Shown: positions 1 to 64,000 of the stretch, piece after piece
How the letters are laid out: each line of letters begins with the position of its first letter
Position numbering within the stretch: position 1 is the stretch's first letter
Assembly: GCA_016938695.1 (NCBI GenBank)
Contig: JAFGUC010000024.1
Span: 186,001-250,000 of the forward strand
Direction of reading: 5' to 3'
Source of the DNA: Candidatus Woesearchaeota archaeon
GTDB taxonomy: Archaea > Nanobdellota > Nanobdellia > Woesearchaeales > JAFGUC01
DNA: 64,000 nt
Program-made: the position numbers and the translations under genes
Notes under the pieces: model-generated
Databases searched by the model: none
Told to the model about the DNA's origin: nothing
The model's input: the letters and a program-made list of their open reading frames with translations, nothing else

Positions 1-54
1 TAATTTGTCAGGATCTCCTTCATAAAATTTATTACCTACAATTGCTTTTCTCAT
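1..54 (-). CDS. MEMO1/AmmeMemoRadiSam B-like protein, N-terminal fragment
   Basis: Only the first 18 codons lie in the window; the gene continues past base 1. The ATG overlaps the TGA stop of the upstream rRNA methyltransferase gene in an ATGA arrangement, so the two are probably translationally coupled. The start reads MRKAIVGNKFYEGDPDKL, resembling the MEMO family N-terminus, where a short RxPAVAGxFYPxDPxxL pattern is typical. MEMO proteins are related to dioxygenases and their archaeal role is not settled. With 18 residues visible, the family call rests on one motif. Confidence 0.5.
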   Translation of the reverse strand, partial: MRKAIVGNKFYEGDPDKL

Positions 55-914
55 TTTTGTGCAACCAACATTCCGCAAGCAGCATTAATATTTTGTCCAC
101 TGCTTAATCTAATAAAACACTTAATACCATTAGACATTATTTTCTTTTTAAATTCTTTTATTTTATCTTCAGAAGATGATACAAAATAATTTCCATTGTA
201 GGGAATCAGATTAATAATGCATTTAAAATTCTGATTAGAAACTAATTTAATCAACAAATCTATATCCTCTATAGTATCATTGCTATCTTTAATCATGACA
301 TATTCAATCATTATCTCTTGAGATTTTGTATCTAACTTATAGAATTCTTCACATGCAGAAAAAACATCAGAAATGGAATATTTAGATGCAAAAGGAATAT
401 ATTTTTCACGTTTAGCTTGTGTTGCAAAATGTAATGATATTGCCAAATTAACAGTTGCAGTATCTTTCTCTAAAATATTTCTTGTTCTATTTGCAAGTTG
501 AATTATTTGTTCTGGAATTCCTACAGTTGAGACAGTTATTCTATTCTTCGAGATTCTATTTTTTCTAGTAACACAAAGATATTTTATTACATTCACAACA
601 TAATCAAGATTTAGTAAAGGTTCACCAATTCCCATAAAAACAATATTTATTTTTTTATCAGAATGTAATTCAGATGTAATTATCTTTTCACAACATTCTA
701 TTTGTTCAATTATTTCAGTATCCTTTAGATTTCTTACAAAAAAAGATCCACTTTTACAAAATTTACAACCAACTGGACATCCGACCTGAGTTGATACACA
801 AATAGTATTTGTATTTTTTTGTGATATAATAACCGATTCAATTAATGAATTATCCTCTAGCTGAAGAGCAATTTTTGTTACATTATCAAATTTGATTTTT
901 TCTTTAATATTCAT
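51..914 (-). CDS. rlmN: RlmN-like radical SAM rRNA/tRNA adenine-C2 methyltransferase, short form
   Basis: RlmN methylates C2 of adenosine (A2503 of 23S rRNA and A37 of some tRNAs) using a 4Fe-4S cluster and a methylated cysteine. The radical SAM triad is C46, C50 and C53, in GCPVGCKFC. C39, seven residues before the first cluster cysteine, and C280, in the terminal NAACGML motif, match the two catalytic cysteines of E. coli RlmN (C118 and C355). A GxGEP SAM-binding motif lies near residue 97. At 287 aa it lacks most of the N-terminal RNA-binding domain usual in RlmN/Cfr proteins of about 350-380 aa. The ATG at 914 is good; the stop overlaps the next start. RlmN is mainly bacterial, so transfer is likely. 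The target RNA cannot be told from sequence. Confidence 0.85.
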   Translation of the reverse strand: MNIKEKIKFDNVTKIALQLEDNSLIESVIISQKNTNTICVSTQVGCPVGCKFCKSGSFFVRNLKDTEIIEQIECCEKIITSELHSDKKINIVFMGIGEPLLNLDYVVNVIKYLCVTRKNRISKNRITVSTVGIPEQIIQLANRTRNILEKDTATVNLAISLHFATQAKREKYIPFASKYSISDVFSACEEFYKLDTKSQEIMIEYVMIKDSNDTIEDIDLLIKLVSNQNFKCIINLIPYNGNYFVSSSEDKIKEFKKKIMSNGIKCFIRLSSGQNINAACGMLVAQK

Positions 915-966
915 ATTACAAAGTCAAATTACTTCTTAGAACATTATAAACTTTACTTAAACAACT

Positions 967-2391
967 TTAGCAATCAGAGTCATTTGCAAAAGTACAATTC
1001 GTAGGACAATAGTTATCATAATCATTACATTCTGTTATTTTAGTATGGATGCATGATTTAGGAACACCCGTACAAAAATCCATTGTCGAGACATCATAAT
1101 CATTGCAGTCATTTGCACTACTACATTCATTAGTATAGCAACCAGTTTTATCAAATTTACAAGAACTAGAACATTTGAGTGTTCCAACATCAAAATCCAA
1201 AGTTGCACAAGTTTGATTATTTAGATTGTTTTTATCGCAATCTTCATTCAATTCAATTTTATAATTTCCGCATAATTCTGTTTCTTTTATGCATCGTCCA
1301 GAATAGCAAACAGAATTATTTAGAGTACACGAAAAATTAGTCAATACTACTTGAGATTCATTTGAGCAGTATCTTTCAATAATAATATTCCCATCACACG
1401 AATCAGAATAATTGAAAAAGTTCCCATCATTTTCACCATATGTGTAACCTTTTGTTATAAAATTAATTCCGTTATCAGAGTCAATACAAGTATTTTCAAT
1501 TTTTATGCAATCGTGAGTATCATATTTACAATCATTAGTACAACCAATTGTTCCAGTATTAAATCCTAATTCGGAGCATCTTTTTGGAATTAAATTTCCA
1601 TCGCATTCTTCATTATTCTCTAAGATATTGTTTCCACAAGTTTTACTAACAACGCTTGTTGTACAATATGAATAGTCATAAGTACAGTCAGATTTACAGA
1701 CCAAAACTCCTGAATCAAAACCAGATGAGATGCATGTTTTTAGATTAAGGTCGCTTCCGTCACAAGATTCATTTCCTTCTCGAATATCGTTACCACAAAT
1801 CGCTTCGTAATCATGGCATTGAGTTGTATTATAACTTGAGCAATTCTCATTACAAGATAGATTTCCATAATCAAATCCAAGATCCATGCATGTAACATTC
1901 AAATCATTTCCATCACATATTTCATCAGATTCAACAATTTCATCACCGCAATTAGAACTAACATCTGTTAGAATCTTACATAATCCATTAACGCACTTTT
2001 TATTATCTGCGCATTTAATATTTACCGTGACTGACCGAGTACCAACACAATATTGTTCAATTACAGTTGTAGTATCTAAACAAATATCTCTATTAATGTA
2101 AGCTTCATCCTGGAATTTTCCTTGGACAACGCCTCTAGCATTAGTGTTTTTTCCACCATCACTGTCAAAACACTCATCACCATTGTCATCTTGGATATCA
2201 GAATTATCATAAGAATTATTTGATTGTTCATATTCAGAATTAATTGAAACATTATTATTACTATTGCCTTGAAGATTACTTGCACTAAGTTCTTCAGACA
2301 AAACAAGATTTTTAGCATTTTCACGAGAAGAATACATTGCAATTGAAGAAACAATAAGGATAATTCCGATAACAAACAATACCTTCTCCAT
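967..2391 (-). CDS. Cys-rich repeat cell-surface protein
   Basis: This 474-aa protein begins with one hydrophobic segment (residues 4-20), a signal sequence or anchor, followed by a Ser/Asn-rich linker to about residue 72. The rest is extracellular-type and full of cysteine. Four repeats of about 44 aa lie at roughly 148-192, 199-243, 252-295 and 374-418, with consensus CGNxIxExNExCDG...C..LGFxxGxLxC...CxYD...C. Two copies of a second module, starting C.DSDxG and containing D.C...(I/V)E.YC and C..G.C, lie at 74-138 and 302-367. Many NxS/T sites suggest N-glycosylation. Such modules are common in woesearchaeal surface proteins. Its partner is unknown; attachment or envelope structure is inferred. 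It is downstream of the pilin gene on the same strand. Confidence 0.75.
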   Translation of the reverse strand: MEKVLFVIGIILIVSSIAMYSSRENAKNLVLSEELSASNLQGNSNNNVSINSEYEQSNNSYDNSDIQDDNGDECFDSDGGKNTNARGVVQGKFQDEAYINRDICLDTTTVIEQYCVGTRSVTVNIKCADNKKCVNGLCKILTDVSSNCGDEIVESDEICDGNDLNVTCMDLGFDYGNLSCNENCSSYNTTQCHDYEAICGNDIREGNESCDGSDLNLKTCISSGFDSGVLVCKSDCTYDYSYCTTSVVSKTCGNNILENNEECDGNLIPKRCSELGFNTGTIGCTNDCKYDTHDCIKIENTCIDSDNGINFITKGYTYGENDGNFFNYSDSCDGNIIIERYCSNESQVVLTNFSCTLNNSVCYSGRCIKETELCGNYKIELNEDCDKNNLNNQTCATLDFDVGTLKCSSSCKFDKTGCYTNECSSANDCNDYDVSTMDFCTGVPKSCIHTKITECNDYDNYCPTNCTFANDSDC

Positions 2392-2453
2392 AATTAATCA
2401 TCGCTTTTAAAATATGTACAAAAAAAGAATAAAAAAATCATAAGTTGTTAGGC

Positions 2454-2921
2454 TTATGATACTTTTGCTGTAACTGAACCCGAGTGTGGATGAGTTTGTC
2501 CAGAGAACTGATTTGTATATTCAAAAGTCAAATCAGATTTGAACTTACCACCTGCAGTTAGTGCACCACAATCCCATGTTAAAGTTACTTTTTCACCATT
2601 AGGTACTGTGTTTGGACTTGCTGTAAATCCACCAACTGTTGCGCAGTCTCCTGTTCCAGAAACACCGCTAGTTCCGTTATTAACTTGTATTGTTTGTCCT
2701 AAATTGTTCTGTAATACAATTGTGACTGTTCCTGCTGATCTAACAACTGCGTAATCAATGTTTGGCAAAGGTGCCATGAACGTTGTTTTTTCAGCAAGCA
2801 TTTTATCAGGACTAAGTACTCCAAAGTATGCTAGAGCTCCGATTGCAGCTAGAACTACCAAGATAGCCCAACCGTAAGTCATTAAGAACTCCATTGCTGC
2901 TTGTGCTTTTTTGTTCAACAT
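2454..2921 (-). CDS. Class III signal peptide type IV pilin
   Basis: This 155-aa protein starts MLNKKA followed by QAAMEF and a hydrophobic helix to about residue 35. KA|QxxxEF is the cleavage site of archaeal prepilin peptidase, with Glu at +5 of the mature protein. The helix polymerises into the filament core; the remainder is a beta-rich head with a small Gly/Thr-rich loop and two cysteines. The start was set at the ATG because the GTG two codons upstream lies inside a GAGGTGAT Shine-Dalgarno sequence three bases before it. The gene stands alone with its own TATA box (2966-2975), about 3.6 kb from the secretion machinery at 6.5-19.2 kb. It may be the major pilin for that machinery, which is inference. 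Confidence 0.88.
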   Translation of the reverse strand: MLNKKAQAAMEFLMTYGWAILVVLAAIGALAYFGVLSPDKMLAEKTTFMAPLPNIDYAVVRSAGTVTIVLQNNLGQTIQVNNGTSGVSGTGDCATVGGFTASPNTVPNGEKVTLTWDCGALTAGGKFKSDLTFEYTNQFSGQTHPHSGSVTAKVS

Positions 2922-2965
2922 AATCACCTCTTTTGAGATTTGTATGAATGTTATTAGGGTGTTTT

Positions 2966-2975
2966 GTTTAAATAG
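2966..2975 (-). promoter_or_regulatory. TATA box of the pilin gene
   Basis: Read on the minus strand the sequence is CTATTTAAAC. It is centred about 49 bases before the ATG at 2921, which puts the predicted transcription start near 2944 and leaves a leader of about 23 bases holding the GAGGTGAT ribosome site. Confidence 0.5.
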
Positions 2976-3115
2976 TTTACTATTTTGTATACTGGTATAT
3001 TTATATGATTATATTATGTATTACGGCCCTTCTTAAGGCTTTAGACAGCATATTGATAAAAATGTTCCATATTTTATAAAATAATATAAACCAATTCTTC
3101 AATTACTATTAGTAT

Positions 3116-4642
3116 ATGGAAGCAAAAAAAAGAGTGATTCTCGTTATTCGAGATGGTTGGGGTCATGGCGCACATGACAAAGGAAATGCCATTTTTCTAG
3201 CAAAAACACCAAATCATGATTCATACAAAACAACATATCCTTGTTCTTTATTGCAATGCACTGGTAATTTTGTAGGTAATCCAAATGGTGTTCAAGGTGG
3301 CTCAGAAGTGGGTCATTTAACAATTGGTGCAGGACGAATTGTTTGGCAACCATACGAACTAATCAATAAAAAAATTGAATCCAAAGAATTCTTTGAAAAT
3401 CCTGCACTTTTAGATGCAATACGAAAATGCAAAGACAAGAATTCAGATTTACATTTAGATGGTCTTTTTTCAGATCAAGGAATTCATGCGGACTATAGGC
3501 ATATGCATGCAATTTTAGAGCTTTGCAAAAAAGAAAATTTTGACCGTGTGTATATTCATTTAACTTTAGACGGACGAGATGTTCCTGAAAAATCAGCTTC
3601 AAAATTTATAGAAGAAACACAAAAAGCAATTGATACAATAGGTGTTGGGAAAATTGCAAGTTTAATCGGTCGTTATTATGCAATGGACAGAGATAGAAAT
3701 TGGGACAGAACAAAAGCCGCTTATGATTTACTTGTTAATGGAAAAGGTTTCCCCGCAAAAAATCCCTTAGACGGATTGAAGTTAGCATACGAACGAGGAG
3801 ATAAGACTGATTACTATGTTCAACCAACAGTTGTAATTAATCAAAATAATGAACCAATTGCTTGTGTTAAAGAAAATGATTCTTTCATCTGGTACAACTT
3901 CAGGTCAGATAGGTCCAGACAAATTACTGCAATGTTAATGGGTTTAGATTACTGTCCACAAATTCCAGAAGGACGTCCAAATATTAATTATGTTTGTTTC
4001 TCTGTGTATGATTCAAATTGGAACATTCCTGTTGCTTTTCCTCAGACAAAAGTTGAAAATAATTTAGGACAAACAGTATCTAAATACGGTTTGACACAAT
4101 TAAGAATTGCAGAAACAGAAAAATACGCTCATGTAACATTTTTCTTCAATTCACAAGAAGACTTACCTTACGAAAAAGAAGATAGGATATTAGTTGATTC
4201 TCCAAAAGTTTCATCATATGATCAAAAACCAGAAATGTCTGCATATGAAGTTACTGAAAAAGTCTTACCAGAAATTGGAAAATACGATTTAATCGTACTA
4301 AATTTTGCAAATCCAGATCTAGTTGGTCATAGTGGAGTTTTAGATGCAACCATAAAAGCTTGTGAAGTAGTAGATGAATGTGTTGGTCGTGTAGTCGAAA
4401 AAGCAAGACAAGAGAATTATACAATTCTATTAATGGGCGACCATGGAAATGCAGATCATATGTTATATGAAAATGGCGAACCAGACCCAAGTCATGGATT
4501 TAACCCAGTTCTTTTAACAATAATAAGTGAAGAAAAAAAAGAATTAAATGATGGGAGCATGCAAGACATTGCGCCAACAATTCTTGATATCTTGGGCGTA
4601 GAAAAACCAAACGAGATGACAGGAAAATCTTTATTTAAGTAG
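3116..4642 (+). CDS. gpmI: 2,3-bisphosphoglycerate-independent phosphoglycerate mutase, bacterial two-domain type
   Basis: The enzyme interconverts 3- and 2-phosphoglycerate in glycolysis and gluconeogenesis through a phosphoserine intermediate and two metal ions. The nucleophile is S63 in GGSEVGHLTIGAGR; D13 in IRDGWG and the late GDHGNADHM and HSG motifs supply metal ligands. The DGRDVP and GRYYAMDRD motifs mark the inserted phosphotransferase domain. Its 508 aa and two-domain plan are those of bacterial and plant GpmI, not the shorter archaeal ApgM (about 400 aa). A TATA-like AATATAAA near 3083-3090 lies about 27 bases before the ATG, so the mRNA is probably leaderless. It converges on the ThiF gene with an 8-base overlap. 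Confidence 0.95.
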   Translation: MEAKKRVILVIRDGWGHGAHDKGNAIFLAKTPNHDSYKTTYPCSLLQCTGNFVGNPNGVQGGSEVGHLTIGAGRIVWQPYELINKKIESKEFFENPALLDAIRKCKDKNSDLHLDGLFSDQGIHADYRHMHAILELCKKENFDRVYIHLTLDGRDVPEKSASKFIEETQKAIDTIGVGKIASLIGRYYAMDRDRNWDRTKAAYDLLVNGKGFPAKNPLDGLKLAYERGDKTDYYVQPTVVINQNNEPIACVKENDSFIWYNFRSDRSRQITAMLMGLDYCPQIPEGRPNINYVCFSVYDSNWNIPVAFPQTKVENNLGQTVSKYGLTQLRIAETEKYAHVTFFFNSQEDLPYEKEDRILVDSPKVSSYDQKPEMSAYEVTEKVLPEIGKYDLIVLNFANPDLVGHSGVLDATIKACEVVDECVGRVVEKARQENYTILLMGDHGNADHMLYENGEPDPSHGFNPVLLTIISEEKKELNDGSMQDIAPTILDILGVEKPNEMTGKSLFK

Positions 4643-5339
4643 AACAAACAGCACAATTTTTTTTCTTATTTGTTTTTAATTTCAAAAAGGACATAGTTTT
4701 AAGATTAAAAATAATCATTTCTTCAAACAATGAATCATCATTCATAAGTATTTTAAACGCAGTATCTGCAAGAAGACACGCAGAAGTGTGAGCTGTTGTA
4801 TTTAGTATTCCTTTGTTTTTCTGAACAGTTTTTTCTCCAAGAATACAATTCAAACAAGGTTTACTTGATTCAGGATTGACAATATATATTCGAACATCAC
4901 GTTGTGATGCAGACGCATAGATTAATTTTTTCTTTAATTTGTACGCAATTTTATTTAGCAATAATTTCATCTGGATTTTATCAGTACAATCTAGAATAAG
5001 TTGTGCACGTGATATTTTATCAAGATTTTTGAATGTTAACTTTTCTTCAAAAATATTAACCTTGACATTTGAGTTGATTTTTTTCAGTTCAGATTTTAGA
5101 CATTTAACTTTACTTTTTCCAACATCAGATTCTTTGTATAATACTTGTCGATTAAGATTACTTGTGGAAATAAGATCATTATCAAATACAATTAATTCTC
5201 CAACTCCTGATCTGCAAAGAAGTTCTGCGCAAGCACTTCCAATACCTCCTGCACCAATTATTGCGACACAAGAATTTGAAAGTTTATTCTGGTTAGAAAT
5301 TCCCCAATGCTTTATTTGCCTATCATAGCGTGTATTCAT
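4635..5339 (-). CDS. ThiF/MoeB/HesA-family E1-like adenylyltransferase
   Basis: E1-like enzymes adenylate the C-terminal glycine of a ubiquitin-fold sulfur carrier for thiolation, molybdopterin synthesis or protein modification. The ATP site GAGGIG is at 29-34, followed by the conserved NLNRQ. Zinc-binding CxxC pairs are C162/C165 and C229/C232. C188 in HTSAC is a possible catalytic cysteine. There is no rhodanese domain (234 aa). The ATG overlaps the stop of the cysteine desulfurase gene as ATGA, so the two are coupled: the desulfurase would supply persulfide sulfur and this protein activated carrier. The carrier protein itself is not in the window, so thiamine, tRNA thiolation and sampylation cannot be told apart. 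Confidence 0.88.
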   Translation of the reverse strand: MNTRYDRQIKHWGISNQNKLSNSCVAIIGAGGIGSACAELLCRSGVGELIVFDNDLISTSNLNRQVLYKESDVGKSKVKCLKSELKKINSNVKVNIFEEKLTFKNLDKISRAQLILDCTDKIQMKLLLNKIAYKLKKKLIYASASQRDVRIYIVNPESSKPCLNCILGEKTVQKNKGILNTTAHTSACLLADTAFKILMNDDSLFEEMIIFNLKTMSFLKLKTNKKKNCAVCST

Positions 5340-6478
5340 TTTAAACTTCTAATCAACTTAACACTTTTTTGAATTAAATCATACGCTGTGTCAAGCTCCT
5401 CTTTAGTTGTATATTTACTTAATGAAATTCTTAAGCTCCCATCAATAAAATTTTTATTTAAGCCAATTGCTTGCAAAACGTGGCTAGGTTTATTGTTTCT
5501 TGCAGTACATGCCGAACCAGTTGATAATGCTAAACCTTGGTTAGATAATCTAAATAATAACATATCTCCCTCAACATCTTTAAATGAAATATTAATATTA
5601 TTACATAATCTTTTTTCATTACTTCCATTTAATTTAGTATTTGGAATCTTAAGTAATAAATCAATTAGGTAATTACGTAATTCAGTCATTCTTTTAACAT
5701 CCGATTGCTTAGTTATACTACATGCTTTTGCAAAGCCACAAATTCCTGGTAAGTTTTCTGTTCCAGAGCGAATATTTGATTCCTGTTCGCCACCATGCAT
5801 TTGCTTTTGTAATTTGATTCCTGATTTAATTATTAACGCGCCAACACCTTTTGGACCATGAATTTTGTGAGAATTAATTGTGATTAAATCAATATTTTCA
5901 GGATTGAATTTTACCTTAAGAAAAGATTGGCATGCATCAGTGTGAAATATTAATTTTTTTTCTTTACATATCTTCGCAATGTCTTCAATAGGAAAAATAG
6001 TTCCAATCTCATTATTGGCATGCATAATAGTCACAAGAACAGTGTCTTTTCTTATTGCTTTTTTCAACTCTTCAAGGTTGATTAAGCCATCTTTATCAAC
6101 AGGTAAATATGTTACTTCATAACCTTCATTTTCAAGTTCAGAACAAACCTTTAATATTGATGGATGTTCTGTTTTTTGAGTAATCATATGCTTTCCTTTA
6201 GAATTGTTTGCATGCATGATTCCTTTTAGAGCCAAATTATTAGATTCAGTTCCACCAGATGTGAATATAATCTCATTGGAATCAACACCAACTGCTTTTG
6301 CAATTATTTCTCTAGATTTTACAAGAACATCTCTAGAATCCTCACCAAAGATATGAACACTAGATGGATTACCATATACGTTAAGATATATTTTGTTCAT
6401 TGCTTCTACAACAAGTTCATCAACCCGAGTTGTTGCAGCATTATCTAAAAATATTTTACTTATTTTAACCAGCCTCAA
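5336..6478 (-). CDS. Cysteine desulfurase, NifS/IscS family
   Basis: This PLP enzyme converts cysteine to alanine and a protein-bound persulfide for Fe-S cluster and thiolation pathways. The PLP lysine is K205 in SHKIHGPKG; H105 in TEHPS stacks on the cofactor; the persulfide cysteine is C324 in STGSACTARNNKPSHV. The length (380 aa) and the long Cys loop fit the IscS/NifS group I type. The start is weak: the longest frame opens with TTG at 6478 just after a short GAG, with no ATG before the conserved FLDNAATT, so a TTG start is likely but not certain. It is translationally coupled to the downstream E1-like gene. Confidence 0.92.
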   Translation of the reverse strand: MRLVKISKIFLDNAATTRVDELVVEAMNKIYLNVYGNPSSVHIFGEDSRDVLVKSREIIAKAVGVDSNEIIFTSGGTESNNLALKGIMHANNSKGKHMITQKTEHPSILKVCSELENEGYEVTYLPVDKDGLINLEELKKAIRKDTVLVTIMHANNEIGTIFPIEDIAKICKEKKLIFHTDACQSFLKVKFNPENIDLITINSHKIHGPKGVGALIIKSGIKLQKQMHGGEQESNIRSGTENLPGICGFAKACSITKQSDVKRMTELRNYLIDLLLKIPNTKLNGSNEKRLCNNINISFKDVEGDMLLFRLSNQGLALSTGSACTARNNKPSHVLQAIGLNKNFIDGSLRISLSKYTTKEELDTAYDLIQKSVKLIRSLK

Positions 6479-6546
6479 AAATAATAATTAATTGTATTAT
6501 GTAATTACTATTCTCTAGAATTCTTTATAATCTTTATTCTTTTTAG

Positions 6547-7800
6547 TTAAAAAAATCCACTAAATAAAACACTCATAAGTTTTGATGAACCTAGATATAT
6601 CAAAAATGAGATTATGATTAAAATTGGTATGTTTTTTAATCCATCCCTGATATTTCCATTTTTAATAATACTTGTAATAAATCCTGAAAATGTCGCCGTC
6701 ATTCCTAGTACAGTCATTGCAAATATTTTGAAATCCTCAAGCCTAACTGAATCTCCACTAATTGAAAATGTTGAACTTTGCATGCTACTTAAATCTAGAC
6801 TTCCAATTAAGCCAGTTACAATGATAATCAACTGGTTTGCTAATCCAAACATAAATGGTGCTGCCCCAATAGATGCAAACATAATAAAAATTACATAAGT
6901 CATGACATTTGCTGCCATCTCTTTTTTCATAATTTTTGTATCGATGATATCAACCGTAATTTTATCAAGAAGTTTTGCTAAAGGACCTCCAGCATCAATA
7001 CCTTCAATGATCAAGTTGATAGTTCGTCTAAGAAGTATTGAATCATACTTATCTGCAAATTCTTTCAATGCAATGTTAAGATTTGTTCCAGTAAGAGATT
7101 TTTTTGCAACAACTTCCATCTCCTTAGATAAAACTCCAAACTGAGGCCTAATTGCTAACCATAACGATTGGTCAATTGGCATACCTGCACCAATGTTTGC
7201 AGCAACCAATTGTAAATACTCTGGTAAAACTTCTTCAACTGATTTTTTTCTATTATAAATTTTGACATCAATAACAATAAAGAACAATAGCAAGAAGACA
7301 AAATAGTGTAAAATTATTCCAAGAGTTAATAACGCAAACGTATCCATTATTAGTTTTACTATTGCTGCGCCATGTGTTATGTAATTAAATACTAAGAAAA
7401 TTGTTTCAATAATAACAAAGACAACAGAAACTTGGATTATGATTTTTTGAATATCTTTTAATCGAGAATCAAGTCCTGCTTTTTCAATCATCTCCTCAAA
7501 GAATTTTTTTCTTTGAGCTTTAGTCATTTTTTGTTTAACTTCTTTTTTGACTAATTTACGAATATCCTTTTCATCTCTAAGAGACTTTATTTTTTGTCGT
7601 TTTTCTTTTTTCTTTTTATCTAATTCTTCTTTTTTCTTGTCCTGTTCTAATTTATGTTCTACAACAGAAAGCCTATCTTTTGAGAATATCTTTTTAATTT
7701 TAGTAAAAATAGTAGTTTTAGGTTCATGAGTTTCTTGAGGCTCAACTTTAGTTTCAGCAATTTTTTTCTTTTTTTGTTTAGGTCTTATTTTAATTTTCAT
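6547..7800 (-). CDS. Type II/IV secretion platform membrane protein (T2SSF/TadC-like), second copy
   Basis: This is an inner-membrane platform protein on which the secretion ATPase drives pilus assembly. The first 100 residues are highly charged (Lys/Glu) and probably a cytoplasmic coiled coil. Hydrophobic segments follow at about 119-140, 147-177, 300-322, 357-378 and 391-407. The cytoplasmic T2SSF helical domain with ANIGAGMP and EGIDAGGPL lies between segments two and three. It ends a run of three machinery genes and begins one base after the upstream platform gene ends. Two different platform genes in tandem resemble the TadB/TadC arrangement rather than the single FlaJ of archaella. Confidence 0.82.
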   Translation of the reverse strand: MKIKIRPKQKKKKIAETKVEPQETHEPKTTIFTKIKKIFSKDRLSVVEHKLEQDKKKEELDKKKKEKRQKIKSLRDEKDIRKLVKKEVKQKMTKAQRKKFFEEMIEKAGLDSRLKDIQKIIIQVSVVFVIIETIFLVFNYITHGAAIVKLIMDTFALLTLGIILHYFVFLLLFFIVIDVKIYNRKKSVEEVLPEYLQLVAANIGAGMPIDQSLWLAIRPQFGVLSKEMEVVAKKSLTGTNLNIALKEFADKYDSILLRRTINLIIEGIDAGGPLAKLLDKITVDIIDTKIMKKEMAANVMTYVIFIMFASIGAAPFMFGLANQLIIIVTGLIGSLDLSSMQSSTFSISGDSVRLEDFKIFAMTVLGMTATFSGFITSIIKNGNIRDGLKNIPILIIISFLIYLGSSKLMSVLFSGFF

Positions 7801-7801
7801 T

Positions 7802-8620
7802 TTATAATTCTACAGCTGGCCTTGAACTTTTTATCATAGATAAAAACATGAATTGTACAAAACATAAAAATAATGCAATAGTCATTAAAAGAGGCAACCT
7901 CATCTGAAATCCCATAAAACTAGACAGTACAATAAACATTGTAATTCCAATAGATGGAACAATTACTGCAATCATCATGTAAAACATTGCAAGAGGATTT
8001 AATTTTCTTCCATATTCCATTACTGCAATTTTTTGTTCCTGAACAATTTGATTTATTACAGTATCTAAAGAATGTTTAAGGTTTGAACCAGTTCTAATTG
8101 AGTTAAGAATTTGCCATAAAAATTTTCTCATGTTTTTTGCAGGAGTGTTCATTATTGCTTCATTCATTGCATCTTCTAATGTTGTTCCCATGTCAACCTT
8201 TGCTAAAATATCATCAAATACTTTTCCAACCTTTGGATAGTTAGCACTGATATTCTCCATTGCTTTAAACAAAGTAATTCCGCTTTCAATTTCGATAACA
8301 AGATATCGTCCTGCAAAAACAATTTCTTTATTTATTTCCCTTTCAATTTTTAGGACTTTAACGTCTGGTAATTTAAGCATATATGAAAATAAAAATAAGA
8401 ATATAATTGGAAATCCAATTGCAATTATTTTTATTTTAAGAAAAATGTCTAAACTTGAAAAAAATAAAAAGAATATTATCATCAAGCCAAATGTAAGATA
8501 TGCAGTTGCAACAGCAGTTCTTTTGATAAATTCATCTGCTTTAAGATCCATTCCTGCCTGCCTAAGTTTAAGTTCAAGCCATTTTTTCTTATTTCCGAAC
8601 AGCTTGTATGTTAGGCTCAT
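7802..8620 (-). CDS. Type II/IV secretion platform membrane protein (T2SSF/TadB-like), first copy
   Basis: The protein (272 aa) has hydrophobic helices at about 35-56, 63-82, 209-232 and 240-262, with a T2SSF cytoplasmic domain at 98-205 containing IESGITLFKAMENIS and the later RTGSNLKHSLD. This is the platform subunit of type IV pilus-like machines. Its ATG lies inside the end of the ATPase gene (32-base overlap), so translation is probably coupled. A GGAGGAG sequence lies 13 bases upstream, far for a ribosome site. With the neighbouring 417-aa homologue it would form a heteromeric platform, which is inference from gene pairing. Confidence 0.82.
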   Translation of the reverse strand: MSLTYKLFGNKKKWLELKLRQAGMDLKADEFIKRTAVATAYLTFGLMIIFFLFFSSLDIFLKIKIIAIGFPIIFLFLFSYMLKLPDVKVLKIEREINKEIVFAGRYLVIEIESGITLFKAMENISANYPKVGKVFDDILAKVDMGTTLEDAMNEAIMNTPAKNMRKFLWQILNSIRTGSNLKHSLDTVINQIVQEQKIAVMEYGRKLNPLAMFYMMIAVIVPSIGITMFIVLSSFMGFQMRLPLLMTIALFLCFVQFMFLSMIKSSRPAVEL

Positions 8621-10256
8621 CTTGAGTTTTCGACTCCTCCGCAGCTTTTTTAATCTCTAAATCTATATTTTTCGGATCAAAGAATAATTTATTACTATGA
8701 ACATTTTTCATTAGTTCATCAGTATTAGTATAATACTCCGCCATAACTCTTCCCACGCCGTCAACAGAATAAATTTTGTTTTTTACAAGATATCTCAAGA
8801 CATCTTGTTTCTCTTTCATCATTTTATTTAGTTGAGTTAAACTACTTCCAGTGTACAATTCTAATGTATGGAAAAGACGTTTTGATTTGTATTTATTAGA
8901 TAATATATCTCGTTTCGCATCGTACTGCATAAGGACATTAGCATCTCCCTCATCATCAAGTTCTGCTAATTGAAATGTTCTTCTAAGTCCTGTTCGTCTG
9001 TTTCTAAATTGTATGATCATTAATGAAATTGCGTTAACCATTGTTTTTGGAACTTCAATTGGTTTGTTTGTAAGACGTTTTATTGCTTCTTCAGCATTGT
9101 TTGCGTGAAACGTAGCATAACACGAGTGACCTGTGTGAATAGCTTCAAATAATGTTTCAGCTTCTCTTTTTCGTCTTACTTCTCCAACAAGTATTCGGTC
9201 AGGCCTTTGTCGCAATGCATTAACCAATAAATCTTCCATACTAATTTCTCCCTTGCCTTCTGCATTAGGAGTTCTTGTAGTCATAGGAACCCAATGTAAA
9301 AATTTAGGAAGTTTAATTTCTCTAGTATCTTCAATAGAAATTATTCTTTGATTAGGTGGGAAAAAATTTGCAAGAACATTTAATGCACTTGTTTTACCAG
9401 ACGCAGTTCCACCAGCAATCAAAGCAGACAATTCATAATGCATTGATAACCAGATCAATGAAGCAGATTCTAAACTCATTGTTTTAGATTCAATAAATTT
9501 TGTAATTGTCCAAGGGTCTCTTGAGAATTTACGAAGTGTAATAGTATTTCCTCTTGATGAAATAGGACTAATTGTAGCGTTTGCCCTGTCTCCTGCATTA
9601 ATGTGCGCATCTAAAAGTGGTTCTAATACACTAAGTTGTCGTCCAACTTTTCTTCCAATCATAGTTGCATAATGTTTGATTTGTTCTTCATCTGTAACTG
9701 TAATATCTGTTTTAAGCCAACCGTGACTTTTGTGGTACACCCAAACAGGTTCATAACTTCCGTTAATTGCAATTTCTTCTAACGATGCGTCATTCATAAG
9801 AATCTCAATAGAACCCATACCAAGACTTTCTTGGACTAAGTATGTATTCAAGAAATTCTTATCAACTGCTTCAATATCTGGGAAGTATTTATCAAGTAAA
9901 ATTGAAATTGTTGCTTGAAATTGTGCAGAAACAACACTGCTTCTTTTTGCATCTTGAATATCGACAATACCTAAGTTTACTTGTTTAATTAACTCTTTTC
10001 TGATATTCTCTAGTACTGCTGCAGTAGTTTGACTAATTTTAGAAATCTTAACAGAATAAATAGGAACGAATTCGCCTTTTTTACGTTCAATAGTTATTCG
10101 AACAGGAATCTCATTAGAAGTAAAACTATAATCATCAATTAAGTCAGAATTTTTAGAAATAGTCTCTTTTTTTGAAACATGACTTTTCTTAACTACTTTA
10201 TGAGAAACAACTTTAGACTTCCTAGTACTACTTGCACCTCTTTTTTTTGTGACCAT
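8589..10256 (-). CDS. Type II/IV secretion system ATPase (FlaI/TadA/PilB family)
   Basis: This hexameric ATPase powers pilin polymerisation from the cytoplasmic face. Walker A is GGTASGKT at 282-289, the Asp box IEDTREI is near 308-314, Walker B is DRILVGEV at 353-360, and the His box HSCYATFHA is at 377-385. The N-terminal 35 residues are Lys/Ser-rich and likely disordered; residues 140-240 hold the usual N-terminal domain motifs such as GSIEILMND. At 555 aa it fits FlaI/TadA-like ATPases. It is upstream of two platform genes and 11 bases after the winged-helix coiled-coil gene. Whether it drives extension or secretion cannot be told; no second ATPase for retraction is visible. Confidence 0.93.
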   Translation of the reverse strand: MVTKKRGASSTRKSKVVSHKVVKKSHVSKKETISKNSDLIDDYSFTSNEIPVRITIERKKGEFVPIYSVKISKISQTTAAVLENIRKELIKQVNLGIVDIQDAKRSSVVSAQFQATISILLDKYFPDIEAVDKNFLNTYLVQESLGMGSIEILMNDASLEEIAINGSYEPVWVYHKSHGWLKTDITVTDEEQIKHYATMIGRKVGRQLSVLEPLLDAHINAGDRANATISPISSRGNTITLRKFSRDPWTITKFIESKTMSLESASLIWLSMHYELSALIAGGTASGKTSALNVLANFFPPNQRIISIEDTREIKLPKFLHWVPMTTRTPNAEGKGEISMEDLLVNALRQRPDRILVGEVRRKREAETLFEAIHTGHSCYATFHANNAEEAIKRLTNKPIEVPKTMVNAISLMIIQFRNRRTGLRRTFQLAELDDEGDANVLMQYDAKRDILSNKYKSKRLFHTLELYTGSSLTQLNKMMKEKQDVLRYLVKNKIYSVDGVGRVMAEYYTNTDELMKNVHSNKLFFDPKNIDLEIKKAAEESKTQDEPNIQAVRK

Positions 10257-10267
10257 GTTTTATTCCC

Positions 10268-11392
10268 CTATTTAATAATTTGAAACAATTCTTTTAAATC
10301 TTCTTGATATTTAGATTTCTTCTTAGTTAATCTGTTGAACTCTTTTTCAATAGAAGAAATGTTTGATTCGCTTTTCGAACCAGATGCAATCTTAAATCCA
10401 ATTGCTTTTTTCTTAAGAATCTTTAACTCATTTTCTAAATCATTATGTTCTTTTTCAATAAGTGTCAATTTTTCTTGGATAGAATTTTTTTTATCAAACA
10501 AACTATTCAATTTATTTATACTTTCAGAATTTTTGATATCCTTTGTTTTTGTTGAAATCGTTGACTTGATATTATTTTGAAGATCGGATATCTTTCCCTC
10601 TTTAGTCTTGCTTTTCTGAATAGTACTTTCAACAGAATCTCTTTTTTTGAGAATATGTTTTTTAATAGACTCTGCTTGCTTTTTCAATCCAAGTAGTTCA
10701 TTTCTGTTGATTTCTAAACGTTTATTTTCAGAAACAATCTTGTCAGAAGATTCATTAACTGTTTTTATTATTGCGTCAAGTTTTTTCTGAAGACTTGTTT
10801 GAAGTTCAAGTAAACTATCTGTCTCTTGTTTTTCTTTGTCAATCTCAGATTCTTTTTGATTGATTTGTTTTATTATCAATGAATACTTACTTCTTTCATC
10901 TTCAATTCTGTTATTAGTATCATTAAGGAAATTCTCGAATTGACTTTGTTGAGAAACCATTTCTTTATCGATTTCGTGTTTCAATTTGTGATAATTTTCT
11001 AACTTAGATATTTTGGTCTTTACCTTATCTAAATCATCAGAAATCTCTTTTTTGATTGTATGAAATTCTTCGTGAAGTTTTTTCAGACCATCATTTTCAG
11101 TATCAAGTGTCGCTAAAGCGGTATCAATTTTTCGAACAAATGCGTCTTTTTGATTAAGAAATTCTCGCTTTTTTCCAACAACATCTTTGTTAGAAAGCGT
11201 TTTTAATGAGATTGTGCTATCAACTAACCCATATTCTATGTTAACAAGATTTTCCTCATCTAGCATCTCAGCCCATTCTAATACAACTGGCTTAGAAACA
11301 CCAAGCTCTTTAGAAGCTTTTTTAAGAGAAATTTTACCTCTTTTTCTAACAAGATTTACAAGTTTATCTACACCTGTCTCAATGTCACCCAT
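10268..11392 (-). CDS. Winged-helix N-terminus with long coiled coil, pilus-locus protein
   Basis: Residues 8-65 look like a winged helix-turn-helix: a GKISLKKASKELGVSKPVVL recognition region followed by a short wing (LVNIEYGLV). Residues about 75-370 are almost continuous charged heptad sequence with few prolines, a long coiled coil. There is no membrane segment. I do not recognise a named family. Position directly before the secretion ATPase, with an 11-base gap, suggests regulation or scaffolding of the pilus machine. DNA binding by the first domain is inference; some such domains bind protein. A solitary TATA-like TATTTATATAAG lies just upstream of its ATG, so it may begin its own transcript. 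Confidence 0.65.
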   Translation of the reverse strand: MGDIETGVDKLVNLVRKRGKISLKKASKELGVSKPVVLEWAEMLDEENLVNIEYGLVDSTISLKTLSNKDVVGKKREFLNQKDAFVRKIDTALATLDTENDGLKKLHEEFHTIKKEISDDLDKVKTKISKLENYHKLKHEIDKEMVSQQSQFENFLNDTNNRIEDERSKYSLIIKQINQKESEIDKEKQETDSLLELQTSLQKKLDAIIKTVNESSDKIVSENKRLEINRNELLGLKKQAESIKKHILKKRDSVESTIQKSKTKEGKISDLQNNIKSTISTKTKDIKNSESINKLNSLFDKKNSIQEKLTLIEKEHNDLENELKILKKKAIGFKIASGSKSESNISSIEKEFNRLTKKKSKYQEDLKELFQIIK

Positions 11393-11456
11393 AATGTTAT
11401 TTTGGTATATTTATTTATATAAGTTTCTACTTAGCTCAAGCTTTGTAAGTCTGGAT

Positions 11457-12821
11457 TTATATCCTTTCTAGCTTGGATAACAGCTTACTGGGGCTATTTA
11501 CAATTGAAAACGTCTTAAGTAGCCTTTTTGGATTTAAGTAGAACAAAAAATAGCCGATTATTTTTAGAAATTCCAAAGTAGAATTTGATAATTTCGATGG
11601 ATTGTTTATTGAATGCTTAATATAGTTGTAATTTTCACATTTTTGCTTCTGAAGTGGATACTGTTGAGCAATTTGAGTTCCAGGCAAACAAGTCAATATT
11701 GAAATTCTCATGAAATCTAGATTTGATGAACTTGCCTTTACTAAAGTTCTTAATGTGTCAAGAACTCCCTCGTTTGGAAATCCAATCATTATAAATGCTA
11801 AAGAATTGATTTTCGCCTTTTTTATTAAATCAATTGTTGGGTTGATTTTATTTTCTTGTGTGTCCTTCTGAATTAAATTCAATGTTTTTTGATTATATGT
11901 TTCAATTCCCAATCGTATCTCAACACATCCAGATTTTTTCATGATTTTTAATGTGTCTAAGTCAACAGAATTTACTCTTGTATTGCATCCCCATCTTATG
12001 TTAAGGTCTCTAATTCTGATTTCATTACAAAAATCAATAACTCGTTTTTTATTCAAAGTAAAAGTATCATCGTGGAAAAAGAAGTAATTCATATTATACT
12101 TATTTTTTAATTCCTGCATTTTCTCTACAATGTCTTTAATTGAGTGATATCTTACTTTAGATCCAAACATTTCATTAACAATAGGTTGACAAAAAGTGCA
12201 TCTAAAAGGACATCCCCTAGAAGTCATTAACGAAACTCCTCTTACTTTTCCAAAATACTCAAAATAATACCATTTTTTAATATATTTCTCAACATTGATG
12301 AATGAAAAATCAGGCAATTTAACTTCTTCTAAATTAATGAATTCTGGTTTTGTAGGAGTCTTAAAAAATCCATTCTCAGTTTTAATTATTAGATTTGGAA
12401 TCTTTTTAAGTTTTGAAATATCATTAATATTTTGAAGATATCTAGTAAATGGAATCTCACCTTCTGAAATAGTAATTACGTCTGGATTAAGATATTCGAG
12501 TTGTATTGCTGAGCTAACTGTAGTCGGTCCTCCAAGAATAATTTTTGTTGCAGTATTATTACTTCTAATTATACTGATATATTTTTTAACTAAATTTAAT
12601 TGGACAATTGTCGAATAAATTCCAACAACATCAGGTTTAAATTTTTGAAGTTTTTTATTTAAAAATTTGATATTTTTATCAAATATTTGTACTTTTGAAT
12701 TTTTGATTTTTTCAGAGACATAAGTTGCAAGATAAACCGGTCCTAGCGGCACATCAATATGGTCAAATTCCGAACCAGGAACAATAAGAAGTACTTTTAA
12801 TTCGCCTTTATTTGCATACAT
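11457..12821 (-). CDS. B12-binding-domain radical SAM protein
   Basis: The N-terminal 150 residues form a Rossmann-like cobalamin-binding-type domain (VLLIVPG, PLGPVYLATYV, PDVVGIYS, IILGGPT, DVITISEGE). The radical SAM core follows, with the cluster motif RGCPFRCTFC at about 209-218 and later RLGIET and IMIGFPNE strands. This layout is found in methyltransferases and cyclases acting on unreactive carbons of lipids, sugars or cofactors. The C-terminal 80 residues are hydrophobic/basic and may touch membrane. It sits inside the pilus locus between pilin-like genes and machinery, suggesting a lipid- or pilin-modifying role, but its 40-64-base gaps leave independence possible. Substrate unknown. 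Confidence 0.8.
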   Translation of the reverse strand: MYANKGELKVLLIVPGSEFDHIDVPLGPVYLATYVSEKIKNSKVQIFDKNIKFLNKKLQKFKPDVVGIYSTIVQLNLVKKYISIIRSNNTATKIILGGPTTVSSAIQLEYLNPDVITISEGEIPFTRYLQNINDISKLKKIPNLIIKTENGFFKTPTKPEFINLEEVKLPDFSFINVEKYIKKWYYFEYFGKVRGVSLMTSRGCPFRCTFCQPIVNEMFGSKVRYHSIKDIVEKMQELKNKYNMNYFFFHDDTFTLNKKRVIDFCNEIRIRDLNIRWGCNTRVNSVDLDTLKIMKKSGCVEIRLGIETYNQKTLNLIQKDTQENKINPTIDLIKKAKINSLAFIMIGFPNEGVLDTLRTLVKASSSNLDFMRISILTCLPGTQIAQQYPLQKQKCENYNYIKHSINNPSKLSNSTLEFLKIIGYFLFYLNPKRLLKTFSIVNSPSKLLSKLERI

Positions 12822-12860
12822 TCAAGGAGATTATTGCTGTTATTTTATAATTTTTATTGT

Positions 12861-13811
12861 TTATTTCTTAGTTAAACCCAATTTTATGATATTATTGTTA
12901 TCTAATCTAAACCAAGATAACATATCTGTAACATCAACAACCTCAAACGAAGGTTGACTATTGGTCCAATAAATGTGATCAGAACAACTTCTATTATATA
13001 CAAACTTGGAATCAAATTCATCAATATTGACAAAACTCAAGATTCCATTTTCATTAGCACTCATATTTCCAAAAATTCTATTCAAATAACTTGGTGATTC
13101 ATTATCTGAAAAATATTCAACATTATCAATTGCATTTAATAATCTAGTATAATTTGTACCATTGACTAATTGACTAAGCTCATAATCTGATTTTTTAATA
13201 GTTCCAATAAACGTTCCATTGGTAAAAATATTATATGTTGGGTCTTCAAATTCTAAAATTCCAATACTTGCAACTGCAGTATAATTAAACTTAAAGATAG
13301 ACGTATTTAGTTCATCATAAACTTCAAAGTGCGCAGTTGCTTCAAAAATAATATTCCATGGGTCAGTTTGATATTCTTTGATTTCTAAAAAAGTAATATT
13401 TGATTTAATCCTAAAGTCATCACTCAAAACATATATTGCAGTTCTCCAATCATTAAGATGATCTTTTGCGGTAATATTTATTGTTTCAGAATTAATTGTT
13501 CCATTAATTATTGCGGTGGTAAATGCAGTATTATTTACAAAATTTCCCTCTCTAGTTATGTATTCGTTAACACCTAGAATTGCTCTATATCCTGCAATGT
13601 AAAGAGCTCGATTAAAATCTTTAGTAATATCCTCAATAAACTTATTAATTGAATCAATTCGTCCATAGTCAGACTTACCTTCTTCTAAAATATTAGTTCG
13701 ATACGTTATTTTATAATTAAATAAAACTAAGACAATTAATGCAAATACCATTATGGAAAAGAACATACCTTTTTTGTTGCCCAATATTGTTCGTCTCATT
13801 TTTCTTTCCAT
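12861..13811 (-). CDS. Pilin-like surface protein, pilus operon
   Basis: This 316-aa protein has a basic N-terminus (RKMRRTILGNKKG), a single hydrophobic helix at about 16-32, and an extracellular Asn-rich region with many NxT/S sites. The KKG before the helix resembles a prepilin cleavage site, but Glu at +5 is missing. The body seems beta-rich and matches no family I can name. It overlaps the end of the 1186-aa vWA gene by 16 bases, so they are coupled and probably act together, for example as minor pilins or assembly initiators. The first ATG at 13811 lies within the upstream gene; a second in-frame ATG four codons on is also possible. Confidence 0.65.
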   Translation of the reverse strand: MERKMRRTILGNKKGMFFSIMVFALIVLVLFNYKITYRTNILEEGKSDYGRIDSINKFIEDITKDFNRALYIAGYRAILGVNEYITREGNFVNNTAFTTAIINGTINSETINITAKDHLNDWRTAIYVLSDDFRIKSNITFLEIKEYQTDPWNIIFEATAHFEVYDELNTSIFKFNYTAVASIGILEFEDPTYNIFTNGTFIGTIKKSDYELSQLVNGTNYTRLLNAIDNVEYFSDNESPSYLNRIFGNMSANENGILSFVNIDEFDSKFVYNRSCSDHIYWTNSQPSFEVVDVTDMLSWFRLDNNNIIKLGLTKK

Positions 13812-16800
13812 ATATTCATCTCAATTATTGATGGCCCCCACATATATGGGACTTTTGGAATACTCATTAAATATATCTCAAAATCATTTTCGTTGAATTT
13901 GACAAAAACTCTTCCATCTTTATCAAAGTCAAGTTTTGATAATAAATTATAAACTGCAACATCAATTGTATCACTTGAATTAAATGATTTACTTGAATTA
14001 GAATATTCACAAGTTTTACTTCCTGAATATGAACTTGGAATACTAAGTTGTGCTGTTGAAATGTCTTCAAACTCAATAGTCCAATTACATCCTTCATTGA
14101 ATTCTAATACATCTGTGTATCCAGTAGACGCATCAATAGAAAGCGTATAAATTATACTATTATTATTAGAATAAAAAGTATCATTCATTGAAACATCTGT
14201 ACTTGAGATATTAATTGTGTTAGTTTGTGTTAACAATTGAGTTGGAATTGAAACAATAAATGGGTCTCCAAGATTGGTAAAATTAACACCATATTCAGAA
14301 ATATTATATACTGCTATTCCATTAACAATTACTTCTTTAGTCCAATGTTCTGAGGAATATGATGTAACTTTAGCATCTAAAATTTTGACATTTGGTGGAA
14401 TATTTATTATTGGATTTGAGGAATTTATTCTTTCAATAAATGTCGCAGTAATCGTTCCATATTCATTATATGTTTTTGGTTGAGATTTTATAGTAATTGA
14501 AGAATTACCATACAATACTGAATTTGTAAAATTACCAATTATTTCAAAGTTCTGTGTCTCAGCAATAACCATTTCTTTTAACATGTCTTCAGCAATTGTT
14601 TTGTAGATTTCTTGCAATCCAGTAACGTTATTGCTTACAAAGAAATGACTAGAATTATCACAATCAGCTATGCTTTGTAATACAGTTGTATCTGCATCAT
14701 ATCCAAATGCAACAGAGTATATATCAATATTATAATTTCTGTGTGCCAAACATGCAAATTGTATTGCTTGATTTGCAGCATCAGAATCACTACAATCCCA
14801 CGAAGAATCAACGGCTTGATAACAATAATTTGCCTGTCCATCACTCATAACAAGCATTGCTTTTTTTCGTTGGGTATCAATTTCAGTAAGCAGTAATTCA
14901 AACTTAGCATCACTTGTATCATCATTATTTACCTTGACTGCAATAGTATTATAACCTGCTTTCAAAACATCATAATCTCTTATCGCAATATTATCAATTT
15001 GAATATTGTCAGATTGTTCTCTATGTGTAACTTCTGTTCTGAATCTAATTGTGATTGCATTATTTAAATTATAATCGCTAAGTTCAATTTTTATTCTTTT
15101 ATAGTCTTCATATGAACTATCATAAAAATTATAATGATTATTGTTATTATATCCTCTATAAACTGAATTGTGCCAAGTTCCATCATATATGTCAACAAAA
15201 AGTTCATCAGTACTTTCTGTATCTTCATAAGCAACATAAAATTCTAAAAACGGAGATACTGTCAAACTTAAATCAAAAGACCTTTGGAACCAGGCATAAT
15301 TTGTTGCATAATCATCACCAAATAATTGAATATTATAATTTCCTTGATATGGATCATTATCAACTTGAATAACAGTGCCATCATTTACAGAATCAACAGT
15401 CCATCCTGATAAAGTTCCATCTTCAAAACCATCAAAAAAAATTCTTCTAGCAATATCTTCTTCAATATTCCAATACGTTGCATCATGTTCATAAGTATCA
15501 TTAATTATTAATTGTCCATTAATAAACACTTGGGCATTGTCGTCTGAAAAAACATAAACTTTTGGTAAAAAAACATCGCTTGAATTTTTAAAGAAAGTTT
15601 TTCTAAAATAATAATTTCCGCCGTTATTAGGTAAAGTTGTGTTTAAATCAGTAGTCATTGTTTCAAAACCAATTGGTGTAATTCCAGTATTCCAACTACT
15701 GTCGTTAAATGATTCTTCATACCAATAACCATTGTTATATGTAGGTTCTCCTGATGGGAAACCGTATTCATATTTCCAAGTTGAAGATGTATTAATTAGT
15801 GATTTAGATTCTGCTAACAATTCAATTGCTTTCATAATTCCACAAGAAATACAAGTACTTCCACTTGCAAAATATGTATCGACCTCACTTTTTAAGTCAG
15901 TTATGTTAGTAGTTAAAGAAGTATAATCATCAATTCTTTGTTCATAACTTGAAAGTCCAACCCTATTTCCTTCGATGCCATAAAGCATATTATCAATAAA
16001 ATCTTTGTTGATACATTTTGCAACACTAATTCTTTTAGATGATACTAATTCTAAATTAGGATCAGTACATACTCTATTAATTCCTGAATTATGAGAATCA
16101 AATCTCCAATCCATGCTTCCAGAAACATCAGTTACTAAAATAGCATCACCATTGCCATATTTTTTAGTATTTCCTCTGTTAGTAAAATTTTTAGTACTGA
16201 ATCTTATTGGGACCGTTTTATTTTCAATTTCAGAAATATTAACAATTGAAAAAAACGTAGCATTATCTAAAGTAATTGTTTGCGTAGTTTCACTTCCATT
16301 ACTTTCAAAAACAAGTTTATCACCTATTGTGAAAAAACTACTATAATTATTAAAAAAACTAAATGCCAAATTAATTTCATTTATTTTTTCAGGAAATGAA
16401 ATAGAAGAAAATATGTTAATAACACCGCTAACCATTGGAAGGTAATATTTTGTTTCATTAAATGGCTCTTCATACATTCTTTTTTCAAAGTATTTTATGT
16501 GGAAGAAACCTCCTCCAATGTATGACAAATTAATATCTTCATTTTCAAAAACAATTGATATCTCGTTATCTGATTCCGATAAAACATAATTACTACAATC
16601 ACTCAAATCATATTTTTTTATAGTCCTATTTTCTATAGGTGGAAAAAATAAACCCGCAGGAAATTCCGTTGTGTTACAAAAATTTCCATTAATATTTATC
16701 TCAAATTTTGTTCCAATATCTGCTTCAAGAAAAATATTTTCAATTGAAAATATATCCGGAATGTAAATTGTTCTAGTAATATTACCTTGTCCAATAAATC

Positions 16801-17356
16801 CGCCAAAATATGCAAAAACAGAACTACTTTTATTCCCGATAGATTTTAGCAATGATTTAGATGTTATTCCTTCAATAGGTTTTTCCATTTCAATTCCAGA
16901 AATCATTCGTCTATTTGTAACAAGTCTGTCCGTGTTGTTGATTACTGTCGTATTATATATAGTAATAAATGTATCATTATCCTCAATATTTATTGCAAAT
17001 TCCATATCTGAATCTAAAATATCTAATGTGATGTTCTTTGCAATCTCTGAGGCAAGATCTTTTTTCCCTTGAATCCACAACTTTCCAATAACTTCAAGAA
17101 TAGTAGAATCATAATCAGTAATTTCCTCTGATTTTATTTTTTCAATTATTTTAATATTATTTATATCAGTTATTTTAGTATTAGATAAAATGTTGATAAT
17201 ATCTTCGCTCATTTTATCTTCTGCGACTCTTGGTGGTGTAAATATGTATGTTTTGTTAATCAATAAAATTGCTCCCAGTAAAACAGTTATTGCTAATACT
17301 GCTTCAAAAGAAAAATATACACCTTTCTTATTTGTTCGTGAAGTCATTTTATTCAA
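13796..17356 (-). CDS. Giant pilin-like protein with von Willebrand A domain carrying nested insertions
   Basis: The 1186-aa protein starts with a basic stretch, NKKG, and one helix (about 14-35) like a prepilin, then a large Asn-rich extracellular part. A vWA domain starts at residue 403: MIDAS DVSGS at 410-414, probable Thr 501 and Asp 839 in VMSDG. Between the first helix after CISCG (about 502-518) and the strand at 832 lie about 300 extra residues. These look like a galactose-binding-type sandwich (about 525-632 plus 796-826, with SDDNAQVFING and AGYNTIAVKV) itself split by a second jelly-roll domain (about 638-795, FFDGFEDGTLSGW). Residues 920-1186 are beta-rich. vWA proteins at pilus tips act as adhesins (PilY1, PilC); that role here is inference. 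It overlaps both neighbours by 8 and 16 bases. Confidence 0.8.
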   Translation of the reverse strand: MNKMTSRTNKKGVYFSFEAVLAITVLLGAILLINKTYIFTPPRVAEDKMSEDIINILSNTKITDINNIKIIEKIKSEEITDYDSTILEVIGKLWIQGKKDLASEIAKNITLDILDSDMEFAINIEDNDTFITIYNTTVINNTDRLVTNRRMISGIEMEKPIEGITSKSLLKSIGNKSSSVFAYFGGFIGQGNITRTIYIPDIFSIENIFLEADIGTKFEININGNFCNTTEFPAGLFFPPIENRTIKKYDLSDCSNYVLSESDNEISIVFENEDINLSYIGGGFFHIKYFEKRMYEEPFNETKYYLPMVSGVINIFSSISFPEKINEINLAFSFFNNYSSFFTIGDKLVFESNGSETTQTITLDNATFFSIVNISEIENKTVPIRFSTKNFTNRGNTKKYGNGDAILVTDVSGSMDWRFDSHNSGINRVCTDPNLELVSSKRISVAKCINKDFIDNMLYGIEGNRVGLSSYEQRIDDYTSLTTNITDLKSEVDTYFASGSTCISCGIMKAIELLAESKSLINTSSTWKYEYGFPSGEPTYNNGYWYEESFNDSSWNTGITPIGFETMTTDLNTTLPNNGGNYYFRKTFFKNSSDVFLPKVYVFSDDNAQVFINGQLIINDTYEHDATYWNIEEDIARRIFFDGFEDGTLSGWTVDSVNDGTVIQVDNDPYQGNYNIQLFGDDYATNYAWFQRSFDLSLTVSPFLEFYVAYEDTESTDELFVDIYDGTWHNSVYRGYNNNNHYNFYDSSYEDYKRIKIELSDYNLNNAITIRFRTEVTHREQSDNIQIDNIAIRDYDVLKAGYNTIAVKVNNDDTSDAKFELLLTEIDTQRKKAMLVMSDGQANYCYQAVDSSWDCSDSDAANQAIQFACLAHRNYNIDIYSVAFGYDADTTVLQSIADCDNSSHFFVSNNVTGLQEIYKTIAEDMLKEMVIAETQNFEIIGNFTNSVLYGNSSITIKSQPKTYNEYGTITATFIERINSSNPIINIPPNVKILDAKVTSYSSEHWTKEVIVNGIAVYNISEYGVNFTNLGDPFIVSIPTQLLTQTNTINISSTDVSMNDTFYSNNNSIIYTLSIDASTGYTDVLEFNEGCNWTIEFEDISTAQLSIPSSYSGSKTCEYSNSSKSFNSSDTIDVAVYNLLSKLDFDKDGRVFVKFNENDFEIYLMSIPKVPYMWGPSIIEMNIWKEK

Positions 17357-18407
17357 AAACCTGAATTATTAATTTTACAAAATTATTATTTAATCGTGAG
17401 ATTCTAACTGTTTGTGATATTCTTTTATATTCAGTATTAGGAATTATTGTACAACTTTCAATATCTTTAGATTGTATTATTTTCTTTATTTCAGATTCAA
17501 TTTCCATTTGTTCAAAATCATTAAAATAGTACACTTCACCCAATCCATATTTTATCTTTAGTATAGTTGACCCCAAAGATCCTATCGCTAATGTATCGAT
17601 GTTGCTGACATTTGAATTAATAAGATATCTATATTCTTTTGTCGATTTATCATCAATATTTTTTAAGGCCTCATTAGAAATTGTAATTTTTTGAGTAACA
17701 TTTCCAAGGAACGTTTTATTAAAATAATTTGATGTAATTAATCCAGAATCTTCTAAATATTCAAAATTATGTTCAAATATGTCTGCATTAACAATACCCG
17801 AAATAAAAACAAAATTACCATCATATGCAAACTTTTGAATTTTTTCTAATTCCAAAACAGAAAAATCTTCTAAGTGTGGATTATCTAAAACAACAATATT
17901 CGCAGAGTCAATAGAATTGATAAAATCTGTTTTATTACTTAACTCATATTTTTCTTCAAATAATAATGTTGTTGGTCGAGAAACCCTTGAATAATATAAC
18001 AATTTTTCATCATCAATAGTGCTATTAATATTTATTCCACAATTTTTTGAAATTGATATTGCATCACCAGAATTTAAAGAAGTAATATACAATGAAATTT
18101 GTCCATTTACGCCGAGTTTATTTCTAATATAGTCGTAATTTGATTCATATAGCGAATTAAGTTTCAAAGTATCAATTTTATCATTAGCAATTATTCCTGG
18201 AATCTCAAAATTATCTGTTGTCCAATCCAACGGAATACCCGAACTCAAGATTAATTCGGAAACTTTGCTAGATGAATCGTAATTAAAAGTATTACTTTCA
18301 GAATTAATTGTAGTTGATGTATAGAATATGAACGTTAATAATCCAAAAACAAATATGGCAACTGCAACAAAAAAGTCAATATACCAAAATTGGGATTTCT
18401 TACTCAT
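17349..18407 (-). CDS. Pilin-like membrane-anchored protein, pilus operon
   Basis: A 352-aa protein with an N-terminal helix at about 9-30 (FWYIDFFVAVAIFVFGLL) after KKSQ, giving the look of a divergent prepilin with Asp rather than Glu near +5. The rest is extracellular, Asn/Ser-rich, with possible Rossmann-like alternation around 150-230 (ANIVVLDNP, NFVFISGIV), perhaps a GATase-like or vWA-like fold without recognisable catalytic residues. Only two cysteines are present, C121 and one near the end. It overlaps the upstream small pilin gene by an ATGA and the downstream vWA gene by 8 bases, so it is a fixed member of the pilin set. No family assigned. Confidence 0.65.
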   Translation of the reverse strand: MSKKSQFWYIDFFVAVAIFVFGLLTFIFYTSTTINSESNTFNYDSSSKVSELILSSGIPLDWTTDNFEIPGIIANDKIDTLKLNSLYESNYDYIRNKLGVNGQISLYITSLNSGDAISISKNCGININSTIDDEKLLYYSRVSRPTTLLFEEKYELSNKTDFINSIDSANIVVLDNPHLEDFSVLELEKIQKFAYDGNFVFISGIVNADIFEHNFEYLEDSGLITSNYFNKTFLGNVTQKITISNEALKNIDDKSTKEYRYLINSNVSNIDTLAIGSLGSTILKIKYGLGEVYYFNDFEQMEIESEIKKIIQSKDIESCTIIPNTEYKRISQTVRISRLNNNFVKLIIQVFE

Positions 18408-18793
18408 TTTGGACCAACCAAAACGACGCCGTTTTGTTTTTTGATCATATTATCTTTTGTTATTGTGCCTTCAAAATAGTTTACATTAAACACTTTAGAT
18501 TTTTGTGTGGTAAGTAATTCAACCCACGTATTATTGTAAACATTGATTGTATAATTTTCATTTAGTGATGTTTGAGGAAGTTCAAAAGTTCTAACATATC
18601 CTTCGTGTGATTCACTAGCCGTTTTGATTTCATTTTGTATTATTTGTGCAATTTTTTCAAGTTCATTATATGATTCTTCATCTGATTTAACATTAATATT
18701 ATGATAAATAACGCCCGAGAATGCAACAGAAATAAGTAGCGCAAATGATATAACCGATACAAATTCAATAGTTATTTGAGCTTTATTATTCAT
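18404..18793 (-). CDS. Class III signal peptide pilin, small
   Basis: The 129-aa protein begins MNNKA then QITIEF, a canonical archaeal prepilin site with Glu at +5, followed by a hydrophobic helix to about residue 27. The head is about 95 aa with NxT sites and ends in a hydrophobic VVLVGPK. Size and position fit a minor or structural pilin. It starts one base after the stop of the first pilin gene and its stop overlaps the next start (ATGA), showing tight coupling in the operon. Confidence 0.8.
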   Translation of the reverse strand: MNNKAQITIEFVSVISFALLISVAFSGVIYHNINVKSDEESYNELEKIAQIIQNEIKTASESHEGYVRTFELPQTSLNENYTINVYNNTWVELLTTQKSKVFNVNYFEGTITKDNMIKKQNGVVLVGPK

Positions 18794-18794
18794 T

Positions 18795-19208
18795 TTATTT
18801 GCCAGTTATTTGTATATATGTAGTTCCATTAGTTTTAGCAAGAATTTCAATTTCATGAATTCCTGGTGTTGCAAGAATTGTTCCATTAATTGGAATTTTT
18901 GAAACAAGATACAAATTATGCTCTCCAACAATGATATTAATTTCATAAGTTGAAACACTAATTGACTTTATTGAATCTGGAAAATAAACCTTGATTGTTT
19001 CCTTTGAAGGAGCACCAAGATAAAAAATGCTTTCAGCAGTATCAACAATTTTCTGGACAGAAACATGTGCTTGACTTAAAGAAATTTCATCTCTAATTGA
19101 CTCTGATTGGCCTTGATAAATTATAATTGATGGTATTGATAAGAATAATACAATTCCCATTATAATCAAATATTCAATTGCAATCTGTCCTTTAGAAATA
19201 TTAGACAC
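18795..19208 (-). CDS. Class III signal peptide pilin, first gene of pilus operon
   Basis: The 137-aa protein has SKG then QIAIEY, the QxxxE prepilin motif, and a hydrophobic helix to about residue 28. The head is beta-rich with a Gly-Thr-rich end. The only in-frame standard start is GTG at 19208, but that GTG is itself part of a GAGGTG sequence that looks like a ribosome site; a non-standard ATT start three codons later cannot be excluded. An AT-rich stretch with AAATAATATTATAAAAG on the minus strand just upstream supplies a plausible promoter, making this the first gene of a pilin-to-platform run reaching 6547. Confidence 0.78.
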   Translation of the reverse strand: MSNISKGQIAIEYLIIMGIVLFLSIPSIIIYQGQSESIRDEISLSQAHVSVQKIVDTAESIFYLGAPSKETIKVYFPDSIKSISVSTYEINIIVGEHNLYLVSKIPINGTILATPGIHEIEILAKTNGTTYIQITGK

Positions 19209-19377
19209 CTCTTTTATAATATTATTTAAGCGTTTTATTTTAAAAGCTTTGTTGTTGTCGTACTTTTTTGTGTTACAAATTCATCACATTTTTTTCTAAT
19301 TATTGTTGAGTGAATACTTTTTTAGAAAGGTTTTTAAATATAGTTTAATACCCAAATTTATAGGGAGGTAGGTTGAT

Positions 19378-19983
19378 TTGGTTAGTAGCATAACTAAAGA
19401 ACTAGACGATTATCTTGAATCAAGAATTGGTTCTGGCGATTTAAAAAAAAAGAAAAAGAAAGATCCTGTTAATTTCTCAAGGGTTCCGAAAATTGATAAT
19501 GAGTACAAAACTTTTGTTCTTGAAGATGAACCAACTAAACCTTGGCATCGAAAATTTTTAGATTGGTTATTCGAAGAAGATTCTTCAAAAGAAGCAGATT
19601 ACGCTGAAAAAATTGAAGACTTTGAAGAAGACAGATTAGACAAAGTTGCAGACATTATTGAAGATGCACAAGAAAGTCTAGATGATTTAGAAATTAAAGA
19701 AGAAAAGAAAGTAAAAAACATTTTTCAACGTTTATTTGGAAGATTAAGAAAAGTCGAAGCTCAAGAAATAGAAGAACTTGAGGATATTCCTGTGCAAGTA
19801 GATGCATCACATATGGAAGACATAACAGTTTTCAAAACAAGATGCAACGAAGAAATCCGAGATGCATTAAGAGCTATACGAAAAATAACTTTAAGACTTC
19901 CAAACAATGTTTTAGAAGACGTTGAAGCAATGAATGAATATCAAAGACTTCTTGCTCTAATGAGAAAATATAAAGTTGATTAA
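19378..19983 (+). CDS. Conserved-looking hypothetical acidic protein
   Basis: This 201-aa soluble protein is rich in Glu, Asp and Lys, with a Lys7 run near residue 24, a helical acidic middle (80-125) and a more ordered C-terminal helical part (145-201, with RDALRAIRKITLRLP). I do not recognise it. The start is TTG, decided by a strong GGGAGGT eight bases upstream and absence of an in-frame ATG before the body. A TATA-like TTTTTAAATATAG lies at 19331-19343. It is transcribed divergently from the pilus operon and shares the intergenic region, so a regulatory or cytoplasmic partner role for pili is possible but unsupported. Confidence 0.6.
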   Translation: MVSSITKELDDYLESRIGSGDLKKKKKKDPVNFSRVPKIDNEYKTFVLEDEPTKPWHRKFLDWLFEEDSSKEADYAEKIEDFEEDRLDKVADIIEDAQESLDDLEIKEEKKVKNIFQRLFGRLRKVEAQEIEELEDIPVQVDASHMEDITVFKTRCNEEIRDALRAIRKITLRLPNNVLEDVEAMNEYQRLLALMRKYKVD

Positions 19984-19995
19984 TCAACTTATTTT

Positions 19996-21195
19996 TTACT
20001 TTTTAGCCATTATTTCTACAATATCTGAACTCTTAAGAATATGGTCTTTTCCAACTGGCATTTTTGATTTAACGTCAATTGCTTTGATAAAATTCTTTCC
20101 AAAATCAGTATGCAGTTTAAATGCAAAATCCAGTGCAGTGGTTCCCGGTGGCATTAAAAAGCAATCAGGTAAAACATTGCCGTTAGAGTCTTCTAATTTA
20201 TTAACTCCTCCTGGAAATATTGCAACGTATTTTAACAAATCAAAAACAGCATGATTAATTATATCCTGTACTCCTGTACTAGAAAATGTTCCAAGAATAT
20301 TATCCTTGATAAAACCTAAAGCTCCTTTCTGTCTATCGCTAAGTTTAGACTCATCAACAACCTCAAAAGAACTTTCTCCAGGTGCATATTTGATTAAACC
20401 ATGTTTTGCAGCTTCACGTAATGCAAGTTCTGATTCTGCTGAAGACGGAACAACAATATATTCTGGAAAATTTTTCTTGATTTTCTCAATGTTTTCTTTA
20501 GCAACAGGAATGTCGCATTTATTAGCAGCAATAATCATTGGTTTAGTTTTCTCTCTAAGTATTCTAGCAAGACTAAGGAGTTCATTTTCAGTCCATTCAG
20601 TTGGTTTTTTCTCTTCAAGATTTAATTTTCTCAAAGCACTCTCAACATGAATTTCATTAACCTTTAAACCAGATAACTGTTTTGCAAGAATGATTTTTGA
20701 ACTACTTTTTTCAACTTGCATTTGTCTTGATAATTTATCCCAACCTTTTTTCAAAATTCCAAGATACCAAAAATCAAGTTCTTCTTCTAAAAATTTAATA
20801 TCATTCTGAGGATCATAACTTCCAACATCAACAGGTTCGCCTTTTTCATTAACGCTACCTGAAGCATCAATTACATGAATTAAAACATCAGCTTGTCGTA
20901 AATCATCTAAGAATTGGTTACCCATTCCAAGACCCTCGTGAGCACCAGGAACAAGACCTGCAACATCCATCATATCAACAGGTACAAATCTAAAATCTCC
21001 TTCACAATATCCCTCTCTAGGGTTGGATTTTTTACCAAACTCAATAGCAACATCCTTAAGCTTAACAAAACCAACAGCGTGATTAGCTTTTATTGTAGTA
21101 AAAGGATAATTTGCAATTTCAACATCTGCTAAAGTAGCAGCCTTAAAGAAAGTAGACTTTCCAACAGATGGTTTTCCAACAACTCCGATAAACAT
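19996..21195 (-). CDS. YchF/OLA1-family GTPase, archaeal type with TGS domain
   Basis: An Obg-family translation-associated GTPase. G1 is GKPSVGKS at about 7-14, G3 DVAGL near 77, and G4 NKCD in IIAANKCD. Residues near 85-135 hold the YchF-specific helical region and the C-terminus (about 320-399) is a TGS domain with PDCFLMPPGTTALDFAFKLH. Its length (399 aa) matches the archaeal branch. Family members bind ribosomes or tRNA-like ligands; precise function is unclear. The gene is monocistronic; its stop is 12 bases past the convergent acidic hypothetical gene. Confidence 0.93.
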   Translation of the reverse strand: MFIGVVGKPSVGKSTFFKAATLADVEIANYPFTTIKANHAVGFVKLKDVAIEFGKKSNPREGYCEGDFRFVPVDMMDVAGLVPGAHEGLGMGNQFLDDLRQADVLIHVIDASGSVNEKGEPVDVGSYDPQNDIKFLEEELDFWYLGILKKGWDKLSRQMQVEKSSSKIILAKQLSGLKVNEIHVESALRKLNLEEKKPTEWTENELLSLARILREKTKPMIIAANKCDIPVAKENIEKIKKNFPEYIVVPSSAESELALREAAKHGLIKYAPGESSFEVVDESKLSDRQKGALGFIKDNILGTFSSTGVQDIINHAVFDLLKYVAIFPGGVNKLEDSNGNVLPDCFLMPPGTTALDFAFKLHTDFGKNFIKAIDVKSKMPVGKDHILKSSDIVEIMAKK

Positions 21196-21270
21196 AACTT
21201 TGGAATAATTTGATTAATTTAAAAAGATTTCTTAAAAACTTATATAAATGACATATGCATAAAAACATAC

Positions 21271-21885
21271 ATGGTTAAAGATTTAGTAAAAGATGTTGCT
21301 CAAACTGAATTACAACATAAACATCCATTCCACTTCAAAGAATTCTATAAAATGATGCATGACTGGTTTGAAGAAAACGGTTATAAAAGTGCAAATGGTG
21401 GAGATGATTACGAAAATTTTTACAATGAACGAATTCATGATGGCGGTATGAAAGAGATTAGATACTGGTGGCATTTGTATAAAGCACCATCAAAATATTC
21501 TGTTAACGAAGTAACGCTTGTTAAATTTCACTTAACTGTTAGAATCCGAGCTTTAGGAATTAAAGACATTGAAACAGTTTTCAACGGCAAAAAAACTAAA
21601 GTTCAAGATGGTGAACTAACAGTTGATTTAAAACAAGACATCACAGTAAGTTACAGTGTATTAAATGGGCACTGGTTAAGCAACTTTCCACTAATAACCA
21701 ACTTTATCGAGAACAGATGGTATAAAAAATATTTTGAAATGTATAAAAAGATGGCTTACGAAGATTTTTATAAATTAGAAAACACTGTAAAACGTTGGTT
21801 AAATTGGTATCAATATTCTTTGGTTCCACGTCCATTCCGTTCATCTTTGGGTGGATATAATGCAAAATCAGAATTCGAAAAGTAA
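21271..21885 (+). CDS. Conserved hypothetical protein
   Basis: The 204-aa protein is soluble, rich in aromatic residues (Trp, Tyr, Phe) and Lys, with an N-terminal helical part (KEFYKMMHDWFEENGY), a central beta part with VKFHLTVRIRAL, and a C-terminal helical stretch (YKKYFEMYKKMAYEDFYKLE). I recall similar proteins in DPANN and other archaea but know no function. A TATA-like CTTATATAAATG about 27 bases before the ATG indicates a leaderless transcript. It precedes the tRNA-Thr gene, which has its own promoter. Confidence 0.65.
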   Translation: MVKDLVKDVAQTELQHKHPFHFKEFYKMMHDWFEENGYKSANGGDDYENFYNERIHDGGMKEIRYWWHLYKAPSKYSVNEVTLVKFHLTVRIRALGIKDIETVFNGKKTKVQDGELTVDLKQDITVSYSVLNGHWLSNFPLITNFIENRWYKKYFEMYKKMAYEDFYKLENTVKRWLNWYQYSLVPRPFRSSLGGYNAKSEFEK

Positions 21886-21887
21886 AC

Positions 21888-21898
21888 TTTATAAATAG
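21888..21898 (+). promoter_or_regulatory. TATA box of tRNA-Thr
   Basis: TTTATAAATAG begins three bases after the stop of the upstream gene and is centred about 31 bases before the first base of the tRNA, the expected distance for an archaeal promoter with a very short 5' extension. Confidence 0.55.
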
Positions 21899-21923
21899 TT
21901 ACTTTTTGTTTTTCTATTTATGT

Positions 21924-21995
21924 GCTCCTGTGGCTTAGTGGCTATAGCACCTGACTTGTAATCAGGAGGTCGTGGGTTCAACTCCCACCAGGAGC
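21924..21995 (+). tRNA. tRNA-Thr (anticodon TGT)
   Basis: A complete 72-base cloverleaf: acceptor GCTCCTG pairs with CAGGAGC, the D arm is GCT/AGC, the anticodon stem CCTGA/TCAGG encloses CTTGTAA with anticodon TGT reading ACA, and the T arm GTGGG/CCCAC encloses TTCAACT. CCA is not encoded. There is no intron. A run of six T follows directly and would end transcription. Its last 19 bases and the following T-run plus flank recur 75 bases downstream. Confidence 0.97.
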
Positions 21996-22089
21996 TTTTT
22001 TAGTTTCTACGAAGTATGTCGAATGCTAGAGGCGAAACTCTAGCGTGTTGTTTCAACTCCCACCAGGAGCTTTTTTTAGTTTCTACGAA
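21977..22089 (+). repeat. Direct repeat of the tRNA-Thr 3' end flanking a hairpin
   Basis: The bases from TTCAACTCCCACCAGGAGC through the T-run and AGTTTCTACGAA occur at 21977-22013 and again at 22052-22089, differing by one T. The unique 38 bases between contain a perfect 7-bp hairpin at 22025-22044, GCTAGAG-GCGAAA-CTCTAGC. The second copy lacks the 5' part of a tRNA and cannot fold as one. Duplicated tRNA 3' ends are typical of integration sites (attL/attR), but no integrase lies nearby and the enclosed sequence is tiny. Confidence 0.75.
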
Positions 22090-22142
22090 TTGAATTATCG
22101 TCACTTGCAAAATATTATATATCTTCAATGTTTTACAATTCT

Positions 22143-22457
22143 ATGGACAAATTACTTCAAGAAGTTGAGTTTATCGAAAAAAAGCTAAACATAAAGTTCC
22201 CTGTAGACACATTCCGAGAAAAGTTATACGGAAGAGCAGTAAAGCTCAATGAAGAAGTTGGAGAATTGTGCAGTGAAGTTTTGTCATTCACAAAAGACCA
22301 AAGGATTGAAAAATTAAACAAAAGTTCTAAAGAATCTCTTGAAGAAGAAATTGCCGATGTTATAATCTCTGTTTTAGTAATTGCAAAAACAATGGATGTT
22401 GATGTTCAAGAAGCATTAAAAAATAAAATAGAAAAAATAAAAAATAGACTACTTTAA
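22143..22457 (+). CDS. MazG-like nucleotide pyrophosphohydrolase
   Basis: A 104-aa all-alpha NTP pyrophosphohydrolase of the MazG/dUTPase-like superfamily, which cleaves NTPs to NMP and PPi for pool cleaning. The metal-binding helices carry KLNEEVGELCSE (ExxE) and LEEEIADVIIS (ExxD). The single domain matches stand-alone MazG-like proteins rather than full two-domain MazG; phosphoribosyl-ATP pyrophosphohydrolase is a less likely alternative as no his genes are near. The ATG at 22143 is preferred over one at 22128 because the TATA-like AATATTATAT is centred about 27 bases before it, giving a leaderless start. It overlaps the convergent transporter gene by 9 bases. Confidence 0.8.
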   Translation: MDKLLQEVEFIEKKLNIKFPVDTFREKLYGRAVKLNEEVGELCSEVLSFTKDQRIEKLNKSSKESLEEEIADVIISVLVIAKTMDVDVQEALKNKIEKIKNRLL

Positions 22458-23393
22458 TCTTTTGCATTCATACTTAGTCAAGATTTTTTCATCTACACCA
22501 TATTTCTCACTCAAATCACAACTACCAATTGGTTCGACGTGAGTTCTAACATCATAAATGTTAGGAATTGCAGAACGAATTTTAGATTCAACCTTCACAG
22601 TTAATGCATGAGCTTTAGAAACTGTTGTTGAACCTTTAACCTCAACATCTAGACTTACAACAAAAGAGTCGCCCAATTTTCTAATTCTAATTCTGTGTGG
22701 GTTAATAACTCCCCTAACAGAACATACGCTTTCTAAAACCAAGCGATACATATCTGGGTCATTTACTCCATCCATAAGTTCTGTTTTATTTTCACGAAAA
22801 ATATCAAATGCAGTTTTCATAATAAACACGCTGACAATAAGCGCAATAATCATATCAATTATTGGCATATTTAATACAACTGTAAAAAATATTCCAAACA
22901 TGACTGACAAAGAAATTAAAATATCGTTTCTCATATTAGACGCATTTGCAATCAACATTGAACTATTTGTTTTTTTACCAACAGAATACTGATTCCAAGT
23001 AAGAATTAATTTTCCAATAACTGATATAACTGTGACAATTAAAGCATAAATTGAAGGAATAACTAACCCCTCATTATGAATAAATTTCATAACTGTAGTA
23101 TATGCAAGTTGAGCACCAGCAAAGAAAATGATAAATGACAAAACCTTTGCAGAAACAGCATCTGCTCGTTTGTAACCATAAACATATTTTGGATTTGGTT
23201 TTTTCTCCATTATTTTAGTAGTGATTAATGCAACACTTGATGTTATTATATCAGTTGCAGTATCAAGTCCATCTCCAAGTAAAGCAAGACTTCCAAATAC
23301 AAATCCAGAAACAATTTTCAAGACTGCTAACAATGCATTACCAACAGTAGCAAATATAGATGCATGTTGTATTTTTTTGATTCGTTCATCCAT
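22449..23393 (-). CDS. Cation diffusion facilitator family metal transporter
   Basis: CDF proteins export divalent metals in exchange for protons. Six membrane segments fill about residues 12-205 and a ferredoxin-like cytoplasmic dimerisation domain follows (about 210-290, HRIRIRKLGDSFVVSLDVEV). The transport site in the second segment is D44-x3-D48 (DTATD). In the fifth segment the usual HxxxD or DxxxD is N153-x3-D157 (NMRND), so the histidine linked to zinc preference is asparagine. The metal therefore cannot be predicted. Length (314 aa) is normal. Cysteines cluster at the C-terminus. The gene is single. Confidence 0.9.
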   Translation of the reverse strand: MDERIKKIQHASIFATVGNALLAVLKIVSGFVFGSLALLGDGLDTATDIITSSVALITTKIMEKKPNPKYVYGYKRADAVSAKVLSFIIFFAGAQLAYTTVMKFIHNEGLVIPSIYALIVTVISVIGKLILTWNQYSVGKKTNSSMLIANASNMRNDILISLSVMFGIFFTVVLNMPIIDMIIALIVSVFIMKTAFDIFRENKTELMDGVNDPDMYRLVLESVCSVRGVINPHRIRIRKLGDSFVVSLDVEVKGSTTVSKAHALTVKVESKIRSAIPNIYDVRTHVEPIGSCDLSEKYGVDEKILTKYECKRLK

Positions 23394-23485
23394 AAATAGG
23401 AAATCTTGTTTTTAATCTTTATAGGTTTTTTCATTAGTGCAAAATAGCAAAGTTTAAAAAAAAGTATCAATAAACGGCAATTAGG

Positions 23486-23941
23486 ATGGATAGTATAATT
23501 GAAGAATACGAGCGTTTAAAATCCAGTTATGACTTGCCTGAGTTCCATGAACTTGATAAGGCACTAGAGTTGGATGATCTTGAAAGTCCGATCACACTAA
23601 AGGATCTAAGAAACAAGTTTCACGACAGATTTAGCGACTGTTCAAAAATTCTTGAAACCTTATTCCAGCCAGAAGGCGAATTTTCTAGTTATATAGAAAC
23701 AAAAATATTTGCAAGTGACATTAAAGATGATTATTTTGAAGCTTACAAAAGATTACGTTACTTAGTTCGAGAAGCACAACTTCTATCTGTACATAATGAC
23801 AAAGATAAAGATGCAGAATTTGTTAAACAATCTCACAAGACTTGGCAAGATTTAAAGCCAGTAATTGTAGATTTTCTAGAAAATTTGAAGAATTGTTGGT
23901 TAAACCCTGCAATACAAGATAATGTAAAATACTTTGGTTAA
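23486..23941 (+). CDS. Hypothetical alpha-helical protein
   Basis: The 151-aa soluble protein is mostly helical and acidic, with no membrane segment and no motif I recognise. Regions of note are PITLKDLRNKFHDRF near 36-50 and a C-terminal WQDLKPVIVDFLENLKNCW. It ends 22 bases before the adenylate kinase gene on the same strand, so the two are probably co-transcribed; I recall similarly sized proteins in DPANN genomes but no function is known. Confidence 0.6.
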   Translation: MDSIIEEYERLKSSYDLPEFHELDKALELDDLESPITLKDLRNKFHDRFSDCSKILETLFQPEGEFSSYIETKIFASDIKDDYFEAYKRLRYLVREAQLLSVHNDKDKDAEFVKQSHKTWQDLKPVIVDFLENLKNCWLNPAIQDNVKYFG

Positions 23942-23962
23942 AAAATAAAATAGGTGATTTGA

Positions 23963-24589
23963 GTGAGAATTATTTTAATCGGACCACAAGGATGTGGGAA
24001 AGGTACACAAGCACAAAGATTAGAACAATTATACAATATTCCACACATTTCTACGGGTGATATTTTCAGAGAAAATATGACCAACAATACTAAACTTGGA
24101 ATTCTAGCAAAAACATTTATCGACAAAGGACATTTAGTTCCAGATGAAGTAACAATTGAAATGGTTAAAGACCGATTCAAGCATGATGATTGCAAAAATG
24201 GATTTTTGTTGGATGGTTTTCCAAGAAACATCAAACAAGCAGAAATATTAGATACTTTTCAAGAAATTGATGATGTAGTTCTAATTGATGTTGATGATGC
24301 AGAGTCAATAAAAAGAATAACTAATAGACGAACTTGTCCAGTTTGCAAAAAAGTTTACAACATTTTTTCAAATCCTCCAAAAAAAGAAGGCGTTTGTGAT
24401 AAAGATGGTGCAACTCTGATTCTAAGAGATGATGATACTGAAGAAGCGATACGAAAGCGATTACAAATTTATCATAGTGAGACAAAACCAATTGTTGAAC
24501 ACTACAGAAAAATGGGTAAAGTTGTAGAAGTTAACGGTATGCAGGCAATTGATAAAGTGACGCAAGATATCGAGTCTCATATCAAATAA
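23963..24589 (+). CDS. adk: Adenylate kinase, bacterial-type with zinc LID
   Basis: Catalyses ATP + AMP = 2 ADP. The P-loop is GPQGCGKGT at 7-15, the NMP-binding part has STGDIFREN and GFLLDGFPRN, and the long LID (about 125-162) carries CPVCKKVYN and a CDKDG segment that would bind zinc through three Cys and one Asp. This is the bacterial/eukaryotic Adk fold rather than the archaeal AdkA trimer type. The start is GTG at 23963, set by an AGGTGAT ribosome site a few bases upstream. A length of 208 aa is typical. Confidence 0.94.
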   Translation: MRIILIGPQGCGKGTQAQRLEQLYNIPHISTGDIFRENMTNNTKLGILAKTFIDKGHLVPDEVTIEMVKDRFKHDDCKNGFLLDGFPRNIKQAEILDTFQEIDDVVLIDVDDAESIKRITNRRTCPVCKKVYNIFSNPPKKEGVCDKDGATLILRDDDTEEAIRKRLQIYHSETKPIVEHYRKMGKVVEVNGMQAIDKVTQDIESHIK

Positions 24590-24639
24590 TTTCTTGATAA
24601 ATGTAAAGCTCAAACAGCAGAGAGTTTTATAAAAAAGAG

Positions 24640-24670
24640 TTTATAAATGAATATAGTAATATTTATAAAT
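24640..24670 (+). promoter_or_regulatory. Tandem TATA boxes of the Pop5-proteasome-exosome operon
   Basis: Two copies of TTTATAAAT at 24640-24648 and 24662-24670 lie 22 bases apart in the 157-base gap before pop5. The second would start transcription near 24693, leaving a leader of about 54 bases that includes two GGAG-type ribosome sites and a short open frame. Confidence 0.45.
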
Positions 24671-24712
24671 ACTTAATTCAAAAACCAACTGTAGGAGAGA
24701 GATAGGAGAAGA

Positions 24713-24745
24713 TTGAAAAACATTTTCTCGTTTAAACTTTATTAA
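24713..24745 (+). CDS. Possible 10-codon leader peptide before pop5
   Basis: A TTG start follows an AGGAGA ribosome site by five bases and opens a frame reading MKNIFSFKLY, ending in TAA one base before the pop5 ATG. Pop5 has no ribosome site of its own, so re-initiation after this peptide could load it. The peptide is too short to judge by composition; it may be chance. Confidence 0.25.
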   Translation: MKNIFSFKLY

Positions 24746-24746
24746 A

Positions 24747-25070
24747 ATGAGGCCGTTATTACCTACTTTGCGGGAGAATAAGCGTTACATTGGTTTTGAA
24801 ATTTTAGCAAGCCAACAAATACCGTTTAAATCCTTTGAAAGTTCTTTTAACGACATGCTACATAACTTTATTGGTGTTCTTGGATGCGCTAATGCTGGAG
24901 CATATGTGATAAAAGAAAAGTATGAAAATAACAAAGGAATCATTAGAGTAAATACAAATTATGTCGATCACGTAAAAGCAACTTTTACATTCATAAAAAA
25001 AATTGAAAATGTGGATGTAACAGTTAAAAGTATACGAACAAGTGGTATGATTAACAAAGCATTGAGGTGA
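24747..25070 (+). CDS. RNase P protein component Pop5 (Rpp14/Pop5 family)
   Basis: Pop5 with Rpp30 supports the RNA catalytic core of archaeal RNase P, which trims tRNA 5' ends. The N-terminus LPTLRENKRYIGFEI is the family hallmark, followed by a ferredoxin-like alpha/beta fold with INKALR at the end. At 107 aa it has the usual length. It opens the conserved archaeal run Pop5-PsmA-SBDS-Rrp4-Rrp41-Rrp42; Rpp30, which precedes it in many archaea, is not here. Its stop codon is part of the GAGGTGA ribosome site of the proteasome gene. Confidence 0.88.
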   Translation: MRPLLPTLRENKRYIGFEILASQQIPFKSFESSFNDMLHNFIGVLGCANAGAYVIKEKYENNKGIIRVNTNYVDHVKATFTFIKKIENVDVTVKSIRTSGMINKALR

Positions 25071-25075
25071 AATAT

Positions 25076-25792
25076 ATGCAATCTATGAACCATCAACTAA
25101 TGGGTTACGACAGGGCAATTACAATGTTTAGCCCGGACGGAAGACTACTACAAGTAGAATATGCAAAAAAAACAGTAAAACAAGGTAGCACAGCAATAGG
25201 AATTGTTGCAAAAGATGGTGTTGTTCTTGTAACCGACAAACGAATTGTTGAACCTTTAGTGGTAGACGATTCTGTTGAAAAGATTTTCAAAATTGATAAT
25301 CATATTGCAGTAACTGCAGCTGGAATTATCAGTGATGCAAGAGTTTTAGTAGAAAGAGCTCAAGTTTCTGCACAACAACACAAAGTTACTTATGATTCTG
25401 ATATTGATGTCTTAAGTATTGTTAAAGATTTATGCAAACTAAAACAAATTTGCACACAATCAGGTGGATTAAGACCATTTGGTGTTTCTTTACTTATCAC
25501 TGGTGTTGATGAAACAGGACTTAAATTGTATGAAACTGATCCAACAGGAATTTACTTTGGGTATAAAGCAACAGCAATTGGAGAATTTGAACAAGAAGTA
25601 AAAGAACTTCTTAATGCTGAATACAAAGATGAAATGTCAATCAATGACGCAATAAAATTAGCAATCAAAGGTCTAAAAGCAAATATTGGTGAAGACCTAA
25701 AAGAAAATAGAATTGACTGTGTTTGTATAACAAAAGACAGAGTTTACAAATCGCTTTCAAAAGAAGAAATAAAAACTTTTCTTCAAGGATAG
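25076..25792 (+). CDS. psmA: Proteasome subunit alpha
   Basis: The alpha ring gates the archaeal 20S proteasome. The protein shows the alpha signature YDRAITMFSPDGRLLQVEYA near the N-terminus, a RIVEPLV segment and a Lys near 63 (VTDKR) typical of the docking pocket for ATPase tails. No catalytic Thr or propeptide is expected. The ATG at 25076 was chosen over an upstream GTG because that GTG lies in the GAGGTGA ribosome site five bases before it. The beta subunit and PAN are not in the window. Confidence 0.96.
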   Translation: MQSMNHQLMGYDRAITMFSPDGRLLQVEYAKKTVKQGSTAIGIVAKDGVVLVTDKRIVEPLVVDDSVEKIFKIDNHIAVTAAGIISDARVLVERAQVSAQQHKVTYDSDIDVLSIVKDLCKLKQICTQSGGLRPFGVSLLITGVDETGLKLYETDPTGIYFGYKATAIGEFEQEVKELLNAEYKDEMSINDAIKLAIKGLKANIGEDLKENRIDCVCITKDRVYKSLSKEEIKTFLQG

Positions 25793-25796
25793 ATGA

Positions 25797-26513
25797 ATGA
25801 AATCAGGAAAATTATTTGACCACGAGAAATTTAATTTTGACATCGCACGCCTAAAGAAAGGTGGCGAAACTTTTGAAGTTGTCGTAGATAATAATTTGGC
25901 TGTAGCATTCAAAGAAGGAAAAAGTGTAGATCTTAACGATGTAATAAAATCAAATAAGATTTATTCAAATGCAAATCATAGTCTTTTATCGTCAGAAACA
26001 ATCATGGAAAATATTTTCAAGACAGATGATAAAAATGAAATTGCAAAAATAATTCTTAAAGAAGGAGAAATACACTTAACTTCAGAGTACAAAGCAAAAG
26101 TTAGAGAAGAAAAAAAGAAACAGATAATTTATTTGATTCATAAAAATAGTATTGACCCAAGAACAAATGCACCTCACACTTTAGTAAGAATTGAGGACGC
26201 AATCAATTCAAAAAAAGTAAGAATTGATGAGTTCAAGACGGCAAATGATCAATTAAAATCTGTTTTAGACGAAATAAAAACAATATTGCCGTTAAAATTT
26301 GAAAAGAAAAAATATTCGATAAAAATTTATTCTGAATATGCGGCACGTGGTATTTCTCTTATACAAAGACATGTAGAACCAATGAGCTCAGATTGGCAAG
26401 AAGATGGTTCTGTAATTTGCATGATTGAAATTTCTCCAGGTGTAGCGTCTGAATTAATCGAACAAATTAACAAATTGACAAAAGGAACGGCAGATATTGA
26501 AAGTTATAATTAG
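25797..26513 (+). CDS. Ribosome maturation protein SBDS homologue
   Basis: SBDS couples release of the anti-association factor (aIF6) from the large subunit with GTPase action in eukaryotes; archaeal homologues sit in the exosome operon and are thought to act in ribosome maturation. Three domains are visible: the N-terminal FYSH fold (1-85, ARLKKGGETFEVVVDNN), the helical middle (90-160) and the C-terminal ferredoxin-like domain (165-238, YSEYAARGISLI). Its 238 aa is standard. It begins four bases after the proteasome gene; an out-of-frame ATG at 25793 is ignored. Confidence 0.94.
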   Translation: MKSGKLFDHEKFNFDIARLKKGGETFEVVVDNNLAVAFKEGKSVDLNDVIKSNKIYSNANHSLLSSETIMENIFKTDDKNEIAKIILKEGEIHLTSEYKAKVREEKKKQIIYLIHKNSIDPRTNAPHTLVRIEDAINSKKVRIDEFKTANDQLKSVLDEIKTILPLKFEKKKYSIKIYSEYAARGISLIQRHVEPMSSDWQEDGSVICMIEISPGVASELIEQINKLTKGTADIESYN

Positions 26514-26522
26514 GTGAATAAT

Positions 26523-27308
26523 ATGGGAGAACTAAAAGTACAGGAAAAAGAAATTGTAGTTCCTGGAGATATTTTGGCAGTAGGAATGGATTACCTTCCA
26601 GCGCCAGGCACATATAGAAACGGAGAAAATATAGTTGCTAACAAAGTAGGTATGGTAAGCATTAATGGTAGACTTATAAAAACAATAAGCCTAGCAGGTA
26701 AGTATATGCCTAAACGAGGCGATACAGTAATTGGTCGAGTTATCGAAGTCAATCTATTTGGATGGAGACTTGATTTGAATTGTGCATATTCTGCAGTATT
26801 GAATGTAAAAGATGCAACATCTGAGTTTATTCCAAAAGATGCAAACTTGAACAAGTTTTTCACATTTGATGATTTCGTTGTAACAAAAATTACTAACGTT
26901 ACAAGTCAGATGCTAGTTGACCTTACAATGAGGGGTCCTGGATTACGAAGACTTAGTGAAGGTAGAATCATAAAAGTAAATCCAAACAAAGTTCCACGAA
27001 TAATCGGTAAAGGCGGTTCAATGGTTTCAATGATCAAAAACGCAACTGGTTGTAGAATTATTGTAGGACAAAATGGAATTATTTGGGTTAGTGGTGAACC
27101 AGCAAACGAAATTAAAGCAATAGATGCAATTAAAAAAATCGAAAGAGAATCTCACATACAAGGTTTAACTGATAAAATCAAAGAATACCTTGGTGCAGAA
27201 GACCTTCCAGAACAAGCAGAAAATTCTGAAGATGAATTTGTTGAAGATGACCAAAACGACCATGAAGAATCCGACAACTTCGATGAAGACGAAGGTGATG
27301 AACAATGA
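26523..27308 (+). CDS. rrp4: Exosome cap subunit Rrp4
   Basis: Rrp4 forms the RNA-binding cap over the Rrp41-Rrp42 hexamer. The N-terminal domain (1-55, VVPGDILAVG), an S1 domain (about 60-130, PKRGDTVIGRV) and a KH domain (about 140-215, PRIIGKGGSMVSMI) follow in order. The last 40 residues are an acidic Asp/Glu tail not part of the core fold. The ATG at 26523 has AGGTGA five bases upstream; the earlier GTG lies inside that site. Its stop overlaps the rrp41 start by ATGA. Confidence 0.95.
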   Translation: MGELKVQEKEIVVPGDILAVGMDYLPAPGTYRNGENIVANKVGMVSINGRLIKTISLAGKYMPKRGDTVIGRVIEVNLFGWRLDLNCAYSAVLNVKDATSEFIPKDANLNKFFTFDDFVVTKITNVTSQMLVDLTMRGPGLRRLSEGRIIKVNPNKVPRIIGKGGSMVSMIKNATGCRIIVGQNGIIWVSGEPANEIKAIDAIKKIERESHIQGLTDKIKEYLGAEDLPEQAENSEDEFVEDDQNDHEESDNFDEDEGDEQ

Positions 27309-28024
27309 GTTATGATAAAAGATTTGATGGTCGAGAGTTCGATGGATTAAGACCAATAGAAGCAAAAGCAGGTGTTATTCCAAACGCTGACGGTTCAGCA
27401 TATTTTAAAATTGGAAAAACAGCAGCATACGCAGCAGTTTATGGTCCAAGAGATTTGTACCCTAAATTCTTAAAAAATCCTCAATCGGGAGTTTTAAGAT
27501 GCCGATACAACATGTTACCTTTCTCAGGAGCTGGCGACAGAGTTAGACCTGGAGGAAACAGACGAAGTAAAGAGATTTCAATGATTATGGATAATGCTTT
27601 AGCATCCGTTGTTGATTTATCTGCTTGTCCAAATTCAGTAGTAGATGTTTTTGTTGAACTTCCACAAACTGATGCAGGATCAAGATGTGCAGCAATCTGT
27701 GCAGCTTCAATGGCACTTGCAGATGCAGGAATTCCAATGAAAGACTTAGTTGCAGCTGTTGCAGTAGGAAGAGTAGACGACAAAGTTGTTGTAGACTTAG
27801 AATACGCAGAAGAAGCATACGAAGACGGTCCGGTAGCAGATATTCCAATTGCATACATTCCAAGCAATGACAAGATAAGTTTACTTCAAATGGATGGAGT
27901 AATTTCAAAAGACATGCTTATTGAGGCAATTGAAAAAGGAAAAGATGCTTGTAAAAGAATTATTGAAATTCAAAAAGAAGCACTAAAAGCAAAATATTCC
28001 GAAGAAGGTGAACAAAATGAATGA
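27305..28024 (+). CDS. rrp41: Exosome catalytic subunit Rrp41
   Basis: The RNase PH-fold subunit carries phosphorolytic 3'-5' exonuclease activity in the archaeal exosome. Recognisable are FDGREFDGLRPIEA, the arginine-rich RCRYNMLPFS and GGNRRSKE, and the catalytic region VVVDLEYAEE. A length of 239 aa is standard. It overlaps Rrp4 by four bases and Rrp42 by eight, as befits stoichiometric synthesis of the ring. Confidence 0.96.
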   Translation: MSYDKRFDGREFDGLRPIEAKAGVIPNADGSAYFKIGKTAAYAAVYGPRDLYPKFLKNPQSGVLRCRYNMLPFSGAGDRVRPGGNRRSKEISMIMDNALASVVDLSACPNSVVDVFVELPQTDAGSRCAAICAASMALADAGIPMKDLVAAVAVGRVDDKVVVDLEYAEEAYEDGPVADIPIAYIPSNDKISLLQMDGVISKDMLIEAIEKGKDACKRIIEIQKEALKAKYSEEGEQNE

Positions 28025-28793
28025 GAGTAGAAAAAGACACCTTTTAAGATCACTTGATGCTGGTTTAAGATATGATGGAAGAGATTCTCCAACAAAATAC
28101 AGAAACATAAACATCGAATACGGTGCAAGTGAAACAGCAGAAGGTTCTGCAAAAGTTACAATTGGTGAAACAGCGGTTATCGCAGGAGTAAAATTATCTT
28201 TAGAAGCACCATACTCTGATACTCCAGAAGATGGTAATTTAATGATTGGTGCAGAATTTTTACCAATTGCAAATGCTGATTTCGAAGCAGGTCCACCATC
28301 AATAGATTCAATTGAATTAGCAAGAGTAACTGATCGAGGAATTCGAGAAGGTCACGCTATGGATTTAAAGACATTGTGCTTAGAAGCAGGATCTAAAGTT
28401 TGGGTTGTATCAGTAGATATTTGTATCATGAATGATGCAGGAAATTTATATGATGCAGCAAGTATTGCAACAATTGCAGCACTTAAAAACACTAGATATC
28501 CTGAAGTAAAAGACGGTGTTGTTGACTATAAACATTTATCTGATAAAAAACTTGAGTTACAGCATATACCAATAAACGTAACTGTTCTAAAAATTGGAAA
28601 TCACTTTATTGTTGATCCTGATTTAATTGAACAAAGTATGCTTGATGCAAGACTTTCAGTTAATGTAATGGAAGACGGAAACCTCTGCGCTTTGCAAAAA
28701 GGTGGAACAATGCCTCTAACTACTGAAGAAATATCAAAAATGATTGATATTGCAGTGGAAAAGGCTAATGAATTACGTGGTTTACTTAATTAA
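28017..28793 (+). CDS. rrp42: Exosome subunit Rrp42
   Basis: Rrp42 is the non-catalytic RNase PH-fold partner of Rrp41 and is required for activity of the hexamer. The motifs LDAGLRYDGRDSPTKYR, GETAVIAGVKLS and DICIMNDAGNLYDAASIA are typical. It lacks the catalytic Asp pattern of Rrp41. The ATG at 28017 lies behind AGGTGA; an upstream in-frame GTG falls in that site. It ends the exosome gene trio; the ribosomal protein L37Ae and RpoP genes that follow in many archaea are absent. Confidence 0.95.
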   Translation: MNESRKRHLLRSLDAGLRYDGRDSPTKYRNINIEYGASETAEGSAKVTIGETAVIAGVKLSLEAPYSDTPEDGNLMIGAEFLPIANADFEAGPPSIDSIELARVTDRGIREGHAMDLKTLCLEAGSKVWVVSVDICIMNDAGNLYDAASIATIAALKNTRYPEVKDGVVDYKHLSDKKLELQHIPINVTVLKIGNHFIVDPDLIEQSMLDARLSVNVMEDGNLCALQKGGTMPLTTEEISKMIDIAVEKANELRGLLN

Positions 28794-28832
28794 ACCACAA
28801 AATTTATAAATCTCTTTGGAGGTTGGTGACAT

Positions 28833-29027
28833 ATGGCTGAAATTGTTTCAAATAAATATGAAATTGCTCGTTTAGTTGGCGCAAGAGCTCTTCAAATTTC
28901 AATGGGTGCACCGCTTATGGTAAAATTTACCAAAAAGCAACTAGAAGAATTAGATTACAACCCAATTAGAATTGCAGAATTTGAATTGGAAAAAGGCGTA
29001 ATCCCAATGAGAGCTGTTCATAAATAA
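28833..29027 (+). CDS. rpoK: DNA-directed RNA polymerase subunit K (Rpb6 homologue)
   Basis: A 64-aa RNA polymerase assembly subunit. It contains NKYEIARLVGARALQISMGAP and IAEFELEKGVIPM, the omega/Rpb6 signature. Two start signals are present: TTTATAAAT at 28803-28811, about 26 bases before the ATG, and a GGAGGTTGGTGA ribosome site, so it may be read both as a leaderless transcript and by read-through from the exosome operon. A T-run follows the stop. Confidence 0.95.
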   Translation: MAEIVSNKYEIARLVGARALQISMGAPLMVKFTKKQLEELDYNPIRIAEFELEKGVIPMRAVHK

Positions 29028-29035
29028 TTTTTTTT
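29028..29035 (+). terminator. T-run terminator after rpoK
   Basis: Eight T residues follow the rpoK stop in the gap before the convergent AspRS gene. Archaeal RNA polymerase terminates at such oligo-T tracts without a hairpin. Confidence 0.5.
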
Positions 29036-29089
29036 ATTTACTTACTTCTTATTTTTATTGTTACTCTTAGAAATTAAAATATAAAAAAA

Positions 29090-30832
29090 TTATACTTGTT
29101 TTTTTACAAAATCAAGTTTTAGTTTCAATTCTTTTAATTGCTTATCTTTAATCTCTGAAGGACAACCATCAAGAAGACTCTCAGCAGATTTAGTTTTTGG
29201 AAAAGCTATAACTTCTCTAATATCTAAAAATCCTCTAAGCATAGCAATAAATCTATCAAAACCAATTGCAAATCCTCCGTGTGGAGGTGCACCGTATCTG
29301 AATGCGTTTAACATGAATCCAAATTTTTCTTGAATCTCTTCATCACTGTAACTTATAACATTCATAACTTTTCGTTGTATATCTGGATTACAAATTCTAA
29401 TTGATCCTGATGCTAATTCAACACCATTTAAAACCATGTCATAACAATCTGCTAAAACTTTTTCAGGATGTAAATTATCATCTTCAAGATATTGTAAGCA
29501 TTCTTTCTTTGGCATTGTAAACATATGATGTGCAGGATCCCATCTGTCAGTATCCTCATTCCATTCAAATGATGGGAAGTCAACAATCCATGCAAAGCAG
29601 AATTTAGATTTATCAATTAAATTTTTATCCTCCGCAACTTTAAGTCGAAGTTTTCCCGCAATTTCAAGTGCTTTCTTTTCAGTATCTGCAATAAATAATA
29701 GACTTCCTTGTTTTGAAACAGACAAGATTTCTTTTTGAACATCTTCTGAAAAATATTTTACAATGTTAGAATCCAGTCCTTCAGGGGTAACTTTCATCCA
29801 TGCCATACCTTTTCCACCAATACTTTGAACAAAGGATATGTATGAATCAAATTCGTTTCTTCCTAGTTCGAATTCAGGATTTAGCATTTTAACTTTTCCA
29901 CCAGATGCAATAACTGCATTGAAGACGGAAAACTCACTTTTTTTCATTATTTCAGTAACATCAGTAATTTCCAGACCAAATCGCAAATCAGGTTTATCTG
30001 AGCCATATTTTTGCATACTTTCAGTATATGATAACTTTTGGAATGGAGTTTCAAGTTCTTTACCAAGGCATTCTGTGAATACACTTTTAACAGCACCTTC
30101 AGCAACTCTAAAAATATCTTCTTGCTCAACAAAACTCATCTCAACATCAAGCTGAGTAAATTCTGGTTGCCTATCTGCTCTTAGGTCTTCATCACGTAAG
30201 CATTTTGCAAATTGAAAATATTTGTCAGTTCCACCAACCATCAAAATTTGTTTATAGATTTGTGGTGACTGTGGTAAAGCATAAAATTTTCCAGGACTAA
30301 CTCTTGAAGGAACGACATAATCTCGTGCACCTTCAGGTGTTGATCTAACGAGAAGTGGAGTTTCAACCTCAATAAAACCTTCTTGAGTAAGATATTTTCT
30401 CATTGCAAGATTAGCCATGTGTCTAAATCTAAGATTTTCTTGCATGACTGGTCGACGCAAATCAATAAATCTGTATTTTAGTCTGACTTCATCACTTACA
30501 TTAACATTATCAGAGACGTCAAATGGAATAACTGCTGATTCGTTCAAGATCTCTAGTTTTGTTGCAAAAACTTCAATTTCTCCTGTTGGAATCTTTGAGT
30601 TGTATGTTTCTTCATCTCTTTTTCTTACTGTTCCTTCAACTTGAATAACTGTTTCTCTACTAAGGTGTTCATCAATTCCATTGAAGACAATTTGAGTAAT
30701 TCCGTATTTATCTCTTAAATCAATAAATGAAATTCCTCCATGATCTCTTATTGAATGAATCCAACCGCAAAGTTTGACTGTTCTATCAACATCATTAATT
30801 TTTAGTTCGCCACATGTATTTGTTCTAAGCAT
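29090..30832 (-). CDS. aspS: Aspartyl-tRNA synthetase, bacterial GAD type, predicted non-discriminating
   Basis: Charges tRNA-Asp, and probably tRNA-Asn, with aspartate. The 580-aa protein has the anticodon OB domain (1-110), class II motifs (EVETPLLVRSTPEGARDY, RxExxxR-like FRDE region and the late GGFAIGFDRF), and a GAD insertion (about 290-420), which mark the bacterial form; archaeal AspRS is about 430 aa. Residue 31 is His in RDHGG. In Pseudomonas ND-AspRS, His at this place supports tRNA-Asn recognition, whereas discriminating E. coli AspRS has Leu. GatCAB lies directly upstream in the same operon, so Asp-tRNA-Asn would be amidated. Seven bases separate it from gatB. Confidence 0.94.
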   Translation of the reverse strand: MLRTNTCGELKINDVDRTVKLCGWIHSIRDHGGISFIDLRDKYGITQIVFNGIDEHLSRETVIQVEGTVRKRDEETYNSKIPTGEIEVFATKLEILNESAVIPFDVSDNVNVSDEVRLKYRFIDLRRPVMQENLRFRHMANLAMRKYLTQEGFIEVETPLLVRSTPEGARDYVVPSRVSPGKFYALPQSPQIYKQILMVGGTDKYFQFAKCLRDEDLRADRQPEFTQLDVEMSFVEQEDIFRVAEGAVKSVFTECLGKELETPFQKLSYTESMQKYGSDKPDLRFGLEITDVTEIMKKSEFSVFNAVIASGGKVKMLNPEFELGRNEFDSYISFVQSIGGKGMAWMKVTPEGLDSNIVKYFSEDVQKEILSVSKQGSLLFIADTEKKALEIAGKLRLKVAEDKNLIDKSKFCFAWIVDFPSFEWNEDTDRWDPAHHMFTMPKKECLQYLEDDNLHPEKVLADCYDMVLNGVELASGSIRICNPDIQRKVMNVISYSDEEIQEKFGFMLNAFRYGAPPHGGFAIGFDRFIAMLRGFLDIREVIAFPKTKSAESLLDGCPSEIKDKQLKELKLKLDFVKKQV

Positions 30833-30839
30833 ATTTTTT

Positions 30840-32228
30840 TCACCCTAAAATCTCTTTAATTTTATTTTTAACATCATCAGGCATAACTGCCCCTTTCATA
30901 ACCTTCATAACTTGTCCAACAATAAAGTTAAGCGCGTTTTCTTTTCCAGATCTATAATCCAAAACAGCTTGCTCACTTTTTGCAATCATTTCTTTACAAA
31001 CAGATTCTAAATCAATGTTTGTTTCAATGATTAACTTATTGTCATTTGCGTATTTTACAACATCAATATCTTCAGTAGACAATTTGTCAAGAATGTTTTT
31101 AACACTAAGATTGTTGATTTTTCTTTCTGAGAATAATTTTAATAATGCAACAATTTCTTTCTCAAATGTTTCATTTTTAAGTCTAGAATATTCAATTTGT
31201 TTATCATTAATTCTAGAAATAATATCACGTTTGAAAAACTTCATGGCAAAATCAAATTCAATTCCTAATGAAACAGATCTCTCAAATAAATCTGAAACAT
31301 CTTTAATAGATGTAATTATTTGAGCATCCTCATACTTCATTCCTTTTTCAACATAATTATTTATTCTTTCATCAACCATGACGGGCATAGTTGATGTAGC
31401 AAATGAAACCATGTCTTCAGTAATGTCTCTAGGAACTAAATCCGGTTCATAGATGTAACCATAATCTTCTGCGTCTTCTTTACTTCTTTGAGTAAAAGTA
31501 ATTCTGTTTTCAGAATCATATCCTCGAGTTTCTTGAACAACTTCATTTGGATTTTCTTGTTGTCGAGAAATCTCATAATTTAATGCATTCTCAATATCTT
31601 TAAGTCCAGAAACTCCTTTAATTTCAACACGTCTATAATTTGTTTCTTTAATAGAAATATTAAGATCTGCTTTGACAATTCCGTTATCTTGATCAAATAT
31701 ATTTATGTAATCAATTAAAACTAACAATTTTTTGATAAATTCTCGTGCTTCTTTTGCACTAGTAAGTTCAGGTTTAGTTACAATCTCGCAAAGTGGAGTT
31801 CCACTTCTATTGTAATCCATTAAAACAGAATCACTTTTGTGAATTAATGCGCCTGGGTCTTCTTCAATATGTACTCTTTCAAGACCTATTTTTCTATCAT
31901 TTATAATAATAAAACCTTCTGAGCCAATTGGTTCTTCAAACTGTGTTATCTGGAAATTTTTAACAAGATCTGGATAAAAATAAGTTTTTCTTGAAAAAAT
32001 TAATCTTGGTGCAATAGAGAAATTTAATGCTTTAGCAAGTTTAATAGCACTAAACAAAACCTCTTTGTTCATTGTTGGTCGTGAACCAGGGTGACCTAAG
32101 CAAACAGGACAAACATTAACATTAGGTTCATCAGATTTTGCATTAGGACAAGAACAAAATAATTTAGATTTAGTGTTAAGTCCAACATGAATTTCAAGTC
32201 CAATTACGATATCAGTTTCAAAATTCAT
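30840..32228 (-). CDS. gatB: Asp/Glu-tRNA amidotransferase subunit B
   Basis: GatB holds the kinase site that phosphorylates the misacylated aminoacyl-tRNA before amide transfer. The signature IGLEIHVGLNTKSKLFCSC is at 10-28, with zinc-type cysteines CSC and CPVC, then PDLVKNFQITQFEEPI and the C-terminal YqeY-like tail with FIVGQVMK. A length of 462 aa is normal. Its ATG overlaps the gatA stop, and aspS follows, so the operon gatC-gatA-gatB-aspS encodes the whole Asn-tRNA route apart from the tRNA. Confidence 0.96.
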   Translation of the reverse strand: MNFETDIVIGLEIHVGLNTKSKLFCSCPNAKSDEPNVNVCPVCLGHPGSRPTMNKEVLFSAIKLAKALNFSIAPRLIFSRKTYFYPDLVKNFQITQFEEPIGSEGFIIINDRKIGLERVHIEEDPGALIHKSDSVLMDYNRSGTPLCEIVTKPELTSAKEAREFIKKLLVLIDYINIFDQDNGIVKADLNISIKETNYRRVEIKGVSGLKDIENALNYEISRQQENPNEVVQETRGYDSENRITFTQRSKEDAEDYGYIYEPDLVPRDITEDMVSFATSTMPVMVDERINNYVEKGMKYEDAQIITSIKDVSDLFERSVSLGIEFDFAMKFFKRDIISRINDKQIEYSRLKNETFEKEIVALLKLFSERKINNLSVKNILDKLSTEDIDVVKYANDNKLIIETNIDLESVCKEMIAKSEQAVLDYRSGKENALNFIVGQVMKVMKGAVMPDDVKNKIKEILG

Positions 32229-33541
32229 CTTAATTCCTCAACAATTTTTCCAAGAGACAATATTTTTTTCTCTTCAAAATGATTTCCTATAATCATAATG
32301 CCCATTGGTAATTCATTTTCTTTTTGTATTGGTACAGTTAAATGTGGTAGTCCTGCTAAGTTTGGTCCAACAGTCAAAAAATCTGCAGTATAATTTTCAA
32401 CAGGAGTTAATTTTTTAATTTCATCAAATTTAGGAGCAACAAAAGGTGTTGTAGGACAGATTATCGCTTCAAATTCATCAAATACTTTTTTGTATTCTTG
32501 AATTATTTTAGTTCGAACTTTTAATGCTTTAACATAATATTGTCCTCTATGACCACTCATTCTTGTAAATGTTCCTAGCATCAAACGCCGCTTTGCTTCT
32601 TCACCAAAGTTTTTAGTTCTAACTTCTGAAAAATAAGAATCATAGTTTCCTGTCAATTCAGATGATGCGCCGTAGCGCAATCCACATAGACAAGCAAGAT
32701 GAGTTGAAGCTTCACTCATTGCAATGATATAATATGTTGAAAGAGCATATTTTTGCATGAATGGCATTTTGATTATCTCATAAGAAATGTTACGTTCATT
32801 TAATTTTTCAATTATCTCTTTTGTTCGTGAATCAATTTCTGGATTAATTCCTTCATAATAAAGAACTGCAATTTTTTTACCAGAAAAGTCAGAATCAAAA
32901 GAAGTATACCAATCAACTGGGACATCTGCACTAGTTTCATCTTTAGAATCAATTCCTGAAATTACTTCAAGACCTAGTGCTGCATCATAAACGGTTTTTC
33001 CCATGACGCCAATTTTATCAAGTGACGCAGCATAAGAAATTAGTCCGTATCTACTAACCCTGCCATACGTTGGACACATTCCAACAACTCCACAAAATGC
33101 TGCGGGAGTAACTATACTTCCACCAGTACTTTCAGAAATTGCAATATGTTTAGGAATAACTGATGCTGCAACTGCTGCTCCACCACTAGAACCTCCAGTA
33201 GATCGTTCAACATCATACGGGTTTTTTGGAACAGTAAATGTACTTCCCACATTAGTGCTAAATCCACCAAACCCAAATTCATCTTGAACAGTTTTACCAA
33301 TAATTGTTCCACCGTTTTCAAGAATTTTCAATGCAACTGTTGAATGCTCAACAGGTTTAAATCCTCGTAAAATATCTGAGCTTGCACAAGATTCAACATC
33401 TTTTACCCACACTGCATCTTTTAACGAAACAGTATAACCATCAAGTTTACCTGATTTCTCAGGAAAAATTTCAGTTTCAACAGTTAGAAAATTATATTTA
33501 TCATTTAATTCAGAGTATTGTGATTTTATGTCATCAACCAT
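32225..33541 (-). CDS. gatA: Asp/Glu-tRNA amidotransferase subunit A
   Basis: GatA releases ammonia from glutamine or asparagine. The amidase triad is visible as K41 in VSLKDAVWV, cis-Ser S118 in STGGSSGG and nucleophile S142 in STGGSIV, with the expected 24-residue spacing between the serines. The ATG at 33541 was chosen; a TTG three codons earlier overlaps the gatC stop. At 438 aa it is slightly shorter than bacterial GatA. It is coupled to gatB by a 4-base overlap. Confidence 0.95.
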   Translation of the reverse strand: MVDDIKSQYSELNDKYNFLTVETEIFPEKSGKLDGYTVSLKDAVWVKDVESCASSDILRGFKPVEHSTVALKILENGGTIIGKTVQDEFGFGGFSTNVGSTFTVPKNPYDVERSTGGSSGGAAVAASVIPKHIAISESTGGSIVTPAAFCGVVGMCPTYGRVSRYGLISYAASLDKIGVMGKTVYDAALGLEVISGIDSKDETSADVPVDWYTSFDSDFSGKKIAVLYYEGINPEIDSRTKEIIEKLNERNISYEIIKMPFMQKYALSTYYIIAMSEASTHLACLCGLRYGASSELTGNYDSYFSEVRTKNFGEEAKRRLMLGTFTRMSGHRGQYYVKALKVRTKIIQEYKKVFDEFEAIICPTTPFVAPKFDEIKKLTPVENYTADFLTVGPNLAGLPHLTVPIQKENELPMGIMIIGNHFEEKKILSLGKIVEELR

Positions 33542-33546
33542 TTTAA

Positions 33547-33834
33547 TCAAAATGCCTTTGGTCCTTTGAAGTAATCTTCCTTTTTATGAGTTGAAATATT
33601 CAAACAAACATCCTTCATGTTTTTTGACACTGCTATATCTTCACGTAACACATCATTAAATTCTTCAGTTGGAATAATCTTAACTTCATCAATGTCACTT
33701 ACATCTGCATCCTCTAAAATTGAGAAATACTCTAATACATCATCGAAATCTTTCTTGAACTTCTCAATCTCAGAACTACTTAGATTAAGCCTAGACAGCT
33801 TTGCTACCCGTTTTATTGTATCTTCGGAAACCAT
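33547..33834 (-). CDS. gatC: Asp/Glu-tRNA amidotransferase subunit C
   Basis: This 95-aa stabilising subunit wraps GatA and GatB. The N-terminal helix VSEDTIKRVAKLSRLNLSSSEIEKF is characteristic, and the C-terminus reads LREDIA...DYFKGPKAF where bacterial GatC has LRxDxV and a terminal fxVPkv. It is the first gene of the operon; TTTTAAAAT about 21 bases before its ATG on the minus strand could be its TATA box. Confidence 0.93.
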   Translation of the reverse strand: MVSEDTIKRVAKLSRLNLSSSEIEKFKKDFDDVLEYFSILEDADVSDIDEVKIIPTEEFNDVLREDIAVSKNMKDVCLNISTHKKEDYFKGPKAF

Positions 33835-34158
33835 TTTGTATAGATTATTTATTTTAAAAGTTAATAATTTGAGAAAAAATATTGGAGAATCAATTATCTA
33901 AATATAATACAGAATCTAAACTTGCATAAATCATTGACTTTCTCATACCCTTTTTCGTGAATTACTAATATATAAATATGACTGTTAAAATTAGAACCCT
34001 TTATAAGAATTATAACTTTTATTTATAAATAAAGAAGTAATAAAATATATTTCTAAAAAATTTACAAGTGAAAAGATTTATAAACCCTTGAGGGGTATTT
34101 TGGATTCCATGCCTTTTTTTAAAGCATTTTATCGTTATAATTAACTGAGGAACTAAAG
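33835..34158. other. Intergenic region with divergent promoters
   Basis: This 324-base AT-rich gap separates the gatCAB-aspS operon (minus) from the MoxR gene (plus). I see no gene in it. TTTATAAA at 34077-34084 would start transcription toward MoxR near 34107, with a GAGGA ribosome site before its ATG. Directly after this TATA box is a short inverted repeat, ACCC-TTGAG-GGGT (34084-34096). Other TATA-like sequences (near 33970 and 34020) have no gene to serve and may be chance in AT-rich DNA. Confidence 0.5.
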
Positions 34159-35199
34159 ATGATTAAAGAAGAAATAAAGAAAATCGTACTGCAAAAAAAT
34201 TTATTCAAAGATGTAATAGGCCAAGATGAGGTAAAACATCAACTAAAATCTGGATTAATGTCTGGTAGAAATATAATTATCGTAGGTCCTCCAGGAGCAG
34301 GTAAAACAACTCTTGTAAAAAGTTTAGCTGAATCTCTTCCATCATTAAAAGTCAACGATTGTGGTTTCAATTGCTTAGAAGATGCACCAGTATGTCCACA
34401 ATGTCTAGAGAATAAAAAAAATAACAAAGAAACTAAAACAGTTGAATTAACTGGTGAAGATAGATTTGTTAGAATTCAAGGTTCTCCTGATTTAACTGTT
34501 GAAGATCTAATTGGAGATATTGATCCACTTAAAGCAATGGAATTTGGTCCATTGTCTGTAGAAGCATTTACTCCCGGAAAAATATTCAAAGCAAACAATG
34601 GTATATTATTTTTTGATGAGATAAATAGATGTAATGAAAAACTTCAAAATGCGATGTTGCAATTATTACAAGAGCATACTGTAACGATTGGTTCTTATTC
34701 ATTTGATTTTGATGCAGATTTCTTATTCATTGCAACAATGAATCCAAAAGATGTAAACACTGAAAGATTAAGTGATGTTTTTGTAGATAGGTTTGATTTC
34801 ATCTACATGGATTACCCTGAAACATTAGAAAATGAAATAAAGATTGTAAAATCCGAAAACAACTTTTTGGGTTCTGAAGTAATATTTCAAGAGCATATGT
34901 TAAGCGCAACTTTAAAGTTTGTTAGGACTCTAAGAAAAAGTAAAGACTTAGAAAAAGTTCCTTCAGTTAGAGCTTCAATAGGACTTTACCAAAGAGCAAT
35001 CGCAAATGCATTATTAAGAAATGCAAAAGAAGTATCATTACAAGACATACTTAGGTCAATGACTTCTGTTTTAGCACATCGAATATCATTAAAACCAAGT
35101 CTAAGGCATGAATTAAGTACTGAAGATTTTGTAAAAAAAAGTTTCGATTCTTTTACTGAAAGGGAAGGACTTTCAACAGATCTAGGTGAGTCTCCCTGA
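34159..35199 (+). CDS. MoxR-type AAA+ ATPase with Cys-rich insert
   Basis: MoxR ATPases act with vWA proteins in chaperone-like or metal-insertion tasks. Walker A is GPPGAGKT at 43-50, Walker B LFFDE at 150-154, sensor 1 ATMNP near 192-196. Between Walker A and the next strand, C68, C72, C79 and C82 form a CxxxC...CxxC cluster absent from ordinary MoxR proteins and likely to bind zinc or an Fe-S cluster; similar inserts occur in ChlI-like archaeal proteins. The end overlaps the vWA gene by 14 bases. Substrate unknown; no chelatase H subunit is nearby. Confidence 0.85.
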   Translation: MIKEEIKKIVLQKNLFKDVIGQDEVKHQLKSGLMSGRNIIIVGPPGAGKTTLVKSLAESLPSLKVNDCGFNCLEDAPVCPQCLENKKNNKETKTVELTGEDRFVRIQGSPDLTVEDLIGDIDPLKAMEFGPLSVEAFTPGKIFKANNGILFFDEINRCNEKLQNAMLQLLQEHTVTIGSYSFDFDADFLFIATMNPKDVNTERLSDVFVDRFDFIYMDYPETLENEIKIVKSENNFLGSEVIFQEHMLSATLKFVRTLRKSKDLEKVPSVRASIGLYQRAIANALLRNAKEVSLQDILRSMTSVLAHRISLKPSLRHELSTEDFVKKSFDSFTEREGLSTDLGESP

Positions 35200-36367
35200 A
35201 GGGCCCGAGTCTGACGAAGTAAAGCAAGACGTAGAAGAAGTAGATGGTTCTCTTGCAGGTACTGATGATAATGATAAAATCATGCACAGTATTTTACCTG
35301 TAAATAAAGATATTGAAGAAGGAAATATGATTAATGAGGCACTTAGTAAAGGTCTTTCTAGTTTCAAAGCAAATCTATTGTATGAGAACCTTGTAAATAA
35401 TTTTAGGTCTGCAAAAGAATTGTATGGTGAAACAATAATTCGTCAATTAACTGGTTACGGTGCAGACGAACTCGAACGAAATCTAAAAATTCCAGAATTT
35501 CAAAAAGAAGTAAAAGAAAAAATAAAAAGAAGTATCAAGCAATTGACTCAAGATAATGTTTTAACAATGTCAGGTGAATTAACAAAAGAATCATTAAGAT
35601 TGGCGAAGTTATCTATGTTAGTAAAATTAGATGAATTTCGTTCAAAGTCCGTTTTTGGTGAAGCAACAAAAGATCAAAAAGATATTTACGGTGAAAACGA
35701 CGAGATTATGATTTATAGAAAAGGAATGCCATATAAAGATATTGCTGTAAAGTCTTCTGTAAAAGTTTCATTAAGACGAGGTCATACAAAAATGACTCCC
35801 GCAGATCTTCGAACCTTCTCAAAAAAAGCAAAGAAGAAAACAAACATAATTTATGCTATTGACGCATCAGGTTCTATGAAAGGTAAAAAGTTAAAAGTTT
35901 CAAAAGAAGCAGGCGTTAGCTTAATATATCATGCTTTAGAGAATAAAGACGAAGTTGGTTTAGTTGTTTTTAGTAAAGAAGTTATGGCTGCAGAGGGTTT
36001 AACTGATAAGTTTGATGTTTTAGTTGATAAAATTGTAGACATCAAAGCAAGTGGTAAAACTGATTTTGTTCTAGCACTGCAAAAATCACACGAATTACTT
36101 CACAACAAAAATGGAAATAAACATCTTGTAATAATAACTGATGCATTACCAACAGTGGGTGATGAACCCGAAAAAGAATCTTTATCTGAAATTGCAAAAC
36201 TAAAATCTGAAGGAATTAGTGTTTCAATTATTGGAATTGCTGTTGATGCAGTAGGTTTAGAATTTGGTAAACGTGCAATTGAAATTAGTGATGGGAAGTT
36301 TTATGTTGTGAAAAATGTTGAAGATTTAAGTTATATTGTTTTAGAAGATTATTATGAATTTTCTTAA
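35186..36367 (+). CDS. vWA-domain protein, MoxR partner (ChlD/CoxE-like)
   Basis: The acidic N-terminus is followed by a helical region (50-200) and a C-terminal vWA domain with a complete MIDAS: DASGS at 226-230, T292 in KTD, D319 in TDA. No signal peptide, so it works in the cytoplasm with the upstream ATPase, as in BchI/BchD and MoxR/vWA pairs. The first start, GTG at 35186, lies within the ATPase gene (14-base overlap) after AGGTGAG; later ATGs would remove part of the acidic region, so the exact start is open. It converges with the next gene with a 4-base overlap. Confidence 0.85.
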   Translation: MSLPEGPESDEVKQDVEEVDGSLAGTDDNDKIMHSILPVNKDIEEGNMINEALSKGLSSFKANLLYENLVNNFRSAKELYGETIIRQLTGYGADELERNLKIPEFQKEVKEKIKRSIKQLTQDNVLTMSGELTKESLRLAKLSMLVKLDEFRSKSVFGEATKDQKDIYGENDEIMIYRKGMPYKDIAVKSSVKVSLRRGHTKMTPADLRTFSKKAKKKTNIIYAIDASGSMKGKKLKVSKEAGVSLIYHALENKDEVGLVVFSKEVMAAEGLTDKFDVLVDKIVDIKASGKTDFVLALQKSHELLHNKNGNKHLVIITDALPTVGDEPEKESLSEIAKLKSEGISVSIIGIAVDAVGLEFGKRAIEISDGKFYVVKNVEDLSYIVLEDYYEFS

Positions 36368-37644
36368 ATTTTACAACGTTTACAATTTTGCTTTTTATTT
36401 TTTTTGATGTGTGTTCCATCATAGATATTATGTTTTGTTCTAGTTATTTTGACTAAGACTTTTTCTTTTAATGCTTCAGTTGCAGTAACAGTTACAATTC
36501 TGTCGTTATATTTCGCAATGTATTCTCCCTTCCGTCTACCAGGAAATAATATATCCACAAAAACAGTATCATCTTTTTTAAGAACTTTTGGAAGTTCTAG
36601 AGTTTTCTCAATATTAAAATCATCTTTGTCCAAAATTAATTTTACTTTATGTTTGTCTTGCCATTCAGAAAGTATTGCAAAGAATTTTTTGTAATCTAAC
36701 ATTTTTGTAGGTCTTCGACCTGTTTTATACAATAAAAAGTTTTGAATGCCGTATCTACAAGACAAGTCCTTTTCAACGGCCCAAGTCAATATATTGTCAA
36801 TATCATCGACATTGATGCCTTTAAGTAATACTGGTGCAAGAGTCATTTCTAAATCAGAAAATTTTCCACTTTTAATCAATGAGTCTATAAACTCAATATT
36901 TTCCATGCTCTTTTTAGTAGAATAAAAATTTGTTCCTGATATTAATTTAGCATTTTCTTGGTCAATACTATTTATCGAAATATTAAATCTATTAAGACCT
37001 GCTTTGACTAATTGAATAATATATTTTTCATCGAGAAGAGTTGCATTTGTATTTATGGAAACACGATTAACTTGTTTAATTGTTCTAACTTTTTGTAAAA
37101 AATATTCTAAATCGTAATATAATAATGGCTCTCCGTGTGTACCAATATGAACCTCAAAATTTATGTTTGGATTAGATTCAAGTTTATACTTTATAACTTT
37201 TTCAAGTTCATTAAATAAATAATCTGCATCAATAACAAAATCATTTTCAATATCATCGCCACGCTCTGATAAAGAACAGTATATGCATTTTAAGTTACAT
37301 CCTGTAACAGGTTTAACTTCAATAATATTTGAATTTCTATCAACAATACCAAAGACATTTGTTCCAATTAAAGGAATGTTGGATTCTTCAGTAATATAGT
37401 ACGTATGCTTTTGAGTAATTTTGTTTGTTAAATTATAAATATTCTCCGAAAATATTTCTTCAAAGTTTTCAAGTGCTGTTTCCTCATCAAGATTTGTTTC
37501 CAAAAGATCAGATTCAATTTTTGTAACATCTAATCTTTCAAAAAACTCTTCTTTGTTTACATCAAAATAAAAAATTTTAAGAAAATAGACTCTTACAAAG
37601 TCGTCATGTTCGCTAAATGTAAATTGTTTTAATTTTAATTCCAT
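36364..37644 (-). CDS. Radical SAM protein with C-terminal TRAM domain
   Basis: The N-terminal 100 residues are unassigned. The radical SAM cluster CNLKCIYC is at about 117-124, with a GEPLLYYDLE strand, INTNATLL and FNISINS as later core strands. Residues about 345-415 look like a TRAM (RNA-binding) domain: DDTVFVDILFPGRRKGEYIAKYNDRIVTV. A CKRCK ends the protein and may bind metal. TRAM joined to radical SAM is known from MiaB-type methylthiotransferases and from archaeal proteins of unknown role; this one lacks the MiaB N-terminal domain. A tRNA or rRNA target is inferred. It ends the chaperone operon, eight bases after dnaJ. Confidence 0.8.
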   Translation of the reverse strand: MELKLKQFTFSEHDDFVRVYFLKIFYFDVNKEEFFERLDVTKIESDLLETNLDEETALENFEEIFSENIYNLTNKITQKHTYYITEESNIPLIGTNVFGIVDRNSNIIEVKPVTGCNLKCIYCSLSERGDDIENDFVIDADYLFNELEKVIKYKLESNPNINFEVHIGTHGEPLLYYDLEYFLQKVRTIKQVNRVSINTNATLLDEKYIIQLVKAGLNRFNISINSIDQENAKLISGTNFYSTKKSMENIEFIDSLIKSGKFSDLEMTLAPVLLKGINVDDIDNILTWAVEKDLSCRYGIQNFLLYKTGRRPTKMLDYKKFFAILSEWQDKHKVKLILDKDDFNIEKTLELPKVLKKDDTVFVDILFPGRRKGEYIAKYNDRIVTVTATEALKEKVLVKITRTKHNIYDGTHIKKNKKQNCKRCKI

Positions 37645-37652
37645 TTAATAGT

Positions 37653-38774
37653 TCACTCAAATATTTTCTTGATTCTGTTAAAAAATTTTTTCTTTTTTGA
37701 ACCCTTATCAAATTCTTTTAATAATTGTTTTTGTTCCGCAGTTAAACTTTTTGGAACTTCTACAACGACAGTAACATAAAGGTTACCTCTAGATTTAGTA
37801 TGAAGTTTAGTAACTCCTTCATTTGGAATTCTAAATGTTGTATGACTTTGAGTTCCCGCAGGTATTTTTAATTCAACGTTTTTCTTATCAATTGTTTGAA
37901 TATCAACTTTTCCACCAATTGCTGCAACTGAAAATGATATTGGAACTTGGCATAATAAATCATATTCATCTCTTTCAAAGAATTCGTGTTCTTCTATTGA
38001 AATATGTAAATACAAGTCGCCTGCCAAAGATTTATTTAAACCAGCTTCACCTTCGCCAGTCATTCTTATTCTTTGTCCATTGTCAATTCCTGCAGGAATT
38101 GCAATTTCAATCTTTCTGGTTTGTTTTACTCTTCCAGTTCCATGACACGTCTTACATTTATTTTTGATTGTTTTTCCTTGTCCACCACAAGCAGAACATG
38201 TAACAGATTGACGCATTATTCCAAATGGTGTTCTCATTTGTCTATATTCAACACCTGCGCCATGGCAAACAGGACATGTTTGTACGTCTGAACTAGATTC
38301 TGCACCAGAACCGTTACAATCTGAACAAGTTTCATGTCTTGGAATTGTTATTGTTTTTTTTGCACCAAAAACTGAATCCTCAAGATTAATTACTAATTCA
38401 AATTCTAGGTCTGCTCCTCTTTGACTTTGATGTCGTCTTCCACCTCTTGATCCTCCACCAAAAAAAGAACTAAAAATATCTTCAAAATCTGCTCCACCAC
38501 CAAATCCGCTGAATCCAAAGTCTCCTTCATTAAATCCGCTGAATCCTTGGTAGTTGTTATCGCTAGAACCAAATCGATCATAATTAGAACGTTTCTTTTC
38601 ATCACCTATGACTGAATATGCTTCATTAATCTCTTTAAATTTCTCTTCAGATTCCTTTGAGTGATTATTTAAATCAGGATGATGTTGTTTAGCAAGTTTT
38701 TTGTACGCTTTCTTTATTTCTTCAGAACTCGCATCCTTTGAAACTCCCAATGTCTCATAATAGTCTTTTGCCAT
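37653..38774 (-). CDS. dnaJ: Chaperone DnaJ (Hsp40), type I
   Basis: DnaJ stimulates DnaK ATPase and delivers substrates. The J domain (1-70) has HPD in KQHHPDLN, then a Gly/Phe-rich stretch (72-105) and four CxxCxGxG zinc repeats (about 134-210: CSDCNGSG, CPVCHGAG, CSACGGQG, CKTCHGTG), followed by the C-terminal substrate domains. Full length, 373 aa. Two bases separate it from the HAD gene. DnaK systems in archaea are taken as bacterial acquisitions. Confidence 0.97.
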   Translation of the reverse strand: MAKDYYETLGVSKDASSEEIKKAYKKLAKQHHPDLNNHSKESEEKFKEINEAYSVIGDEKKRSNYDRFGSSDNNYQGFSGFNEGDFGFSGFGGGADFEDIFSSFFGGGSRGGRRHQSQRGADLEFELVINLEDSVFGAKKTITIPRHETCSDCNGSGAESSSDVQTCPVCHGAGVEYRQMRTPFGIMRQSVTCSACGGQGKTIKNKCKTCHGTGRVKQTRKIEIAIPAGIDNGQRIRMTGEGEAGLNKSLAGDLYLHISIEEHEFFERDEYDLLCQVPISFSVAAIGGKVDIQTIDKKNVELKIPAGTQSHTTFRIPNEGVTKLHTKSRGNLYVTVVVEVPKSLTAEQKQLLKEFDKGSKKKKFFNRIKKIFE

Positions 38775-38775
38775 T

Positions 38776-39450
38776 TTACTTCAGTATTTGATCTTTGAAA
38801 TCTTGAATATTTGATATGTAAATACTAGCTTCTTTCTTTAAAAATTCTGTTATTTCCGGAACATTATTTTTTCCTTGTCTTGCCCAGTCAACACCTATTG
38901 TAGTGCAACCAAAATTATTTCCCATGACAATTCCTTCTTTTGAATCGTCTACAACTAATATTTCTTCAGGCTTTAAGTTGTATTTTTTTGCGATATTGTC
39001 CACAATCCAAGTACTTGGTTTTCGCTTACCGTCACCAACGCCCCAGCCATAAATTAAATCAGGCATTATCTTTGAATTGATTTCGTAATCCCTTTTAATG
39101 TTTTTTTCCAATGAAAAAGAAGAAACTACAATCTTTCCTCCTTTCTCTTTGTATTCTTGTAATATCTCTGGCATTCCCTCAAAAAATTTAGGTGGATGTT
39201 TTGAGACAAACTCTGACCAAAACTTAAATTCCTCTTCCCAATCTTTTTCAGTGAATGCAAGATTAGTTTTACAAAATGTCATAAATCCTGGATCGTAACA
39301 AACCTTGTACCAATTCTCCCTTTTGATGGGTATCGCTCTTGGTTTGTATTTCTTCATAAATTCAACATGTGCTTTATGATGTAGAGCCAACCCACTTTCT
39401 ACAACAGTATCATCATGATCCAACACTATGCATTTATATTTTAGTTCCAT
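38776..39450 (-). CDS. HAD-superfamily phosphatase
   Basis: A phosphoglycolate-phosphatase-like HAD hydrolase. Motif I is LDHDDT with D11 and D13, the cap is helical (20-90), motif II is VSSFS near 110, the motif Lys is in KRKPS, and motif III is VVDDSKEG near 168. The substrate cannot be predicted. Its place between dnaK and dnaJ is unusual: HAD phosphatases are not normal members of the chaperone operon, and spacing of 24 and 2 bases suggests it is made with them. Confidence 0.85.
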   Translation of the reverse strand: MELKYKCIVLDHDDTVVESGLALHHKAHVEFMKKYKPRAIPIKRENWYKVCYDPGFMTFCKTNLAFTEKDWEEEFKFWSEFVSKHPPKFFEGMPEILQEYKEKGGKIVVSSFSLEKNIKRDYEINSKIMPDLIYGWGVGDGKRKPSTWIVDNIAKKYNLKPEEILVVDDSKEGIVMGNNFGCTTIGVDWARQGKNNVPEITEFLKKEASIYISNIQDFKDQILK

Positions 39451-39474
39451 TATAAAAAAATTAAAGTTGGAGAT

Positions 39475-41304
39475 TTATTTATCTCCTTTTTTGTCTTTAA
39501 CTTCGTAGTCTGCATCAACAGCATCTTTTTCTTTAGCATCAGAACCTTCTGGTTGTTGTTGCTGTTGTGCTGCTTTCTGATACATTTCAGTTGATGCTTT
39601 TTGTACTAACTGATTCAATTCTTCTAGTTTTTTCTTGATTTCTTCTATATTATTTTCTTTATTTTCTAAAAGTTTCTTTAAATCTTCAGTACTTTTTTTG
39701 ACTGTTTCAATTTCTTTTGCGTCAACTTTTCCTTCGAAGTCTTTAAGCAATTTTTCTGTTGAAAAAACAACACTTTCCGCTTGGTTAATTGTTTCCACAG
39801 TATCTTTTTTCTTAAGATCTTCCTCAGCGTGGTCTTCAGCGTCTTTCTTCATTTTTTCAATTTCTTCATCGCTTAAATTTGTAGATGCTGTAATTTTAAT
39901 TGATTGCTCCTTGTTTGTTGCTTTATCTTTTGCACTAACATGAACAATTCCGTTTGCATCTATATCGAATGTTACTTCAACTTGTGGAACACCTCTTGGT
40001 GCTGGTGCAATTCCAACTAAATCAAATTGACCTAGGACCTTGTTGTCTCCAAACATTGTTCTTTCTCCTTGACCAACTCTAATCGTAACTGCTGTTTGAT
40101 TATCTTCTGCAGTACTAAATACTTGAGATTTTTTTGTTGGAATTGTTGTGTTTCTCTCAATCATTTTAGTAAATACTCCACCAAGTGTTTCAATACCTAA
40201 TGATAATGGCGTAACATCTAAAAGTAAAACATCTTTAACTTCTCCACCAAGAATTCCTCCTTGAATAGCAGCACCAATTGCAACAGCTTCATCAGGGTTA
40301 ACTGATTTGTCGCCGTCTTTACCAGTAATATCTTTAACTAGTTTTTGAACTGCTGGAATTCTAGTTGAACCACCAACAAAGATGACTTTGTGGATTTCAC
40401 TAGGACTCATACCTGCATCTTTTAGAGCATTCATTGTTGGAACTTTTAATTTCTCTAAGATATCTCCAATTAATGATTCAAATTTAGCTCTAGTTAATTC
40501 GATATTGATGTGCTTTGGACCATTTTGATCAGCTGTGATAAATGGCAAATTAATTGACGAACTCATTTTTGATGATAATTCAATCTTTGCTTTTTCAGCT
40601 GCTTCGTATAATCTTTGCAAAGCCATTTTATCGTTTTTCAAATCGATATTATTTTCTTTTTTGAAATTTTGAACTAACCAATCAACGATTAATTGATCAA
40701 CATCGTCTCCACCCAATCTGTTATCTCCGTTGGTTGCTTTAACTTCAAATACTCCATCTCCAAGTTCAAGAATGGATACATCAAAAGTTCCTCCACCAAA
40801 GTCGAAAACTAAAATTGTGTGCTCATTGCTTTTATCTAGACCGTATGCAAGACTTGCAGCAGTTGGTTCGTTAATAATCCTTTTAACATCAAGACCCGCG
40901 ATTTTTCCAGCGTCTTTAGTTGCTTGTCTTTGAGAATCTTCAAAGTATGCAGGAACAGTAATTACTGCTTCAGTTACTTTTTCACCAAGATAATTCTCTG
41001 CGTCTTCTTTTAGTTTTTGCAAAATCATTGCAGAAATTTCTTGTGGTGTGTAATCTCTTCCTTCAAGAGAAACTTTATAGTCTTCTCCCATATGTCTTTT
41101 GATACTTCTAACAGTGTGTTCGTGATTAATTACTGCTTGGTTTTTTGCAACCTGACCAATTAATCTTTCACCGTTTTTCATAGCAACAACACTAGGTGTT
41201 GTTCTATATCCTTCTGCGTTAGTAATTACAACAGGTTTTCCACCCTCCATTACAGATACGCAGGAGTTTGTTGTACCAAGATCGATTCCAATTATTTTTC
41301 CCAT
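39475..41304 (-). CDS. dnaK: Chaperone DnaK (Hsp70)
   Basis: The 609-aa Hsp70 has the ATPase signatures [26 protein letters not shown] and [14 protein letters not shown], then the substrate-binding domain with [14 protein letters not shown], and a lid ending in a Gln-rich stretch and an acidic/Lys tail in place of the EEVD of eukaryotes. A GGAGG ribosome site lies eight bases before the ATG. DnaK works with GrpE and DnaJ, both encoded in the same operon, to refold proteins after stress. Confidence 0.98.
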
Positions 41305-41319
41305 TTTTTATTCCTCCGA

Positions 41320-41829
41320 TTATTTTAAAATATCGTAATTCATTATTTTTTTAAGTATTTCCTCGTCATCAACGATGTCTTGAACTTTCCCACCATTAAT
41401 AACCTCTTTGTTATCAGTGTATATTTTCCAAGCTCGAATTGACTCGGGATTATGTTGATCCACGCTAAAATTTAAGTGAAACCATTGTAACAATTCATCT
41501 CCATATTTGTTACAATTCCCTATTCTACAATAGAGAGGTTTTACATTTTGAATTTGACATTGATTTTCCTCCGATAAAAACACACATCGTCCGTGTGGTA
41601 ATTTTTTATCTTTGATTTGTTTAAGCTTCTTATGACTTGTTCCATAATATTCGAAATCATCTAAATATTCTGAAACAAATTTTTCTTCCTTCATGTTTAT
41701 TGCATTTGCAATTTTAGGAACTTCATTTTTCAATACAATCCCGCTTCCAAATTTGCAACAATGCCCGCATTTATTGCAATCCTTTGCAAGTTCTTCAATA
41801 ATTAATTGGGATGTATTTTTTTCAATCAT
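41320..41829 (-). CDS. YkgJ-family Cys cluster protein
   Basis: The N-terminus shows CNKCGHCC (CxxCxxCC) and later single cysteines in GRCVFL, NQCQI, LYCRIG and NCNKYG, the PF03692-type cluster thought to bind an Fe-S or zinc site. The protein is 169 aa and soluble. Function is unknown in the family. It overlaps grpE by four bases and stops 15 bases before the dnaK start, so it is part of the chaperone operon; a redox- or metal-linked role there is only a suggestion. Confidence 0.85.
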   Translation of the reverse strand: MIEKNTSQLIIEELAKDCNKCGHCCKFGSGIVLKNEVPKIANAINMKEEKFVSEYLDDFEYYGTSHKKLKQIKDKKLPHGRCVFLSEENQCQIQNVKPLYCRIGNCNKYGDELLQWFHLNFSVDQHNPESIRAWKIYTDNKEVINGGKVQDIVDDEEILKKIMNYDILK

Positions 41830-42386
41830 TGTGCAATTTTGACTTTTGCAGTTCGTATAACTTTTCCATTAAGTTTATACCCTTTCTGCAAAACTTCAAG
41901 GACAACATGTTTCTTTTTATCAGATTGTTCCTGAAGTAATGCTTCATGTTCGTAAGGGTCGAAATCTTTGCCAACAGCATCAATTTCAGTTAGTCCATTA
42001 TTTTCCAATACTTGCTCGAAATTCTTGTAAATCATCTCAAAACCATTACAAATAATTTCATTATCTGTAGTTTTATGTTTCAATGCAAGTTCAAAGCTGT
42101 CGAGTACGGGAAGGAGTTGAGTAATTATATCTTTTGCAGCAACTTTGATTGATTCAATTCTGTGGACATCCATTCTTTTCTTGTAGTTCTCAAAATCTGC
42201 TTGGACTCGTTTAACTGTGTTTGTCAAATCTATGATTATGTCTTGTTCAGTAATTTCTTTTTTCTCAATCTCTTTTTCTTTCTCTTCAATCTTTTCTAGT
42301 TCTTTATCGATTTCAATATCTAATTTTGAAGAAGCATTTTTGTCTTCTTTTTCAGCATTTTTTTTGTCATGTTTTTTGTGTTCCAT
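41826..42386 (-). CDS. grpE: Nucleotide exchange factor GrpE
   Basis: GrpE releases ADP from DnaK. The first 50 residues are a charged disordered/coiled region, then the long dimer helix (about 50-110, TNTVKRVQADFENYKKRM) and the beta-wing (120-186) with FDPYEHEAL and LQKGYKLNGKVIRTAKVKIA. The start ATG at 42386 lies directly after the operator/promoter of the operon. Its coupling to the Cys-cluster gene is by ATGA-type overlap. Confidence 0.95.
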   Translation of the reverse strand: MEHKKHDKKNAEKEDKNASSKLDIEIDKELEKIEEKEKEIEKKEITEQDIIIDLTNTVKRVQADFENYKKRMDVHRIESIKVAAKDIITQLLPVLDSFELALKHKTTDNEIICNGFEMIYKNFEQVLENNGLTEIDAVGKDFDPYEHEALLQEQSDKKKHVVLEVLQKGYKLNGKVIRTAKVKIAQ

Positions 42387-42394
42387 TTTAACCT

Positions 42395-42415
42395 TTGTTG
42401 ACTTTAAATCAACAA
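42395..42415 (-). promoter_or_regulatory. Operator palindrome at the transcription start of the chaperone operon
   Basis: TTGTTGACTTTAAATCAACAA is a 21-base palindrome with nine of ten arm positions paired around one central base. It covers the position where transcription of grpE should start (about 27 bases after the TATA centre), so a bound factor would block initiation. Confidence 0.7.
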
Positions 42416-42423
42416 TACGCCAA

Positions 42424-42436
42424 CTATTTATAAATT
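42424..42436 (-). promoter_or_regulatory. TATA box of the grpE operon
   Basis: On the minus strand TTTATAAATAG is centred near 42430, 44 bases before the grpE ATG, and lies between the two palindromes. Confidence 0.6.
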
Positions 42437-42440
42437 TTTC

Positions 42441-42457
42441 GTTGACTTTAAGTCAAC
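42441..42457 (-). promoter_or_regulatory. Operator palindrome upstream of the grpE TATA box
   Basis: GTTGACTTTAAGTCAAC has perfect 8-base arms around one central base. Its centre is 44 bases from that of the downstream copy, about four helical turns, placing both on the same DNA face. It abuts the BRE/TATA region and could also act on the divergent metK gene. Confidence 0.7.
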
Positions 42458-42604
42458 AGACCGGAAAATATTCCAAACAGAATAATATTATCAACAACCC
42501 TTATAAATTATGAATTTTTATAGTGTTTTTGGGTTAAAATTTGTCAAATCAAATATTAATGACCAAAAAATACAGTAAATTACTAATAAAATGGGGGATT
42601 TGAA

Positions 42605-43762
42605 ATGGAAAAAAGATTAATTTCTTCGGAATCAGTAACTGAAGGGCATCCAGATAAGATGTGTGATAAGATTTCTGATGCGATTTTAGATGCAATATTA
42701 GAAAACGATCCAACTGCAAGAGTTGCTTGTGAAACAGCAACAAAAAACGGTGGAGTTATGGTTTTTGGTGAAGTCACAACATCATCCTATGTTGATATTC
42801 CACATATTGTGCGAGCCACAATAAATGACATTGGTTATATAAAGTCAGATTATGGAATAGAATATGAAACTGCAACAGTATGGGTACAAATTACTGAGCA
42901 GTCACCTGACATTTCTCAAGGAGTAAGTGAGGGTGAAGGTTTACATAAAGAGCAAGGTGCTGGTGACCAAGGGATGATGTATGGTTATGCATGTAATGAA
43001 ACTCCAGAATTAATGCCTATGCCAATTGTATACGCTCACAAACTAACAAAAAAATTAGCTGATGTGCGAAAAAGTGGAGAAATCAAATATTTACGTCCTG
43101 ATGGAAAATCACAAGTTTCAGTAGAATATGATGAAAATTGGAAACCAAAAAGGATTGATACAGTTGTTATTTCAACACAACACGATGCTAATGTAGAGTA
43201 TGAAACAATTAGAAAAGACGTTATTGAAAAAATAATTAAGCCAGTTTGTGGAGATTTAATTGATTCTGAAACAATATTTCACGTTAACCCAACAGGTGCA
43301 TTTATCCGTGGTGGACCATATGCAGATGCAGGTTTAACTGGAAGAAAAATAATAGTTGATACTTATGGTGGAGTCGGTAGACATGGTGGAGGAGCATTTT
43401 CAGGAAAAGATCCTTCAAAAGTTGATAGATCCGCAGCGTACGCATCAAGATACATTGCAAAAAACATCGTTGCAGCAGGAATTGCAGATAAATGTGAAGT
43501 TCAACTTGCATATGCAATTGGAGTTGCAGAACCAGTTTCCGTCCACGTTGATACATTTGGAACAGGTAAAATAGATGATTTGCAAATAGTCTCTTTAGTT
43601 AGAAAATATTTCCCATTAAAACCAGCAGCAATATTAAAAGAATTGGATTTAAGAAAACCAATTTATTATAATACTGCAGCATACGGTCATTTTGGAAGAG
43701 ATGAATTCTCTTGGGAAAAAACTGACAAAGTAGAACTATTAAAAAAAGAATTAGGAAACTAA
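42605..43762 (+). CDS. metK: S-adenosylmethionine synthetase, bacterial type
   Basis: MetK makes SAM from Met and ATP. The signatures [21 protein letters not shown] (His-Pro-Asp), [12 protein letters not shown] and [19 protein letters not shown] belong to the bacterial/eukaryotic MetK family, not the divergent archaeal Mat. Length, 385 aa, is typical. A GGGGGA lies a few bases before the ATG. It is divergent from grpE across 218 bases containing the palindromic operators. SAM is needed by at least seven SAM-using enzymes in this window. Confidence 0.96.
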
Positions 43763-43782
43763 TTTTTTAATTTTATTTTTTT
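43763..43782. terminator. T-rich convergent terminator
   Basis: Runs of six, four and seven T follow the metK stop and run up to the convergent transporter gene, an archaeal-type oligo-T terminator for metK. Confidence 0.4.
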
Positions 43783-44635
43783 ATATAGATGCAATAACTA
43801 TTCCGATAATTACTGTCAGTAAAGCAATTTTTTGAATTAACTCTAATTTTTCTTTTAAAATAATGCGCGCTAAAATTAAAGTAATTACTGGCGCAGCAGC
43901 AACAATAGGACTAACAATTGATGTCAATGCATTCTTCAATCCCAATGTTAATCCAAACACAGCAAATGCAGACGAAACTGCAGATATAAAAATAGGTTTC
44001 AATTCTTTTAAAGTATATGTGAATGTTTTCTTAGTTATTATCATTAATGCTAGTAAATATAGTATAGAAGTAATTTGAATAGTAAACATTGCAGTAAACC
44101 AATTCGACAACTCAATTAAATAATCTAGAATGACAAAATAAATACCCCAACCAAAAATAGCTAGGAGTAAATAATTTATTCCGCGAGTTGCAGTTTTAAA
44201 TTTTAATCTCATTATATCTTTGTAATGTACTGATGCAAAAATAGTTCCAATAATACATGCACCAATTCCAATAATTTGGTTTATTCTAAGAACCTCGCCA
44301 AAAACAATTATCATTATTGAAATGGTAATTATTGTATATGTCGACGATAAAGGGGTTATTATTGAAACCTTTCCAATTTCTAATGCTTTTAAAAAACCTA
44401 AAAATGCAACAACACCAATTGCAGATTCTCCTAATACAATTAGAATATATTTTAGATTAATATGCTGAGCTTCAAAAAACCAGAAACAAAATGGAAACAC
44501 TAATGCTACTATAAAAATCATTTCTATAAAAAAAGATTTTATCGGATTAGTTTTTTTAACAGCCATTGCAATAAAAAAATCAGAAAGACCATAACCTAAC
44601 ATTGCAACAATTCCAAATAAAATACCTATAATCAT
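43781..44635 (-). CDS. EamA/DMT-family transporter
   Basis: Ten hydrophobic helices in two five-helix repeats fill the 284-aa protein, as in drug/metabolite exporters. Small-residue motifs such as ALEIGKVSIITPLSSTYTII and the later PIVAAAPVITLILARIILKEKL are typical of EamA ends. Substrate is unknown. Its ATG overlaps the trm1 stop (ATGA), so it is cotranscribed with trm1 although unrelated in function. Confidence 0.88.
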   Translation of the reverse strand: MIIGILFGIVAMLGYGLSDFFIAMAVKKTNPIKSFFIEMIFIVALVFPFCFWFFEAQHINLKYILIVLGESAIGVVAFLGFLKALEIGKVSIITPLSSTYTIITISIMIIVFGEVLRINQIIGIGACIIGTIFASVHYKDIMRLKFKTATRGINYLLLAIFGWGIYFVILDYLIELSNWFTAMFTIQITSILYLLALMIITKKTFTYTLKELKPIFISAVSSAFAVFGLTLGLKNALTSIVSPIVAAAPVITLILARIILKEKLELIQKIALLTVIIGIVIASI

Positions 44636-45705
44636 TTTTTACCTAGAATTTTAAATAATGTTTCAAAATCCATATTTGTTTTAATTGATTGATTATCAAA
44701 ATGTGTTCTTGTTGCAATAAAACCTTTTTCTTGAATTTTTTTAATTAGTTCATTAGTCTTTGGAATCGCAAAAGAATTTCTTTTAGCCAAGGCATGTAAA
44801 TCAATAAGTAATAAGTTACTTACTTCTGATTCTTCATTGATACGATTTAATAATTCTACAGTTTCTTTCGAGATATTTTTGTCAATTAATTTGATAACTG
44901 AATTAACAACGTCTTTATCAAATAAATCTCCATTCCAGAAAGGACCAACTACTGAATCATATTCAAACTCTTTTTGAGAGTACGATGATTTTCCAGTTTT
45001 ACTATCAAAATAAAGTTCCTTGTGATTTTTCAAAACATCATCACATTTTTTCTTGCCTTTTTCACATCTAAAAAATATTCTAAAGTAATGATCTTTATAA
45101 TATGCAAGAATTGGAACAAGTGCTTTATCAAATTGTGTACCAATTAGTTGGACTTTTCTAATAAGAATTCTTAAACCAACTTCATGCATTAATTCATTCC
45201 TAATTGGCCTTGCCCAGTATTTTCTCAGACAAGTCTTAAAGTATGTTCCGCATAATGGTGCGGTGTCAGTTGCAGTTACAGCTAAAATTCCATCTCGAGA
45301 TAATCTCAAAATTGAACTTTGCAAAAACTGGTTAGGTGAACCAAAAGGATCAATATCAATATAATCAAAACCCGTATGACTTAATAAAAATTCATTCGCA
45401 TCCTTGTTTTCAATTTCACATTTAACAGAATTTAAGTTACAATTATTAGTAATTAATGAAATTGCATCAGTAGATAAATCATTTAAAACAACCCGCTCGC
45501 AAGCAGTCTCCTTTAAAAATCGGATTCCTCTAATGCCTGTTGCAGCCATTGGAAGGGCACAAGAACGTGGTTCTAAAGCTTTAACAATTAAGACGCTAAT
45601 ATCTCTATTAAGCCTCATTGCAGGGTTATAAAACACAACTTGTTTTTTAGTAATTACGTCTGTTTGCTTAGGAAGCTCTATCTGTGTTGTTCCTTCAAGA
45701 ATCAT
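44632..45705 (-). CDS. trm1: tRNA (guanine26-N2)-dimethyltransferase Trm1
   Basis: Trm1 makes N2,N2-dimethylguanosine at position 26 of tRNA. SAM-binding ATGIRGIRFLKE, the catalytic DIDPFGSPNQF and TATDTAPLCGTYFKTC motifs are clear, with the C-terminal domain following (RCEKGKKKCDDV). At 357 aa it is in the archaeal range. CTTTTATAAAC about 30 bases before the ATG on the minus strand gives a nearly leaderless transcript. Confidence 0.95.
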   Translation of the reverse strand: MILEGTTQIELPKQTDVITKKQVVFYNPAMRLNRDISVLIVKALEPRSCALPMAATGIRGIRFLKETACERVVLNDLSTDAISLITNNCNLNSVKCEIENKDANEFLLSHTGFDYIDIDPFGSPNQFLQSSILRLSRDGILAVTATDTAPLCGTYFKTCLRKYWARPIRNELMHEVGLRILIRKVQLIGTQFDKALVPILAYYKDHYFRIFFRCEKGKKKCDDVLKNHKELYFDSKTGKSSYSQKEFEYDSVVGPFWNGDLFDKDVVNSVIKLIDKNISKETVELLNRINEESEVSNLLLIDLHALAKRNSFAIPKTNELIKKIQEKGFIATRTHFDNQSIKTNMDFETLFKILGKK

Positions 45706-45768
45706 AAAATTTGTGTTATCAATTAGTGTTTATAAAAGTATTTAAACCCCACATGTTTCCCAAAAATA

Positions 45769-46032
45769 ATGGCAGAACATGAATACGAACATCACGAGTA
45801 TGTCGATCAAGATGAAGAACTCGACATTGAGCAGGAAGTATATAATTTGCAGACAACAGTAGACGCAATGCTTGAACTTCTAATAGAAAAGAAAGTTTTC
45901 TCAGAAGCAGAATTTGAAAAAAAATTCGATGAACTTTGCGAATCTGAAGAATGCGAATGCGGCGATGACTGCGAATGCGGTAAAGAATCTGAAGACTCTG
46001 AAAGTGATGAAGAAGACGACGAAGATAACTAA
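45769..46032 (+). CDS. Small acidic protein with Cys-containing tail
   Basis: This 87-aa protein has a His/Glu-rich start, a helical middle (VYNLQTTVDAMLELLIEKKVFSEAEFEKKFDEL) and an acidic tail with CECGDDCECG. The helical motif recurs in many short archaeal proteins of unknown role. The C-x-C clusters could bind a metal. TATA-like GTATTTAAACC lies about 27 bases before the ATG; the transcript is leaderless and diverges from trm1. Confidence 0.65.
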   Translation: MAEHEYEHHEYVDQDEELDIEQEVYNLQTTVDAMLELLIEKKVFSEAEFEKKFDELCESEECECGDDCECGKESEDSESDEEDDEDN

Positions 46033-46033
46033 A

Positions 46034-46050
46034 TTTTTTTAATTTTTTTT
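46034..46050. terminator. Convergent T-run terminator
   Basis: Seven and eight T in a row follow the acidic-protein stop and abut the stop of the convergent GINS gene. Confidence 0.45.
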
Positions 46051-46705
46051 ATATTAACTTTATTGCTCCTTTCTCAAGAAGTATCTTAATAATTTTACTT
46101 GGAAGTTCAGCAGTATTTCCAATATCAAAAGGACCATACGAATTCAATTCTGCATCAAAGAATTTCGCAACAGGTTGCAAGAATGTAATTGTTTTAACTT
46201 CTTCAGACACTTCTGAAGATTCGGTTTTAGTTTCCCTAACAGAACCCTCTTGTTTAATCTGACCTGGTTTTTCTTCTTGTACTGGTAACTCAGGAGGTTT
46301 AGATAGATCAAAAATTTGATTTAATGTTTCGCCCTTGTGACTTACTAATAAATCATATACTTTTTCAAAAAGTTCCTTTTCATGTCGTAACATAACTGAG
46401 TTATCGACAATGATTGTTTCGACTTTTGCCTTATCTTGCGCAAGAGAAATAATTTTTTCAATCCTTTTGCTGTGAAAATCATCTAGAAGTTTTCTGACGT
46501 TCTCCATTTGGACTTTAGTCAAAAGATAGTCTTTTTGAGCGAATTTATTGTCGGGTTTTTTATGTAAAGAATTCATCTTCTCATAAAAATATGCTTTACA
46601 CTCATTATAGAAATTATGAGATATTGACTGAAGCTTAGACGAATTCTTCTCAGCTCTCAATAACTCGTACAACATTTCGTATGTTATTGTCTTTGTTTCC
46701 CCCAA
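46049..46705 (-). CDS. GINS complex subunit (Gins51/Gins15-like)
   Basis: GINS joins MCM and Cdc45/GAN in the replicative helicase. The N-terminal helical domain starts ITYEMLYELLRAEKNSSKLQ and the C-terminal beta domain ends with LNSYGPFDIGNTAELPSKII and EKGAIKLI, the typical Gins51 end; a Glu/Pro-rich linker lies between (about 135-170). Start: TTG at 46705, with a TATA-like TTTTATATATTG about 27 bases upstream, a probable leaderless TTG start. The order alpha-helical then beta domain identifies Gins51 rather than Gins23. Confidence 0.82.
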   Translation of the reverse strand: MGETKTITYEMLYELLRAEKNSSKLQSISHNFYNECKAYFYEKMNSLHKKPDNKFAQKDYLLTKVQMENVRKLLDDFHSKRIEKIISLAQDKAKVETIIVDNSVMLRHEKELFEKVYDLLVSHKGETLNQIFDLSKPPELPVQEEKPGQIKQEGSVRETKTESSEVSEEVKTITFLQPVAKFFDAELNSYGPFDIGNTAELPSKIIKILLEKGAIKLI

Positions 46706-46785
46706 CTTAATTTAATTGGGAAATACTTCAATATATAAAACTTATCATCTTATTATAGATTAGGAAATATATATTAAAAATAAAA

Positions 46786-47235
46786 TTAATAAGACTTACC
46801 AAGAACGAATGTTATCTCGCCATGTCTGTAATGGTTAGATAATGACCCTTCAAGAATAAATCCTGCTCTTTTGTACATCTCAAAGCCCTTTTCACCATCT
46901 GCAATAGTAACTTCAATCTTAGCAGTAGTGCTTCTTTCCATTACAATTTTCTCAAGCCAGTTAAGCATCTCTAAACCAATAGAATCGCTTTCAAATGCGA
47001 AATGTCTTAATTTGTGCAATTTATGCTCATTGCCTCCTTTATTGACTAAAAAAACTGCACAAAATAATTTTTTATCAATTTCTGCAACAAATAGTTCACT
47101 TTTTGTGACTTGCTCTTCAAGATATGAAACGATGTTCTCAATTGGTTTTGTAAATACATTATGCAAACCAAAGAATTGTTTATAAAGTTGTGCAACATTG
47201 CAAAAATCGTCATTTGTAGCTTTTCTAAATTCCAT
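46786..47235 (-). CDS. GNAT-family N-acetyltransferase
   Basis: The 149-aa protein shows a GNAT fold: N-terminal FRKATNDDFCNVAQLYKQFF, a central strand FVAEIDKKLFCAVFLV, and a late YKRAGFILEGS, where acetyl-CoA-binding helices are expected; the Q/RxxGxG/A loop is weak (LRHFAFESDSIG). The substrate is unknown. Its ATG is 53 bases from the divergent phosphoesterase gene, and both read from one central TATA box. Confidence 0.8.
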   Translation of the reverse strand: MEFRKATNDDFCNVAQLYKQFFGLHNVFTKPIENIVSYLEEQVTKSELFVAEIDKKLFCAVFLVNKGGNEHKLHKLRHFAFESDSIGLEMLNWLEKIVMERSTTAKIEVTIADGEKGFEMYKRAGFILEGSLSNHYRHGEITFVLGKSY

Positions 47236-47243
47236 ATTCTCTT

Positions 47244-47283
47244 CAAATGTAGAAATCTATATAAATTTTTGTACAAATGTAGA
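47244..47283. promoter_or_regulatory. Shared divergent promoter with flanking direct repeats
   Basis: TATATAAAT at 47258-47266 lies 26-27 bases from both the acetyltransferase ATG (47235, minus) and the phosphoesterase ATG (47288, plus), so one box could start two leaderless transcripts. The 10-base direct repeat CAAATGTAGA occurs at 47244-47253 and 47274-47283, on each side and exactly 30 bases apart. Confidence 0.55.
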
Positions 47284-47287
47284 TTAT

Positions 47288-47893
47288 ATGAGAATACTTG
47301 CTGTTACTGATTCACATGGCTCAAAAAACCACTTCAAAGAGATTAAGCAAAAATCAAAAGAAGTTGATGTACTAGTTCATTGTGGAGATTTTACTATTTT
47401 TGGTGCAAACCTTAAAAAAATATTAAAAGAATTTAATTCATTAAAAATACCAGTAATTTTAATTCCAGGAAATCACGAGTATGATGTAGAAACAAGAGAA
47501 TTATCTTCAAAATTAAAAAATATTTTCTACATTCATAAAAATTCAATGATAGTTAAAGATATAGAATTCTTTGGTTATGGAGGAGATGGATTCTCACTTC
47601 ATGATAAAAATTTTGTTCAAATATCAAAAGGATTTCTTGCAAGAATTGAAAAAAACAGAAAAAATGGAATGAAGAATGTGATGCTATTTCACGGACCGCC
47701 CTTTGGAACAAGTTTAGATGACTTAGGAAATAAAAGTTATTGTGGAAATAAAGACTACACAAAATTCATCAAACAGTCGCACGTCGACTTAGCATTTTCT
47801 GGTCACATCCATGAAAATTTTGGAAAAGTTGATGAAATAAAAAACACAAAAGTAATCAATCCAGGTCCAGACGGAATGATTATAGAAATTTAA
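47288..47893 (+). CDS. Calcineurin-like metallophosphoesterase
   Basis: The metal-site motifs are present in order: DSHG, GDFT near VHCGD, GNHE in PGNHEYD, the FHGPPFG histidine and GHIHE in FSGHIHENFG, with NPGPDG at the end. The 201-aa size fits the archaeal small YfcE/MJ0936-like group acting on phosphodiesters; substrate unknown. The ATG at 47288 is chosen from the TATA box 26 bases upstream and because MRILAVTDSH is a standard beginning. It overlaps taw1 by four bases at its end. Confidence 0.9.
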   Translation: MRILAVTDSHGSKNHFKEIKQKSKEVDVLVHCGDFTIFGANLKKILKEFNSLKIPVILIPGNHEYDVETRELSSKLKNIFYIHKNSMIVKDIEFFGYGGDGFSLHDKNFVQISKGFLARIEKNRKNGMKNVMLFHGPPFGTSLDDLGNKSYCGNKDYTKFIKQSHVDLAFSGHIHENFGKVDEIKNTKVINPGPDGMIIEI

Positions 47894-48894
47894 AATTTCA
47901 TTATTCTGCCATCAAAATCTTCTTTCATTAAAAGAACGACACGTGATTCTTGCTTTTCGTCAACAAGTTTGTAGTCACAAAAATCTGCAATATTTAAAGC
48001 GAATTCTTTAGTTTCAGAATGACGAGGCATGTTTTCAAGTAATAATCTGTCTCTAGAACCGCCAACCCACATATAACTTTTTACTTCAACAAAAGTAGCA
48101 TCCGATTTTTCAATAAGTTTTGCGTAATTCTCTTCTTCAACCATATTTAAATCTTTTATTGCAGTTATTCGAACACATGTTCTAGTTTTATTTTTTAACC
48201 TTTTAAGAATGTCAAGACTTTGCATTAACTTTTCCCAACCGTCTTTAATAGCAGAACGATCTATTTTTTTGAATAATTTTTCATTTGGTGCATCAATTGA
48301 AATGTATAGTTGTGTTGGCAATGCTTTTTCTTTCTCAAGTCTTTCAAGCATTTCAGGACACATTCCATTCGTGACTAAAAAAGTTGTCTTTCCAAGTTTA
48401 TGTAATTTTTTTATAAGTGAAGGCAGATGTGGATATAACGTCGCTTCACCTGTTAACGAGATTGCAAAATGCATTGGTTCTGTACTTTGCTTGAATTTTT
48501 TCATATTAGTTTTAGCAGAACCAGCAAATCCTTCCAACAATTTTTGTTGTCCAAATATTGAATTTTTTATTATATATTCAGGAGAATCAATTAGTTCCAA
48601 ATCAACTTTATCAAACGAAGTTCCTTTAGTTTGAGCTAGGTCTCTCCAACAAAAAATACACGAATTTTGGCAAAATGAAACCGCAGGACTCATTTGACAA
48701 CACAAGTGAGAACGAATTCCATAAAACTGTTCTTTGTAACAGACATCCTCATCACGCAATGATTTTTTAGTCCAAGTACAAATTTTTACTGCACTGTGAT
48801 TTCCTGAGAAATAATATTGTTGTTTTTTAAGAAGTGAAACATGTTCTTTATTTAACAATTTACTTGTAACGCCTTTTTTATTTTTTTCTTGCAT
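47890..48894 (-). CDS. taw1: tRNA 4-demethylwyosine synthase Taw1 (TYW1)
   Basis: Taw1 converts m1G37 of tRNA-Phe to the tricyclic base imG-14 using pyruvate. Two Fe-S clusters are expected. The radical SAM triad is C75, C79, C82 and the second cluster's cysteines C39, C52 and C65 have the 13-residue spacing known from Pyrococcus TYW1 (C26, C39, C52). YGIRSHLCCQMSP and SLTGEATLYPHL are typical. At 334 aa it has the archaeal form without flavodoxin. Downstream wyosine genes are not in the window. Confidence 0.95.
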   Translation of the reverse strand: MQEKNKKGVTSKLLNKEHVSLLKKQQYYFSGNHSAVKICTWTKKSLRDEDVCYKEQFYGIRSHLCCQMSPAVSFCQNSCIFCWRDLAQTKGTSFDKVDLELIDSPEYIIKNSIFGQQKLLEGFAGSAKTNMKKFKQSTEPMHFAISLTGEATLYPHLPSLIKKLHKLGKTTFLVTNGMCPEMLERLEKEKALPTQLYISIDAPNEKLFKKIDRSAIKDGWEKLMQSLDILKRLKNKTRTCVRITAIKDLNMVEEENYAKLIEKSDATFVEVKSYMWVGGSRDRLLLENMPRHSETKEFALNIADFCDYKLVDEKQESRVVLLMKEDFDGRIMKF

Positions 48895-48936
48895 TTTATG
48901 GTTAAAGTTTGATTTTGTTTTATATGTATTTTGGTT

Positions 48937-49776
48937 TTATTCTTTTTTCTTTCGTCCAAGTAATGCTGCTCCAATTATTGCAGAATCCATGCTTTTAGTT
49001 GGAAATATTTTGACGAGTTCGTATATTCTTTTATAATGAACATTTATTCGTAATATTTGTTCCATTGATTTTTGAAAGAATGGAAATCCCTTTGCAATAG
49101 AACCGCCTAGAACAATAGCCTCTGGAGCAATAGTGTTTATTATTGGAACAAGTGCATAACCTAAATTCTTTCCGTATTCGTAAAATATTTTAGATGCTTT
49201 TTGATTATTGCGTTTTGCAGCAGTAAAGATGTCTTCGCCTTTGATATTAAATTCCTTTTCAAAAAATTTTCCAGAACAATAATCTTCTACGGTACCGTCA
49301 TGAAGTTCATTTTTTCCAATTTCGCCAGCGCCACATAATATGCCTTTGTGTATCTCTCCATTGATTATGATTCCCATTCCAACGCCAGTTCCAAGAATTA
49401 CTGCAACACAATTATCATATGGTTTTAAGCTACCAACAATCTTTTCACCATATGCAAAACAATTAGCATCATTATCGACAAAAACAGGAACTTTATTTGC
49501 TTGCTCAAGTCTTTTTTTGAGATTGACGTTTTTCCATGTTTTAAGATTTGTAGCGTCAAAAACTGTACCGTTTTTGTTGATTGCAGGAAATCCAATACCA
49601 ATTGATTTAACGTCAGTATCAAGCATTAATTGTTTTATTGCGACATTTATTCTATCAATGAAATCAGGAGTGTCTTCAGTTTCAAATTGACTTTTAGATA
49701 CAATCTTACCTTTCTCAGAAACAAGTCCAACTCTGGTTTTTGACCCACCTAAGTCAATTCCAATATAATATTCCAT
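48937..49776 (-). CDS. ROK-family sugar kinase-like protein without the usual Zn motif
   Basis: ROK proteins are glucokinases or other sugar kinases. The ATP motif IGIDLGGSKTRVGLV is at 4-18, the sugar/catalytic DNDANCFAYGE includes the base Asp, and GTGVGMGIIINGEIHKG follows. The family's CxCGxxGC zinc site is replaced by a stretch reading LHDGTVEDYCSG, with only one cysteine. Length 279 aa. Either a divergent hexokinase-type enzyme or one acting on N-acetylhexosamines. A TATA-like TTTATAAATAA lies about 27 bases upstream. Confidence 0.85.
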   Translation of the reverse strand: MEYYIGIDLGGSKTRVGLVSEKGKIVSKSQFETEDTPDFIDRINVAIKQLMLDTDVKSIGIGFPAINKNGTVFDATNLKTWKNVNLKKRLEQANKVPVFVDNDANCFAYGEKIVGSLKPYDNCVAVILGTGVGMGIIINGEIHKGILCGAGEIGKNELHDGTVEDYCSGKFFEKEFNIKGEDIFTAAKRNNQKASKIFYEYGKNLGYALVPIINTIAPEAIVLGGSIAKGFPFFQKSMEQILRINVHYKRIYELVKIFPTKSMDSAIIGAALLGRKKKE

Positions 49777-49889
49777 ATAAACTCATAATCACTATTTATT
49801 TATAAACATTTATCACTATTTTTTGATGTTCAAAATTGAAGAAAAACCTAATCATTAAATTTATATATAGTTAAAGGTTAAAAAAAAAG

Positions 49890-50381
49890 ATGGAAGATTT
49901 AAAGAAAGTTTACAATGAATTAATCGATTCTACAATCTTTAAGGCATGGAAAGATAGCACTTCTAACGCGTATTTAACACACGCATTTACAATGTATGAA
50001 AAAGAATCAGAATCTGAATGGCAGTTTGGATATTACAATAAAGATACTGACAAAATTACAACTTTTGTAATTGGTGATGATATCAAACGATTACCTGAAG
50101 CAGATGTACTAAAGCGTGAAGGACTTCTAAATGAATTGAAATTTGAATCGGTTCAAATTGATGCAATCACCGCATTAAAAGCAGCAAAAAGTCTTCAAGA
50201 AGAAAAATATAAAGGACAAGAACCATTAAAGATTATTGTATTGCTTCAAAACTTAGAAGAAGGTATAGTTTGGAATTTGACATATTTAACAATCGGTTTC
50301 AAGACATTAAATATCAAGATTTCAGCAGTAGATGCTTCAGTTGTGGATCACAGCTTAAAATCAATTATTGGCCCACAATAA
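49890..50381 (+). CDS. PepSY-like hypothetical protein
   Basis: The 163-aa soluble protein has a C-terminal half with the pattern seen in PepSY-like domains: a helix (ITALKAAKSLQEEKYKG) followed by strands EPLKIIVLLQ, VWNLTYLTIGFKTLNIKI and SAVDASVVDHSLKSII. The family call is structural guesswork. The N-terminal half resembles a second such half (IFKAWKDSTSNAY..EWQFGYYNKDTDKITTFVIGDD). No signal peptide. Leaderless: TTTATATATAG about 27 bases before the ATG. Confidence 0.6.
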   Translation: MEDLKKVYNELIDSTIFKAWKDSTSNAYLTHAFTMYEKESESEWQFGYYNKDTDKITTFVIGDDIKRLPEADVLKREGLLNELKFESVQIDAITALKAAKSLQEEKYKGQEPLKIIVLLQNLEEGIVWNLTYLTIGFKTLNIKISAVDASVVDHSLKSIIGPQ

Positions 50382-50453
50382 AGTCATACCTTTAGTATAT
50401 ATGTTGAATATTACATGACTTTATATATCTCCTAAAAAGAAATATAAATAGAG

Positions 50454-50549
50454 GTGATTGAGATAGGAAAGATAAATTACCAGGTTATTAAAAAAAATAC
50501 AATTTTGGGGCAATTTTTTGACGATGAAGATGACGAACAAACAGCTTAA
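50454..50549 (+). CDS. Possible small ORF, 31 aa
   Basis: A GTG within GAGGTGAT starts a 31-residue reading frame ending in an acidic DDEDDEQTA. If the GAGGTGAT is a ribosome site rather than a start, no other in-frame start exists. TATA-like TTATATAT at about 50420 and ATATAAAT at 50441 lie upstream. It overlaps the next small frame by 26 bases. Reality is uncertain. Confidence 0.25.
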   Translation: MIEIGKINYQVIKKNTILGQFFDDEDDEQTA

Positions 50550-50655
50550 TATTAAACACTTACAACAATGTAATGTCGTAGGTTGGAATACTGTATGGTT
50601 AAGTGAAGACCTAGAAGAAGAAATTGAGAACAGTATCCTGCCATGTGGCATGTAA
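50524..50655 (+). CDS. Possible small ORF, 43 aa
   Basis: ATG at 50524 opens a 43-codon frame with two cysteines, a WNTVW segment and an acidic LSEDLEEEIEN stretch, ending ILPCGM. It lies in the +1 frame relative to the preceding small frame, which it overlaps; a one-base shift in the run of eight A at 50490-50497 would join them into about 66 aa. No ribosome site of its own is seen. Coding is a guess. Confidence 0.3.
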   Translation: MKMTNKQLNIKHLQQCNVVGWNTVWLSEDLEEEIENSILPCGM

Positions 50656-51726
50656 TTAAAAAAATTTTGAAATTAATTTTGAATATTCTGACTTTTTCTT
50701 TTCACCAAATAACTTTGAATATATATCTAGTGAGTTGTCTAAATCTTTATACCTTTGTTTAAGTTTTTCAATATCTTTTACAAATTTTTCAATTTCTTCA
50801 ATTATTCTTGTTTGAGTTGTAGTGTTAATCTTGTTGTACACAATACTTCGACCAAGAATGTTAAACATATTCTCACTCATCGTAAAATCCATATCGTCTT
50901 CTTCACATAAAATCGCATATACTGTAATTGAAATGCCATCATGTATTCTCTTAGAAAATTCAGGTTTTATGCTAACTGATTTTTTGGTACGTTTTAAAAT
51001 TAAATCAACCATTTTATAGATATCGTTGATAATATAATCTGAAGAAGAAAATGCTCCATATATTTCGCCTCTAATAAGAAGTGGACTTAGATTAGAACGT
51101 AAATTAAAATTAACATTTGAGACTTTAGTTTTCACTTCATCGATAAAGTCTTTTAGACATTTGAAGTTTTCAGTAATCTTTTGATCGTATATAGAATCAT
51201 TATATTTAAATTTAGGATTAATTGAAATTTCAATCTCGCCAATTTCATTAGATACAAAAGATCGTCGTATAACATTTATTTTTGTTGTAACAAATTTAGA
51301 AAGATATGGAACAACAAAATACTTAAAATAGTCAATGGACTGTTTATATTCGGTTGTTCCAGTAATTTTAAACCTTTGATTTTTTGGTGAGAACATCAAA
51401 ATAGGGAACAGTAATTTTGTGATATCAAGAACATTAGCACCGTTGTATGAAAATTCTTTAAGACTATAATTAATCTCGCTTGGCACAAATTTTAATGTAG
51501 AATCTTCAATTACATACTTACCATCAGATACATCTTTAGCAGCATCCAAAATTGATTGGATTCTTTCATTAAGAAAATCAAGATTTTTTACAACTAATGG
51601 TTTTGACATAATTATACTACATGTCAAGCCAGTTGTAAGCGCGAAGAGTTGATCCTTGTAATTTTTCAAATCAAACTCTACAAAACCATCTATCTTACAC
51701 CCCAAAAAATCAGTCAATGTTTTCAT
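50656..51726 (-). CDS. RNA 3'-phosphate cyclase-fold protein (RtcA/Rcl1-like), divergent
   Basis: The sequence follows the RtcA pattern weakly: the segment at about 118-168 (RFKITGTTEYKQSIDYFKYFVVPYLSKF, then INVIRRSF and GEIEISINP) aligns with the RtcA core GGTdv.xsPxxdYlxxvxLPxl..., RRGyxP, GGGEVxl. A later ISITVYAIL and LGRSIV resemble the region after the insert. The C-terminal catalytic His region of RtcA is not visible, as in eukaryotic Rcl1, which is a ribosome biogenesis factor. It lies just after NMD3 (five-base gap) in the same direction. Confidence is moderate since similarity is remote; otherwise hypothetical. Confidence 0.5.
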   Translation of the reverse strand: MKTLTDFLGCKIDGFVEFDLKNYKDQLFALTTGLTCSIIMSKPLVVKNLDFLNERIQSILDAAKDVSDGKYVIEDSTLKFVPSEINYSLKEFSYNGANVLDITKLLFPILMFSPKNQRFKITGTTEYKQSIDYFKYFVVPYLSKFVTTKINVIRRSFVSNEIGEIEISINPKFKYNDSIYDQKITENFKCLKDFIDEVKTKVSNVNFNLRSNLSPLLIRGEIYGAFSSSDYIINDIYKMVDLILKRTKKSVSIKPEFSKRIHDGISITVYAILCEEDDMDFTMSENMFNILGRSIVYNKINTTTQTRIIEEIEKFVKDIEKLKQRYKDLDNSLDIYSKLFGEKKKSEYSKLISKFF

Positions 51727-51731
51727 TTTAA

Positions 51732-52778
51732 CTATACTTTGATAATATAATTTTTACCTTGATACTCAACACACGTAACTTTAAATCCTATTTTGAAAGT
51801 GTCTGTTGATTTCTCAGTTAGATTTTTAGCAGGAACACTCTCATAATTTTCATTTAAAACTTCAAGGTTTGGAAACACTTTAGAAATTGTAGTCTTAGAA
51901 GAAATTTCTGTTCTTCTTGCAACAATCTCATATGAACTTTTTATAAAATCTAATGTTTGATCTTTAGTTGTCGTTAGATTAACTCCTGAAACCTTATTTC
52001 CATGAGTTCTAGTAACTAATAATTTACAGCCTTTAATTTCTAGAATATCTCCTTTATTAAAATCAGGCAATCTTAAAAGAGTTGTAATTCTATACAAATC
52101 TTTTGATGTTAAATTATCTTTTGTAAACAATCTTGAATTCTGTTCAAAATGTCCGCCGAACTCTTGATGTGCTTTAGACATTATTTCAAACATTACCTTT
52201 TGGTTTGTCAAAAGCAAATCAACACCTGTTTTACTCTCTATAACTTTACTTATTTCAACATTTTTATGAGTCTCAACTAGATTAAAAACATACTTTTCAA
52301 CTTCGTCATAACGTTCATTATCTCGTCCACGAAGTTGAATAGTTCCTTCAAAATAATTTCCTAGATGCTTTTGACATGCAGGACATGCTGTGTGAGTTAT
52401 GACAAAACGCATCTCTTTATTATATTGGAAATTTTTTTCATAACTTAATTTAAGCATAAGGTTTGCCATATAAACTTCTTTTTTCTCAGTTGTTTCATGT
52501 GCAACTTTTTCAAGATTGACTTCTAAGTTTTTCAAAGTATAAACACTGTTTAGTTTCATACCTTTTTTTATAGTATCTAAGATTAAATTTTCCTGCTTCT
52601 TTCGATCTTTTTTCCATTCTTTAGAATACGAATAAGCATTACATAAATCGCAAATTAAAAGTCGATTAAATTTTAGTTCTTTAATTATAGGTAACTCTCT
52701 GTTCATACAACTTACACATAACGTATTACTTGCAAGTTCTTTTAATCGTCCACATTTGTAACATTTACTTTTTGCCAT
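51732..52778 (-). CDS. NMD3 family protein
   Basis: Archaeal NMD3 is homologous to the eukaryotic 60S export adaptor and probably acts in large-subunit biogenesis. N-terminal zinc motifs C6xxC9 and C21xxC24, a second cluster with ICDLC and CPACQKHLGNYFEGTIQLRG, then an eIF5A-like region and an OB/SH3-like C-terminus (FNKGDILEIKGCKLLVTRTHG). The ATG at 52778 was chosen rather than one 37 codons earlier, since the upstream stretch lacks family similarity, and CTTTATAAAC lies 35 bases before it with AGGA close to the ATG. Length 348 aa. Confidence 0.88.
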   Translation of the reverse strand: MAKSKCYKCGRLKELASNTLCVSCMNRELPIIKELKFNRLLICDLCNAYSYSKEWKKDRKKQENLILDTIKKGMKLNSVYTLKNLEVNLEKVAHETTEKKEVYMANLMLKLSYEKNFQYNKEMRFVITHTACPACQKHLGNYFEGTIQLRGRDNERYDEVEKYVFNLVETHKNVEISKVIESKTGVDLLLTNQKVMFEIMSKAHQEFGGHFEQNSRLFTKDNLTSKDLYRITTLLRLPDFNKGDILEIKGCKLLVTRTHGNKVSGVNLTTTKDQTLDFIKSSYEIVARRTEISSKTTISKVFPNLEVLNENYESVPAKNLTEKSTDTFKIGFKVTCVEYQGKNYIIKV

Positions 52779-52809
52779 TTTTCCTACAAGATCTGAACAA
52801 ACGCCAAAG

Positions 52810-52817
52810 TTTATAAA
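52810..52817. promoter_or_regulatory. Palindromic TATA box shared by nmd3 and signal peptidase
   Basis: TTTATAAA is centred about 27 bases before the plus-strand signal peptidase ATG and about 36 bases before the minus-strand NMD3 ATG. Being a palindrome it can be read in both directions. Confidence 0.45.
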
Positions 52818-52839
52818 GGATTTTCTTTTTTTTACGTCC

Positions 52840-53553
52840 ATGGTTAAAAAACCTTCGAAATTGCACAAAAAAAGTACTTCAAAAGACAATTCGAAAGTAA
52901 AATCAATAAAATCTGCTTTTGCGAGATTAAAATACCTTGTTTTTGAAGATGAATCAATCTATGGTTGGATTGCTGCATTCTTTGTAATGTTTATAGCACT
53001 AAAATTTCTAATTTTACCAGTTGTAGGATTTGCTCTTAATACAGATTATCCAATTGTTGCAGTTATATCTGGCAGCATGGAACATCGTCTCGATTCATCA
53101 AAAATGGTTTGTGGGAAATATCCTGCAAATTATAATACTAAGTTTGAAACATGGTGGAATACTTGCGGATATTATTACGAGAATAATTACAATTTCACCG
53201 AATCAGAATTTAGTAAATTTTCACAAAAAAATGGATTCAATATTGGTGACGTCATGATTCTTCACGGTACAAAACCTGAAAATCTAAAATTAGGAGATAT
53301 TATTGTTTTTGACGGAGGTCGTTCAAAACCAATAATTCACAGAATTGTAAAAATTCAAAACAATACTGGTGAATATATTTTCACAACAAAAGGCGATCAT
53401 AATCCAGAGAGTTATCCTTTTGAAGCAAAAATATCTGAAGACGACTATTTAGGAAAAGCAATTTTAAAGATTCCTTTAGTTGGATATGTCAAAATTTTAT
53501 TCATAAACCTGCTTAATGCAATTCTTGGAATCTTTGGATTTAAATTAGGTTAA
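52840..53553 (+). CDS. Signal peptidase I, archaeal Sec11 type
   Basis: Cleaves signal peptides of secreted proteins at the outer face of the membrane. The basic N-terminus is followed by a membrane anchor (about 42-66) and the catalytic serine S79 in SGSMEH, then an insert of some 60 residues (81-140) with N-glycosylation motifs, the catalytic histidine H167 in IIHRIV and D186 in KGDHN, as in Ser-His-Asp archaeal/ER enzymes. A second hydrophobic segment near the C-terminus may anchor again. The ATG is about 27 bases after the TATA box, leaderless. Confidence 0.94.
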   Translation: MVKKPSKLHKKSTSKDNSKVKSIKSAFARLKYLVFEDESIYGWIAAFFVMFIALKFLILPVVGFALNTDYPIVAVISGSMEHRLDSSKMVCGKYPANYNTKFETWWNTCGYYYENNYNFTESEFSKFSQKNGFNIGDVMILHGTKPENLKLGDIIVFDGGRSKPIIHRIVKIQNNTGEYIFTTKGDHNPESYPFEAKISEDDYLGKAILKIPLVGYVKILFINLLNAILGIFGFKLG

Positions 53554-53669
53554 TTCTCTTTCAAAATACATTAAAAACAATTTTGAACGTATTATTATCG
53601 GTACATTTATAAAGGAGTTACGAACTTTTGGATTTTATAACAAAAAAAAATAGTTTTTTGGTGGTTAAT

Positions 53670-53996
53670 ATGGATTTTTGCCCTAAATGCGGTAGTATAA
53701 TGATTCCAACTAAAAAGGACAAAAAACTTGTAATGGTATGTCCTTCCTGTGGTGAGCACGGTCAAGAGCAAGAGGATTCTAAGATTAAAGAAGTAATCGA
53801 GTCAAAAGACAGAAAAATTGATTTGGTTATAGATTCTGCAGAAGACAGTACTATGCCTTTAACTGAAGTTGAATGTCCTACATGTAAGCACACAAAAGCA
53901 TATTACTGGACTGTTCAAACAAGAGCAGGTGACGAACCAGAAACTAAATTCTTGAAATGTGAGCAATGCAAACACGTATGGCGAGATTATAGTTAA
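53670..53996 (+). CDS. Transcription factor S (TFS/RpoM)
   Basis: TFS induces RNA cleavage by backtracked archaeal RNA polymerase, like TFIIS. N-terminal zinc ribbon FCPKCGS...CPSCGE, a linker (about 35-65), then the C-terminal ribbon CPTCKHTKAYYW...RAGDEPET...CEQCKHVWRDY; the DE pair of the acidic hairpin (RAGDEPET) is intact so it should be active. The ATG at 53670 follows GGTGG; an upstream TTG would add 14 residues without family similarity. Confidence 0.95.
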   Translation: MDFCPKCGSIMIPTKKDKKLVMVCPSCGEHGQEQEDSKIKEVIESKDRKIDLVIDSAEDSTMPLTEVECPTCKHTKAYYWTVQTRAGDEPETKFLKCEQCKHVWRDYS

Positions 53997-54046
53997 TTTT
54001 TTTCAATTTACCAATTTTTTTAAATCATTTCTACTTTCTTTAATAT

Positions 54047-54265
54047 ATGATTTTTGGCGTAAGAGTTAAACCAAATTCTAGTAAAACTGAAGTTATAAGT
54101 TTTGATGAGAATAAAAATGAGTATCTTGTTTCAGTTTCATCACCTCCTGTAGATGGAAAAGCGAATTTAGCACTAGAGAAACTATTTTCAAAAATTCTTA
54201 AAAAACCTGTTAAAATAAAATCAGGTAGAACTTCAAAAATGAAGATTTTCGAGACGAAAGATTAA
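54047..54265 (+). CDS. DUF167/YggU family protein
   Basis: The 72-aa protein has the family features VRVKPNSSKTEV, an SPPVDGKANLALEKLFSK core and VKIKSGRTSKMKIF. Members are small conserved proteins of uncertain role. Start at the first ATG, with TTTAATATATG directly before it (TATA-like TTTAAATC is further upstream). Confidence 0.88.
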   Translation: MIFGVRVKPNSSKTEVISFDENKNEYLVSVSSPPVDGKANLALEKLFSKILKKPVKIKSGRTSKMKIFETKD

Positions 54266-54365
54266 ATTATTTCACTATATTATAATAGCAAGAAAGCTTT
54301 TTAAACCTGTTTTGATTCCTTTATAAAAGAGGGTTGAGTTTTTTGTTCAAAAAAGAGGTGCATAG

Positions 54366-57300
54366 GTGAATTTATTCTGTACTGCTAAGCCTAGTCAGCA
54401 AGCATTTACTAGACTTCTTTTGAGTTTTATTTCAATTGTGTTGTTATTTTCAACTTTCAATGTTGTAGCATACCATGATCCTATCGAAGATTCAATTGAA
54501 CACGTTTATAATTTCTCACAAGACGTCAAGAATGATTTTGATAATTTTGTATCAACCCACGACAATCTCTCATTAAATATTTACGAAGATAAAGAATTAC
54601 TTGAAATTTTAGATTCATATTTTGGAAAAGATGTTGTTGTTTCTGTAATTGACTTAACCTCTCAAACCTTACTATATCATCCTACTCCTGATTATGGTCG
54701 TAGAGTTTTCGATGTTATGGCGCAAGACCCTCTGATGAAAGAGTATTGTGATAGTCTAAAATCTAATTCTATATCTAACTTTCCAACATTAATTGACATG
54801 TATGATTTTGAACGAAACGCGAAAGTATTACGCATTACCAACATAATAAAAACCAATAGAACTCTTGAAGGGCATGCAATTGGAATTTGTGTGAGTGATG
54901 TATATGACGAGTTTCTTCACGACGATTTTTCAATGGAATTAAAATTAGAGAGTTTCTTAAAAATTAAATCTTATTTTTTGAAAAAAGATGCTGAATTTTT
55001 ATTAAGCAAATATCCGGGCATGTCTTTTTCAGAAATAATCGCTAAAGAAAATTTAGAGTCTCATTTTACTTCAAAAATTGGAATTACTGGTTATACTTTC
55101 GTTCTCGATGATAATCTTGTACTGGCACATCCAAACTCTGATTTTATCAATAACGAGATTTATGATTTAGATGAATATAAATTATTTTCTAACCAATTAA
55201 ACGATATATTGCAAACAAATAAATCCGAATTTTTTATAAGTTATACATGGAAATTTGGAATGATTCCAAAAACAAAATTCGCATATGGACATATTTTAAA
55301 GTTGCCTAATTCTTCTGAGAAATTAATTCTCTGCGCATCAGGAAATGCGGATGAAGTTGATTCAATTGTTTCAGCAAATGTTGCAGACTTAAAAACAAAC
55401 TCTGTCAAGTTTAAAATTTTATCAGTTGCTCAACAGGTATCAGATTATATTTCTGAAAATCCCTCAAAAACCCTTCAAGATTTACTAGACGATAATAAAT
55501 TTAGACAAATTGCAATTAAACAAATAGGTATGTCTGGATTTACAGGGATTGCTGATTCAGAAACAAGAACAGTTAGGCTATCTAAAGATATCGTGTATGA
55601 GGGTGTTGGAATTGATATCTTTAGTTCCAATAATTTAGAACTAGTTTCATTAATTGATAGTGCTGATACTTTTGGTGAAAGTTCAGGAACTATTTTTTGG
55701 TCGGACATTAGAACAGGATTTTCTAAAAATTTATACCTATATATAAAAAAACTAGACGTCAAAACTGCAGATGGATACACTCTAGGTGTATTTGGAAGAA
55801 TTGATTTTGATGAACTGTCTGAAGTTAACTTACAATCAAATGATTTATTTGTGAATCCCAATTTTCTTCGTGAAATAGCATTAGAAAAAGTTCAAGAGCT
55901 AAATTACCAAATTAATTTATACAAACAAAAAATAAAATCAATAGCTCGAAACAATGTTCTTACATCAAATTTACTAGCAATTGAAAAAGATTCAATACTA
56001 TTAAATGATTCAGAAAATCTAAAAATATTTCCAAATAATGAAACTTTATATTCTGAGTTAAAGAATTATTTGTCAGGAGTTAGTTCTGAATTTAATGATG
56101 AGGTCACAATACGTCTTCATCATAATTCAGGAATTGGTATATTTGGTTTAAATAACGGTGTTGAAATAACTAAGGAGTGTAAAAATCATAATTTTTGGTT
56201 TAATAAGGTTTTGAATAATTTCAAACAGGAAAATACCGATGTTTTTTTAACAACAGGGTTTTCAAATTATACCAAAAAACCAAGTATACGATTTTCATAT
56301 CCAGTAAAATATCGAGATTCTGTCCTTGGAATTTTCACAATGAATTTTAATATTGTAGATTTCTTTAACAATATATTCCCAAGAAATTCAAATGAATTTA
56401 GATACTTAATTGTTGAAACGAACTTTGAAGATTCTAAAGGAAATAGTGTTGGCGATTTTTCGATTTTGTATGACTCAGATAATGCTACTAATCCAATAGA
56501 AATACAATTACAATCTAGTTCATTAAATGGAAATTCAGGAACAATAGAAATAACATATAACCGTCTTTTGACTTTGAGTTCATATAGTAAAGTTTCTTTA
56601 GATGATAATAACATATACCTTTTACTCATTCCAAAAAAAACACCATTTTCATTAGAAGATACAAACATTCGTTTTTTTAATAATTTGTTTGTAAAATTTA
56701 ATTTTTTAAAAATTGCAATAATCTTTATTGAATTTACTATATATTTATTCTTAATTTTTTCTGTTAACCAAGATGATGCAAGCAAAAAGAGTATTAGAAA
56801 TAAATTTATATGGATGTTTTCATTTGGAATACTTATAACACTTCTTGATTTCATAAGCTCATTATTTTCAAATGCAATGTTTGATCTTATTTCAAAACGC
56901 GTTACATTATTTCTAATTGTAGGAATAATATATTTTTTAATTTTAATTTTAATTAATTTTGATACTAATAAACCAAAATTTATTTCACGAATATATCGTT
57001 ATTACAAAACTTTCACTTTCTTGTTCTTATTCTCTACTTTTATATTGTGTACTTTCACAAATCTTATTTTTAAGGTACCTGACAAAACGGAATTGAGTGC
57101 AGGAAGTATGTTCTATTTTTTTGTTGGAATTATTATTCTTGTTTTGCTCTTTGTTTTATTTTATATTATTTTCAAAATATTAAAAAAAGAATTAGATAAA
57201 AGTTTCTTTGTTGCTACAGCAGGAATTTTTTTAAATTTGGTTTTGTTAACTGTAGGGCATTTATTACATTTTTCTTATAGTAATACACAAAAGATTTTTG

Positions 57301-59624
57301 CTTTCGTACTTGTAATTTCAATTGTTTGGAGTTTATTTAAATTTGAAGTCTTGAAGATTAAGAATTATACTGTCTTTATGTTGACTGCAACTGTTTTTAG
57401 TTTGATGATTTTCTTTAGTTTATCAAACGGATTGTTTAGTTTATATAACTTAGAACAATCTCAATTAAAAAGCTATTCGAATGACAGAATGAGATCTTTA
57501 GACGAAAAGTATGACTCTTTCGCAATGATGTATAATTCAGTTAATTCTGAGATATTTTATCTATCAAAAACTATTGCTAGAGATGTTTTTGATTACGAAG
57601 ATTTAATAACATTTAGCTATAATGTTAGAAGTTCAAACTCTCCTATATTGGACATAAAATTCTATGATTCAGAAAATAAATTAATATTTAACTATCCAGA
57701 GGGATATCAAAATATTGATTCTGATATGATATTATTGAATATGCCTTTTGAGAGAAAAACAAAAAACATTTTTACAAATAGTTCTTCGGATTTATCCTTT
57801 AGTATATATAATCCAATATTGTCTAGCTCAAAATTTTTAGGAACATTAATTTATGATATAAGAGTTTCAGAAAGTAATAATTTTTTTAATTGTCATATAG
57901 ACGATTCTGAAAATTTCATGATATATAATGACCAAATAAATCCTGTAATATCCTGTAATAATATTGTTAACAATGAATTCAATGATATTTTGGCTGAAAA
58001 AATTACAGAAATATCCAAACAAGGTTTTGCAACATCTGCCCTATTTAAGATTAATGGAACAAACTATTTGTTATCATATCTTCCAGCAGTTTTTGATGAT
58101 ACTGTTTTCCATTTTGTCATTCTTAGCGATTTGAGTAATCTGTATTCTGAGATGAAAAAAAGTAAAGATGAAATATGGAACGTTACATTTTTGTCAATCT
58201 TGATTTCAATAGGATTTGGAATAGTTGTGAACTTACTATTAACCAGAACACTTAGGTTCGAAATAGATTCAAAAACCGAGAGAATACGAGATCTAAACAA
58301 ACATCTTCAAAAGATGGTTAATGATAAAACCAAAGAATTAGAAAATACTAATTTAGAATTAAAAAAATCTAACGAAAACCTCGATAAGGAAGTAAAACAT
58401 CGTACAATAGAATTGAACAAGAAAGTAACTGATTTGGAAAATATGAAATCTGCTCTTTTGAATATTATGGAAGATTTACGAGAAACAGTAGAAGATTATA
58501 ATGAAAGCCGTAAAAAATACAAACTCATAGTTGACAATATGAACGATGTACTTTATATGGTTGATTTTAATGACAAAATATTGTCTGTAAGTAAGAACAT
58601 TAAACAGTTATTAGGTTACTCTCCTTCTGAACTAATGGGAAAGCCTATTACTATTGTAGAACCAGATGCATCTGAATCTTCAAAATTAAAAAACAAATTA
58701 CTGACCAAAAAATCATTACAGTACGCAACAAAACATAAGACCAGAACAGGTAGATTAATTGATGTGAGTGTTAGTTCAAGAGTTGTATCTTCATCAGGCT
58801 TAGGTTTAATTCAATCAATTGTAAGAGATATTTCTGCTCAGAAAAAAACAGAAGAAAAAATAATTAAATTAAACAAGAATCTTGAGAGAAAAGTTGAAGA
58901 ACGAACAAAAAAATTAACAGCAGCAAACGAGAAAGTACAAAAGTTATTCAATTTACGTTCTCAGTTTGTAAATCAAGTGGCGCACGATTTAAGAACACCA
59001 ATGACTCCTATTTTGGGTTTAATTCCACTAATCAGGTCAAAAGTTAAAGACAAAAATTCACTTGAACAAATTAATATGGTTGAAAATAACGCAAGATATC
59101 TATCAGAATTAATAAATAAGACCCTTGATATTTCTCGTCTAGATGCAGGAAAATTAAAATTAAATAAAGAAAAAGTCGAAATGTCTCAACTGCTTAAAGA
59201 CTTCATACGAAACAGTGATGAATTATTCAAGCAAAACAAAATAAAAGTCTCATTGAATATTGAATCCAAAGCGAAGAATACTGTTTTTGCAGATAAAATG
59301 CGAATTAATGAAATCTTATTTAACCTAGTTTCTAACGCATCTAAATTTATGCCAAATAAAAAAGAATTAATATTTACACTTAACGTTAAATCTTCTAAAG
59401 TATTTTTATCCGTAAAAGATTCTGGAATTGGAATATCTAAAGAACACATCAAGAAAATATTCGAAGAATTTTATCAAGTGGATACTTCAGGTCACTCTCA
59501 TTCCGCAGGATTAGGACTTGCAATTTCAAAAAGAATTATTGAGTTACATGGTGGTAAAATCTGGGCAGAAAGTGATGGGGTGAACATGGGAACAACATTT
59601 ACATTTTCCCTTCCAAAAAAATAA
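54366..59624 (+). CDS. Giant membrane sensor histidine kinase (multi-Cache, central multi-pass region, PAS)
   Basis: The 1752-aa kinase begins with a helix (14-36), then an extracellular part to about 770 with at least four Cache-like stretches (for example GITGYTFVLDDN at 240-250 and GMSGFTGIADS at 388-398). Seven to eight hydrophobic segments fill about 778-1022, a second extracellular sensor 1023-1270 precedes one more helix (1273-1293), then a coiled coil (1300-1380), PAS (1385-1490), HisKA with H1540 in VAHDLRTP, and HATPase with NLVSNASKF, DSGIGIS and GLGLAISKRI. Such size is rare in archaea. The GTG at 54366 sits five bases after GAGGTG. The next gene is a receiver, the likely target. 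Confidence 0.9.
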   Translation: MNLFCTAKPSQQAFTRLLLSFISIVLLFSTFNVVAYHDPIEDSIEHVYNFSQDVKNDFDNFVSTHDNLSLNIYEDKELLEILDSYFGKDVVVSVIDLTSQTLLYHPTPDYGRRVFDVMAQDPLMKEYCDSLKSNSISNFPTLIDMYDFERNAKVLRITNIIKTNRTLEGHAIGICVSDVYDEFLHDDFSMELKLESFLKIKSYFLKKDAEFLLSKYPGMSFSEIIAKENLESHFTSKIGITGYTFVLDDNLVLAHPNSDFINNEIYDLDEYKLFSNQLNDILQTNKSEFFISYTWKFGMIPKTKFAYGHILKLPNSSEKLILCASGNADEVDSIVSANVADLKTNSVKFKILSVAQQVSDYISENPSKTLQDLLDDNKFRQIAIKQIGMSGFTGIADSETRTVRLSKDIVYEGVGIDIFSSNNLELVSLIDSADTFGESSGTIFWSDIRTGFSKNLYLYIKKLDVKTADGYTLGVFGRIDFDELSEVNLQSNDLFVNPNFLREIALEKVQELNYQINLYKQKIKSIARNNVLTSNLLAIEKDSILLNDSENLKIFPNNETLYSELKNYLSGVSSEFNDEVTIRLHHNSGIGIFGLNNGVEITKECKNHNFWFNKVLNNFKQENTDVFLTTGFSNYTKKPSIRFSYPVKYRDSVLGIFTMNFNIVDFFNNIFPRNSNEFRYLIVETNFEDSKGNSVGDFSILYDSDNATNPIEIQLQSSSLNGNSGTIEITYNRLLTLSSYSKVSLDDNNIYLLLIPKKTPFSLEDTNIRFFNNLFVKFNFLKIAIIFIEFTIYLFLIFSVNQDDASKKSIRNKFIWMFSFGILITLLDFISSLFSNAMFDLISKRVTLFLIVGIIYFLILILINFDTNKPKFISRIYRYYKTFTFLFLFSTFILCTFTNLIFKVPDKTELSAGSMFYFFVGIIILVLLFVLFYIIFKILKKELDKSFFVATAGIFLNLVLLTVGHLLHFSYSNTQKIFAFVLVISIVWSLFKFEVLKIKNYTVFMLTATVFSLMIFFSLSNGLFSLYNLEQSQLKSYSNDRMRSLDEKYDSFAMMYNSVNSEIFYLSKTIARDVFDYEDLITFSYNVRSSNSPILDIKFYDSENKLIFNYPEGYQNIDSDMILLNMPFERKTKNIFTNSSSDLSFSIYNPILSSSKFLGTLIYDIRVSESNNFFNCHIDDSENFMIYNDQINPVISCNNIVNNEFNDILAEKITEISKQGFATSALFKINGTNYLLSYLPAVFDDTVFHFVILSDLSNLYSEMKKSKDEIWNVTFLSILISIGFGIVVNLLLTRTLRFEIDSKTERIRDLNKHLQKMVNDKTKELENTNLELKKSNENLDKEVKHRTIELNKKVTDLENMKSALLNIMEDLRETVEDYNESRKKYKLIVDNMNDVLYMVDFNDKILSVSKNIKQLLGYSPSELMGKPITIVEPDASESSKLKNKLLTKKSLQYATKHKTRTGRLIDVSVSSRVVSSSGLGLIQSIVRDISAQKKTEEKIIKLNKNLERKVEERTKKLTAANEKVQKLFNLRSQFVNQVAHDLRTPMTPILGLIPLIRSKVKDKNSLEQINMVENNARYLSELINKTLDISRLDAGKLKLNKEKVEMSQLLKDFIRNSDELFKQNKIKVSLNIESKAKNTVFADKMRINEILFNLVSNASKFMPNKKELIFTLNVKSSKVFLSVKDSGIGISKEHIKKIFEEFYQVDTSGHSHSAGLGLAISKRIIELHGGKIWAESDGVNMGTTFTFSLPKK

Positions 59625-59686
59625 CAATGAAAATAGAAATTTTTAAATAGCTATGGGATTATATAAACTTAAAAGGTGGTGATTGA

Positions 59687-60061
59687 ATGGCTAAGATTTT
59701 AGTTGTTGATGACAATAAAGATATAACGTACACTGTTAAAAGTGTTTTGGAGAGTCAAGATAAAAGTATTTCTGTAGACGCAGTAAATAGCGGTGAGGAG
59801 TGTCTCAAGTATCTAAGTAATACCAAACCAGACATGATTCTAATGGACATAATGATGCCAGGAATGGACGGTATGGACACAGTAATCAAGATTAAAGAAA
59901 ACAAAGATAACAAAAAAATTCCAGTAATTTTTCTAACAGCAAAAACGGATAAATTAAGCAAAGGTATGGGTGCAATTTGTGGTGAAGATTACATTGAAAA
60001 ACCATTTGACTCTCAAGATTTATACAAACGAGTTTTAGATGTTATTAAGAAAAAAAAATAA
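59687..60061 (+). CDS. Single-domain response regulator (CheY-like receiver)
   Basis: A 124-aa receiver with acidic D8 and D9, the phosphorylation site D54 in LMDIMMPG, T84 and K105 in EKPF. There is no output domain, so it acts by binding another protein or by passing phosphate. A GGTGGTGAT ribosome site precedes the ATG. It lies 62 bases after the giant kinase, with TATA-like TTTTTAAATAG between them, so it may have its own promoter as well. Confidence 0.95.
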   Translation: MAKILVVDDNKDITYTVKSVLESQDKSISVDAVNSGEECLKYLSNTKPDMILMDIMMPGMDGMDTVIKIKENKDNKKIPVIFLTAKTDKLSKGMGAICGEDYIEKPFDSQDLYKRVLDVIKKKK

Positions 60062-60079
60062 ACGTGTAAGGTGCCTGGA

Positions 60080-60451
60080 ATGAAACAAGTTAGCGATTGG
60101 ATGAAATCCCCAGTATTGACAACTGATGGTGATACTAGTATTCTAGATGCTGCAAAAAAAATGCAAGTCAAGAAAAGCTCTTATATTGCAGTTCTAAATG
60201 GTAAAAAACCAGTTGGTCTATTAACTGATAAGGAATTAGTTAGTTTTGTATCTACAGACAAACTTCCAAGTAGCACAAAGGTAAAAGACGTTTCTAGTAA
60301 AAATTTTGTTACAGTCTCACCTGAAGATTCTATTCTTGATGTTTGTACAGTATTTAACACGAAGAACCTAACTCTTATGCTTGTAGTTAAAGATGACAAG
60401 TTAGTCGGTACTCTTAGTATGGGTGACATAATAAAAGGTTTAGTTGGATGA
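60080..60451 (+). CDS. CBS-domain pair protein
   Basis: Two CBS domains make up all 123 aa: VSDWMKSPVLTTDGDTSILDAAKKM with VGLLTDKELV, and VKDVSSKNFVTVSPEDSILDVC with VGTLSMGDIIKGL. Such Bateman modules bind adenine nucleotides. The ATG at 60080 has AAGGTG six bases upstream; an earlier GTG lies in that site. It follows the receiver by 18 bases and its stop overlaps the next gene as ATGA, so it belongs to the signalling operon and could sense energy state. Confidence 0.92.
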   Translation: MKQVSDWMKSPVLTTDGDTSILDAAKKMQVKKSSYIAVLNGKKPVGLLTDKELVSFVSTDKLPSSTKVKDVSSKNFVTVSPEDSILDVCTVFNTKNLTLMLVVKDDKLVGTLSMGDIIKGLVG

Positions 60452-61428
60452 TTAGTACAGTTACTATGGTTGATTCTAATGCACTCAAAAAATCTTTAGT
60501 AGGGTTTATGAGTGAACACTTCGGGGATGTAATAGGTAAACAACTGTTATCTATGAAGCTTCTCCAGTACAAAAAGTTTGATTTAGATGAGTTTTCTGAT
60601 TACGAATTAAAAAGTTTTATTGATGTTCTAATTGATTCTTTGTTCGGCAAGATAAGAACTGATAGTCAAGTTAAGATGATCAAACTTGATTTGCTAAATA
60701 AGATTTTTGGTAAAGAAGAATCAATTAATGTAATGGCACAAGAACAAGATTCTGCCAAAGTAAAACCAATAGAGTTTTTGCAAGTATTGTTCGGTACTGA
60801 TTTAGGAAAATCTGTATTAAAGACTGCAAAAATGGAATTCAATGAACCTCATATTGAAACAGGTGATGAATTACAACAAATAATGTTTTTGAAAAGAGTA
60901 GTTGAAAAATTATTCAATTATGATGAAAATTTAAAAGATGATGTTGATGTTATGATGTTGTCTTTTGTGAAAAATGGCAAAGTTACACACAATGTTCTAG
61001 AAGAAGATGTAGATAAAAGAACTTTACATATGTTTGAAGATTTATTATTCTGGATTAGGGAATTTAATTCTGGAGATGTAGACTTAGCAATAAAAGGAAT
61101 ACATAATTTAAATATGGATGATACTCTTCGTAAAGATTTAGATGATCTTGAGATAAAAGTATTGGGTAAAGTTCAAAATGATGATGAACAAAGTCGTGCA
61201 AGTTCTATAGAAGTTTTTATAGCAGATTATCTTGGTTTAGATGGCGCTCATGAATTTATGGAACAAGAAAAAGCAAAATTTGATGTAAAAGAAATCTTGG
61301 CATTGCCTGAAGAGCAACAACATGAATTTATCGATGACTTTATGCATCAAGGTGTTTTAAATGAATACAGTCTTCAACGAAAAAAATACATGGTTGGGAA
61401 AATGCTGTCTTTCTTTGGTATGATTTAA
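60448..61428 (+). CDS. Unrecognised protein of the signalling operon
   Basis: The 326-aa soluble protein is helical and acidic, with no membrane segment, no catalytic motif I can name and no cysteine. Features: DALKKSLVGFMSEHFGDVIGKQLL-type start, a helical repeat-like series to about 200, and a C-terminal EQQHEFIDDFMHQGVLNEYSLQ. The start overlaps the CBS gene (ATGA), so it is made with the receiver and CBS protein. It might be the output or target of the receiver. A second in-frame ATG is six codons on. Confidence 0.7.
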   Translation: MISTVTMVDSNALKKSLVGFMSEHFGDVIGKQLLSMKLLQYKKFDLDEFSDYELKSFIDVLIDSLFGKIRTDSQVKMIKLDLLNKIFGKEESINVMAQEQDSAKVKPIEFLQVLFGTDLGKSVLKTAKMEFNEPHIETGDELQQIMFLKRVVEKLFNYDENLKDDVDVMMLSFVKNGKVTHNVLEEDVDKRTLHMFEDLLFWIREFNSGDVDLAIKGIHNLNMDDTLRKDLDDLEIKVLGKVQNDDEQSRASSIEVFIADYLGLDGAHEFMEQEKAKFDVKEILALPEEQQHEFIDDFMHQGVLNEYSLQRKKYMVGKMLSFFGMI

Positions 61429-61472
61429 TTTTTCAAATAATCTTATAAATAACAGTTTTTCTTATTTTTAGT

Positions 61473-62687
61473 ATGCAAGCGCTATGTATTAGATGTTTTG
61501 GGAAAGGTCTTTGTGGAAGACCAAGATGTCCTATACAAGCAAAAATAGCATTTCAAAAAACAACAACTTTTGAAAAAGATTTCCAAGGTACAAGTCCAGA
61601 TGTTTTTATTGGGCGGTTCGGTTATCCAAATATCAACGTTGGAATTCTTGCAACAAAAGATTATTCTCAAAATGATACTCCAACAAACTGGGGTAAAAGT
61701 AAAACACCAATTGAATCAATAATCCAAAAACGAGTTTCGTTAGTTAATTCTAGTTTTAATTCAAGAATAAAACCTACCGAACATCAACAAAACAGATTTC
61801 TTGAAACCGCACAAGAAATATCTTTATCACAAAAAGAGACTGACGTTGAAGTTAATCTAAACGATAGACCACATTTTAGATTGAGTTTCAATCAAGATAC
61901 TATGCCTCATGGTCCAAGAGAATTATTAAAAAAAGTTACAACAACATCAAATGTTAAAGTACCATTATCAGTAGATAAAGTAACAAGTGATGGGGATTTA
62001 ACATCCTTTCAAGGATTATCTATTCTATCACAAAAAGGATTTGACGAATACTACTTAACCAAAGTTTTTTCAGTTGGAAATTTAGGACTGTCCTCCGAAC
62101 GGAAACTTGTTCCAACAAGATGGAGTATTACTGCAGTTGATGATCTATTGGGTAAAGTAATACTTGATAAGTTAAAAGATTTTAAGGAGAATGACAGTTT
62201 CTTTTCTTTTTTTGGAGGACTGTCTGGAAATTATTATTTAATTTTATTTTTACCAGGAATATTTTCATACGAATTATTTGAAACTTATTTACCAAATACA
62301 ATTTGGAATGCACAAGAAGATGTCAGTTTTACAACTGATTACGAAGATTGTTTTGGTCGAAAAAAGTATGCTGAAAATACTTCAGGTGGATATTATGCTG
62401 CAAGACTTCCAATTTTACAATATTTTCAAGATAATAAAATCCAAGCACAAGTTTTAGTATTGAGATTTATTACTCCTGATTATTACGCGCCTCTAGGAGT
62501 ATGGTATTGTCGAGAAAGTGTGCGAGATTCGTTATCACAATCTAAGATAGATTTTTCATCTCGAGAATTACTATTATCGTATGCAACTAAGTTAATACAA
62601 AAGAAATTTTCATATTCAATTTCTAAAATATTACAACAAAGTAAACTGTTAAAGAGTACTCAACAGACATTATCCAAATTTATGTAA
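61473..62687 (+). CDS. NreA-like archaeal DNA repair protein with PCNA motif
   Basis: Nre proteins function in DNA repair with PCNA in archaea. The N-terminal zinc finger is C5xxC8, C14, C19 in CIRCFGKGLCGRPRC. The Nre_N and Nre_C regions follow (GRFGYPNINVG, DRPHFRLSFNQDTMPHGPRELL, TRWSITAVDD, GGYYAARLPIL). The last residues QQTLSKFM fit the PIP box QxxhxxF (Q397, L400, F403). At 404 aa it fits the family. Start ATG at 61473. It converges on the next gene with an 8-base overlap. Confidence 0.93.
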   Translation: MQALCIRCFGKGLCGRPRCPIQAKIAFQKTTTFEKDFQGTSPDVFIGRFGYPNINVGILATKDYSQNDTPTNWGKSKTPIESIIQKRVSLVNSSFNSRIKPTEHQQNRFLETAQEISLSQKETDVEVNLNDRPHFRLSFNQDTMPHGPRELLKKVTTTSNVKVPLSVDKVTSDGDLTSFQGLSILSQKGFDEYYLTKVFSVGNLGLSSERKLVPTRWSITAVDDLLGKVILDKLKDFKENDSFFSFFGGLSGNYYLILFLPGIFSYELFETYLPNTIWNAQEDVSFTTDYEDCFGRKKYAENTSGGYYAARLPILQYFQDNKIQAQVLVLRFITPDYYAPLGVWYCRESVRDSLSQSKIDFSSRELLLSYATKLIQKKFSYSISKILQQSKLLKSTQQTLSKFM

Positions 62688-64000
62688 TTAATTTATCTGC
62701 AATATCAACAAAAAATTCATTCTTGCCATAGAAGTCACATTTTCGTCCGAGTTTATCAACTATTGTTGCAGTAATCACAGTACGATATGTATTTTTTGGA
62801 ATATCTTCAATACTCACAAAGAAATTGTTTTCAGTAATTCTTGTTGCCTTTTTACTATATACCATACTACTATCTCTGTATAATTGTACTTCGACTTCAA
62901 TGTCTGGGCTACAGATAATATCAAACAATGTATCTGTTGAAGAATAATTATTTTCATAAACAAAAATCTCAATATCAAGATTAGTTTTATCTGTAAAAGT
63001 ATAAGATACATTGTCATATGTGATTCGAGTACTAATATTAAATGCATCTATAGAATAATCTTTGACAGAAACTTTCTTTGGAGATACTTCATTTAATTCA
63101 GCAGAGTTTTTAATAGTTAATTCCCCACAACCAAGAATCTCTTGAGAATTAGTAACGATTTTAGAGAATACGTTAGCGTCTTCTAAAGAAATAACATTGA
63201 TGCATAATCCTTGGTTTATAAATTGATTTACATAATTAATTATATTTTCAATTTCCGATTGTTTAGTTAGTCCTGAATATACAATTCCGTCACTGATTAT
63301 CGTAAGTTCTGCAACAACATTTTTTTTGGGTTCTGTAATATTAAAATCAACAAGTGTTTCATTAGTTCCATTAATAGAAATATTATTACTCTCTATTTTA
63401 ATTTCAGGTTTATTTATTTTTAATAGTTTAGTTGTGTTAATCAAATTAAATAATTTAATTATGTTAGAATTACCATCTAATGTAATTGAGCTTATTTTTT
63501 GAAGTGCATTTTCTTTAGAAATATCGATTCCAAGATTTTTAGATTCATCATTAAATGTAAGTATGCTTATCTTTTCAACATCTGAAACAATATATTTTGC
63601 AAGTCTTTTTGCATGCAATATTTTGTTTCCACTCATTCCAAGTGTGTTTTCAATAGCAATTATTTTTTTAGTATTGTTATCTGAAAAATGAATAATTTCA
63701 TCAACCGTGTTATGGCACGTTACATCAGTATATCCTTTATCTAGTCTTAGATAATACTCGTTACCTGACGTTATTACTTTGCTTTCTTTTAGTTCATCTT
63801 TTGTTTTGTATGTGACATACATACTTTTATTACCTGTATTGAAAAAAGTGAAATTAGCATATCTAGAGAAGTAATTTTCAGATGGCATTGTGCATCTTCC
63901 ATCATTCAAAATAATTAGTTGCTCTATTTGCAATGATTTTGCAATTGCATTTTGGTATTGTTCGCAAGTATAAGGGCATTGTAAAAATTCATCATTATCA
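62680..64000 (-). CDS. vWA-like surface protein, 5' end outside the window
   Basis: The frame stays open through the edge at 64000, so this is a C-terminal part of at least 439 residues. The visible part begins DNDEFLQCPYTC. About 120 residues in, a vWA-like fold is suggested by IIAIENTLGMSGNKILHAKRLA, ISILTF, LDGNSNIIKLFNLI and AELTIISDG, but the usual DxSxS reads ENTLG, so the metal site is degenerate although the late Asp (SDG) remains. The last 150 residues are beta-rich (Ig-like, FNISTRITYDN). Many Asn/Ser/Thr and NxS/T indicate an extracellular glycoprotein. A TTG at 63933 is not the real start. Confidence 0.65.
   Translation of the reverse strand, partial: DNDEFLQCPYTCEQYQNAIAKSLQIEQLIILNDGRCTMPSENYFSRYANFTFFNTGNKSMYVTYKTKDELKESKVITSGNEYYLRLDKGYTDVTCHNTVDEIIHFSDNNTKKIIAIENTLGMSGNKILHAKRLAKYIVSDVEKISILTFNDESKNLGIDISKENALQKISSITLDGNSNIIKLFNLINTTKLLKINKPEIKIESNNISINGTNETLVDFNITEPKKNVVAELTIISDGIVYSGLTKQSEIENIINYVNQFINQGLCINVISLEDANVFSKIVTNSQEILGCGELTIKNSAELNEVSPKKVSVKDYSIDAFNISTRITYDNVSYTFTDKTNLDIEIFVYENNYSSTDTLFDIICSPDIEVEVQLYRDSSMVYSKKATRITENNFFVSIEDIPKNTYRTVITATIVDKLGRKCDFYGKNEFFVDIADKLIT

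Follow-up and report, generated by a model that had tools for sequence, protein, structure and literature searches.

The window analysed here, a 64,000-nucleotide stretch of contig JAFGUC010000024.1 from a DPANN archaeon (Candidatus Woesearchaeota; genome of 1.5 Mb in 85 contigs, 99% complete), contains a DPANN-wide archaeal type IV pilus locus that includes a minor pilin with a grafted vWA domain. The locus stands well above chance because the identical gene order recurs in dozens of other genomes. The encoded filament is probably a type IV pilus whose tip is formed by several minor pilins, among them the vWA pilin with a grafted adhesin. The source genome has five T2SSE-type ATPases. Features are listed in Table 1.

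Table 1. Features of the pilus locus and adjoining genes (positions in the window; a slash marks the predicted cleavage site).
Feature	Position	Strand	Basis or remark
PilA-like pilin, 155 aa, NKKA/QAAMEFLMTYGWAILVV	2454..2921	-	ATG at 2921; candidate major pilin
Platform protein 2, T2SSF, 417 aa	6547..7800	-	Pfam; conserved neighbourhoods
Platform protein 1, T2SSF, 272 aa	7802..8620	-	Pfam; conserved neighbourhoods
Assembly ATPase, PilB/FlaI/TadA superfamily	8589..10256	-	Pfam T2SSE; NCBIfam; order-wide orthologues; tree
Winged-helix-like/coiled-coil cytoplasmic protein, 374 aa	10268..11392	-	Weak Pfam; conserved ATPase accessory
B12-binding/radical SAM protein	11457..12821	-	Pfam; probably outside the system
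Pil316, minor pilin without acid near cleavage site, predicted tip cap	12861..13811	-	Conserved order; sequons
vWA modular pilin, 1186 aa	13796..17356	-	TTG start at 17356 or in-frame ATG at 17347
vWA protein, pilin part, C-terminal strands with WGPxxxEVxVW-type motif	13799..13882	-	Common with short homologues
vWA domain, residues ~403-518 and ~829-929	14570..16150	-	MIDAS D410, S412, S414, T501, D839
Lineage-specific insert splitting the vWA domain, ~310 aa	14873-15802	-	Structure model; alignment
vWA protein, pilin part, N-terminal ~150 aa, acid at +6	16907..17356	-	Matches 162-190 aa homologues
Pil352, modular minor pilin	17349..18407	-	DUF7287-like core; acid at +6; terminal beta-hairpin
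Pil352 optional insert, residues ~135-315, GATase1-like alpha/beta	17463..18005	-	Not in short homologues
Small pilin 2 (Pil129), 129 aa	18404..18793	-	KA/QITIEF, Glu at +5; DUF7266-like
Small pilin 1 (Pil137), 137 aa	18795..19208	-	KG/QIAIEYL, Glu at +5; weakly DUF7289-like

A preliminary description of the region 6547-19208 had named ten open reading frames there; all ten lie on the minus strand with the boundaries it had given. The pilin-side genes overlap or nearly touch (18795/18793, 18407/18404, 17356/17349 and 13811/13796), and so do the machine genes (10256/8589, 8620/7802 and 7800/6547). Pfam confirms the T2SSE, the two T2SSF, the VWA and the radical SAM plus B12-binding identities. 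The ATPase matches T2SSE with E=6.6e-32; its match to an archaellum-type ATPase family (261 bits) lies under the equivalog cut-off of that family. Both platform proteins exceed the Pfam cut-off. The 374-aa protein had been called a winged-helix protein. The gene itself is conserved next to the ATPase at many loci, and its winged helix has weak matches only (HTH_DeoR, E=0.039). It had also been stated that the window holds no prepilin peptidase, and nothing was found against this; three PF01478 genes are present on other contigs of the genome.

The vWA protein is, by sequence comparison, a modular pilin, with its module set between the N-terminal pilin part and the last strand. Short homologues of 162-190 residues (227 at one locus) occupy the same gene position in paralogous loci and in loci L052 and L062. 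They align with the long protein over its first ~145 residues, and most of them also over its last ~13 (GPxxVEVxVW); the loci concerned also carry Pil316 and, mostly, the ATPase. The long protein thus combines a pilin moiety with a functional domain not restricted to pili, as expected of a modular pilin in the sense of PMC8179133, in which the module would also mediate adhesion directly.

Pfam calls the vWA domain in 10 of 14 family members; in the protein of the window its match falls into two parts, residues ~406-518 and ~829-919. The MIDAS residues D410 and S412 are each present in 51 of 53 sequences, S414 in all 53 and T501 in 49; the fifth, D839, is conserved in at least 90% of a 14-sequence alignment, on which alone it was scored as columns in the larger alignment are misaligned. 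MIDAS residues were lost in a few members. In several members, including the protein of the window, the domain is interrupted by further stretches of ~300 aa or more. The structure model of the window's protein has confident predictions for pilin core, beta domains and both vWA halves; residues 519-828 are of very low confidence. The closest folds are the vWA domains of the pilus-tip protein Mfa5 and the adhesin LapA, while further matches to glycosidase-type beta domains superpose poorly. A profile search matched 4rck, Mfa5, a proximal thread matrix protein and a cell-wall-anchored surface protein. The single protein as query gave chance matches only in a PDB sequence search and no match in a plasmid search. 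It has 35 N-glycosylation sequons versus 19 expected from shuffling. The protein is best read as an adhesin. A second vWA protein (393 aa, cytosolic type) is encoded after a MoxR-type AAA ATPase at 34159-36367 of the window, in a classic MoxR-vWA pair; its vWA domain resembles that of the pilus protein only distantly.

Pil352 is also modular. Its homologues align either as cores of ~155-217 aa, the form at most loci, or as forms of ~300-500 aa with an insert ahead of the final beta-hairpin. Of 55 members, 15 have a DUF7287 match in the core. In the long homologues, Pfam assigns the insert to DUF4350, DUF7408 or the GH42 trimerisation domain (GH42M), all of them GATase1-like families. The topology of the Pil352 structure model agrees with a GATase1-like insert; the fold matches are weak (GH42, 3rht), and none in the fold search reached E<=0.001. 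Pil316 has 12 N-glycosylation sequons versus 4.8 expected from shuffling.

The two small pilins had been described as true class III pilins. The Pfam matches of the 137-aa protein to the class III signal peptide and of the 129-aa protein to DUF7266 do exist, slightly under the curated cut-offs. Most small pilins have the class III signal, with Q at +1 and an acid at +5, and among 30 relatives of Pil137 Pfam reports this signal (E<=0.1) in 15. A further pilin within the window, the PilA-like protein at 2454-2921, had been overlooked; it lies outside the region then described. PilA-like pilins are encoded at most 3 kb downstream of the platform genes at 30 of 74 related loci, and the one in the window is likely to be the major pilin. 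A PDB search with it gave chance matches only. Directly after it, at 967-2391, is a minus-strand gene for a 474-aa protein that has no Pfam match. Pilin-like proteins are also seen elsewhere: L176 (G000:C7:113000-132000) encodes some twelve short membrane proteins whose N-termini are class-III-like (e.g. KKAQSMSLN, NKKGD) together with large proteins of 825-1490 aa, with no obvious ATPase in view, and may be a pilin-like set of another kind.

Among 99 sampled genomes of the order, close orthologues of the ATPase share 58-69% identity, and a second, paralogous group shares ~42-55%. Gene neighbourhoods were compared at 40 loci. Most close-orthologue loci with enough contig have the order small pilin, small pilin, Pil352, vWA, Pil316, coiled-coil protein, ATPase, platform, platform. 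An alignment scan with the vWA protein over 84,980 prokaryote species returned 94 relatives, and 79 loci were kept; since the scan demands one exact peptide motif, it does not prove absence outside the taxa found. The kept loci are assigned to Woesearchaeota, Aenigmatarchaeota, Micrarchaeota, Altiarchaeota, Nanoarchaeota, Jingweiarchaeum, 'Nanohalarchaeota' or simply archaea. The one exception is a 3.5-kb contig in a Coatesbacteria MAG, which is probably mis-binned. Of the 241 species in the order, at least 70 give a near full-length match above 700 bits, and 182 match the family when short forms are included.

The conserved order is observed directly in these loci. Genes for Pil352 and for two or more small pilins lie ahead of the vWA gene at 56 of the 60 loci with at least 4 kb of upstream DNA, and Pil316 follows it at 64 of 79. 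The ATPase is found within the fetched DNA at 43 of 79 loci. The preliminary reading as a pilus locus was to be given up if the vWA protein and small pilins never occurred with ATPase and platform genes in relatives; this was looked for, and they are linked, with the ATPase near about half of the loci. In this respect the reading is borne out. The pairing of block and ATPase is statistical, because roughly one five-pilin block in two lacks an ATPase in the fetched DNA. Some loci have more than one vWA pilin gene: two or three stand in tandem at L137, L108, L113 and L116, and at the last three a Pil316 copy follows each of them, which suggests duplicated tip cassettes.

The position of the acid, counted from predicted cleavage sites, differs between the families. 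It is at +5 in most small pilins and at +6 in 80 of 84 vWA proteins and 56 of 63 Pil352 proteins; it is absent from 55 of 56 Pil316 proteins. The tips of type 4 filaments have been described as a complex capped by a subunit without Glu5 (PMC10191384). Given this rule and the missing acid, we infer that Pil316 is the tip cap. In the proposed assembly, a prepilin peptidase with its gene on another contig would cleave the pilins, which the ATPase and the two T2SSF proteins would assemble in the membrane. The minor-pilin tip complex would start filament growth, with Pil316 on top and Pil352 and the vWA pilin beneath, and the two small Glu5 pilins would connect the tip with the shaft, which would consist of PilA-like pilins (for example the one at 2454-2921). 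The putative adhesin module, ~700-1000 residues of beta domains and a MIDAS-containing vWA domain, is inserted just before the last strand of a ~170-residue pilin, so that the filament tip would display it. At the tip it may grip a surface or bind a ligand on a partner cell.

The same proteins could also be read as a T2SS-like secretion pseudopilus, in which the five pilins would serve as a short piston, with the modules of the vWA protein (vWA) and of Pil352 (GATase1-like) handling exported cargo or sensing load. Five pilin-like proteins and a cap without Glu5 fit T2SS pseudopili too, and the lack of a linked ATPase at about half of the blocks agrees with such a reading. However, a PilA-like pilin recurs after the platform genes, the vWA module resembles the vWA domains of pilus tips and adhesins, and the mapped loci show no evident conservation of a cargo gene alongside the block; we consider the pseudopilus unlikely. 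It has also to be considered that the vWA protein is a membrane-anchored adhesin or mechanosensor at the pilus base, outside the filament, in the manner of a TadG-like anchor. The module is grafted into a pilin that is also found module-less at the same gene position, and TadG-type pilins have been placed at the tip by recent work (PMC12075869); both points speak against a base anchor, which is quite improbable.

The radical SAM enzyme had been counted as a member of the pilus locus. If it belonged there, it might modify a pilin or a lipid-linked glycan of the pilus in this lineage; the gene is co-directional with its neighbours and only 39 and 64 bases away from them. Its distribution does not bear this out. 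The gene is absent from all 79 related loci and from all the order neighbourhoods fetched, and therefore looks like a newcomer. Its relatives are at most 39% identical and occur in 8 other genomes, where the vWA gene of the same genome, if listed, is on another contig. On this distribution the enzyme was rejected as a pilus component, and it is probably not part of the system; a role in modification confined to this lineage is very unlikely. The window also encodes a 1752-aa histidine kinase (54366-59624), in which PAS domains are found C-terminally and the very long N-terminal region has no Pfam match at E<=0.001.

The preferred reading, a type IV pilus with an adhesin-grafted minor pilin at its tip, can be compared with several known systems. 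In Streptococcus sanguinis, PilB and PilC (PMC8179133, PMC9934059) likewise have a MIDAS vWA domain grafted on a small pilin, and further modular and non-modular minor pilins take part in the predicted tip complex. Those proteins belong to a bacterial pilin family and have the vWA domain at the C-terminus, connected via a short loop; in the protein described here, the domain lies ahead of the last strands of the pilin. The survey in the S. sanguinis work covers bacteria, and archaea are unmentioned in its text. Tad/Kil pili (PMC12075869) also resemble the locus in having an ATPase of related class, two T2SSF genes, and small and large minor pilins with variable exposed domains. They are bacterial, however, and Pfam detects no homology to their pilins: none of the five pilin families has a TadE/TadG match, and a single relative has a weak Flp_Fap match (E=0.056).

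The preliminary description had likened the vWA protein to PilY1. PilY1/PilC of diderm T4aP are presumed tip adhesins too, and some carry a vWA domain. As a structural comparison this does not hold, as PilY1 is a non-pilin with a C-terminal beta-propeller, while here the vWA domain sits inside a pilin. The vWA protein has no Pfam match to the PilY1 beta-propeller domain, and homology to PilY1 was rejected.

Haloarchaeal plasmid loci (Halobaculum, Haloferax mediterranei) have, like the locus described here, an ATPase, a platform gene and five pilin-like genes, and resemble the PilB4-type system (PMC4858521). Their five pilin families are DUF7287, DUF7288, DUF7261-like, DUF7266 and DUF7289. They differ in that the DUF7288 member has no vWA insert, the gene order is another one, and ATPase and platform protein are much larger. 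Profile comparison gave 93% for Pil352 with DUF7287 and 76% for Pil129 with DUF7266, over most of their lengths; 63% for the vWA core with DUF7288, over the N-terminal part only; and 28% for Pil137 with DUF7289. This signal collapses without the first 45 residues and so comes mostly from the N-terminal segment. A related five-pilin set appears to be present in Haloarchaea, and its members may correspond one to one with those of the locus. Pil316 found no partner in the profile comparison; it shares only position, size and the missing acid with the haloarchaeal DUF7261-like gene, and this equation was rejected. A Salinigranum marinum plasmid (L182) has a five-pilin block with no ATPase nearby; the DUF7266 member of this block bears PKD domains as well as a malectin-like domain below threshold, and a vWA domain is found on an additional DUF7289 protein. 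It follows that haloarchaea graft modules as well, on other subunits.

In the ATPase tree, any vWA gene linked on the deep branches of Micrarchaeota, Altiarchaeota and Aenigmatarchaeota is of the long form. Short forms fall into two groups that stand apart in the tree, one being the paralogue clade and the other the clade of L052 and L062. The most parsimonious account is that the long form is old and that the module was lost at least twice, with the direction taken from a midpoint root. A more far-reaching reading is that the vWA pilin is an ancestral DPANN tip adhesin for partner or host archaea which was retained in Micrarchaeota, Altiarchaeota, Aenigmatarchaeota and Woesearchaeota-type lineages, that the variable inserts in the vWA loop set host specificity, and that the module-less paralogous pilus is a sister machine which has lost its adhesin; we regard this as tentative and rather doubtful.

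In a 2016 census, archaeal vWA proteins were given as putative regulators, and nanoarchaeal ATPases were listed without identified cognate pilins. No description of an archaeal vWA-grafted pilin was found in the mainly open-access literature searched. The five-pilin block beside DPANN ATPases is a concrete candidate set of such cognate pilins. Grafting of adhesins onto pilins is documented in bacteria, and the DPANN-wide forms with and without the module point to the same in archaea. Attachment to a host cell by way of the putative vWA adhesin is plausible, and named proteins are now available for testing how small archaea attach to other cells.

Follow-up and report, generated by a model that had tools for sequence, protein, structure and literature searches.

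A palindromic operator at chaperone promoters of Woesearchaeota and its probable winged-helix repressor

The window analysed here is a 64,000-nucleotide stretch (C70:186001-250000) of a 1.50-Mb Candidatus Woesearchaeota archaeon genome in 85 contigs. Two palindromes sharing the same arms lie within its grpE-metK intergenic region, all of which is covered by positions 42387-42604, and one stands on either side of the grpE TATA box. This arrangement raises the question of which protein, if any, reads the pair, and whether other promoters carry the same element. The evidence assembled below makes it highly probable that the palindromes are operators of a heat-shock-type proteostasis regulon, bound by a homodimeric winged-helix repressor of Woesearchaeota and of other orders of the same class. 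The features of the locus are as follows.

37653..38774, minus strand: dnaJ, 373 aa; ORF translation with a J-domain-like start and CxxCxGxG repeats
38776..39450, minus strand: HAD-like hydrolase gene between dnaK and dnaJ; family search
39475..41304, minus strand: dnaK, 609 aa; ORF translation, named by sequence resemblance
41320..41829, minus strand: gene for a CxxCxxCC (PF03692) protein; Pfam
41826..42386, minus strand: grpE, first gene of the cluster; Pfam GrpE, E 7e-40
42397-42413, no strand: putative proximal operator (site 1), GTTGACTTTAAATCAAC; read from the letters, same core in grpE promoters of relatives
42426-42435, minus strand: grpE TATA box ATTTATAAAT, between both operators; read from sequence
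42441-42457, no strand: putative distal operator (site 2), GTTGACTTTAAGTCAAC; read from the letters, 44-bp two-site layout also in locus L111

Each palindrome is 17 bp long, and the centres, at 42405 and 42449, are 44 bp apart. Site 2 is a perfect palindrome (8 of 8 arm pairs), while site 1 pairs 7 of 8 arm positions around a central T. Read towards grpE, whose ATG is at 42386 on the minus strand, the order is distal site, GAAAA in the BRE position, ATTTATAAAT, 12 bp, proximal site, 10 bp, ATG. Archaeal transcription starts about 26 bp downstream of the TATA box, the rule by which we predicted the start. About 25.5 bp separate the centres of the TATA box and site 1, which puts site 1 over the predicted grpE start and site 2 against the BRE position. 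The pattern GTTGANNTNANNTCAAC is matched twice in the window with 0.01 matches expected, and none of 100 shuffles reached two, so that the bracketing pair described in an earlier note on this DNA is both present and well above chance.

Genome-wide, GTTGANNTNANNTCAAC has exactly three matches: the grpE pair and a third at C70:511514-511530, directly upstream of hsp20, the site being closely preceded by a TATA box and separated from the ATG by 17 bp. The gene behind it is the sole HSP20 match in the genome (Pfam HSP20), and its promoter carries the start-site operator only. The earlier note had also listed thermosome genes among those to check for the motif; this genome gives no support there, as its single Cpn60_TCP1 gene has no site nearby in the genome-wide motif list. 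Two weaker matches (L004 and L005, three mismatches each) were set aside as not being chaperone promoters; at three mismatches the search of this genome returns 9+12 matches, about equal to the 7+9 for a reversed-pattern control.

The cluster behind the promoter is of the bacterial type; GrpE, DnaJ and DnaK are reported in 74.2% of Woesearchaeota in an excerpt of PMC8407392. The PF03692 gene between grpE and dnaK overlaps the end of grpE, and adjoins grpE in several relatives, which places a cysteine-cluster (CxxCxxCC) protein within a chaperone cluster. On the other side of the intergenic region, the earlier note had suggested that the divergent metK promoter may be affected as well. The metK TATA box (42501-42509) lies 56 bp past the centre of the distal site, with the predicted metK start at about 80 bp. 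MetK was also among the reference proteins compared, and it was found beside no motif in the relatives' loci. An effect of the operator on metK is therefore unlikely.

Recurrence of the motif was examined in a set of 99 genomes, consisting of this genome and 98 others of the same order, with 87 labelled families. At up to two mismatches the motif occurs in 63 of the 99, with 71+75 strand matches versus 13+16 for a reversed pattern that is also palindromic. We examined 88 distinct sites, leaving out the grpE pair of this genome, keeping its hsp20 site, and dropping the duplicates L010 and L013. Seventy-eight are followed within 250 bp by a start of grpE, hsp20, groES, cdc48 or the gene of the regulator introduced below, a count that accepts any start codon per ORF, so that some sites fall inside the longest reading of a gene; the groES and cdc48 assignments come from Pfam searches of ten proteins. 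By target, in overlapping counts, there are 46 sites at grpE, 16 at hsp20, 7 at groES, 4 at cdc48 and 43 at the regulator gene. Among sites with at least 7 of 8 arm pairs, 68 of 71 are upstream of one of these genes. One of the ten remaining sites, in L103, precedes an ORF that is named Hsp20 only at a looser cut-off. Because the 99 genomes span 87 labelled families, close kinship alone probably does not account for the counts. The earlier note had held that absence of the motif upstream of grpE or dnaK in close relatives would refute it; the motif is found in relatives upstream of grpE, hsp20, groES and cdc48. As an aside, the AAA region of the operator-bearing cdc48 in L069 (genome G084, 2612-4999) contains LAGLIDADG and intein-splicing domains.

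The position of the operator relative to the TATA box is also shared. Of 74 oriented sites, 71 have a TATA-like box 16-41 bp upstream of the operator centre, and in 55 of these 71 the operator is downstream of the TATA box, the two centres being 31-41 bp apart. The 44-bp twin layout around a TATA box has a single other case, L111, from another family (genome G081). A second site at -44 accompanies 2 of the 74 oriented sites, and a partial site at -20 accompanies more of them, 7 of 74; the twin arrangement is thus rare and not the general rule. Separately, a conserved half-site-like stretch, ggtaatatcaac, was seen about 20 bp from the main operator, beside the TATA box and on the regulator side, in L199, L194, L206 and others.

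A winged-helix ORF of about 135-140 residues recurs opposite grpE or hsp20 in the relatives. Searched against Pfam, four of these proteins gave a best HTH_20 E-value of 5.7e-9, with two scores (36.3 and 33.9) above the 27-bit cut-off and two (22.2 and 26.3) below it; no NCBIfam model scored above its cut-off for the two proteins searched. The predicted structure (mean pLDDT 89) has helices at 20-30, 40-55, 62-69 and 73-85, strands at 89-92 and 95-98, and a long C-terminal helix at 103-132, which in this model would suit dimerisation. Foldseek matched the model to generic winged helices (best E 0.0047, to 2d1h), and among the 50 VIA-align matches listed the best was 4cic (Z 11.0, rmsd 2.1, 71 aligned), with many matches tied. 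This genome (G000) encodes one copy, a 140-aa protein whose ORF is on the minus strand at C70:166522-166944 and whose match spans C70:166546-166944, outside the window and 61 kb from grpE. It is 35-55% identical to 40 of 41 proteins compared and 24% identical to the other, L077_514, which is in our set A1 and was dropped from A2. Unrelated ORFs picked by length (e.g. L030_257, L112_1242, L119_1394 and L023_185) were excluded. The regulator is present in 79 of the 99 genomes and in 211 of 371 genomes of a phylum-wide sample that includes other orders of the class. Among 14 loci from other orders (L256-L269), ten have a site with up to three mismatches upstream of the regulator and three more have a three- or four-mismatch site at grpE or the regulator; no site was found at L269.

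Several results connect this protein to the operator. Among the 80 named loci, most of which carry a Woesearchaeota or Nanoarchaeota label, 45 have the regulator divergent from grpE and 11 have it divergent from hsp20, making 56 of 80; set A3 holds 71 of these loci and omits the truncated L249 along with eight more. A de novo scan of all 5-mer inverted repeats with gaps of 0-15 ranked GTTGA-N7-TCAAC first, with 55 of the 79 regions upstream of the regulator containing it; the next word outside the same palindrome reached 19. Position weights are near-invariant at GTTGA and TCAAC, with C/T, T/C and T inside. Of 157 regulator ORFs, a tally that counts some loci twice, 104 have the exact core in the stretch examined. 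Across the 99 genomes, site and regulator occur together in 59, the site only in 4, the regulator only in 20 and neither in 16 (Fisher 1.1e-5); the reversed-pattern control leans the opposite way (13, 8, 66 and 12; p 0.03). The regulator is likewise found in 32 of 35 genomes with grpE above cut-off versus none of five without. The earlier note had expected a conserved winged-helix regulator, and the gene described here, divergent from chaperone genes and co-occurring with the motif, answers to that expectation.

The discordant genomes are of two kinds. Three of the four site-only genomes (G033, G036 and G087) have chaperone-linked motifs with no regulator detected, and the fourth, G020, has a weak in-gene match only. 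Ten of the twenty genomes with a regulator and no motif at up to two mismatches were inspected: six loci (L155, L157, L158, L160, L161 and L162) have three-mismatch versions near the regulator or grpE, and four (L156, L163, L167 and L168) have five-mismatch versions only. In L168 (G046) and L167 (G075) the regulator is present with other palindromes upstream, GTTTATTTTAGATAAAC and GTCGATCTTAGATCGAC, which possibly reflect operator drift. In L156 (G012, 1715-2631) the regulator immediately precedes grpE, with both on one strand and the two ORFs touching, and the pair may be co-transcribed. No clear pattern of co-variation emerged between the recognition helix and operator variants. No operator was found upstream of the regulator of this genome or of seven other solo regulators; autoregulation is therefore not general, and self-control is seen only at shared promoters.

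These data bear on what else the palindromes might be. That they are the operator of a different factor, with the winged-helix gene merely a neighbour, is what the 61-kb distance in this genome might suggest, together with the chaperone-linked motifs of G033, G036 and G087. However, the G033 and G087 genomes reach only 84% and 77% completeness, and the 56 divergent loci, the enrichment of the motif in 55 of 79 upstream regions, the co-occurrence and the DNA-binding fold all argue against this explanation, which we hold to be improbable. An origin by chance or from a mobile repeat might be entertained because AT-rich palindromes are common, but two matches were found where 0.01 were expected, and the sites stand at chaperone promoters in genomes of many families, so that this origin can be virtually dismissed.

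Two further explanations concern how the site works. The protein could be an activator or dual regulator whose distal site recruits TBP/TFB, since archaeal activators are known to bind upstream of the BRE, where the distal site lies. Yet the site common to most promoters is downstream of the TATA box (31-41 bp in 55 of 71), where a bound protein would block polymerase, and hsp20 of this genome has a start-site operator only; activation is unlikely. Alternatively, the palindrome might act as RNA, as a leader hairpin serving as thermometer or attenuator, since the site would fall inside the transcript in many relatives. Here, however, the distal site is upstream of the TATA box and outside the grpE transcript, and the stability of the leader fold does not clearly exceed that of shuffled sequences (z 0.8 and -1.0), making the RNA explanation very improbable. 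No Rfam family reached gathering score in 41000-44000.

Comparative genomics therefore supports the earlier note in reading the palindromes as operators for a dimeric repressor, whose binding and repression we infer from sequence. In the mechanism we propose, a winged-helix homodimer of 135-140-residue subunits would bind GTTGA-N7-TCAAC. One dimer would sit over the transcription start and a second against the BRE, blocking the loading of TBP/TFB or of RNA polymerase, and the cluster of grpE, CxxCxxCC gene, dnaK, HAD-like hydrolase gene and dnaJ would thereby be kept low. The second dimer, on the BRE side, would tighten control at this genome's grpE promoter, while hsp20, elsewhere in the genome, would be controlled from a single start-site operator. 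Under stress the repressor would come off through heat lability or chaperone titration; release by heat is suggested because the targets are all proteostasis genes and by analogy with Phr and HSR1, as these appear in excerpts of the sources cited below. More tentatively, and as a possibility we would put at somewhat less than even, an ancestral class-wide stress repressor took over both the bacterial-type (GrpE-DnaK-DnaJ, GroES) and the archaeal (CDC48, Hsp20) chaperone systems as a single-switch regulon, possibly closed by chaperone titration. If so, these uncultured archaea would possess a single-switch proteostasis regulon.

HrcA acting on CIRCE and HspR acting on HAIR are the bacterial repressors of the dnaK operon that work through inverted repeats. 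The window has no CIRCE-like site, and no HrcA gene was found in this genome (7 of 14 control genomes were positive); HAIR-like sites number 5 in the window versus 3.65 expected, none near grpE. The earlier judgement that the operator is neither CIRCE nor HAIR accordingly stands, and the regulator differs from HrcA and HspR in apparently being of ArsR-like HTH type. It resembles ArsR-like HTH_20/HTH_5 proteins, with HTH_20 above cut-off in two of four proteins, but has an N-terminal part of its own, with a conserved SLGLFxxRDKDKSCFR, and a C-terminal helix.

The closer comparison is with Euryarchaeota, the source of both Phr and HSR1, which are the only archaeal heat-shock transcription regulators named in the excerpted text of a 2022 review (PMC9133787). 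Phr of Pyrococcus furiosus, in excerpts of PMC9133787 and PMC10653856, represses hsp20 and an AAA+ ATPase gene from over the start site, blocking polymerase. Here too hsp20 (16 of 88 sites) and cdc48 (4 of 88) are targets, this genome having only hsp20, but the regulon also includes grpE-dnaK and groES, and the elements TTTA, TGGTAA and AAAA around the start, as excerpted from PMC9133787, differ from GTTGA-N7-TCAAC. None of the matches listed from a PDB sequence search with the regulator profile bears the name of the P. furiosus heat-shock regulator, nor was Phr among the 50 VIA-align matches listed. HSR1 of Archaeoglobus fulgidus has, in the same excerpts (PMC9133787, PMC10653856), a palindromic operator and a regulon of hsp20 and an AAA+ ATPase gene, with repression at normal temperature proposed; the palindromic operator and these two kinds of target are shared with the present system. 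Its operator CTAAC-N5-GTTAG is not, giving 21 matches at up to two mismatches in the window versus 21 expected and none in 42387-42604, and whereas hsr1 is in an operon with hsp20 (PMC9133787, in excerpt), the regulator here is usually divergent or solo. In the open-licence PMC literature we found no published description of this operator sequence or of such a regulon. If our reading is correct, this is a third archaeal heat-shock operator-regulator pair, and one belonging to a large uncultured group; with site, protein and targets defined, bench tests would not require the host in culture. On the best reading, by analogy, it would work as the euryarchaeal Phr and HSR1 do, through a different operator and with a bacterial-type DnaK system apparently placed under archaeal-style operator control.

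Follow-up and report, generated by a model that had tools for sequence, protein, structure and literature searches.

Where does a receiver without an output domain send its signal? In the parts of the survey by Galperin et al. 2018 on which we draw here, most archaeal stand-alone receivers lie in no conserved neighbourhood, and it was not possible to infer what they do (PMC5847659). The window analysed in this work, that is, the whole stretch of 64,000 nucleotides from contig JAFGUC010000024.1 of a Candidatus Woesearchaeota archaeon, contains a locus that bears on this question. Specifically, the genes of a very large sensor histidine kinase, a stand-alone CheY-like receiver, a pair of CBS domains and a 326-aa protein follow one another on the + strand. 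A preliminary description had read them as one signalling operon fed by Cache-like sensors, and this reading holds: all four open reading frames were located at the coordinates first assigned to them, Pfam agrees with their domain content, and the Cache sensors are supported.

Sensors and catalytic core of the kinase

The kinase gene (54366..59624, + strand) begins with a GTG start codon and encodes 1752 aa, its assignment being based on the open reading frame, Pfam, hydropathy and motifs. By hydropathy, a first transmembrane segment (residues 17-35) is followed by 738 external residues (36-773), eight transmembrane segments within residues 774-1020, a second external region (1021-1272) and a last transmembrane segment (1273-1291); the earlier estimate of about 735 external residues, with a central multi-helix region and a second external sensor, is right on this measure. 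The rest of the protein comprises a PAS domain (1384-1490), a HisKA domain (1531-1595) and a HATPase domain (1643-1751), recognised by Pfam with E-values of 3.1e-10 (PAS_9), 7.4e-13 (HisKA) and 4.9e-25 (HATPase_c), respectively. The catalytic core is intact, as H1540, the G1 box DSGIGI and the G2 box GLGLAI are all present, the N box being visible only in the alignment.

Pfam names none of the sensor modules, and none of its Cache families matches the window kinase at E-values up to 1, although module C (residues 336-500; 55371..55865, + strand) matches solved Cache domains and so bears out the claim of Cache-like sensing. In particular, this module scores 86.4 bits against an HMM of module-C homologues, its AF2 model has pLDDT values mostly of 86-98, and structure comparison with VIA returns Z-scores of 15.1 to 3lib, 14.4 to the single-Cache 4k08 and 14.0 to 5g4y, the listed matches being chiefly Cache or related extracellular sensor domains. 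As modelled, module C takes the Cache fold. The preceding module B (residues 190-335; 54933..55370, + strand) reaches 33.9 bits against the HMM of module-C homologues from which the window was left out, a score attained by none of 300 shuffled sequences, and its AF2 model has lower pLDDT values, mostly 42-79. Judged by these profile scores, modules B and C belong to one sensor family and form a tandem repeat, B being the divergent copy. Module A (36-189), with 3.2 bits against the module-C HMM, was not counted, and modules D (501-770) and E (1025-1272) have no match to this HMM. Relatives of module C are present in 20 of the 352 genomes of the order (the own genome and 19 others), and relatives of the kinase carry dCache_1 or dCache_3 in other regions according to Pfam.

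The kinase had also been called extraordinarily large. Large it is, but its architecture recurs in the order: five related kinases scanned with Pfam (L119, L120, L122, L123 and L124) have 1072-1427 aa and likewise combine external sensors, several transmembrane segments, a kinase core and the module-C family. The present kinase differs from them in its greater length and its PAS domain. Four of the five adjoin stand-alone receivers, as here, and at those four loci a KaiC/DUF835-like protein of about 175 aa takes the place of the CBS pair and the STAC-like protein described below. Because kinases of 1072-1427 aa adjoin stand-alone receivers in related genomes, the size of the 1752-aa kinase is not exceptional by itself.

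The lone receiver and the genes behind it

The receiver gene (59687..60061, + strand) starts 62 nt after the kinase gene and encodes 124 aa, matched by Pfam Response_reg at 6.3e-26. The protein retains D8/D9, D54, T84 and K105 and has no output domain, and it thereby shares the single domain and the full active site described, in the consulted parts of the 2018 survey, for archaeal stand-alone receivers. The residues of a two-component pair are thus all found, namely the phospho-acceptor histidine with the G1 and G2 boxes in the kinase, and the DD, D, T and K positions in the receiver. Since both partners appear intact, phosphotransfer from kinase to receiver is very likely. A search of the own genome indicates that this is the sole receiver on an archaeal-looking contig, facing four sensor kinases, three of which are 47-49% identical over the catalytic part. 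A second receiver in the assembly lies on a contig of 3.8 kb, which looks like a contaminant. In the order as a whole, a receiver above the Pfam cut-off is found in 236 of 352 genomes, in contrast with the absence of two-component systems from the complete Nanoarchaeota genomes known in 2018, as far as the survey is represented here (PMC5847659).

The CBS-pair gene (60071..60451, + strand) follows after 9 nt. It encodes 126 aa, matched by Pfam in two stretches (3.4e-23), and shares a 4-nt ATGA overlap with the gene of the 326-aa protein (60448..61428, + strand), in keeping with the short gaps and ATGA overlap reported earlier. The second CBS copy fits the GhxS/TxxD ribose motif (GTLSMGD), and the first has E for D (GLLTDKE); a nucleotide (adenosine) ligand would be expected from these motifs, which suggest in turn a link of the operon to nucleotide level. 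With regard to transcription, the receiver, CBS-pair and 326-aa genes may be transcribed apart from the kinase, as the 62-nt gap contains A/T-rich TATA-like stretches, read by eye; scans for consensus promoters and terminators did no better than on shuffled sequences.

A recurrent gene pair of CBS domains and a putative four-helix adaptor

The 326-aa protein has no match above the cut-off in Pfam and none in NCBIfam, and had been regarded as novel. Rather than a new single fold, profile scores and modelling indicate that it is made of three copies of a four-helix domain of about 80 residues, together with a helical spacer, the assignment relying on HMMs built without the window sequence and on an AF2 model. 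This domain resembles the described STAC domain and is here termed STAC-like. Repeat 1 (residues 11-92; 60478..60723, + strand) scores 45.5 bits (0 of 2000 shuffles) and is modelled with pLDDT mostly of 83-95 as helices 10-25, 27-40, 51-66 and 72-87, with a middle loop of 10 residues (41-50). The partial repeat 2 (residues 107-157; 60766..60918, + strand) scores 13.3 bits (1 of 2000 shuffles) and repeat 3 (residues 256-319; 61213..61404, + strand) 20.5 bits (0 of 2000 shuffles), both with pLDDT under 65.

Since the family shows only at the domain level, searches with the whole protein find little: a single-sequence search detects it in 2 of 279 genomes of the phylum, own included, and a search of the genome_contigs collection gives nothing. 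Domain profiles are more sensitive. Leave-one-out HMMs recover every domain member, and a five-member profile lacking the window protein finds it at E 6.5e-7 among 4572 frames; with a wider profile (A6) run over 249 genomes of the class, the convincing matches are the copies of the own genome only. Weak matches, with E above 1e-4, were dropped from the locus count. Among the eleven weak matches of one domain search, L027, L032, L033 and L039 (the same as L059) were opened as proteins and discarded, L038 was opened and proved real, and L028-L031, L034 and L035 were left out unopened. All ten weak matches of another domain search were rejected for overlapping DnaG, a HerA-like ATPase and other unrelated reading frames. 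Matches to Protein A chains with E as low as 1e-9 were likewise rejected as a repeat artefact, a stretch of 20-30 residues summed over the repeats, because each repeat alone gives E 3 or worse in the alignments shown.

Counted in this way, the domain has ten loci, spread over seven genomes of the order. At five of these loci, in four genomes of four families, its gene stands directly behind a CBS-pair gene, starting at -4, 0, +1, +3 and +4 nt relative to the CBS stop. The probability of such coupling by chance is about 1e-9, assuming 1400 genes and 7.5 CBS genes per genome (hand counts were 7 in G000, 7 in G233, 8 in G094 and 8 in G202). Pairing of CBS and STAC-like genes is accordingly well supported, and the proposal that the CBS pair and the 326-aa protein belong together is supported; literature searches found no description of CBS pairs with STAC. 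A receiver gene, instead, adjoins the domain at one locus of ten, that of the window. Co-occurrence with receivers or CBS partners, on which the preliminary description had staked its case, is therefore borne out by half, and its idea of a pathway downstream of the receiver rests on the window operon and on three loci where the domain is fused to a CheX-like region (G214, G473 and G476).

CheX is a receiver-phosphatase fold. Pfam sees the CheX-like region below its cut-off in G214 (0.012) and G473 (0.0033), both of which keep the [DS]xxxExxN phosphatase motif; in G476, where Pfam gives no match and the motif is missing, the region was assigned by eye only. A further locus has the domain fused to a multi-TM protein. 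The relation to the CheX/CheC/FliY phosphatases is thus confined to these three relatives, as the 326-aa protein itself has neither a CheX domain nor the motif, and neither CheX nor CheW was found in the own genome.

Taken together, we give about an even chance to the reading that a CBS-pair/STAC-like adaptor unit, recurrent in the order, has here been placed behind a lone receiver and a multi-Cache kinase, with a nucleotide-gated protein-protein output. Contact of the receiver with this unit would be suggested by their adjacency in the window, the three CheX-like fusions and the multi-TM fusion; the ratio of one receiver to four kinases also speaks for this reading as a whole. A possibility, which we hold with less conviction, is that the pair is a module in its own right that responds to nucleotides, perhaps with a membrane transporter as its target, and only shares a transcript with a receiver whose partners lie elsewhere. 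No receiver adjoins four of the five CBS-linked loci, among them the second pair of the own genome (L015), which stands alone; in G094 the CBS gene lies 3 nt behind the gene of a membrane protein of the MarC family and the adaptor has a membrane anchor; and STAC is tied to transport in the published accounts, as excerpted here. This possibility fits less well with a receiver-CBS gap of just 9 nt involving the only archaeal-looking receiver of the genome, and with the three other loci at which this domain is joined to a CheX-like region.

Likeness to STAC and the proposed output

STAC, the SLC and two-component associated component, is described in the portions of the literature used here as a transporter/two-component adaptor, known from Af1502 of Archaeoglobus (PDB 5a1q), CbrA and CrbS; its role is called unknown in the consulted parts of two papers (PMC5715377, PMC9100948), and a paper excerpt states that STAC-containing signalling proteins are absent from archaea. 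Within these accounts, STAC likewise occurs stand-alone or fused, is coupled start-to-stop to a signalling gene and has a small-residue turn between helices 1 and 2. The predicted model of the window domain has the same four helices in two hairpins, with a middle loop of 10 residues versus nine in STAC. The motif at the turn, given for STAC as LGPx(x)A with a conserved proline, appears as [FL]Gxx(x)[GA] in 10 of 11 copies, the proline in none. Further differences are the presence of up to three copies per protein, the fusions to a CheX-like region or a multi-TM protein, and the partner, which is here a CBS-pair gene and in STAC an Af1503-like receptor or SLC5 symporter. Af1503-like receptors adjoining a STAC-like gene were looked for and none was found: no STAC-like reading frame stands directly behind the six module-C loci inspected (mostly effectorless receptors, one ending at a contig edge). 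As no coupling to the usual partners, Af1503-like receptors or SLC5-type transporters, is found, the domain is termed STAC-like and not STAC.

Sequence and model nonetheless point to a resemblance. Af1502 is the best VIA match of the window repeat (rmsd 3.0, 69 of 69 residues, 17% identity) and, Protein A chains aside, heads the matches of one sequence profile, the hairpin turns aligning in register. That the domain is instead an unrelated small helical adaptor of the order, matching Af1502 through a common fold, seems to us unlikely, even if the VIA Z-score is just 5.7, in the range where the tool warns of a mere common helical arrangement, Foldseek gives E 3.1, with no match to the 326-aa model under E 0.001, and neither Pfam nor NCBIfam recognises the domain. 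Two of six profiles list Af1502, at E 0.011 (built without the window protein) and 0.26, and it is missing up to E 10 from the other four; profile A8 also lists several CheY chains (E 0.2-1.4), not far behind its Af1502 match. An action of the operon on DNA repair or replication by way of Nre, whose gene comes next, 44 nt past the 326-aa gene, is highly improbable: two of the ten loci lie beside Nre (chance 2e-4, post hoc), the STAC-like/CheX-like gene of G476 being 39 nt behind it, but eight do not, the gene order is opposite in the two, and no DNA-touching domain is present.

In the reading of a CBS-pair/STAC-like output unit, an external ligand on the Cache modules would set the kinase, and the receiver would accept the phosphoryl group. 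The phosphorylated receiver would then dock on the triple STAC-like protein, itself also binding the CBS pair, whose binding or release of an adenine nucleotide or a similar ligand would decide the competence of the complex. The output would be contact between proteins and not DNA binding, the partner probably being a membrane protein or transporter, as for STAC in other settings. The three further orphan kinases of the genome might report to the same single receiver.

As regards the family, these observations extend the STAC-type domain by a CBS partner, by CheX-like fusions and by a triple-repeat form. Unlike most stand-alone receivers in the consulted parts of the 2018 survey, the window receiver is followed by a CBS-pair/STAC-like unit, and the two genes of this unit pair at other loci of the order. 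A broader and rather doubtful extension is that the woesearchaeal unit is a nucleotide-gated docking platform for phosphorylated stand-alone receivers, where several kinases would signal to one receiver, itself read by protein contact, with no DNA-binding regulator; on this view, STAC would be a general archaeal receiver/CBS adaptor, older and wider than its bacterial transporter-kinase role. In a single-receiver genome, the CBS/STAC-like pair provides a short, testable list of partners and a clue to where lone receivers may signal.

A four-gene operon and a lone receiver

The signalling genes of the window are all carried by the forward strand and encode, in order, a sensor histidine kinase (54366-59624; Pfam HisKA, HATPase_c and PAS), a receiver (59687-60061; Response_reg), a pair of CBS domains (60071-60451) and a 326-aa protein (60448-61428), with spacings of 62, 9 and -4 nt. 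The open reading frames and Pfam domains agree with the preliminary description, and this is a real operon, made of known parts in a new arrangement. Just 5' of the kinase, a 72-aa ORF (54047-54264) presumably encodes a DUF167/YggU protein. The gene following the operon is, by Pfam, the archaeal gene Nre (61473-62687), and a 417-aa protein on the reverse strand (62680-63933) matches no Pfam family, even with E values up to 1 allowed.

The window lies on a 513-kb contig of a 1.5-Mb genome in 85 contigs, in which just two receivers were found, that of the window and a LytTR-type response regulator. The latter is located beside a LytS-like kinase on a 3.8-kb contig (L002, G000:C3) that to us reads like bacterial contamination, the assembly being listed at 5.4% contamination. 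HATPase_c matches in the same genome include three more HisKA kinases (516, 511 and 576 aa), whose identity to the window kinase in the catalytic part is 47-49% for two of them (257-260 residues compared) and 33% for the third; CheW and CheX gave no match in this genome. The simplest reading of these sequences is that several kinases would converge on a single receiver.

Sensors of the kinase and its relatives

Hydropathy places transmembrane segments of the kinase at residues 17-35, eight within 774-1020 and one at 1273-1291, leaving 36-773 and 1021-1272 external. When residues 1-1295 were searched in 352 genomes of the order, 20 of them, the own genome among these, gave matches, almost all falling at query residues 340-490. 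These relatives, without the window sequence, were used to build an HMM. Residues 336-500 score 86.4 bits against it and residues 190-335 score 33.9 bits; none of 300 shuffles attains either value, and 501-770 and 1025-1272 give no match. As both modules score on one HMM, they are tandem copies of one family. In an AlphaFold2 model of residues 190-505, made with 23 alignment rows, most of the second copy has a pLDDT of 86-98 and most of the first 42-79. Structure searches match the model to Cache domains from both chemoreceptors and kinases (Foldseek E 3.6e-7; VIA Z 15.1), bearing out the proposed Cache-like external sensors.

The kinase had also been called extraordinarily large. It is the longest among the kinases examined, but five relatives scanned with Pfam span 1072-1427 aa, and four of their loci (L119, L120, L122 and L123) hold stand-alone receivers. 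Therefore, the combination of a large multi-sensor kinase with a lone receiver nearby is a recurring one in the order, in which 236 of 352 genomes have receivers over the Pfam cut-off. The kinase is impressive yet ordinary for its order. At the same four loci a protein of about 175 aa, KaiC/DUF835/DUF7504-like (two were scanned), is found near the receivers and giant kinases in a recurrent receiver neighbourhood, which at L119 and L120 lies on the strand opposite the kinase. Two giant kinases (L123, 4902-8120; L124, 2175-6458) carry, by Pfam, an external SBP_bac_3 solute-binding domain besides the common sensor module. The sensor family is also found in short membrane receptors (L125, 923-1867; L132, 5165-6106; L131, 1493-2425; L128, 7067-8044) that end without an effector, with a Pfam HAMP in L125, the sole one scanned. 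They are reminiscent of Af1503-like receptors, and no STAC-like neighbour was seen beside these four.

A STAC-like domain coupled to CBS pairs

The 326-aa protein had been described as novel. It has no Pfam match above cut-off and no NCBIfam match, but contains three copies of a small domain resembling STAC (SLC and two-component associated component). Specifically, with a profile excluding the window sequence and 2000 shuffles, repeats were detected at residues 11-92 (no shuffle reaching the score), 107-157 (one shuffle) and 256-319 (none), and no copy in the spacer 166-245 (368 shuffles). Repeat 1 is modelled by AlphaFold2 as four helices in two hairpins (pLDDT mostly 83-95), and repeats 2 and 3 remain below 65.

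Searching 279 genomes with the single sequence gave matches in one other genome, to a repeated domain of about 80 residues directly behind a CBS pair. Profile searches extend the family to ten loci, and the seven genomes that carry them all belong to this order (two loci each in G000, the own genome, G233 and G094; one each in G202, G214, G473 and G476). In leave-one-out tests with HMMs no member is missed, and a profile made from five other members picks out the window protein among 4572 frames (E 6.5e-7).

At five of the ten loci the STAC-like gene directly follows a CBS-pair gene, starting -4 (window), 3 (L015), 1 (G233:C186), 0 (G094:C1) and 4 nt (G202) after its stop. With 30 CBS genes counted by hand in the four genomes concerned and 1400 genes per genome assumed, the chance of this is about 1e-9; the proposal that the CBS pair and the 326-aa protein belong together is thus upheld. 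L015, first recognised by eye, is a second pair in the own genome, 240 kb from the window (G000:C70, about 486.6-487.2 kb; genes at 1483-1878 and 1882-2163), with no receiver beside it. In G233 and G094 a transmembrane segment, judged by eye, follows the CBS-linked copies.

In G214, G473 and G476 the domain stands at the start of a longer protein that also has a CheX-like region. The G214 and G473 fusions match Pfam CheX below cut-off (E 0.012 and 0.0033), keep [DS]xxxExxN, which we take to be the CheX/CheC signature, and have a weak second copy of the STAC-like domain at the C terminus; that of G476 has neither Pfam match nor motif. Elsewhere, the domain closes a multi-TM protein (L038) or begins a helical protein truncated where the contig stops (L060). 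In two genomes, from different families, Nre is the immediate neighbour of a STAC-like gene, lying downstream of it in the window and upstream in G476 (L061, 7079-9043).

The best structural match of the window repeat is the Archaeoglobus STAC protein Af1502 (PDB 5a1q; VIA Z 5.7, rmsd 3.0, 69 residues), which Foldseek ranks second (E 3.1, probability 0.57). In a search with a five-member profile that excludes the window, Af1502 appears at E 0.011 with only three Protein A constructs ahead of it; another profile gives it E 0.26, and it is absent from the lists of four others. PMC4834066 describes Af1502 as a protein of 68 residues whose four helices form two hairpins and which is difficult to find by sequence search. 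Its gene is translationally coupled to that of the receptor Af1503, the operon also including a transporter gene, and it shares LGPx(x)A with its kin. According to PMC5715377, STAC occurs alone or within multidomain proteins, its role is called unknown, and Archaea are said to be without STAC-containing signalling proteins. The four-helix domain is probably STAC; as the usual gene context, an Af1503-like receptor or an SLC5-type transporter, is not found at these loci, we use the name STAC-like.

A possible signalling route

At the sequence level, the operon offers an intact kinase, an intact receiver, a CBS pair, a triple STAC-like protein and a conserved CBS-adaptor coupling. A ligand would bind the Cache modules, the kinase would transfer phosphate to the receiver, and the phosphorylated receiver might dock on the triple STAC-like adaptor in a complex gated by the CBS pair, the output being a protein contact. 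That the last two genes form the receiver's downstream pathway, as proposed in the preliminary description, is partly sustained: the receiver-adaptor step, the weakest, rests on three CheX-like fusions and on one adjacency, that in the window. If the STAC identity is true, the CheX-like and multi-TM fusions would represent archaeal multidomain STAC proteins. What stands out as a lead is the coupling of CBS pair and STAC-like protein downstream of a lone receiver.
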